32,352 bases of DNA from Deltaproteobacteria bacterium (lineage in GTDB: Bacteria; Desulfobacterota; Syntrophia; Syntrophales; JAFGIO01), in NCBI GenBank assembly GCA_016929555.1, contig JAFGIO010000246.1, forward strand, positions 1 through 32,352, read 5' to 3'. Below, piece by piece: positions 1 through 32,352 of the stretch; position 1 is the stretch's first letter; each line of letters starts with the position of its first letter. The notes under the pieces were generated by a model, which made no database searches, was not told where the DNA came from, and saw nothing but the letters and a program-made list of their open reading frames with translations. A program made the position numbers and the translations under genes.

Positions 1-276
1 GACCATCGTCGAGAAGAAGGGACCGGGCAGGATATTGTAGCCCATCTCTTCCAGAAGGACGATCAGGTCCAGATAATTGCCGCCGCTGCCGCCGTACTCC
101 TCCGGCAGGAAAACGCCCATCCAACCCAGATCCGCCATTTTCTTCCACAGGTCGGGCGAATGACCCGTCTCGCTTTCATCCATTTCCTTGACCAGTTTTT
201 TCGGACATTCCTTGGCAAGAAAATCGTGGGCCGATTTCTTCAATATTTCCTGTTCCTCAGTGAAACTCAGATCCAT
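1..276 (-). CDS. Acyl-CoA dehydrogenase, N-terminal part (truncated by window edge)
   Basis: Not in the ORF track. Reverse strand from ATG at 276 translates MDLSFTEEQEILKKSAHDFLAKECPKKLVKEMDESETGHSPDLWKKMADLGWMGVFLPEEYGGSGGNYLDLIVLLEEMGYNILPGPFFSTMV, open to the window start; typical ACAD N-terminal domain. Confidence 0.9.
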   Translation of the reverse strand, partial: MDLSFTEEQEILKKSAHDFLAKECPKKLVKEMDESETGHSPDLWKKMADLGWMGVFLPEEYGGSGGNYLDLIVLLEEMGYNILPGPFFSTMV

Positions 277-320
277 CGTATCCTCCTCAATCGTTCATAT
301 CGTGATGATCATGATGACTA

Positions 321-1523
321 CTATTTGCCGCGGGGCAGGCCGAGTCCGCGCAGGGCGATGATGTTGCGCTGGATCTCGTTCGTCCCGGCGCCGACCAGGG
401 CCGAGATGCAATCGAGATAGCCCAGCTGGATTCTTCCCATCAGCGGCGCCCACTTGGAGCCGGGGCCAAGCTGGCCGTAGGGCGACATGATGTCCATGGC
501 GGTAAAGGCGAGATCGCGGCTGATCTCCGTGGAAACCAGCTTCGCGATGGAGGCGTCGGTTTCCGAATCGAGGCCCCTGTCGCCCTTCCAGGCAATCTGC
601 CAGTATAAATTGCTGACGATCTCGATCTTCGTCGCGATATCGGCCAGGCGGTTTCGGACCAGGGGATCCTTGCTGAGAGGCTCCCCGTTGCGCAGGGTTT
701 CCTTGGTGTAGTCCACCAACTGCTCCAGGGTTCGCCGGAACCCGCCCAGGGGAACCGCAAGCCTCTCGAAGCCCAGGGCAACCATGAGATAATACCAGCC
801 CTGATGCATGTCTCCCACGATGTTCTTCTTGGAAACGCGGACGTTGTCGAAGAAGACCTCGTTGAAGGAATGGATGCCGCAGATGTTGATGAGCGGCCTG
901 ATTTCGATGCCGGGGGTATCGTTCGGAACGATCAGCAAAGTGATGCCCTGGTATTTTTTCGCAACGCTGGTATCGGTTCTGACGACCATCCAGGCGCAGT
1001 CGGAAACGTGGGCGCCGCTGCTCCAGATCTTGCTGCCGTTGATGACGAGATCGTCGCCGTCTTCCACGGCGCTTGTCTGCAGGGAGGCCAGGTCGGAGCC
1101 GGCATTGGGTTCGCTGTAGGCCAGCCAGAAGCTCACCTCACCCGCGGCGATCCTGGGAAGCCACTCTTTCTTCATCTCGTCGCTTCCGAACATGATGATG
1201 GTGCCGGCGCCGATTCCCGTGGCGATATTTCCGGCAGGCGCCCCATAGTAACTAATGATGTCGCCGTAAATGGCCCGTTCGACGTGGGTGTACTTCTCTC
1301 CCGGCCAGCCGGGCCAGCCCATGGAAAGCCAGCCTTTCTCCCCCAGCTTCCGCCATAACTCCCGGCAGGCTTCCTTGAGATGCTCCTCGAAGATCGATAT
1401 GATGCCGTAGCCGCCGGGCCAGGAGAGGCTGTTTTCCGTCCAGTCTGGAGGCAGTTCCCGCTTGACGAATTCCTCCACCTCATCCCGCCAGGCAAGTTCC
1501 TTTTCCGTAAATTTGAAATCCAT
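321..1523 (-). CDS. Acyl-CoA dehydrogenase
   Basis: ORF 321..1544. Start MDFKFTEKE at 1523 preferred because GGAAAGGAG precedes it. ACAD motifs YSEPNAGSDLASLQTSA and GAGTNEIQRNIIALRGLGLPR. Confidence 0.93.
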   Translation of the reverse strand: MDFKFTEKELAWRDEVEEFVKRELPPDWTENSLSWPGGYGIISIFEEHLKEACRELWRKLGEKGWLSMGWPGWPGEKYTHVERAIYGDIISYYGAPAGNIATGIGAGTIIMFGSDEMKKEWLPRIAAGEVSFWLAYSEPNAGSDLASLQTSAVEDGDDLVINGSKIWSSGAHVSDCAWMVVRTDTSVAKKYQGITLLIVPNDTPGIEIRPLINICGIHSFNEVFFDNVRVSKKNIVGDMHQGWYYLMVALGFERLAVPLGGFRRTLEQLVDYTKETLRNGEPLSKDPLVRNRLADIATKIEIVSNLYWQIAWKGDRGLDSETDASIAKLVSTEISRDLAFTAMDIMSPYGQLGPGSKWAPLMGRIQLGYLDCISALVGAGTNEIQRNIIALRGLGLPRGK

Positions 1524-1558
1524 ATCGCTCCTTTCCGATGCCAAAGGCTAACCCGCCT

Positions 1559-2743
1559 TTACATCTTCTGTCTGGGCAACCCCAAGCCGCGCTGTGCCAC
1601 GATGTTGCGCTGAATCTCGTTCGTCCCGCCGCCGATGCCTATCGACAGGCAGCTCAGCAGCATCCTTTCGATCACGCCCAGCTCCACGGTCCATTTGGAC
1701 TCACGCCGGAGATGCGCATAGGGACCCAGGACGGCCGCACCCACCTCGGCCTGGTGTCTCAGGGTTTCGCTTGCCTTCATGATCGATATGGAGGCCTCGT
1801 AGTTGGGGTGAAGCCCCTTGCTGTACATCCAGGCAACCCTGTAGCCCAGGACCTTGGACACTTCCATCGCCACGGCCACCTGGGCGATCTTCTGGCGGAT
1901 ATTAGGATCCTTGTCGATCTTTCTCTTCTTGGCAACATCCACGAGCACCTCGAGGACTTTCGCGAAACCGGCCGCCCCACCGCTGGGGGAGCGTTCATGG
2001 TCCAGGGCGATCATCAGTTCGTACCAGCCCTTGTCCTTCTCTCCCACGAGGTTCTCTTTTGGAATGCGGACGTTGTCGAAGAAGACCTCGTTGAAGGAAT
2101 GCCGCTCCAGGATATTGATAATGGGCCTGACGGTGATGCCCGGCGATTTCATGTCGACGATCAGCATGCTGACGCCGTCGTACTTGCGCGGAGCAGTCGG
2201 GTCGGTGCGGGCGGCAAGCCAGCAGTAATCGGCGTAATGGGCATAACTCGTCCAGATCTTCTGGCCGTTGATGACAAATTCGTCACCGTCCTCGACGGCG
2301 GAGGTCTTCAACGAAGCCAGATCCGATCCTGCTTCGGTTTCGCTGTATCCGAGACAGAAGACAAGGTCGCCCGTTGCTACGCCTTTGACATACTTGTCTT
2401 TCTGTTCATCGTTGCCGAAAAGCATGATCGTCGGCCCGACCCAGCTGACGGCGATCGCCGTCTCCACGCTCACCGGCGCATCGGACCGGGCAAGCTCCTC
2501 GCTCAAGACGAGCTGCTTGCCGATGGTCATCTCGGAACCGCCGTACTGTTTCGGATAGCCCGGCGCCAGCCACCCTTTCTGGCCAAGCTGCTTCTGAAAG
2601 GTCCTTGAGATTGCCCAGCCTTCCTCGGTCTCCTCCCAGATGCCCGGTCCAAGATCATACCAGCGCTGCGGTATGACCTCTTTCAACCACGCCTTGACCT
2701 CTTTTCTGAAGGTCTCTTCCTCTTCGGTAAACCTGAAATCCAT
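1559..2743 (-). CDS. Acyl-CoA dehydrogenase
   Basis: ORF 1559..2791. Start MDFRFTEEEE at 2743 preceded by GGGAGGTG. Motifs YSETEAGSDLASLKTSA and GGGTNEIQRNIVAQRGLGLPRQ. Confidence 0.93.
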   Translation of the reverse strand: MDFRFTEEEETFRKEVKAWLKEVIPQRWYDLGPGIWEETEEGWAISRTFQKQLGQKGWLAPGYPKQYGGSEMTIGKQLVLSEELARSDAPVSVETAIAVSWVGPTIMLFGNDEQKDKYVKGVATGDLVFCLGYSETEAGSDLASLKTSAVEDGDEFVINGQKIWTSYAHYADYCWLAARTDPTAPRKYDGVSMLIVDMKSPGITVRPIINILERHSFNEVFFDNVRIPKENLVGEKDKGWYELMIALDHERSPSGGAAGFAKVLEVLVDVAKKRKIDKDPNIRQKIAQVAVAMEVSKVLGYRVAWMYSKGLHPNYEASISIMKASETLRHQAEVGAAVLGPYAHLRRESKWTVELGVIERMLLSCLSIGIGGGTNEIQRNIVAQRGLGLPRQKM

Positions 2744-3061
2744 CTCCACCTCCCGTCGTTGAATGTTCACCACTGATTCGCCTGCGCCCATCCGGCGGAC
2801 ACATCATCGCTGCAGGCCGCAGGCAGACTGAGCGCATACCCCTAAACCGTCGAAAAGCATTGGGAGCATACTAAAAAACAGGGGTTTCATCAATGTTAAA
2901 AAAGAAACGGCTCCTTCACCGGAAACCTACCCGTCCGGGAAGATCCCCGGTACGTCAGTGGCAAATCGCCAAGTGAAATGCCCAAGCGCTCCCTAAAGGG
3001 GGAAACCCGCACCGCAATGCAGGATATAAGTTGACTTTCCCTCAGTCATATGGTAGAGGCT

Positions 3062-3155
3062 GCGCAATTCAATTTTCCTTCCGGAGGGCATAGGAAAAGC
3101 CCTCCCGAGTGAGGAAATATCTATAAAAGAAGGCAATGCGCCCGTTTCCGTCGGG
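3062..3155 (+). promoter_or_regulatory. Candidate structured 5' leader upstream of the formate dehydrogenase cluster
   Basis: Nested hairpin TTTCCT(3074-3079)/AGGAAA(3112-3117) enclosing perfect GGAGGGC(3083-3089)/GCCCTCC(3099-3105). Possible closing pair GCGCA(3062-3066)/TGCGC(3137-3141), then a small CCCG/CGGG hairpin. A TTGACT -35-like hexamer lies at 3031. Confidence 0.35.
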
Positions 3156-3225
3156 ATCTGGAATCAAACCGGGTTTTCAAGAATGGCGGAGGGGAGGCGC
3201 CGTGAACGGCCATCGGATGGTGTAA

Positions 3226-3588
3226 ATGGATATAGAAGCGGTGATCGGTTCCCTGAATTTGGAGGTTCTATCCGGAAAAGAGCGGTTGAAAACAGAGGTC
3301 CGGGGAGGGTATACCGGAGACCTGCTCAGCGATGTCATGGCAAACAGCAAGGAGGGCGACCTCTGGATCACCCGACAAACCCATCCGAATATCGTTGCGG
3401 TTGCGAGCCTCAAAGAACATGCGGGCATCATTCTCGTTGCCGGAAGCGAGCCCGCAGGCGAAACCCTGGAGCGGGCCGCCAACGAAAACATTCCCATTAT
3501 GGTCTCGGAGCTCTCTGGCTTCGAGGTCACGGGCAGATTATATAATCTGATCACGAAGAAAGAAAGCGAAACGGTGTCGCAGAGATAA
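3226..3588 (+). CDS. DRTGG domain protein
   Basis: 120 aa: GGYTGDLLSDVMANSKEGDLWITRQTHPNIVAVASL, characteristic of the small DRTGG proteins that accompany multimeric Fe-hydrogenase/FDH clusters. Confidence 0.8.
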   Translation: MDIEAVIGSLNLEVLSGKERLKTEVRGGYTGDLLSDVMANSKEGDLWITRQTHPNIVAVASLKEHAGIILVAGSEPAGETLERAANENIPIMVSELSGFEVTGRLYNLITKKESETVSQR

Positions 3589-3590
3589 AG

Positions 3591-3618
3591 AAAAGACCAT
3601 GGAGAATGGTCTTTTTTT
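3591..3618 (+). terminator. Intrinsic terminator/attenuator between the DRTGG and PHP genes
   Basis: Perfect 10-bp stem AAAAGACCAT(3591-3600)-GGAGA-ATGGTCTTTT(3606-3615) running into a 7-T tract (3612-3618). Confidence 0.8.
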
Positions 3619-3645
3619 ATCCGCGGACGGCGCAGGATACGGATC

Positions 3646-4383
3646 ATGCTCAGGGCTTTTCGCTGTGATCTCCACATCCACACATGCCTGTCGCCCTGTG
3701 CGGAACTCGGCATGTATCCGCGGGCAATCGTAAACAAGGCCATGGCCGAACATCTCGATATTATTGCTATATGTGACCACAATTCCTCGGAAAACGTGCC
3801 CTATGTACAGAAGCTGGCCCTCGGCACGGGACTGACCGTTCTCCCAGCCATGGAGATCAATACCTCCGAAGAGGTTCATCTGCTGGCGCTTTTTGACCGA
3901 TTCGAAGATCTCGACCGGCTCCAGACCCTCATCTATGACCACCTTCCAGGCAGGAACAACGAGGAAGTTTTCGGCTGCCAGGCCATCGTCAACGATCAAG
4001 ACGAAGTGGAAGGCTTCAACGAAAGGCTGCTCATCGGGGCGACGGAACTGGCCCTGGGGGAATGGATCGATCACATTCACGGCTTAGGAGGCCTCGCCGT
4101 GGCCTCCCATATCGATCGGGAAAGCTTCAGCGTCATCAGCCAATTGGGTTTTATCGGCGAGGATATTCCCTTCGACGCCCTGGAGGTAACGCACAGGACG
4201 GGCATCCAGGGCGCACGCCGGCGTTATCCGGAACTCGCCACCCGCCCCATGTTGACCGCTTCCGACGCCCATGCCATAGACGATATAGGCAAGGGTCTCA
4301 CCATGATCTATCTTCGGGGTGCGACAACGGCGGAATTGAAGCTGGCCTTCGAAGGGCGGATGGGCCGGCAGATCCGGGAATAG
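3646..4383 (+). CDS. PHP domain phosphoesterase
   Basis: 245 aa: FRCDLHIHTCLSPCAELGMYP..., DIIAICDHNSSENV, LTASDAHAIDDIG; PHP metal-binding motifs. Confidence 0.88.
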   Translation: MLRAFRCDLHIHTCLSPCAELGMYPRAIVNKAMAEHLDIIAICDHNSSENVPYVQKLALGTGLTVLPAMEINTSEEVHLLALFDRFEDLDRLQTLIYDHLPGRNNEEVFGCQAIVNDQDEVEGFNERLLIGATELALGEWIDHIHGLGGLAVASHIDRESFSVISQLGFIGEDIPFDALEVTHRTGIQGARRRYPELATRPMLTASDAHAIDDIGKGLTMIYLRGATTAELKLAFEGRMGRQIRE

Positions 4384-4386
4384 GCC

Positions 4387-4935
4387 ATGATCGAGCTCTC
4401 GCTGCATGTGCTCGACATTGCGGAAAACTCGACCCGAGCCGGCGCAAAAAACGTTTATATCACCATCGTAGAAGATACGCTCAGGGACCGTCTTTCCCTT
4501 GAGATTCGCGACGACGGCGAGGGGATGTCCAGAGAGACCCTGGAGCGGGCGATGGATCCCTTTTTCACATCGAAGAAGGTCCGCAGGGTCGGCCTCGGCC
4601 TGCCCATGCTCGCACAGGCCGCAGAGCAGGCGGGCGGCAGCCTCAAATTGGAGTCTGAATTGGGGAAAGGAACGCTTGTCCGCGTGGAATTCCAGTTGAG
4701 CCATATCGACCGGCAGCCCCTCGGCGACATGGCGGGCACGCTTGCGACCCTGATCGCCGGAAATGGAATCGTGGATTTCATATACAGCCATCGACGCGAT
4801 GATCGGGAATTCTTGCTCGATACGCACGAAATACGCAGCGAACTTGAAGATGTTCCGATAACCCACGTGGAGGTGCTCAATTATATCAGGCGACAGATCA
4901 AAGAGGGATTAAAGGAGATAGAGGCGATACCGTAA
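4387..4935 (+). CDS. ATP-binding protein (HATPase_c, GHKL), standalone
   Basis: 182 aa: N-box ENSTRAGAKNV, G1 IRDDGEGM, G2 VGLGLPM; no HisKA or receiver domain. Confidence 0.85.
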   Translation: MIELSLHVLDIAENSTRAGAKNVYITIVEDTLRDRLSLEIRDDGEGMSRETLERAMDPFFTSKKVRRVGLGLPMLAQAAEQAGGSLKLESELGKGTLVRVEFQLSHIDRQPLGDMAGTLATLIAGNGIVDFIYSHRRDDREFLLDTHEIRSELEDVPITHVEVLNYIRRQIKEGLKEIEAIP

Positions 4936-4965
4936 ACGCGTTGTGTGTGAAGGAGGACAGATTGC

Positions 4966-5463
4966 ATGAATCATGACGATAGGTCGGAATTGTTGAAGGA
5001 ATTTTCGGAAGAACAGCTGGATAGTTTGGACAGGATCATAGAAAAATACAAAAACAAACCCGGCGGCTTGATCCCTGTTCTGGAAGAAGCCCAGGTGACC
5101 CTCGAATACCTGCCGGTTCCAGTCCAGAAAAGGATCGCCAAGGGATTGAATCTTCCCCTGAGCCGCGTTTATGGGGTTGTGACGTTCTATTCATTCTTCA
5201 CCATGACGCCCCGAGGCAAACACACGGTCCGCGTCTGTCTGGGTACGGCATGCTATGTCAGAGGCGGAAAGGCGATCGCGGAAACCCTCGAGAAGGAATT
5301 CGGCATCAAGGAAGGCGAAACAACGGCGGACCGGATGTTTACTTATGAAACGGTTCGCTGCCTCGGCGCCTGCGGATTGGGACCGGTAGTCGTGGTTGAT
5401 TCCGATGTACACGGCCGGGTAAAACCGTCAAAAGTTAGAGAAATTCTGAACCAATATCATTAA
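4966..5463 (+). CDS. NuoE-like NAD(P)H dehydrogenase [2Fe-2S] subunit
   Basis: 165 aa: VYGVVTFYSFFTMTPRGKHTVRVCLGTACYVRGG...VRCLGACGLGPVVVVD. RBS GAAGGAGG upstream. Confidence 0.93.
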   Translation: MNHDDRSELLKEFSEEQLDSLDRIIEKYKNKPGGLIPVLEEAQVTLEYLPVPVQKRIAKGLNLPLSRVYGVVTFYSFFTMTPRGKHTVRVCLGTACYVRGGKAIAETLEKEFGIKEGETTADRMFTYETVRCLGACGLGPVVVVDSDVHGRVKPSKVREILNQYH

Positions 5464-5478
5464 CAGAGGTAAACACCT

Positions 5479-5862
5479 ATGGCGAAATTAAAGATCGAAG
5501 ATTTGAAAAAAATCAAAGAGAAGGTTCACTCGGAAACGGCCCTGAGGGAGGGGGACAGGCGGGTGAAGATCACCGTTCATATGGGAACTTGCGGCATTGC
5601 CTCCGGGGCCAGGGAAGTCATGGATTCCCTGATGGCAGAGATCGAGGAAGCCGGCGTGACGGACGTGATCGTGACGACCTCGGGATGTATGGGCCTGTGC
5701 AGCAGGGAACCCCTGGTTACCGTAGAGATTCTCGGCCAGGAACCGATCAAGTATGAATACATGAACCCAAACAAGATGAGGCAGGTCTTCAAGAGACACG
5801 TCCTGCAGGGTGAGATTCAAACGCCCTTCGTGCTCGCAAAGGGGGCGGAGATCCTGAAATGA
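5479..5862 (+). CDS. Thioredoxin-like [2Fe-2S] ferredoxin
   Basis: 127 aa: VKITVHMGTCGIASGAREVMDSL...VTTSGCMGLCSREPLVTVE; four-Cys thioredoxin-fold ferredoxin pattern. Confidence 0.88.
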   Translation: MAKLKIEDLKKIKEKVHSETALREGDRRVKITVHMGTCGIASGAREVMDSLMAEIEEAGVTDVIVTTSGCMGLCSREPLVTVEILGQEPIKYEYMNPNKMRQVFKRHVLQGEIQTPFVLAKGAEILK

Positions 5863-5938
5863 TCGCCTGGAATGCATCGTAGCATCAAACGCCCGCTCTA
5901 TCACCGGACATACAAACGTTAAGGAGGATATTATCCAG

Positions 5939-8900
5939 ATGAAAGTTTTTCGTTCCCATATACTCGTCTGTGGTGGGACAGGCTGTCGTGCCTCGGGAAG
6001 CCAGAACGTAAAAAAGGCCCTCCTGGCAGAACTGATCAACAGAAATCTCTCCGAAGAGATCAAGGTCGTCGAAACGGGCTGCAATGGCTTCTGTGCCATG
6101 GGACCCATCATGGTCGTCTACCCCGATGGGGTGATCTACATGCTCGTACAGCCGGAGGACATTCCCGAACTGGTGGAAGAGCATCTGGTCAAGGGGCGCA
6201 TCCTGGAGAGACTGCTCTACAGGGAGCCGACGACCGAGGCGGTCATCCCCACGATGCAGGAGATACCCTTCTTCGCGCTTCAGGAACTGCGGGTGCTGCG
6301 GAACCGGGGACTCATCGATCCGGAAAAAATCGAGGAGTACATCGCCCGCGACGGCTACGCCGGCATGGCCAAGGCCCTGACGGAGATGACACCCGAGGAT
6401 ATCGTCAAGGAGATGCTCGCCTCGGGGCTCCGGGGGCGGGGCGGGGCGGGGTTCCCGACCGGGCTGAAATGGCAGTTCGCCGCCCAGTCCCAGGGCGACA
6501 CGAAATACGTCCTGTGCAACGCCGATGAGGGTGATCCCGGCGCCTTCATGGACCGGAGCGTCCTCGAAGCGGATCCCCATGCCGTACTCGAAGGCATGGT
6601 CATCGCTGCCAGGGCCATCGGTTCCCACCAGGGATATATCTACTGCCGCGCCGAGTATCCCCTGGCGATTCAACGCCTGAACATCGCCATAGACCAGGCA
6701 AGGGAAATGGGATTGTTGGGCACCGACATCCTCGGAACCGGTTTCGATTTCAATCTCGAAATCTACCAGGGCGCCGGAGCCTTCGTCTGCGGCGAGGAAA
6801 CAGCCCTCATGACCTCTATCGAAGGAAAAAGGGGAATGCCGAGACCCCGTCCGCCCTTCCCGGCCGTCGCAGGTCTCTGGCAGAAACCCAGCATCCTCAA
6901 CAATGTGGAAACCTTTGCCAATGTGGGACAGATCATCTTCCGCGGCGCCCAGTGGTTCGCCAGCGTGGGTACGGAAAAGAGCAAGGGAACGAAGGTATTC
7001 GCCCTGACCGGCGACGTCAACAATGTCGGTCTCGTTGAAGTTCCCATGGGCACCACTCTGGGCACGATCGTTTACGACATCGGCGGCGGCATTCCCAAAG
7101 GCAAAAAATTCAAGGCCGCCCAGTTGGGCGGCCCCTCGGGCGGCATGATTCCGGTGCAGCACCTGAACGCGCCGGTGGATTACGAAAAAGTGACCGAACT
7201 GGGAGCCATTATGGGTTCCGGAGGCATGATCGTCATGAACGAGGACTCCTGCGCCGTCGATATGGCCAGGTTCTTCATGGACTTCTGCCAGGACGAATCC
7301 TGCGGCAAGTGCACCCCCTGCCGCGAGGGAACCAAAAGGATGCTTGAAATCCTAAACAATATCACAACGGGCAAGAGCAAGGAGGGGGACATCGAATTGC
7401 TCGAAGAGATGGCCGCGATCATCAAAGACTCGGCGCTGTGCGGCCTCGGCCAGACGGCGCCGAATCCTGTGCTGAGCACCATCCGGTACTTCCGGCAGGA
7501 ATATGAAGATCACATCCTGCGCCATCACTGCTCGGCGGCGGTTTGCAGTGCCCTCTTCAAATCGCCCTGCCAGCATACCTGCCCCATCGAGATGGACATT
7601 CCTTCCTACATCGCCCTGATCAGGGCGGAGCGCTTCGAGGACGCCTACAGGATCCTGTTGCGCACCAATCCCTTCCCGTCCGTCTGCGGCCGGGTCTGCG
7701 ACCACAAGTGCCAGTCCAAGTGCCGCCGGGGGAAACTGGATGAACCCATCGCGATCAAGTTCCTGAAGCGTTTCATCACGGACAATGCATCGAGACCCAA
7801 GATCGAAGCCGTTCCCGTAACCCGAAAGGAAAAGATCGCCGTGATCGGCGCCGGACCGGCGGGCTTGACGGCAGCCCGCGATCTCGCCCAACGGGGCTAT
7901 AAAGTCACCGTTTTCGAAGAACTGTCCGAACCCGGGGGCATGCTGCGCTGGGCCATACCTTCCTACCGTCTTCCCCGGGACATCCTGGCGAGGGAAATCG
8001 AGGACGTCCGGACTCTGGGCGTGGAGATTTGCTGCAACACCCGCATCGGCAGGGACCTTTCCTGGGAACAGGTCGACACCGATTACGATTACGTCTATCT
8101 TGCACCCGGCGCCCACAAGAGCCAGAAGATGGATATCCCCGGCGAAGATCTGAAAGGCGTATACGGCGGCGTGGAGTTCCTGAGGGACTTCAACGCCAAT
8201 GAGGAGGATTGGCTTGCGGGCAAGAAGACCCTCGGTTCACGGGTGGCGGTCATCGGCGGCGGCAATTCCGCCATCGATGCGGCCCGCGTCGCGGCTCGTC
8301 TCGGCGCCGACGTGCTGATCCTTTACCGAAGGGAGCGCAAGGACATGCCGGCGGCCGAGGAAGAAATTGAAGCGGCCGAACACGAAGGGATCCAAATCGA
8401 ATACCTTGTCGCTCCGGTGAAGATCACCGAGATCAACGGCGCGGTTACCGGCATTACCTGCCAGCGGATGAAGCTTGGCGAGTTCGACCGCAGCGGCCGG
8501 AAGCGACCCGATCCCATTGCGGGTTCCGAATATACGGTCAGCGTGGATTCGGTTATCGCCGCCATCGGCCAGATTCCGGACATGACCTTCGTTCCCGGCG
8601 ACAGCGGTGTAGCCGTCAACAGATGGTCCTGCTTCGACCTGGCCGGCGGCAGCCAGTCCCAGACGATGAATCCGAAGTTCTTCGCCGGCGGTGACGCCGT
8701 TACCGGACCGGACACGGTCATCGGGGCCATTGCCGCAGGTCATCAGGCCGCGAAGGACATCGATGCCGCCATTCGGGCGAAAAACGGCGAACAGCCCTAT
8801 GAAGCGCCCCCGGAAGAAAAGATCGATATCCCTCTGATCATCGACGAGGAAACCCAGGAAGCACCGCAGACAAAGATGCCCGAAATGGCGGCGGCGGCAA

Positions 8901-8995
8901 GGCGCCGCAGTTTCGCTGAAGTGGAATTGGGATTTACCCGGGAGGAAGCCATTGGTGAAGCGATTCGCTGCCTCCGCTGCGATGCGGAAATATAA
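5939..8995 (+). CDS. NuoF-like NADH/FMN subunit with N-terminal [2Fe-2S] domain, fused to a C-terminal GltD/NfnB-like FAD/NAD(P) oxidoreductase domain
   Basis: 1018 aa. N-terminus CGGTGCRASGSQ...CNGFCAMGP; NuoF GLRGRGGAGFPTGLKW, ESCGKCTPCREGTKRML; then GltD-like SPCQHTCPIEMDIPSYIALI, CGRVCDHKCQSKCRRG, two Rossmann motifs (VIGAGPAGLTAARDLAQRG; VIGGGNSAIDAARVA), EEAIGEAIRCLRCD. RBS AAGGAGG. Confidence 0.9.
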   Translation: MKVFRSHILVCGGTGCRASGSQNVKKALLAELINRNLSEEIKVVETGCNGFCAMGPIMVVYPDGVIYMLVQPEDIPELVEEHLVKGRILERLLYREPTTEAVIPTMQEIPFFALQELRVLRNRGLIDPEKIEEYIARDGYAGMAKALTEMTPEDIVKEMLASGLRGRGGAGFPTGLKWQFAAQSQGDTKYVLCNADEGDPGAFMDRSVLEADPHAVLEGMVIAARAIGSHQGYIYCRAEYPLAIQRLNIAIDQAREMGLLGTDILGTGFDFNLEIYQGAGAFVCGEETALMTSIEGKRGMPRPRPPFPAVAGLWQKPSILNNVETFANVGQIIFRGAQWFASVGTEKSKGTKVFALTGDVNNVGLVEVPMGTTLGTIVYDIGGGIPKGKKFKAAQLGGPSGGMIPVQHLNAPVDYEKVTELGAIMGSGGMIVMNEDSCAVDMARFFMDFCQDESCGKCTPCREGTKRMLEILNNITTGKSKEGDIELLEEMAAIIKDSALCGLGQTAPNPVLSTIRYFRQEYEDHILRHHCSAAVCSALFKSPCQHTCPIEMDIPSYIALIRAERFEDAYRILLRTNPFPSVCGRVCDHKCQSKCRRGKLDEPIAIKFLKRFITDNASRPKIEAVPVTRKEKIAVIGAGPAGLTAARDLAQRGYKVTVFEELSEPGGMLRWAIPSYRLPRDILAREIEDVRTLGVEICCNTRIGRDLSWEQVDTDYDYVYLAPGAHKSQKMDIPGEDLKGVYGGVEFLRDFNANEEDWLAGKKTLGSRVAVIGGGNSAIDAARVAARLGADVLILYRRERKDMPAAEEEIEAAEHEGIQIEYLVAPVKITEINGAVTGITCQRMKLGEFDRSGRKRPDPIAGSEYTVSVDSVIAAIGQIPDMTFVPGDSGVAVNRWSCFDLAGGSQSQTMNPKFFAGGDAVTGPDTVIGAIAAGHQAAKDIDAAIRAKNGEQPYEAPPEEKIDIPLIIDEETQEAPQTKMPEMAAAARRRSFAEVELGFTREEAIGEAIRCLRCDAEI

Positions 8996-9019
8996 CCTAT
9001 CCAAACGAAGGAGAATATC

Positions 9020-11716
9020 ATGAGCGGTATCAAACTCACGATCAACGGCCTTGAAGTCGAGGCGCAGCCGGGACAGACCGTTCTCGAGGTTGCCCGCGAC
9101 AACCACATCTATATCCCCACGCTTTGCCAGTATCCGGGCACCACCAATGTCGGCGCCTGCCGTGTCTGCCTGGTGGAGGTGGAAAACGCCCGGACGCTCG
9201 TCGCTTCCTGCTGCATGCCCGTTACATCCGGCATGGTTGTCAGAACGAACACCGAAAGGGTCAGAAAGGCCCAGCGCTTGATCGTGGAGCTCCTGTGGTC
9301 GTCGGGAGATCATAATTGCCTCACCTGCGAGCGCAACGGAAATTGCGAACTCCAGGACCTGGTATACTGGCTGAAGATCGACAAACCCCGTTTCAATATC
9401 GATCCTCCCGGTTATGAAATCGAGGCCACCAATACGATGATCCAGCGCGACCTCAACAAGTGCATCCTCTGCGGCCGCTGTGTTCGCGCCTGCAATGAAA
9501 TCCAGATCAACGAAGTTCTGGACTTCACCATGCGGGGGTCCGAAGCCAAAGTAGGTCCGGCCTTCGACCTCGATTATATTCAATCGGAGTGCGTCTTCTG
9601 CGGCGAATGCGTCAACGTCTGCCCCACCGGCGCCCTCACCTTCAAGCAGGCACGGTTCGCCGGACGGCCCTGGGAAATGAAAAAGGTCCGCACGACCTGC
9701 ACATACTGCGGCGTCGGCTGCCAGATGGATCTCAATGTCCATGAAGGAAAGATCGTCTCGGTCACCGGCAACCGCGAATACGGCACACCCAATACCGGAA
9801 GCCTCTGCGTCAAGGGGCGCTTCGGGGTCGATTTCGTTCATCATCAAGACCGGCTGAAAAAACCGCTCCTGAGACGGCAGAAGGGCGGCGAGTTGACCGA
9901 GGCAAGTTGGGACGAGGCCATCGACTTCGTCGCCGAAAGGCTGTCGGCCCTCAAGAAGGAATACGGCTCCGACAGCATTGCGGGGCTCTCTTCCGCCCGC
10001 TGTACGAATGAGGAAAATTACCTTTTCCAGAAATTCATGAGGGCGGTGATCGGATCGAGACACGTCGATCACTGCGCCCGTCTCTGACACTCCGTAACGG
10101 TGGCCGGTCTGGCCGCCGCATTCGGCAGTGGCGCCATGACGAATTCCATCGACGAGATCGAATTCACCGAGGTGATCCTGGCAACGGGCACGAACACGAC
10201 GGAGAACCACCCCATCATAGGCATGAAGGTGAAGCGGGCGGTCCGCCAGCAGGGCGCGAAGCTGATCGTCATCGATCCCCGCGAGATCGCCCTGACCAAG
10301 TACGCCGACATCTGGCTACGCCAGAAGCCGGGCACCGATGTGGCCGTTCTCAACGGCCTCATGAACGTCATCATCAGCGAGAAACTCTACGACAAGCCAT
10401 ATGTGGAAGAACGCACCGAGGGTTTCGAGGCGTTGGCGAAGGTCGTGGAGAAATACACTCCGGACTACGTGGAGCGGATCTCGGGGGTCCCGGCGGAAGA
10501 TCTCAAGGCGGCAGCCCGGCTCTATGCCAAGGCGAACCGGGCCTCGATCCTTTATTCCATGGGCATCACACAGCACATCTCCGGAACGGACAACGTCAAA
10601 TCCGTTGCCAACCTGGCCATGCTCTGCGGCAACGTGGGCATAGAGGGAGGCGGCGTCAATCCCTTACGGGGCCAGAACAACGTCCAGGGCGCCTGCGATA
10701 TGGGCTGCCTGCCCAACGTGTTGCCCGCCTACCAGCCTGTCGGCAACGATGAGGCGCGGGCAAAGTTCGAGAAGGCCTGGGGGGTTGCCCTGCCGGCAAC
10801 GCCGGGACTGACCATCATGGAGATGATGAATGCGGCCCATGCGGGAGACCTCAAAGCCCTGTATATCATGGGTGAAAATCCCATGCTCTCCGACCCGGAT
10901 CTGGCCCATGTAGAGGAATCCCTGAGAAACCTCGATCTGCTGATCGTTCAGGACATCTTCCTGTCGGAGACGGCGGCCCTGGCGGACGTGGTCCTTCCCT
11001 GCGCCAGTTTCGCCGAAAAGGACGGCACCTTCACAAACACGGAACGCCGGGTCCAGCGGATCCGGAAGGCCGTCGAAGCGCCGGGAGAAGCAAAGGCCGA
11101 CTGGGAGATCATCACCGCCCTTTCCAACCGGATGGGGTATGCCATGCCCTATACGTCCGCCGAGATGATCATGGAGGAAATCAACCAACTAACACCCAGT
11201 TACGCCGGGATCACCTATGGAAGGATCGAGAGGGAAGGACTTCAGTGGCCCTGCCCCAATACGGATCACCCGGGGACACAATACCTGCACAAGGACCGAT
11301 TCACCCGCGGACGCGGTCTCTTCCATGCCGTTGAGTACGTCCCCCCGGCGGAACTTCCCGATCAGGATTACCCGCTGATCCTTTCTACGGGCCGGGTTCT
11401 CTATCAGTATCACACAGGCACCATGACCCGGCATTCAAAGGGAACCACGGAACGCTATCCCGAGAACCTCCTGGAGATTCACCCGAACGATGCCACAAAA
11501 TACGGGATCAAGGATGGCTCCCTCGTAAAGGTGGCCTCGCGGCGGGGTAAGGTAAAAATCAAGGCCGCCGTCTCGCAACGTTCCCCAGAGGGAACCGTCT
11601 TCATGACTTTCCATTTCCGGGAAGCGGCTGCGAATCTGCTGACGAATCCCGCCCTGGATCCCGTGGGTAAGATTCCGGAATACAAGGTCTGCGCCGTCCG
11701 GGTTGAAGCGGCGTGA
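9020..11716 (+). CDS. fdhA: Formate dehydrogenase catalytic subunit (selenoprotein, NuoG-like N-terminal FeS domain plus Mo/W-bisPGD domain), read through UGA=Sec at 10085-10087
   Basis: ORFs 9020..10087 and 10100..11716 are in the same frame and separated only by TGA. Junction [44 protein letters not shown] matches the FdhF/FDH active-site region. N-terminal [2Fe-2S], [17 protein letters not shown], 2x[4Fe-4S] and CTYCGVGC motifs; C-terminal GEDP-type [63 protein letters not shown]. Confidence 0.95.
10085..10117 (+). promoter_or_regulatory. UGA selenocysteine codon with bacterial SECIS element
   Basis: TGA 10085-10087; hairpin GGTGGCC(10099-10105)-GGTCT(10106-10110)-GGCCGCC(10111-10117), 7 bp including one G.U. 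The loop begins 18 nt after the TGA, as in my recollection of the E. coli fdhF SECIS. Confidence 0.93.
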
Positions 11717-11827
11717 TGAAATCGGGGTACAGAGACCAAACGTCGGCACCCGGCAGTTTTTTAAAAGGGAATGCCGAATAGGAAAGGGGGGGCTCAGAGG
11801 CGCCCCTCCGAGGATTCTTTAAACGGG

Positions 11828-11870
11828 CCGGGGGAAAGTGGCGTCGGATTGCGCCGTCACTTTCCCCCGG
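11828..11870. terminator. Long stem-loop between convergent fdhA and the minus-strand small gene (probable bidirectional transcription stop)
   Basis: Perfect 13-bp arms CCGGGGGAAAGTG(11828-11840)/CACTTTCCCCCGG(11858-11870), flanked by direct repeats AGGATTCTTTA (11811-11821 and 11872-11882). Confidence 0.6.
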
Positions 11871-11879
11871 CAGGATTCT

Positions 11880-12023
11880 TTACGCGAATGCCGAGGTGGT
11901 CGCGATCAGCAACCCTGCGGCAAAGACAATCAGTCCCACACCCGCTCCTCCCGCCGTCGCCAGGATGGGAGCCAGCCCAAGCATCAGAAACCCAAAGATA
12001 AATCTTCCTTCTCTTCCTTCCAT
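11880..12023 (-). CDS. Small (47 aa) single-/two-TM membrane peptide
   Basis: Not in the ORF track. MEGREGRFIFGFLMLGLAPILATAGGAGVGLIVFAAGLLIATTSAFA*, preceded by a strong SD (TTAAGGAGAATATC-ATG). Confidence 0.65.
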   Translation of the reverse strand: MEGREGRFIFGFLMLGLAPILATAGGAGVGLIVFAAGLLIATTSAFA

Positions 12024-12033
12024 GATATTCTCC

Positions 12034-12504
12034 TTAACCTTCAATTCTTTTGACGCTGACGGCGGATATGGCGAGCCGTGTTTTCGTCAGCGGATACTTC
12101 ATCACAACCCCGATCGCCTCCACCTTGTCCCCGATGACCACCTTGTTTTCCGGTGCGGTGAACATGATGACCCGCATCTGTGCCGTCGCGTCTTCAATGT
12201 GAAAGTGAGGCCTGTTGAGCCAACCGAAGCTGATCTTTCGAACCTCACCCGATATGCGTACAGCCTCTCCGATCATCGCCGCAGAGATTTTCCCGATCTT
12301 GCAAGCGCGCACCTTTGCGACGGACTGCTCATGCGCCTGTTCAAAGCTCCTGCGGCTCATCCATGCCAAGGTCATGGGGATGACCAGCAGCATGATCAGA
12401 CCGGGAACGGCATACAACAGAAAATGCGGGTCGCCCGTCGATGCGTAATGGAGGGCCACCGCCGCCGCACAGATAAAAAACGCTAACCAGGCAAGTATTG
12501 ACAT
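12034..12504 (-). CDS. Membrane protein with C-terminal OB-fold-like domain, unknown function
   Basis: 156 aa: two N-terminal hydrophobic segments, then VRISGEVRKISFGWLNRPHFHIEDATAQMRVIMFTAPENKVVIGDKVEAIGVVMKYPLTKTRLAISAVSVKRI. Confidence 0.6.
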   Translation of the reverse strand: MSILAWLAFFICAAAVALHYASTGDPHFLLYAVPGLIMLLVIPMTLAWMSRRSFEQAHEQSVAKVRACKIGKISAAMIGEAVRISGEVRKISFGWLNRPHFHIEDATAQMRVIMFTAPENKVVIGDKVEAIGVVMKYPLTKTRLAISAVSVKRIEG

Positions 12505-12513
12505 CCGTTACGC

Positions 12514-13386
12514 CTACTCCACGGGCAAATCCTTCCTGAACATCATGAAGTATGCCACTCCAATGAAGAGAAAACCGCCAAAGATATTCCCTATCGTGAC
12601 GGGTATGAGGTTCCAGAACCAGACATCGGACCAGGGAAGACCTCCGTTGGCAAGGAGAAGCCCCCCCTTCTGCGCGATAACGGCAGGATACCAGTCGCAT
12701 AAGAACTTCCCTGCGGGAAGAAAATACATATTGGCCACGCAATGCTCGAAGCCTGAGGAGACGAAGGCCATGATCGGAAACCAGATACCGAAAAACTTGC
12801 CAATCACATCGTCCGCCGTGATGGCGAGAAGAATGGCGATGTTGACCAGAAAGTTACAACCGATAGCTTTCAGGAAACAGGACCAGAGTCCCATGGCCCC
12901 GACGGCCTTGTATTCGAGAATTTTCCCCGTCGCTATGCCCACCGCGGTCATACCGAAGGCATTGACCGTCATGGTGCCATCGGCCTGTCCGCTCACGAAT
13001 GGACCCATGGTCATGACATAGGCATACGCCAGTGAGCCTACGAGGTTGCCCACATATACCCACACCCAGTTTCGGATCACGTCGCCCCAGGTGACCTTCT
13101 TCATCATGGCGGCCATGGGCACGATCATACAGTCACCGGTAAAGAGTTCCATACCGGTCAGGACGATGGCGATCAGGCCGACGGGGAATACGGCCCCACC
13201 AACAAGTTTTGCGATTCCCGGGGTTGCTACACCCGTTACGCATACTGTGCAAAGTGCTCCTCCGATTGCGATGTACGCACCCGCCATGAATCCTCTGAGC
13301 AACAGGTTGAAGATGGAGAGCTTCGCCTTGCCAACTCCCGCAGTACCGATGAGAGAAACCATTTTTGCCGGGGGATTAAAAGCCAT
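12514..13386 (-). CDS. Formate/nitrite transporter (FNT) family, probably formate
   Basis: ORF 12514..13404. Start MAFNPPAKM at 13386 has GAGGAGG upstream. FNT features: LLLRGFMAGAYIAIGGAL, VGLIAIVLTGMELFTGDCMIVP, WVWVYVGNLVGSLAYAY, GFEHCVANMYFLPAG, VTIGNIFGGFLFIGVAYF. Confidence 0.92.
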   Translation of the reverse strand: MAFNPPAKMVSLIGTAGVGKAKLSIFNLLLRGFMAGAYIAIGGALCTVCVTGVATPGIAKLVGGAVFPVGLIAIVLTGMELFTGDCMIVPMAAMMKKVTWGDVIRNWVWVYVGNLVGSLAYAYVMTMGPFVSGQADGTMTVNAFGMTAVGIATGKILEYKAVGAMGLWSCFLKAIGCNFLVNIAILLAITADDVIGKFFGIWFPIMAFVSSGFEHCVANMYFLPAGKFLCDWYPAVIAQKGGLLLANGGLPWSDVWFWNLIPVTIGNIFGGFLFIGVAYFMMFRKDLPVE

Positions 13387-13519
13387 AAAAGAATACCTCC
13401 TCAATCCATAATAGTTTTGTTAGAAAAGGTCCCGCTTCTGGGGACATTCACATTCCAGAACATCTTTTCGAACAACACGATCGTATTGCCGCACCAACGT
13501 CATCCCTCACATTTTATAA

Positions 13520-13539
13520 TACTGAAATTAAAATCAGTA
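13520..13539. promoter_or_regulatory. Inverted repeat upstream of the FNT gene (candidate operator)
   Basis: TACTGA(13520-13525)-N8-TCAGTA(13534-13539), next to TATTATAAAA on the minus strand. Confidence 0.3.
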
Positions 13540-13582
13540 GATGTGTAATGATGCAGGTATATATGAAAGGATCTACCTTGCC

Positions 13583-13825
13583 CTAACTTGCAAAGGCTTC
13601 TTTGACTTCTTTCTTCCAGATGCAAAGGAGTTTTTCTCCGTGGGGTTGGCATTGAACCAACTCCCATTCGCTTTCGCCCTCCTTGTCGAGGAGACCTTTG
13701 AAGTTATCCTGACTGCCCGGTATGCCATCAACGACGCAGGTTCCCTTATCGTTACATGAAATGGCCTCTGGCGGGATCAGGCGGTCCAGATCGATGATAC
13801 TTGTCTTGTACTTCCATCTTGCCAT
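13583..13825 (-). CDS. Hypothetical small protein (about 80 aa, Cys-containing)
   Basis: ORF 13583..13831; MARWKYKTSIIDLDRLIPPEAISCNDKGTCVVDG..., with AAGGAGG 7 nt upstream of the second ATG. Confidence 0.65.
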   Translation of the reverse strand: MARWKYKTSIIDLDRLIPPEAISCNDKGTCVVDGIPGSQDNFKGLLDKEGESEWELVQCQPHGEKLLCIWKKEVKEAFAS

Positions 13826-14049
13826 GATCATACCTCCTTAAATGATTTAGATGTGCGTCGATACTATAATGTGTCAATACTGTCAACTCATTTGTGCAGG
13901 TTAACGTTGTAAGAATCTTCCAGCCGTCACGTAACGTCAGGGGCCGATCCGCGAAGGGATTCCCCATTGGCCGCGATCCATCAGCCGGAACGCCGCCGAC
14001 GCCGCATTACCGGTTTTTTGTCTTGACAATGACGGACCTGTATCATAAC

Positions 14050-14067
14050 TAAACAAGCAATTGTTTA
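14050..14067. promoter_or_regulatory. Palindromic operator candidate upstream of the phytoene-desaturase-like gene
   Basis: Perfect TAAACAA-GCAA-TTGTTTA, 22 bp downstream of a consensus -35 TTGACA (14023-14028). Confidence 0.55.
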
Positions 14068-14216
14068 TTCGTACTTCACACGAGTGAGAACGATCATGAA
14101 GATCCATGAAGCCCACCGACCCTTCCTTGGAAGGAAGAACTGGAAGCATTTCCTGTAAGCAATTCTTTGACGCAGAATCGGCGGGAAATATAACGATCAG
14201 AAGAAAGGGTTCAGCA

Positions 14217-15608
14217 ATGGCAGAGTATGACGCAATCATCATCGGAACGGGAATCGGCGGGGCGGCCATCGGCGCTCTTCTGGCACATGACGGCAGGAAG
14301 GTGCTCATCCTGGACAAGAACAAGATCGTGGGAGGCCGCTGCACCTCCTATGAACACAAGGGATTCACCCTGGATCTGGGCGTTCACCTATTCGGGGTGG
14401 GCGACAAGGGATCTCTTGGAGAAGTTCTCCGGATGACGGGTGCGCCCGATGCGATCGACTGGGTCACGATCCGAAGGTCCTCTCAGCAGGTGGGCGGTGA
14501 AACGAAAAAGTATTCCCAGAAAGACATGGTGAAGTCCCTGCCCGCCGATGAACAGACCAACCTGACCAACCTCTTTGCCAGGGTGCATATGATAACGGAC
14601 AGAGAGATCGATGAACTCTGGTACACGCCCGTCGAGACGTGGATGAATGAATTTACGAGGCACCCCCTGGCGCACGCCTTCATAGGCTCCATTGTCGGAC
14701 AGTACTTCTGCGTCCCCAGCCCGGAGGCCAGCGCCGCCGAATTCATCAAGTGTTTCAAGGAAGTGTTGGTTGCCCGATCAAGCGCCTACCCGAAGGGCGG
14801 CTGCATCGCGATCCCCAAGGCCTACCTTTCGGTGGCCGAGAAACACGGCGGTGAAATTAGATTGGGCGCCGATGTGAAAAACATCACGGTGGAAGAGGGA
14901 GCGGCGGTCGGCGTCCGCCTGAAGGACGGCTCCGAACTGCGCGCGCCGGTCATCATCAGCAACGCCGACATCAAGGCCACCGTCAGGGATCTGGTCGGTC
15001 CCGAGCATTTCCCCAAGGCGTACGCGGATGAGATCATGAATCTCACCTATGCCGATTCCTGCATCATGTTCAAGATCGGCCTGAAGGAGAGGATCACGGA
15101 CGATCAGCTTCGCATGTACATGCCCGACGACAGGACCCCCCTGAACAAGGCCTCCGAGGAAGGGAAACCCGACGCCGCTCCTGCAAAGGTGGGGGGGATG
15201 ATCGTTGTGCCGACGAATTTCGATACCTCCCTGGGCCCCGACGAAGACAAGCAGCTCATCTGCTTCGGCACGGGAATCCGTACCACGGGAGACTGGCGGA
15301 AACGGGACTGGGATGCCTGGCATAAGGCCCTTCGCGATTCCATATACAGCGCCTTCCCTGAGGCACAGGACAAGGTCCTGTGGGAAAAAATGGATACACC
15401 CCAATTGGTCGACGCTTACGCCGGAGAGGAAGGAAACATCATCGGTGTCGGACAGACGGTCGATCAGATACACAAACGCCGTCCCTCCGTGGTCAGTCCG
15501 TTGAAGGGATTGTACTACAGTTCCGCCGAAGCCGGAGGCCACGGCATCGGCACGGAGCTTGCGGCCAGCAGCGCTATGGAATTATTTGCGGCATTGAAAT
15601 CGCAATAG
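14217..15608 (+). CDS. FAD-dependent phytoene desaturase-like oxidoreductase
   Basis: ORF 14106..15608. Internal start MAEYDAIIIGTGIGGAAIGALLAHDGRKVLILDKNKIVGGRCTSYEHKGFTLDLGVHLFG (dinucleotide-binding motif at the very N-terminus). C-terminal GLYYSSAEAGGHGIGTELAASSAMELF. Confidence 0.88.
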   Translation: MAEYDAIIIGTGIGGAAIGALLAHDGRKVLILDKNKIVGGRCTSYEHKGFTLDLGVHLFGVGDKGSLGEVLRMTGAPDAIDWVTIRRSSQQVGGETKKYSQKDMVKSLPADEQTNLTNLFARVHMITDREIDELWYTPVETWMNEFTRHPLAHAFIGSIVGQYFCVPSPEASAAEFIKCFKEVLVARSSAYPKGGCIAIPKAYLSVAEKHGGEIRLGADVKNITVEEGAAVGVRLKDGSELRAPVIISNADIKATVRDLVGPEHFPKAYADEIMNLTYADSCIMFKIGLKERITDDQLRMYMPDDRTPLNKASEEGKPDAAPAKVGGMIVVPTNFDTSLGPDEDKQLICFGTGIRTTGDWRKRDWDAWHKALRDSIYSAFPEAQDKVLWEKMDTPQLVDAYAGEEGNIIGVGQTVDQIHKRRPSVVSPLKGLYYSSAEAGGHGIGTELAASSAMELFAALKSQ

Positions 15609-15632
15609 CCTTCTCGTGACGGCAGGCAGATG

Positions 15633-15664
15633 GAGAGGGGCACGATGCGGCTCCTCTCTTTTTT
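15633..15664 (+). terminator. Intrinsic terminator at a convergent gene end
   Basis: GAGAGGGG(15633-15640)-N10-CTCCTCTC(15651-15658) followed by TTTTTT; overlaps the 3' end of the convergent histidine kinase gene. Confidence 0.7.
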
Positions 15665-18002
15665 ATGCAAGGACCTCGCGTATCTTTGCCAGGAGATCCT
15701 TGGGAGAAACGGGCTTGGCAATGAAATTCACGGGCTCTTCGACGATGCCTCTTCGCTGGAGAATATCCGCTGCATAGCCGCTTGAGAAAATCGCCTTCAT
15801 ATCGGAACGGATGCTCCTGATCGCATCGAAGGCCTCTTTGCCGTTTTTTTTCGGCATGATCACATCGAGAATGACGAGATGAATCTCATCCTTGTGCTTC
15901 GTGAATTGCTCTATCGCATGGTTTCCATCCTCGGCAAGGATGACACGATAACCGAATCGTTCGAGCACATCTTTTATCATCTGCCGGACCTGCAGCTGGT
16001 CCTCCGCGACGAGAATCGTTTCCGTCCCCCCGACAGGAACCGGCTGCGCCGCCTCCCCTTTCTCCTCGAAGATCTGGACGGAGGATTCCAGCGGAAGGTG
16101 GATATGGAAAGACGTGCCGAGACCGGGTTCGCTGTAAACATTGATGCAGCCGTTTAGCTGGTTGATGATGCCATAGACGATGGAAAGCCCCAGCCCCGTT
16201 CCTCTTCCCGGTTCTTTGGTCGTGAAGAAGGGTTCGAAAATCCTTTCCCTCGTCGATGCGTCCATGCCCTCACCTGTATCGGAAACGGTTATCAGGGCAT
16301 GGGGACCCGCCTTTTTCAGACCGTGAGCCTTCGCATAGTTCATATCGAGGGTCACCTGCTCCGTACTGATGGTGAGCAGGCCGGTGTTGTGCATGGCATC
16401 CCTGGCATTGGTGGCGAGATTGACCAGAACCTGTTCCATCTGTGTGGGATCGACCATACATACCAGATCTTCACCCGTAAGGATGGTCTTGAAACTGATA
16501 TCCTCTCCGATGATTCTCGACAGCAATCTTTCCACCCGCCGGACGATCTGATTGATGTTCGCGGGAATCGCCTGAATGACCTGCTTCCTGCTGAAGGCGA
16601 GCAGTCCCTGGGTCAGGTTCGCCGCCCTCTCCGAGGACGCGAGGATCTGACCGACGTCCATGGAACGGGGATCATCTTCGGGAATCTTCATGTTCAGCAG
16701 CGTTGCAAATCCGATGATCGCCGTCATGATATTGTTGAAATCGTGAGCGATCCCGCCGGCAAGCTGTCCGACGGCCTCCATCTTCTGGGCCTGCTTGAGC
16801 TGATCCTGGAGCCGCCTCTGTTCCGTGATGCTGCGGATAACGGCGGCAACCCCTATGATTTGTTCTGATTCATCGACAACCTTCTGCATGACTACATGGT
16901 AGTCACGGCCGGCCAAAAGAATTTCACGGTCGATCGGCTTATTACCGTGGAGGACCTCCCTCTCGATCCTCCCGATGATGGACGCAATATCGCCCGGCTG
17001 GATGTCGAAATCCGTCCTGCCGATGATTTCTTCGAGGTCCTTCTCCAGAAAGCGCTGACAGGCCGTATTGGCAATAAGATACCTGAATTCGATGTCTTTG
17101 AGGTAGATCAAGTCGCTGGATGAATTGATCAGGGCTTCCATCTTCTTCTGGTAGTCCCTGAGCTCCTCTTCCGCCCGCAAGCGGTCGGACAGCTCCTGCT
17201 GCAATTGTTCGTTGGCCTCGGCAAGCTCCGAAGTGCGTCGGGCCACCAGATCCTGAAGATGCATTCGATGCAATACCAAATCGAAATCTCTCTTCTGTAT
17301 CTGAGAGAGCATTTCGTTGAAGCTTTCAGCCAGGGGATCCAGCTCCTCTATGCCCGGTCTCTCGGCCCTGGCTGCATAGTTCTGCTCCTGAGAGACACGG
17401 CGCATGAGGGCCCCTAAATCGAGAAAGGGTTTCGTAATGGCCTCCTTCCACCTTCTGCGCAGGAGGAGGGCGATGCCGCCCGAAAGCAGGACCAGGACGG
17501 CAACGATGCCGGCATATCCCAGAAGACGTTCGTAAAGGACGGACAGGGTAAACTCGATACAGACGAAACCGACGGTATCGCCTTCAAAAACGATGGGTTC
17601 ATACAATCGGGTAAAACGGCTGCTCACGGAATAACCGGAACGCTGGAAGGCCGGAAAGGTATTCTGGCCGGCATGGGGAGTCCGGTGATAAGCGGCAAAG
17701 GGAGTCCCATTCTTCAGGTAAATAAAAGCACCCCTGATATGGTTGTCCTCTTTGAGTGCCCGTAAGGTCTCTTCGGCAGTGCTCCGGTCATTGGAGGTCA
17801 GGGCGGCAACGTTGTTGGCTCCAATGATCCTGGCCTGGCCTCTCAAAAGATCCATGAAACCGTAACGAAAGGAAAGGAGTTCATAAGCGATCAGGATGAC
17901 ACCCGTTAAGATCAGAACGATCAACGTCGTGAGCTGGCTGACATGGACCAGTTTATCGATAATGGATGATTTGCCGTATCCCCGCCAGTATTTCATTCCC
18001 AC
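15663..18002 (-). CDS. Hybrid sensor histidine kinase (N-terminal TM sensor, HAMP-like, PAS, HisKA, HATPase, C-terminal receiver)
   Basis: 779 aa: AVGQLAGGIAHDFNNIMTAIIGFATLL (H-box), NLATNARDAM (N-box), VSDTGEGMD, GTGLGLSIVYGI, and a REC domain ILVAEDQLQVRQMI...LVILDVIMPKKNGKEA...IAKPVSPKDL. Confidence 0.92.
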   Translation of the reverse strand: MGMKYWRGYGKSSIIDKLVHVSQLTTLIVLILTGVILIAYELLSFRYGFMDLLRGQARIIGANNVAALTSNDRSTAEETLRALKEDNHIRGAFIYLKNGTPFAAYHRTPHAGQNTFPAFQRSGYSVSSRFTRLYEPIVFEGDTVGFVCIEFTLSVLYERLLGYAGIVAVLVLLSGGIALLLRRRWKEAITKPFLDLGALMRRVSQEQNYAARAERPGIEELDPLAESFNEMLSQIQKRDFDLVLHRMHLQDLVARRTSELAEANEQLQQELSDRLRAEEELRDYQKKMEALINSSSDLIYLKDIEFRYLIANTACQRFLEKDLEEIIGRTDFDIQPGDIASIIGRIEREVLHGNKPIDREILLAGRDYHVVMQKVVDESEQIIGVAAVIRSITEQRRLQDQLKQAQKMEAVGQLAGGIAHDFNNIMTAIIGFATLLNMKIPEDDPRSMDVGQILASSERAANLTQGLLAFSRKQVIQAIPANINQIVRRVERLLSRIIGEDISFKTILTGEDLVCMVDPTQMEQVLVNLATNARDAMHNTGLLTISTEQVTLDMNYAKAHGLKKAGPHALITVSDTGEGMDASTRERIFEPFFTTKEPGRGTGLGLSIVYGIINQLNGCINVYSEPGLGTSFHIHLPLESSVQIFEEKGEAAQPVPVGGTETILVAEDQLQVRQMIKDVLERFGYRVILAEDGNHAIEQFTKHKDEIHLVILDVIMPKKNGKEAFDAIRSIRSDMKAIFSSGYAADILQRRGIVEEPVNFIAKPVSPKDLLAKIREVLA

Positions 18003-18445
18003 TCCATCGGGGCAGTGCAGGACGGTGTTGCCAAGGCCGAAGGGTCTTGGATCGGACGGCCGTCCAACTCCGGAGGTCGCTTGCTACCGCAAAGGCCTGG
18101 ACAGTTGATCACACGCATCGACGAAAGGTGATCCCTCAGTCGCTGTTCATATTTTGACACATCGCGGCGTGTGGCGACCTTCATGCCCGCAGGCTCCCCG
18201 GCGCCCGCTTATCGAGAACTCTCGCCTCAAGAGGGCCTTCTTCCGAAGCGGGAGACGTCCCGGCCGTGCAAAGGATGAAGACAACCGCGATCGCCACTTT
18301 TTTGGCGATCATCGCTGTCGCATATCCTCTTTCGGGAACAGAGGCTTTGCGCCGCTATGTCCCAGGACAGGCGGCCGTTGTCTTTCGCTGGATACACAGC
18401 CCACAGGGGGCAATCCAATCATGCAATTGTAGTGCCCGGGAAGGC

Positions 18446-18473
18446 AAAAAAACAGGCCCTATGTTCCCTGTTT
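18446..18473 (-). terminator. Intrinsic terminator overlapping the stop codon of the activase gene
   Basis: On the minus strand: AAACAGG-GAACATAGGG-CCTGTTTTTTT; the 7-bp stem and U-tract contain the TAG stop. Confidence 0.65.
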
Positions 18474-21400
18474 CATTCTTTTTTCATGGAGCCTCAGCGC
18501 CTGCATGACAAAGACCTCCATCTTCGCCGTGATGATCTGGGGAAAGGGATTGCCGTCACTCTCGATGGCCAAAAAAGGGAGTTCATCCACGTCCTCGAGG
18601 GAATCCCATTTTTTTCCATGATGCTCCCTCCAGCCCCGGCTCATTTCCCGCGTGAGAATGGCCTCGGAGATCCGGTTCGGCATGCACCCGAAGGGACCGA
18701 TGGCGATGGCGCCGCAGTAGGGTTCGGGGACCTCAGCGACGGCCGCTCCGACGGTCAGGATGGCCTCGCCGGTCAGCCTCGGATTGATCAGCGGCTGTGC
18801 CATATGGATCAGGTGGTCGACGTCTTCCATCACCGGACGAATTAACCCCGAGCGTGACAGGATGGTCTTGATCACCCTTTCGTAATGTCGCATCCAGGCG
18901 AGCCGTATTTGAAGCGAAAGACGTTGGCCAAATCCGGGCACCCTGCCCTCCACGCGATTTTTATAGCACCAGTCCGTGTAATAAACCCATTCCCCAATGC
19001 CGGCCACCTTCGTGGCGAGGCCATAACCGGCCAGCTTCTCCACCAGGAACTGCCTCGAGATGTCGTCGTGGCGCACGAAGATCTCGCCGGTGAGCAAGAC
19101 CGTCGGAGTTTCCGCAAGGGTTCTTTTCAGCGGGATGGCTTCAAGGCTTGCAGAAACCGAGGATAGGATCTTGCGGAGATCGCCGAAGCGGTTCGACCGC
19201 TCGATCGCCTCGACGATCCGATTCTGTTCCCTCTCATATATCTCGACAGCGGCTGCCGGTTCGACGGCATTCGCCAAAAGGATCGGATAGATGGCCTGCA
19301 TCGCGTCGGCGATCATCATGCAGATCCAGATCCGGAGGGTGAACCCGGCATCGAAGACCCCCCGGTAGCCATTCGCCGCATTGAGCGAGAGAAGGGCCAC
19401 GTTCTCGATGCCCGCCTCGGTGATCTGCTGATGGATGAAGGGCGAATACTGTCCGAACCGGCAGGGTCCCGAGGTCGTCGGCATGAAATAGACGAGAAGC
19501 TCTTCGGGATCTTCGCGTTCCTTCAGGTACTTAAGGAGCGTCCCCGTCGTCAGCAGCAGGGGGAGGCATTCCTTGCAGCTCGTATTGCCCCGGCCCAGTT
19601 TCAGGACCTCCTCGCCTGCAGGCGGCAGGGCCGTCGCCCTTATCCCTAAAGACCGAAAGAGCGCTGCCGCCTCTCTCAGCAGAAAATAGCCCATGGACGG
19701 AAAGACCAGGTGCACCCGCGGATGGGTAAGGGGATAATTCCTGCCCTGAGAATCGACGACCTCCTGCCTGGCAGGATCGAAATAGGCCGGCTGCGCCTTC
19801 CGGATACGCCTGTTTCCCCTCTTCCCCTCCCTGCGCGACAGTTCCCGGTAGTTCCGGACGATGTCCAGGAAGGCTTCGATCCTTGTCTCCAGGCCGGCAT
19901 CGGCCACATGGCTGTCAAGTTCCAGGATCAGAAAGGGTTTTCTTCCCATGATTCTGCTGAAGTAGCCGACGAGAAACGAATCGGGACCGCAGGAAAAATT
20001 CGTGATGTAGCAACCGAAAAGCTGAGGATGCCTCTCGACGAAAGCGGCCCCCTTGAGAATCGTCTGCCCTGATGACCAGTACATGTCATCCTGGAGCGGC
20101 TCATCCGCTATGGGCAGAAAGTTGACAGGGATGACCGGCACCCCTCGGGTGGCGAATTTGTGGGGGATGCCCATGTTCGCTTCCGTCACGAAGGCATTGT
20201 AGGACCTGCCGAGAAGGACGATACCGCAGCGTTCCGAATCCTTCTCGATCTCTTCAAGGAATCGCCTTCCCTCCTCGGCCATATCTTCCTGAACGCGCTC
20301 CTGGACGGCAACGGCTTCGGCATAGGCCTCCCGTGCACGACGCCTGTCGCACCCCAGCGCCACTGCCAACTCCGAAAAGGACTTGTCCGCCCGGGCATAA
20401 CCCTTCGAAAAATCGATGACCGGACTCAGCACCCTCCCCGACGCCTTGAGGCTGCGGAACACCTCATGATCCTTGAAAGCGCTGGCAAGATAATGGGGCT
20501 CGGCCTGAACGATCGGGCAGGTCGTGCTGTCCCTGCAGCCCTTTTCGACGAAAAGGCCGTTGATCTGTGGAAGAAAAAGATAATCGGGCCGGCCCTCCAG
20601 AAGACCGGAGAGCAGTCCGTGGGCGAGCTCGGCGGGATAGCAGAAAGGTGCCCTTTTTCGCTCGATACCCTTCTGCCGGATGCCCTCGGAGACGACGATC
20701 CTGAAACCGATCCTTTCGAAGAAATGCCGGTAGAGGGGAAGAAGGGCATTCACCTGGAAGGATTTGTTCAAACCGATCACAGGCGCCGCCCGTTCCTCCG
20801 GAGGATGGGGCGGCGGTCCTGCCGGCTCGTCGAAAATGAGCTGCTCGTGACGCCGCACGAGGTTCAACTTTCCCGTATCCGTCTCGATGGAAAAGCGCAA
20901 GTTGTACCAGCGGTTGCAGGCGCCGCCGAAGGGATAGGTCTTCCCGTCGATCTCGATTCTGGCGATTTCGCACTTCCGGTCGCACTTCTCCTTCCCCCCT
21001 TTGCAGATGAAGGGTTTCCCGTAATCGACCCTTCTATCCCGAAGGGTTTTCAGCGAAAAGTCCCCTTCCTCCAGCAGGCCAAGTTTCATCCGGCGCTTGA
21101 TCTCGAGGGCCACCCCGAAGGCGCCCATCAGGCCCGGCTCCGGAGGCACAACGATGCGCTTGCCCGTCAGGGCGGCCATGGCGACCGGCACGGCCCGGTT
21201 GTAGCAGACGCCCCCCTGCATGAAAATGCGGTCCCCCACGGACCGATTTCCCTTCACCCGGTTGCTGTAATTCATGCAGATGGAATAGACCAGTCCGGCG
21301 ACGATATCCTCCCTGCTCAGGCCTTCGTGAGCGGCATTCTTGATATCGCTGCTGATGAAGGCGGCGCATTGGTCGTTGAAGTTGGGAGGCGCCTTTCCCA

Positions 21401-22793
21401 TCATGGCCAGATCGCCGATCTCCTCCATGGCGATCCCCATCGTCTCGCGGGCCGACTCCTCCAGAAAGGAGCCGGTTCCCGCACTGCAGGCGTCGTTCAT
21501 GGCGTAGTCCGAGGGAATGCCGTTGCGGATGTAGGTGTATTTCGCGTCCTGGCCGCCGATCTCGAAGATCGTGTCCACCTCCGGGTCGTAATGGAGGGCG
21601 GCCGCGGCGTGGGCGATGATCTCGTTGACGATGCCTCCGGTCATGGCGTGCAGCCCGGCAATTTGCCTGCCGGAACCCGTAACGCCCAAACCAACGATCC
21701 GAAGCCCGTCGCCGATTGCCCCCAACCGATCGCATAGGCTCGCATAACAGTCCCGGGAGGCCTGGACGGGATTGCCGTTCGTCCGGAGGTAGACGGATGC
21801 AAAAACCAGCTCGTCGTCCTGCCGCATCAGGACCGCCTTGGTGGTCGTGGAGCCGACGTCCAACCCAAGGATGCATCGATCCCCCTCGCGGGCGACGCCC
21901 CCTTCGGCCGTCCTGAACTCGACCAACTCCTCGTAATCAGACAAAGGGGAAAGGGTGGAAAAAGAGCTGACCGCCTGACCGAAGAGACTCTGCGAACCGG
22001 GGAAAGGCGCCGTTTCGTGTTTCAGCGCCCAGAGGGCCGACCCCAGGGCCTCGAAATAGGGGGCCTCTTCGGGAACGATCAACTGCTCGATCTCCCTTTG
22101 AAGATAGCCGATCATGACGGGATTTTGGGCGGTACCGCCGATGATCATCATGGTATGGCGGGGAATCTGCTTGATCATCTCCAGGATTTTAACAGCCATC
22201 ATCTCGCAGAGGCCCGCGGCGATTCTCCCCTTGGGGATGCCCTTGTTTGCGGCATGGGTGCAATCGCTCTTGCAGAAGACGCTACAGCGTCCCGAAACCC
22301 GGTAGGGTTCCTCCTCGCGGGCGTATCGGAAGGCCTCCTGCAAGGACAGCCCCAGACGCCCGATCTGCTGCATGAAGAATTCGCCGGTACCGGAGGCGCA
22401 TTTGTTGCCGGTCTGCACGGAGCTGATCCGTCCGTCCCGGCCCAGCACATAGACAAGGCACGTTTCGCCGCCGGCGCTGATGACGGCATCGAAATGCCGC
22501 CCCTGCCCGTTCAAGTGATGGAGCGCTTCTTCCACCGCTTCTGTTTCTGCAATGGACGTCAGACGGACGGCCTGCCGGAACTTCCGGCCCGTAACGGCGA
22601 TGCGATCGTAGTCTCTCCAGGAGGTTTTTTCAAAGACATCGAGCAGGGAGCGGCGAGGGTTTCCATCATGGGACTTGTTGAACAAGACCGTCTTTTTTAT
22701 CGTTCCATCGCCCTGTTTTTCGACACCCACCGCCGAAAGATTCGTGGCACCCACACAGATACCAAGCGTTTTCATAGGTTTCACGCAATGCAT
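18459..22793 (-). CDS. Acyl-CoA dehydratase activase / BadF-BadG-BcrA-BcrD ATPase fusion (two ASKHA ATPase modules plus DUF2229 and HgdB-like regions)
   Basis: 1444 aa. GICVGATNLSAVGVE...KCASGTGEFFMQQIGRL, then ILGLDVGSTTTKAVLM...FEIGGQDAKY...NDACSAGTGSFLEESA, then FCYPAELAHG, TTSGPCRFGQYSPFIHQ. Confidence 0.88.
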   Translation of the reverse strand: MHCVKPMKTLGICVGATNLSAVGVEKQGDGTIKKTVLFNKSHDGNPRRSLLDVFEKTSWRDYDRIAVTGRKFRQAVRLTSIAETEAVEEALHHLNGQGRHFDAVISAGGETCLVYVLGRDGRISSVQTGNKCASGTGEFFMQQIGRLGLSLQEAFRYAREEEPYRVSGRCSVFCKSDCTHAANKGIPKGRIAAGLCEMMAVKILEMIKQIPRHTMMIIGGTAQNPVMIGYLQREIEQLIVPEEAPYFEALGSALWALKHETAPFPGSQSLFGQAVSSFSTLSPLSDYEELVEFRTAEGGVAREGDRCILGLDVGSTTTKAVLMRQDDELVFASVYLRTNGNPVQASRDCYASLCDRLGAIGDGLRIVGLGVTGSGRQIAGLHAMTGGIVNEIIAHAAAALHYDPEVDTIFEIGGQDAKYTYIRNGIPSDYAMNDACSAGTGSFLEESARETMGIAMEEIGDLAMMGKAPPNFNDQCAAFISSDIKNAAHEGLSREDIVAGLVYSICMNYSNRVKGNRSVGDRIFMQGGVCYNRAVPVAMAALTGKRIVVPPEPGLMGAFGVALEIKRRMKLGLLEEGDFSLKTLRDRRVDYGKPFICKGGKEKCDRKCEIARIEIDGKTYPFGGACNRWYNLRFSIETDTGKLNLVRRHEQLIFDEPAGPPPHPPEERAAPVIGLNKSFQVNALLPLYRHFFERIGFRIVVSEGIRQKGIERKRAPFCYPAELAHGLLSGLLEGRPDYLFLPQINGLFVEKGCRDSTTCPIVQAEPHYLASAFKDHEVFRSLKASGRVLSPVIDFSKGYARADKSFSELAVALGCDRRRAREAYAEAVAVQERVQEDMAEEGRRFLEEIEKDSERCGIVLLGRSYNAFVTEANMGIPHKFATRGVPVIPVNFLPIADEPLQDDMYWSSGQTILKGAAFVERHPQLFGCYITNFSCGPDSFLVGYFSRIMGRKPFLILELDSHVADAGLETRIEAFLDIVRNYRELSRREGKRGNRRIRKAQPAYFDPARQEVVDSQGRNYPLTHPRVHLVFPSMGYFLLREAAALFRSLGIRATALPPAGEEVLKLGRGNTSCKECLPLLLTTGTLLKYLKEREDPEELLVYFMPTTSGPCRFGQYSPFIHQQITEAGIENVALLSLNAANGYRGVFDAGFTLRIWICMMIADAMQAIYPILLANAVEPAAAVEIYEREQNRIVEAIERSNRFGDLRKILSSVSASLEAIPLKRTLAETPTVLLTGEIFVRHDDISRQFLVEKLAGYGLATKVAGIGEWVYYTDWCYKNRVEGRVPGFGQRLSLQIRLAWMRHYERVIKTILSRSGLIRPVMEDVDHLIHMAQPLINPRLTGEAILTVGAAVAEVPEPYCGAIAIGPFGCMPNRISEAILTREMSRGWREHHGKKWDSLEDVDELPFLAIESDGNPFPQIITAKMEVFVMQALRLHEKRMKQGT

Positions 22794-22938
22794 TGAAAAA
22801 GAGATCTATCGAATCGTAGTAGCATTCAAGCCGGCGGATCACGATGGTCCCTTCGACCGAACCGGATCGACGGCATGTATACCATGAATCGGAAACGAGG
22901 ACAACCAGGAGCCCCGAAGAGAAGGCACACAAATGGAA

Positions 22939-22968
22939 AGGCCCACACACCGAAGGGTGCGTGGGCCT
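22939..22968 (-). terminator. Stem-loop downstream of mdh
   Basis: AGGCCCAC-A-CACC-GAAG-GGTG-C-GTGGGCCT: 8 + 4 bp with one A/C mismatch. Confidence 0.7.
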
Positions 22969-23007
22969 CGATCCGATCTGCAGGATTGGTTGTTTTGAAA
23001 GGTTTAA

Positions 23008-23976
<969 letters not shown>

Positions 23977-24014
23977 TTATTCCTTCATTCATTGACAGCA
24001 TCAAAAAATCACCC

Positions 24015-24851
24015 TTATCGCTCCACCGTATAGGCCGGAGCGGCGATCTTCTCCTTACGCTCGATAGTGTCCGGCAATTTGTGAACCTGGGCGCATTTCC
24101 TGGCGCCGCCGAGCTTGAAGTAATCCCGGACCAGATCCTTCTTCATGAGCTGAATCGCCCGCGCCGGATCGACTCCCTTCGGGCAGGCGTTGGAACACTC
24201 GCCGGCATAATGGCAACTGAATACGCCGTGATTTCTGGTAACGATCTCCTTGCGATCCTTTGCACCGTCATCCCTGGTATCCGCATTGTAGCGGTAGGCC
24301 TGGGCCAGGGGCATGGGCCCCAGATATTCCCGGTCCGTGGCCATGGTCGGACAGGCCGCCATGCAGATACCGCACTTGATACAGTAGGTGAACTGCAGGT
24401 ATTCTTCGAGTTCATGGGCGCTCTGGAAGAATTCCCCGGTAGGTTCCTCCATCTCCTTCGCGTCGCTGCGTTTGATGTAGGGCTGCATCCCTTTATGCAC
24501 CCCAAACATGGGCACCAGATCCGGCACCAGGTCCCTGATAATGTTGAAATTGGGCAAAGGCGCAACGGTCAGAGCCGATTGCGTCACATCGAGGATCTGT
24601 GTATTGCAGGCCAGTGCAGGCTTCCCGTTGATCAGCATGGCGCAGGAACCGCAGACGCCCATGCGGCAGGAAAAGCGGAAGGCCAGGGTGGGGTCCTGGT
24701 TCTGCTTGATCTCGTGCAGCCCGTCCAGAACCGTCATTCCCTGCACAACGGTAAGGTCGTATCTCTGCTGTCGAGGAACCTCATCCCGTTCGGGATCGAA
24801 ACGACGGACATAAACGGCGATTTGATATTTTTTCTCGGTATCTTTCTCCAT
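24015..24851 (-). CDS. sdhB: Succinate dehydrogenase/fumarate reductase iron-sulfur subunit
   Basis: 278 aa: CRMGVCGSCAMLINGKPALAC, CIKCGICMAACPT, CSNACPKGVDPARAIQLMKK. Confidence 0.93.
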   Translation of the reverse strand: MEKDTEKKYQIAVYVRRFDPERDEVPRQQRYDLTVVQGMTVLDGLHEIKQNQDPTLAFRFSCRMGVCGSCAMLINGKPALACNTQILDVTQSALTVAPLPNFNIIRDLVPDLVPMFGVHKGMQPYIKRSDAKEMEEPTGEFFQSAHELEEYLQFTYCIKCGICMAACPTMATDREYLGPMPLAQAYRYNADTRDDGAKDRKEIVTRNHGVFSCHYAGECSNACPKGVDPARAIQLMKKDLVRDYFKLGGARKCAQVHKLPDTIERKEKIAAPAYTVER

Positions 24852-24863
24852 TTTCCCACCTTC

Positions 24864-25238
24864 CTATAGTACTGTCTGCAGCGACCTGGCGGCGATGGCC
24901 GCATAGGTCCCGATGCAGAAAAGAATGATCCCGACGATCCACAGAAGGACGGTCAGCGATCGCTCCGCCTGCCCCTTGAGTCCCAGCTCGAAGAGTATGG
25001 TGCGCAACCCGTAGAAGCCGTGATAGAGTGCCGCACCCAACAGGATGATGTACGTAACCGTAAAGAACATGTTCCGGCCGCGATAGACGACGTTTTCCCA
25101 GGCAATGGCCTCTCCGCCGGCAGGATTAAAGAGCTGAAGGAAGCCCGTAAGATGCATGACCGCCATATGCAGGCCCAGAAGCACGAACATCACGATACCC
25201 GCAATGATAAACCAACTCCAGTAAGCTGTTTCCTTCAT
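24864..25238 (-). CDS. sdhD: Succinate dehydrogenase membrane anchor (SdhD-like)
   Basis: 124 aa, three predicted TM segments, located between sdhC and sdhB; GAALYHGFYGLRTILFELG. Confidence 0.8.
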   Translation of the reverse strand: MKETAYWSWFIIAGIVMFVLLGLHMAVMHLTGFLQLFNPAGGEAIAWENVVYRGRNMFFTVTYIILLGAALYHGFYGLRTILFELGLKGQAERSLTVLLWIVGIILFCIGTYAAIAARSLQTVL

Positions 25239-25248
25239 GATGACCTCC

Positions 25249-25692
25249 CTAACCCAGTAAAAAGATGTTGTAGCCGCCGGCTGCCATCAGGATGGCGGCA
25301 AGGACCATCATGATGACCATGAGCGGCCGCTGCGTGTTCAGGGACGACCGATAGGGATAGACCGGCTCTTCCGCCTTGCCGACGGCTAGGCCCCATTCGA
25401 TGAGGATCAGCCGGATGCCGTTGAGGGCATGAAAGGCAAAACCTACAAAGACGAGGAATTCCCCGAACTTGAAAACAGGCGTTTTCAGGGTTTCCATGGC
25501 CGCGTTCCAGGATTCCGGGCCCAGAATCCGGATGGAGCTCTCGAAGATATGGAGCATGAAAAAGGTGAGGATACCCAGCCCCGCCACCCGATGGATGATG
25601 TAGAGGTAGCGCTCCACGCCCCACCGGCCTCCGCCGAGCCAGCCCAGAATGCCCAGATGGTTGTCGTACTGTTTGCTTTTTGCCATTTTCAT
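25249..25692 (-). CDS. sdhC: Succinate dehydrogenase cytochrome b subunit (SdhC-like)
   Basis: 147 aa: RYLYIIHRVAGLGILTFFMLHIFESSI, GFAFHALNGIRLILIEWG. Confidence 0.85.
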   Translation of the reverse strand: MKMAKSKQYDNHLGILGWLGGGRWGVERYLYIIHRVAGLGILTFFMLHIFESSIRILGPESWNAAMETLKTPVFKFGEFLVFVGFAFHALNGIRLILIEWGLAVGKAEEPVYPYRSSLNTQRPLMVIMMVLAAILMAAGGYNIFLLG

Positions 25693-25697
25693 CCCCC

Positions 25698-27449
25698 CTA
25701 ATATTTACGCTCGACCGGTTTCCACTTCGAAATGGTGACCGGTTTGTAGGAAAGTGCAGGACCTCCAGCGCCGTAAGCGGCTAGCGTGTGCTTGAGCCAT
25801 TTATCGTCATCCCTGGTGGGGAAATCCCTCCGGGAATGTCCTCCACGGGATTCCTCGCGGGCCAGGGCGGCCGTCAGGAGCACCTCGGCGAGATCGATGA
25901 GATTTTCGATCTCCAGGGCGTTGATGAGGTTCGTATTGTAAACGTTCCCCTTGTCGGCAATGGAAATGTTCTTGTACCGTTCCTTGAGAACCTTGATCTT
26001 GCGGAGACCCTCGGCCATCTCAGGGCCGGTGCGATAGACGCCGGCGTGCCTGTCCATCAGGTCCCGGAGTTCCTTCTTGATCTCGTACTGGTTTTCCTTG
26101 CCGTTGCCGCCGAGAAGATCCTCGTAGATCCTCTTTTGTTCGGCCTTGACGGCATCCTGAGGCACCTCGGCAAGCGGCGGATTGGACTTCATGTACTTGA
26201 CGACCTCCTCGCCCGTAATGCCGCCCCAGACCACGCATTCCGTCGTGGAGTTCGAACCCAGGCGGTTGGCGCCGTGCAGGGAGCAGCAGGCCACCTCACC
26301 GGCGGCCCAGACGCCCCTCATGGCAGTGGCGCCGTTGATGTCGGCCTCGATGCCGCCCATGGAATAATGGGCAACGGGACGGACCGGAATGGGCTTTTCA
26401 ATGGGATCCAGACCGATGAACTTGATGCAGACCTCGCGGATCAGGGGCAGGGCCGAATTGATCCGCTTCGCGCCCAGATGGGTCAGATCGAGATGGACGT
26501 AATCGAGCCCGTTCGGTCCCTCGAAGCCTCGGCCCTCCAGGATCTCCGTCATTTCCGAACGGGATACGATGTCCCGGGGCGCCAGCTCCATCTGTTTCGG
26601 TGCGTATGTCTCCATGAGGCGTGTGCCCTGGGAATTGCGGAGATAGCCCCCCTCGCCCCGGCAGGCCTCCGTCATGAGAATGCCCGAGGGAACAAGCCCC
26701 GTGGGGTGGAACTGGAGGAACTCGGGATCCTCGAGATTCAACCCCGCCCGATAGGCCAGGGCCTGACCGTCGCCGCTGACGGTCTGTGAATAGGTCGTGA
26801 AACCGTACAGGGTTCCCAGACCGCCCGAGGCGATGATCATGGCCTTGGCCCGCAGGACCATGAAGCGGCCCGTGGCCATGTCGATACCCGTAATGCCGCA
26901 GAATTCATTGTTTTTCGCCAGGATGGACGTAGCAAAAAACTCGTCGTAACGGGCGAAATTTCTGTACTGCATCAACGTATCGTAAAGGGTTTGCACCTCG
27001 AAGAAACCCGTTTTGTCTGCGGCCATGGTGCAGCGGGGGTAGCTGTGCCCCCCGAAGGGCCGCTGCATGACCCGGCCGTCGGGCCTTCGCGACCAGGGCA
27101 TCCCCCAGTGCTCCAGGAGCATCAGCTCTTTCGGCGCGAGTTCCACGAATCGGTCCACCACATCCTGATCGGCCAGAAAATCGGATCCCTTCACCGTATC
27201 CCAGGCATGCAAATCCAGATTGTCGCCGTCCTCTTCCCGCAGCACCGCAGCGGACCCGCCTTCAGCGCAGACGGAATGGGGGCGCTGGATCTGCACCTTC
27301 GATACAAGGGCTACATTTATAGAATCGTTTGATTTTCTGGCGATTTCAACCGCCGCCCGCAACCCGGCCAGCCCAGTTCCAAAGATCAGGACATCGTGTG
27401 TGGCCACCTCCGCTTCGGGCTTGCTCGTCCTATTTCCCATATCGATCAC
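25698..27449 (-). CDS. sdhA: Succinate dehydrogenase/fumarate reductase flavoprotein subunit
   Basis: 583 aa: DVLIFGTGLAGLRAAVEIA, QFHPTGLVPSGILMTEACRGEGGYLRN, HYSMGGIEADINGATAMRGVWAAGEVACCSLHGANRLGSNS, REESRGGHSRRDFP. Confidence 0.95.
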   Translation of the reverse strand: MIDMGNRTSKPEAEVATHDVLIFGTGLAGLRAAVEIARKSNDSINVALVSKVQIQRPHSVCAEGGSAAVLREEDGDNLDLHAWDTVKGSDFLADQDVVDRFVELAPKELMLLEHWGMPWSRRPDGRVMQRPFGGHSYPRCTMAADKTGFFEVQTLYDTLMQYRNFARYDEFFATSILAKNNEFCGITGIDMATGRFMVLRAKAMIIASGGLGTLYGFTTYSQTVSGDGQALAYRAGLNLEDPEFLQFHPTGLVPSGILMTEACRGEGGYLRNSQGTRLMETYAPKQMELAPRDIVSRSEMTEILEGRGFEGPNGLDYVHLDLTHLGAKRINSALPLIREVCIKFIGLDPIEKPIPVRPVAHYSMGGIEADINGATAMRGVWAAGEVACCSLHGANRLGSNSTTECVVWGGITGEEVVKYMKSNPPLAEVPQDAVKAEQKRIYEDLLGGNGKENQYEIKKELRDLMDRHAGVYRTGPEMAEGLRKIKVLKERYKNISIADKGNVYNTNLINALEIENLIDLAEVLLTAALAREESRGGHSRRDFPTRDDDKWLKHTLAAYGAGGPALSYKPVTISKWKPVERKY

Positions 27450-27521
27450 CCACCTGAATCAGTAAATTTCACAAGACCTGCTTGCCTTGACGTTGCGTTA
27501 TGATTTAGCCTCCATTCCATC

Positions 27522-28070
27522 CTATCCCTTTTTGTACTTCTGGACGTTCTGCTTGTAGAGATCGTTGCCCCGGGTGTCGTTGATGACGATCACGGGGAAG
27601 TTCTCCACCTCCAGCCTGCGGATGGCCTCGGGCCCCAAGTCATCAAAGGCGATGACCTCGGCCTTCTTGACGGCGCCGGCCAGCAGGGCGCCGGCACCCC
27701 CGGTGGCGCCGAGGTAAACGGCGCCGTATTTCTTCATGGCTTCGACCACGGGGGCCGCCCGCGGTCCCTTGCCGATCATGCCCCGCAGGCCCTTCTCGAT
27801 GAGTCTCGGAGCATAGGCATCCATGCGGTAGCTTGTCGTCGGCCCCGCCGCCCCGATGGGGCGACCGGGGGGCGCCGGCGTCGGACCGACATAGAATATG
27901 AGCTGCCCGTCGATATCGAAGGGCAGCGGTTCTCCTTTGTCGAGAAGATCGACCAACCGTTTGTGGGCGGCGTCCCGACCGGTATAAATAACCCCGGAAA
28001 TCATGACCTTATCGCCTATCTCCAGGGCATCCACATCTTCTCTTTTCACAGGTGGCTTCAGTGTCTTCAA
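27522..28070 (-). CDS. Class I fumarate hydratase, beta subunit (C-terminal domain)
   Basis: In ORF 27522..28445. Real protein probably starts at TTG 28070 (AAAGGAGAGAGACG-TTG). VMISGVIYTGRDAAHKRLVDLL, GPTPAPPGRPIGAAGPTTSYRMD, GKGPRAAPVVEAMKKYGAVYLGATGGAGALL. Confidence 0.88.
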   Translation of the reverse strand: MKTLKPPVKREDVDALEIGDKVMISGVIYTGRDAAHKRLVDLLDKGEPLPFDIDGQLIFYVGPTPAPPGRPIGAAGPTTSYRMDAYAPRLIEKGLRGMIGKGPRAAPVVEAMKKYGAVYLGATGGAGALLAGAVKKAEVIAFDDLGPEAIRRLEVENFPVIVINDTRGNDLYKQNVQKYKKG

Positions 28071-28126
28071 CGTCTCTCTCCTTTGCTTCAGGGGAACGGA
28101 TTTGAAATCCGTCCCCCTTGCCTGAA

Positions 28127-28966
28127 CTAAAAGATGATCTCCTGATGCCGGCTGGAATGGCAATTGATATTCACTGCCAACGGGAGACTGGCGATGTGAC
28201 AGGGTTCCATCAGGACCTTGACGTCCAGAGCGGTGATCCTCCCGCCCAGACCTGCCGGACCGATCCCCAGGTCGTTGATCTTTCCCAGGAGCCTCTCTTC
28301 CAGGGCGGCCAGTTCGGGATCGGGATTCCGTTTCCCGATGGGTTCGAGAAGCGCCTTCTTTGCAATCAGGGCTGCCCGCTCGAAGGTCCCGCCGATGCCC
28401 ACGCCTACGATGATGGGCGGGCAGGGATTGGACTGGGCCTCCCAAACCCGGTTGACCACGAAATTTTCGATGCCGGCCACCCCGTCCGAGGGGGCAAGCA
28501 TGGTCACACGGCTCATATTCTCGCTGCCGCCTCCCTTGGCGCAGAAGACGATCCTCAGCTTGTCTCCGGCCACCTGCTCCAGATGGATGATGGCCGGAGT
28601 GTTGTCGCCCGTGTTCTTCCGGGTAAAACAGTGACAGGCGGATTTGCGGAGGTTGCCCTCCTTGTAGCCTTCTCTCACGCCTTCATTGATGGCGTCGGAG
28701 AGCAGGCCGCCCTGGATGGCGACCTGATCGCCCAATTCCACAAAAAAGACGGCGAGCCCCGTGTCCTGGCACAGGGGAATCTTCTCCTCCCGGGCGATAC
28801 GGGCGTTTTCGATGAGCTGTTCCAGGATCTCCTTGCCGAGAGGGGATTCCTCTTTGGCAAGCCCGTTGCGGAAACTCTCCAGCACATCCTCCCCCAAGAT
28901 CAGGTTGGCCTGGATACAGGCCTCCTTCACCTTTTGCTTTACCGTCTCAAAAGGAATGTTGCGCAT
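28127..28966 (-). CDS. Class I fumarate hydratase, alpha subunit (N-terminal domain)
   Basis: 279 aa: PLCQDTGLAVFFVELGDQV, RKSACHCFTRKNTGDNTPAIIHLE, NPCPPIIVGVGIGGTFERAALIAKKAL, GLGGRITALDVKV. Confidence 0.93.
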   Translation of the reverse strand: MRNIPFETVKQKVKEACIQANLILGEDVLESFRNGLAKEESPLGKEILEQLIENARIAREEKIPLCQDTGLAVFFVELGDQVAIQGGLLSDAINEGVREGYKEGNLRKSACHCFTRKNTGDNTPAIIHLEQVAGDKLRIVFCAKGGGSENMSRVTMLAPSDGVAGIENFVVNRVWEAQSNPCPPIIVGVGIGGTFERAALIAKKALLEPIGKRNPDPELAALEERLLGKINDLGIGPAGLGGRITALDVKVLMEPCHIASLPLAVNINCHSSRHQEIIF

Positions 28967-28981
28967 CGCTGTCTATTCCTC

Positions 28982-30904
28982 CTATTCGATTACGACCAGA
29001 ACTTGCCCCACGCTCACGGAGTCGCCCGCCTTGACGTGGATGGATTTCACCTCGCCGCCGATGGGGGCGGGAAGCGGATTCTGCATCTTCATGGCCTCCA
29101 GGACCAAGACGATGTCCCCAGCGTTCAGCTTGTCACCGACCTTGCACTTCAGATCGACGATCATGCCGGGCATGGGCGATGTAACGGCACCGGCGCCGCC
29201 TGCCGGCGGTGCCGCTTCCTCTTTCTTCGGGGCGGGAGCCGCTGCAGGAACCGGTTTTGGAGCGGTTGCAGGCCTGGGCGCCGGCGCCGCCTGGCGGATC
29301 ACGGGAGCCGCCTCGTCGCCTTCGCCTTCCACCTCGACGGCATAGTAGGTATCATCGACAAAGACATTGTACTTCCGGATCGCCGGACCCTTCTCGGGCA
29401 CCTCCTTGGTCGGCTTTTCCATGAGCTTGCCCGCCAGAGCCTTCTTGACCAGTTCTTCTTCCCTCTTGACATCGTCGAGCGTCTTGGGCTTCACTTCGGG
29501 GGGAACAGGCTCCAGTCCGTATTTCCACTTGAGGAAACGGAGACCCGTCTGGGGATAGAGGGCATAGACCAGCACATCTCCCTTGGTCTTGGCGATATCC
29601 TTCGTCGCTTCCCTCGCCTTTTCCATTTCCGGTTCCAGAACGTCGGCCGCCCGATGGGTGATCGGCTTCTCGCCCCGGGGATACCCCTTCAGGGCCATCT
29701 TCTGGACATCGGGGTCGATGGGCGCAGGCGATGCCCCATAGAGGCCGTAGCAGTAATCCTTCACCTCGCCGGAGATCATCTTGTAGCGGCCCATCAGCAC
29801 GTTGAGAACGGCCTGGACGCCCACGATCTGGCTGGTCGGCGTAACGAGGGGGGGATAACCCAGTTCCTTTCTCGTCTTGGGAAGCTCCTCATAGACCTCG
29901 TGGATCCTGTGGATGGCGTTGGCCTCCCGAAGCTGGCTCACCAGGTTTGTCGTCATGCCTCCGGGGATCTGATGGAGGAGCACGCCCGTATCGATGACGG
30001 CCATCTTGGTCGTGTCGAGGAACTGGCGGTACTTGGGAGCGATGGTCTCGATATACTGGCCCACTTCGAAGATCTTCGCCAGATCGAGGCCTGTTGCCCG
30101 GGGAGTGCCTTCCAGGGCCACGAGAATCGGTTCGATGGCGGGCTGGGAGGATCGCAACGCAAAGGGCGCCAGGGCCGTGTCGATGACATCGACGCCCGCC
30201 TCGACGGCCTTGAGATACGTCATGGAACCCTGGCCGCTGGTGTAATGGGTGTGGAGCTGAATGGGAATCTTGATGGTCTCCTTCAGGGCCTTGATCAGCT
30301 CGTAGGCGTCGTAGGGGGAGATCATCCCCGCCATGTCCTTGATGCAGAGCGAGTCGGCGCCCATCGATTCGATGGTCTTCGCCTTCTTGAGATAGTATTC
30401 CAGGTTGTAGACGGGGCCGCCCATGCGCCGCTCCGTGAGGGAATAGCAGATGGTTCCCTGAATGTGTTTGCCCGCCTCCTTGATGGCCCGGAAGGGGGCC
30501 TCGAAATTCCGGACGTCATTGACGGCGTCGAAAACGCGGAAGATGTCCAGACCGCATTCGGCTGTATACAGAACGAACTCCCTCACCACATCGTCGGCGT
30601 AGTTCCGGTATCCGACGACATTCTGACCCCGGAGCAGCATCTGCAGCTTTGTATTGGGCATCATCTTCCGAAAGACCTTCAGCCTCTCCCAGGGATCGTC
30701 ATTCAAAAATCTCGTGGGCACGTCAAAGGTAGCTCCGCCCCACACCTCCATCGAGTGCCATCCGATGGCATCCATGGCCTCGGCCACGGGAAGCATATCA
30801 TCCGTTCTCACCCGGGTCGCCAGCGACGACTGATGGCCGTCGCGGAAGGTGGTATCGGTAATCTTGACTGGATTTACGGTTTCTGTTTTCTTCTTCTCAG
30901 CCAT
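28982..30904 (-). CDS. Oxaloacetate decarboxylase alpha / pyruvate carboxylase subunit B / transcarboxylase 5S-like carboxyltransferase with C-terminal biotinyl domain
   Basis: 640 aa: ITDTTFRDGHQSSLATRVRTDDMLP, LCIKDMAGMISPYDAYELI, LHTHYTSGQGSMTYLKA; Pro/Ala linker; biotin site VLEAMKMQNPLPAP. Confidence 0.93.
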   Translation of the reverse strand: MAEKKKTETVNPVKITDTTFRDGHQSSLATRVRTDDMLPVAEAMDAIGWHSMEVWGGATFDVPTRFLNDDPWERLKVFRKMMPNTKLQMLLRGQNVVGYRNYADDVVREFVLYTAECGLDIFRVFDAVNDVRNFEAPFRAIKEAGKHIQGTICYSLTERRMGGPVYNLEYYLKKAKTIESMGADSLCIKDMAGMISPYDAYELIKALKETIKIPIQLHTHYTSGQGSMTYLKAVEAGVDVIDTALAPFALRSSQPAIEPILVALEGTPRATGLDLAKIFEVGQYIETIAPKYRQFLDTTKMAVIDTGVLLHQIPGGMTTNLVSQLREANAIHRIHEVYEELPKTRKELGYPPLVTPTSQIVGVQAVLNVLMGRYKMISGEVKDYCYGLYGASPAPIDPDVQKMALKGYPRGEKPITHRAADVLEPEMEKAREATKDIAKTKGDVLVYALYPQTGLRFLKWKYGLEPVPPEVKPKTLDDVKREEELVKKALAGKLMEKPTKEVPEKGPAIRKYNVFVDDTYYAVEVEGEGDEAAPVIRQAAPAPRPATAPKPVPAAAPAPKKEEAAPPAGGAGAVTSPMPGMIVDLKCKVGDKLNAGDIVLVLEAMKMQNPLPAPIGGEVKSIHVKAGDSVSVGQVLVVIE

Positions 30905-31021
30905 AATAAAATCCTTTCATCGTGAAATGATTGACGTTTATAAGGTGTTCTGTTGAGTTTCTCCCTTGACTATCCTACAAGCGGCGTCGCCGTCAGGCAA
31001 CCTTTCCGCCACAGGGACATC

Positions 31022-31210
31022 CTAATACACTCGCAACTGCCAGAGCCGGCGCTGCAACATCAAGTCCTGACGGCCTGCGATGGCCCAGAGATTGATCTTT
31101 TCCACCACAGGCGCGACGACTGCTTCCGCTTCCACAAATGTCGTCTCCTCGATGTAGGCCCTCACAGCCGCCGTAATGGCCGCGATTATTTTCGGATCTA
31201 ATTCCTCCAT
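31022..31210 (-). CDS. Small carboxylase-associated protein (62 aa)
   Basis: MEELDPKIIAAITAAVRAYIEETTFVEAEAVVAPVVEKINLWAIAGRQDLMLQRRLWQLRVY, in the frame of the listed ORF 31022..31672. Sits between the two carboxyltransferase genes with an operon-like gap. Confidence 0.65.
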   Translation of the reverse strand: MEELDPKIIAAITAAVRAYIEETTFVEAEAVVAPVVEKINLWAIAGRQDLMLQRRLWQLRVY

Positions 31211-31239
31211 ACCATTTCCCCATTCCTTACCAATGATGG

Positions 31240-32352
31240 TTACACCGGGATGTTGCCGTGCTTTTTCGCCGGCCGGATCTCCCGCTTGGTCTTGAGCATG
31301 TCCAGGGCCTTGATGATCATCGGACGCGTGTTCCGGGGGGCGATGACGGCGTCGACATATCCCCTGGCGGCAGCGATGTAGGGATTCGAGAAGAGCGTTT
31401 CGTATTCCTTGATCTTCTCCCCCCGCTTTTTGCCCGGATCGGGCGCGTCGTTGATTTCCTTTCGGAAGATGATGTTGGCCGCGCCTTCGGCACCCATGAC
31501 GGCGATCTCCGCCGTGGGCCAGGCCAAGACGTAATCTCCACCGAGGTGGCGGCTGCACATGGCGATGTAGGATCCGCCGTAGTTCTTTCGCGGAACCAGG
31601 GTGATCTTGGGCGCCGTAACCTCGGAATAGCACCAGAGGAGCTTGGCGCCGTGACGGATGATCCCCCGCCATTCCTGGTCGCTGCCGGGCAGATAGCCGG
31701 GAACGTCGGCGATGGTGATCATGGGAATATTGAAGGCATCGCAGAAACGGATGAAACGGGTTGCCTTGTCGGAGGCGTCCACGTCCAGGCAGCCTGCAAG
31801 GAACTTGGGCTGGTTCGCGATGAATCCGACGGCGTGACCGCCCATCCGGGCGAAGCAGACGATCATATTCTTCGCATAGTGCTCGTGCGGTTCGAGAATC
31901 TCCCCGTTGTCGACGAGCGATCGGATGACCGCTTTCATATCATACATCAGCCTCGGATTCTCGGGAACGATGGTATCGAGCGCCTCGTCGGTTCGCTCGG
32001 GATCGTCGCCCGTATCGACGTAGGGGGGGTCCTCCATGTTGTTCGAGGGGAGGTAGCCGAGCAGGCTCTTGATCTTCTCGATGGAGTCGGCATCGCTTTC
32101 GGCGGCGAAGTGGGCGACGCCGCTCTTGGTGTTGTGGGTCATGGCCCCGCCGAGCTTCTCGAAGTCGATCTCTTCACCGGTTACCGCCTTGATCACCTCG
32201 GGACCGGTGATGAACATGTAAGACGATTTCTTGGTCATGAAGACAAAATCCGTCATGGCCGGAGAATACACGGCCCCTCCGGCTGTAGGCCCCATGATGG
32301 CCGATATCTGGGGAATAACACCGGAGGAACAGGAATTCCTGTAGAAGATCTC
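31240..32352 (-). CDS. Acyl-CoA carboxyltransferase (PccB / methylmalonyl-CoA decarboxylase alpha / transcarboxylase 12S-like), truncated by window edge
   Basis: Listed ORF starts at an internal Met; the frame is open to the window end (EIFYRNSCSSGVIPQISAIMGPTAGGAVYSPAMTDFVFM). GGSYIAMCSRHLGGDYVLAWPTAEIAVMGAEGAANIIFRKEI, GYVDAVIAPRNTR. Confidence 0.93.
   Translation of the reverse strand, partial: EIFYRNSCSSGVIPQISAIMGPTAGGAVYSPAMTDFVFMTKKSSYMFITGPEVIKAVTGEEIDFEKLGGAMTHNTKSGVAHFAAESDADSIEKIKSLLGYLPSNNMEDPPYVDTGDDPERTDEALDTIVPENPRLMYDMKAVIRSLVDNGEILEPHEHYAKNMIVCFARMGGHAVGFIANQPKFLAGCLDVDASDKATRFIRFCDAFNIPMITIADVPGYLPGSDQEWRGIIRHGAKLLWCYSEVTAPKITLVPRKNYGGSYIAMCSRHLGGDYVLAWPTAEIAVMGAEGAANIIFRKEINDAPDPGKKRGEKIKEYETLFSNPYIAAARGYVDAVIAPRNTRPMIIKALDMLKTKREIRPAKKHGNIPV

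What the first reader, a model, noticed from the sequence alone, without database searches (positions are those of the whole stretch)
9020..11716. Formate dehydrogenase split by a UGA selenocysteine codon; the ORF calls are two halves of one selenoprotein
Seen: the two listed ORFs are in the same frame, separated only by TGA at 10085-10087. The junction reads [15 protein letters not shown], the Sec/Cys active-site position of FdhF-family enzymes. The TGA is followed after 11 nt by a perfect GGTGGCC/GGCCGCC stem capped by GGTCT. The GGTCT begins 18 nt after the TGA, the same spacing I recall for the E. coli fdhF SECIS. Known: the bacterial SECIS lies directly downstream of UGA with a GGUCU-type loop bound by SelB. 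Inferred: the host encodes SelA/B/C/D, and standard annotation would report a frameshifted or truncated FDH and lose the active site.
Basis: partly seen in the sequence, partly recalled or inferred. Interest (0 to 1): 0.75.

Follow-up and report, generated by a model that had tools for sequence, protein, structure and literature searches.

The report
Ordinary selenocysteine-containing formate dehydrogenase gene

Summary
Confirmed and ordinary. The TGA at 10085-10087 lies in frame inside one 898-residue formate dehydrogenase alpha subunit (TIGR01591, 917 bits over the full model). Among 110 homologous loci the codon is TGA in 99, Cys in 11, never anything else. A bacterial SECIS hairpin follows (Rfam SECIS_3, 49 bits, E=1.6e-8, but below the gathering score of 63). 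Independent support: the strongest synonymous-codon constraint of the whole gene sits on it, its pairs covary, and U17/G23/U24 are kept in 68/68/67 of 68 distinct sequences. The genome has selA, selB and a selD that is itself a selenoprotein; selC is present but cut by a contig end after 29 nt, downstream of moeA as in relatives. The host is a Syntrophales-type deltaproteobacterium; Syntrophus aciditrophicus is already reported with four Sec-FdhA (PMC1794560). Corrections: the "perfect" stem contains one U-G pair, at the U17 position, and the SECIS model does not reach its curated threshold. Mildly interesting neighbour: the beta subunit (5939-8995) is a HydB/BfuB-like flavoprotein whose ferredoxin-type tail is replaced by a GltD/NfnB-type FAD module, suggesting an NAD(H)- and NADP(H)-linked formate dehydrogenase for which I found no characterised match.

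The parts
9020..11716 (+). fdhA: 898-aa formate dehydrogenase alpha subunit, Sec at residue 356; N-terminal NuoG/HydA-like [2Fe-2S]/[4Fe-4S] region (1-210) fused to the molybdopterin (FdhF-type) domain (220-895)
   Evidence: (TIGR01591 916.6 bits, cutoff 666)
10085..10087 (+). in-frame TGA read as selenocysteine
   Evidence: 99 TGA / 11 Cys / 0 other among homologous loci
10088..10133 (+). bacterial SECIS element (Rfam SECIS_3 match covers 10082-10140)
10099..10117 (+). apical SECIS hairpin GGUGGCC-GGUCU-GGCCGCC; U17 = 10101, G23 = 10107, U24 = 10108
11714..11716 (+). true stop TGA, followed directly by a second in-frame TGA (11717-11719)
4966..5463 (+). NuoE/HoxE/HydC-like [2Fe-2S] subunit, probable gamma subunit
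   Evidence: conserved upstream of fdhA in relatives
5479..5862 (+). small thioredoxin-like [2Fe-2S] protein (weak family match)
5939..8995 (+). probable beta subunit: HydB/BfuB-like FMN protein (1-542) fused to GltD/NfnB-like FAD/NAD(P) module (about 541-1018)
12514..13404 (-). formate/nitrite (FNT) family transporter, downstream and convergent; found in 20 of 80 related loci as sampled
3226..3588 (+). DRTGG-domain protein, upstream gene of the cluster
3646..4383 (+). PHP-domain (TrlF-like N-terminal) protein, upstream gene of the cluster
4387..4935 (+). HATPase_c (histidine-kinase-like ATPase) protein, upstream gene of the cluster

Best explanation
The locus encodes the catalytic subunit of a cytoplasmic molybdenum- or tungsten-dependent formate dehydrogenase with selenocysteine as the active-site metal ligand. 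UGA at 10085-10087 is decoded by SelB carrying Sec-tRNA-Sec; SelB recognises the hairpin 18 nt downstream (U17, G23, U24), while UGA without such a hairpin (the gene's own end at 11714) still terminates. The alpha subunit most likely works with the co-directional NuoE-like and BfuB-GltD subunits to move electrons between formate/CO2 and NAD(P)H, with an FNT channel moving formate. Shown here: frame, Sec/Cys alternation, selected SECIS, Sec genes in the genome, conserved operon. Inferred: actual Sec insertion, metal, electron partner and direction.
For: TIGR01591 full length, well over cutoff. Codon TGA in 99 and Cys in 11 of 110 homologous loci, nothing else. The 30 best matches in genomes of the order each carry one TGA inside an otherwise open frame. 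The synonymous-constraint maximum of the gene lies at codons -3 to +9 around the TGA (mean KL about 1.11 bits against a gene mean of 0.17) and is not seen in the Cys homologs. SECIS stem paired in 97.7% of cells, slid versions 17-68%; 20 doubly changed cells against at most 9 in 1000 shuffles. U17 68/68, G23 68/68, U24 67/68; a review names U17 and G23 as SelB contacts (PMC8659212). selA 594.6 bits, selB 369.8, selD 377.8 with its own in-frame TGA. selC: contig C192 ends 29 nt into a sequence 28/29 identical to relatives' tRNA-Sec, right after moeA as in 19 of 20 relatives. Within the same order a Cys copy (G012) has lost the GGUCU loop and stem pairs.
Against: SECIS_3 score is below Rfam's gathering cutoff here and in all relatives tested, and one Cys homolog (L128) also scores 42.6 bits, so the model score alone is not decisive. 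The anticodon part of selC is not in the assembly. The Cys group for the constraint test is small (10) and more diverged. No protein evidence.
Confidence: 0.97

Rival explanations
1. TGA is a sequencing or assembly error, or a nonsense mutation, in a Cys-type enzyme (TGC/TGT to TGA): a pseudogene.
For: TGA differs from Cys codons by one base, and Cys homologs exist.
Against: The same TGA is found in the other homologous loci, in genomes assembled by many groups; the hairpin after it is under synonymous constraint and covaries; both halves remain open and conserved.
Confidence: 0.01
2. Global recoding of UGA (for example to Trp or Gly) rather than selenocysteine insertion.
For: An in-frame UGA is read through.
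Against: UGA terminates fdhA itself (doubled, 11714-11719) and ORF 5479-5862; the alternative residue in homologs is only Cys; selA/B/D are present.
Confidence: 0.005
3. Two separate polypeptides are made, the second from GTG 10100 or a later start.
For: The second frame has a start codon soon after the TGA.
Against: The molybdopterin domain (278-704) would be cut at its active site; the GTG lies inside the SECIS; homologs with Cys make one chain.
Confidence: 0.01

Closest known systems
Sec-containing FdhA of Syntrophus aciditrophicus and other deltaproteobacteria (PMC1794560: 19 selenoproteins, among them 4 FdhA and SelD)
   Same: Same family, same codon use, same broad lineage; SelD is also a selenoprotein
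   Different: No direct alignment to the S. aciditrophicus proteins was made here; this is a different, uncultured genome
E. coli FdhF SECIS (fdhF hairpin)
   Same: UGA to loop spacing of 18 nt, GGUC(U) loop, U17/G23/U24 (E. coli sequence from memory, folded)
   Different: In E. coli U17 is a bulge; here it faces G (66 of 68) or A (2 of 68), so it can pair; loop of 5 rather than 4 nt
Rhodobacter capsulatus-type FdsA (PDB 6tg9, 9wxb; also 7vw6)
   Same: Same alpha-subunit domain layout, aligned over about 890 residues; Cys in place of Sec
   Different: Cys enzymes with a non-bifurcating beta subunit; the beta subunit here is far closer to HydB
Bfu family (HydABC, Fdh-Bfu, Nfn-Bfu/Stn; PMC9304861, PMC10482914)
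   Same: Beta subunit residues 1-542 match HydB (7t2r, 818 bits; 6tg9 beta only 376 bits); N-terminal [2Fe-2S] ligands present; NuoE-like partner
   Different: HydB's last about 55 residues (ferredoxin-side clusters) are not matched; a GltD/NfnB-type FAD module is fused there (in Stn it is fused to the NuoG/FdhF-like subunit, whose FdhF domain is inactive)
Moorella thermoacetica NADP-dependent W/Se formate dehydrogenase
   Same: Sec alpha subunit with NADP-linked beta subunit (PMC5736913, PMC13040438)
   Different: Its FdhB is described with 4Fe-4S, ferredoxin-binding and NADP-binding domains, without an FMN/NuoF part (PMC5736913)

Membership tests
FdhA selenoprotein (formate dehydrogenase alpha, TIGR01591) | Full-length match over the curated cutoff | tested here: met
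   916.6 bits, cutoff 666.25, model 1-672
FdhA selenoprotein (formate dehydrogenase alpha, TIGR01591) | Sec or Cys at the active-site position | tested here: met
   UGA aligned with Cys of 6tg9/9wxb and of 11 homologs
FdhA selenoprotein (formate dehydrogenase alpha, TIGR01591) | Formate dehydrogenase activity and Sec in the protein | not testable with these tools
   needs protein work
Bacterial SECIS | Stem-loop directly 3' of UGA with conserved U17, G23, U24 | tested here: met
Bacterial SECIS | Rfam SECIS_3 (RF01989) gathering score | tested here: not met
   49 bits against 63; relatives 43-51
Bacterial SECIS | U17 bulged | tested here: inconclusive
   U17 faces G or A and is predicted paired
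Sec-decoding trait (SelA, SelB, SelC, SelD) | selA, selB, selD in the genome | tested here: met
   all over cutoff
Sec-decoding trait (SelA, SelB, SelC, SelD) | selC (tRNA-Sec) | tested here: met
   only the first 29 nt, at the end of contig C192, 28/29 identical, downstream of moeA as in relatives; the rest, anticodon included, is in an assembly gap
Bfu electron-bifurcating family | BfuB with FMN domain and N-terminal [2Fe-2S] cluster | tested here: met
Bfu electron-bifurcating family | BfuB C-terminal [4Fe-4S] clusters for ferredoxin | tested here: not met
   match to HydB stops at residue 542; a GltD-type module with its own Fe-S motifs follows
Bfu electron-bifurcating family | Coupled NAD/ferredoxin/third-substrate reaction | not testable with these tools
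   needs enzyme assays

The most novel reading that the evidence does not exclude
The Sec-FdhA is the catalytic arm of a three-way enzyme in which a HydB-like FMN site handles NAD(H) and a GltD-type FAD module fused to the same beta subunit handles NADP(H) in place of ferredoxin, so that formate/CO2 is coupled to both nucleotide pools at once: a variant of the Fdh-Bfu/Stn enzymes not described in the papers read. The fusion recurs next to Cys-FdhA in Aerophobetes, Poribacteria, Elusimicrobia and Dehalococcoidia.
Probability: 0.25. Interest if true: 0.45.

Novelty: new member of a known kind. Interest (0 to 1): 0.15.

Why it matters
For annotation: a pipeline that ignores Sec would split this gene and lose its active site, so a formate-handling enzyme of an uncultured, probably syntrophic bacterium would be missed or called a pseudogene. 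As biology it adds nothing new about selenocysteine. The beta-subunit fusion next door bears on how syntrophs couple formate to their NAD(H) and NADP(H) pools and could be tested by expressing the operon.

Tried and rejected
tRNA-Sec by Rfam in the own genome gave no match over the cutoff, only ordinary tRNAs such as Leu, Ser and Arg; a search with a relative's selC then found the truncated copy. selC is not next to selA or selB here. SECIS_3 bit scores as the discriminator between Sec and Cys genes were rejected because Cys homolog L128 scores 42.6. Sequencing error, global recoding and two-protein readings were rejected as given under the rivals. A Bfu label for the operon was considered and not given, because the C-terminal clusters of BfuB are missing. 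No structure prediction was run: sequence matches to solved structures were enough.

Full report
Observation. The two ORFs at 9020-10087 and 10100-11716 are one frame broken only by TGA 10085-10087. Read through they form one protein of 898 residues with [18 protein letters not shown] at the break. Rfam finds SECIS_3 at 10082-10140 with 49 bits and E = 1.6e-8, below the curated gathering score of 63. Folded alone, the hairpin is 3.5 standard deviations more stable than shuffles and the 46-nt element 3.1.

Identity of the protein. It matches the NCBI equivalog TIGR01591 (formate dehydrogenase alpha) over the whole model with 916.6 bits (cutoff 666) and Pfam molybdopterin, molybdopterin-dinucleotide binding and N-terminal Fe-S domains. 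It aligns over about 890 residues with the solved formate dehydrogenases 9wxb and 6tg9, which have Cys where the TGA is.

The codon in relatives. The 30 best matches in genomes of the order (the window's own included) each carry one TGA in an otherwise open frame. In 110 homologous loci (some are the same genome reached by two routes), the codon is TGA 99 times, TGT 8, TGC 3, and never anything else. The Cys cases are at 55-62% identity and come mainly from other phyla by their record titles (Aerophobetes, Poribacteria, Elusimicrobia, Nitrospira, Dehalococcoidia, actinobacterium). One closer Cys copy, at 72% in the same order (G012), reads DHCARLCHSVTIAGMVAAF and has lost the GGTCT loop (now GGCAT) and stem pairs, as expected when selection on the SECIS ends.

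The SECIS as a selected RNA. For 76 Sec-type genes, codon choice was compared with gene-wide codon use for each amino acid. The 13-codon windows with the strongest bias in the whole gene all lie at the TGA (best window starts at codon -3, mean 1.11 bits; gene mean 0.17), and codons +6 to +8 (GCC GGT CTG) are essentially invariant; the 10 Cys genes show no such peak, though that group is small and more diverged. In 68 distinct Sec-type sequences the seven apical pairs are formed in 97.7% of cells, against 17-68% when the 3' side is slid by 1-3 bases, with 20 doubly changed cells against a maximum of 9 in 1000 shuffles. Pair 15-27 (counted from the base after TGA) alternates between G-C (58) and A-U (10). 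The positions that a review names as fixed (U17, G23, U24; PMC8659212) are U in 68/68, G in 68/68 and U in 67/68. A small difference from E. coli: U17 faces G (66) or A (2), so it can pair rather than bulge out; whether it flips out when SelB binds is not known.

The machinery. The same genome (3.07 Mb, 285 contigs, 88% complete) holds selA (594.6 bits), selB (369.8 bits) and selD (377.8 bits), all over their cutoffs. SelD itself has an in-frame TGA in the motif SGSG-U-ACK. tRNA-Sec was first missing. Most relatives have it at over 70 bits, and in 19 of 20 examined a gene of one conserved family lies just upstream, recognisable as MoeA (the name rests on my reading of the sequence, no family search was run on it). 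In the own genome, contig C192 carries this gene at 66-71% identity, and the contig ends 29 bases into a sequence 28/29 identical to the relatives' tRNA-Sec. So selC is there and the assembly breaks inside it. UGA also ends fdhA (twice in a row) and the 5479-5862 ORF, so UGA is not generally recoded.

Setting. Named records closest to the gene are Syntrophaceae/Syntrophales MAGs (78% identity to UBA2251), so the host is very probably of that order. Upstream in the same direction lie DRTGG, PHP and HATPase proteins, a NuoE-like protein, a small [2Fe-2S] protein and a 1018-residue flavoprotein; this order is kept in several relatives whose loci reach far enough, while other relatives have fdhA and the FNT channel without it in the stretch held. 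An FNT channel follows on the other strand. The flavoprotein matches HydB of electron-bifurcating hydrogenases (818 bits, residues 1-542) much better than the beta subunits of non-bifurcating formate dehydrogenases (376 bits), but its tail is a GltD/NfnB-type module. The Bfu review states that true bifurcating enzymes keep five clusters in BfuB (PMC9304861); the C-terminal ones are replaced here, so I do not file it as a Bfu enzyme. In Stn a GltD module sits on another subunit and binds NADPH (PMC10482914). A mechanism coupling formate with NAD(H) and NADP(H) is therefore plausible and unproven.

Verdict. Sec-FdhA is the most widespread bacterial selenoprotein, and four are already listed for Syntrophus aciditrophicus (PMC1794560). 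New member of a known kind; interest low.

Noticed in passing
G000:C192:1-29 (L156, L163): tRNA-Sec gene cut by the contig end 29 nt in, directly downstream of a moeA-like gene; the same neighbourhood in 19 of 20 relatives examined.
   Followed up: yes
G000:C217:6548-9223 (L133): A second Sec-type FdhA paralog (53% identical) with its own SECIS_3 match (39.8 bits) in the same genome.
   Followed up: partly
G000:C160:15559-16485 (L018): SelD is itself a selenoprotein (in-frame TGA, SGSG-U-ACK).
   Followed up: yes
L052:5-2683 and 2812-5490: A Cys-type FdhA (58% identical to the window's, DFCTRFCHTPS) lies directly upstream of a Sec-type FdhA: possibly a selenium-dependent pair.
   Followed up: partly
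L098, TGA at 2308: Only Sec-type sequence with loop GGGCT in place of GGTCT (U24 changed): read error or impaired SECIS.
   Followed up: no
L128:4017-4075: Cys-type homolog that still scores 42.6 bits with SECIS_3: remnant SECIS or mere coding similarity.
   Followed up: no
window 22800-32352: Malate dehydrogenase, succinate dehydrogenase/fumarate reductase subunits, fumarase, oxaloacetate decarboxylase/pyruvate carboxylase B-type protein and carboxyl transferase in one run on the minus strand: looks like a methylmalonyl-CoA (propionate) pathway cluster.
   Followed up: partly
window 18459-22793: 1444-aa BadF/BcrAD-type CoA enzyme activase with a DUF2229 domain.
   Followed up: no
L110:14497-14558: Fluoride riboswitch (Rfam RF01734, 49.4 bits) in a related locus.
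   Followed up: no
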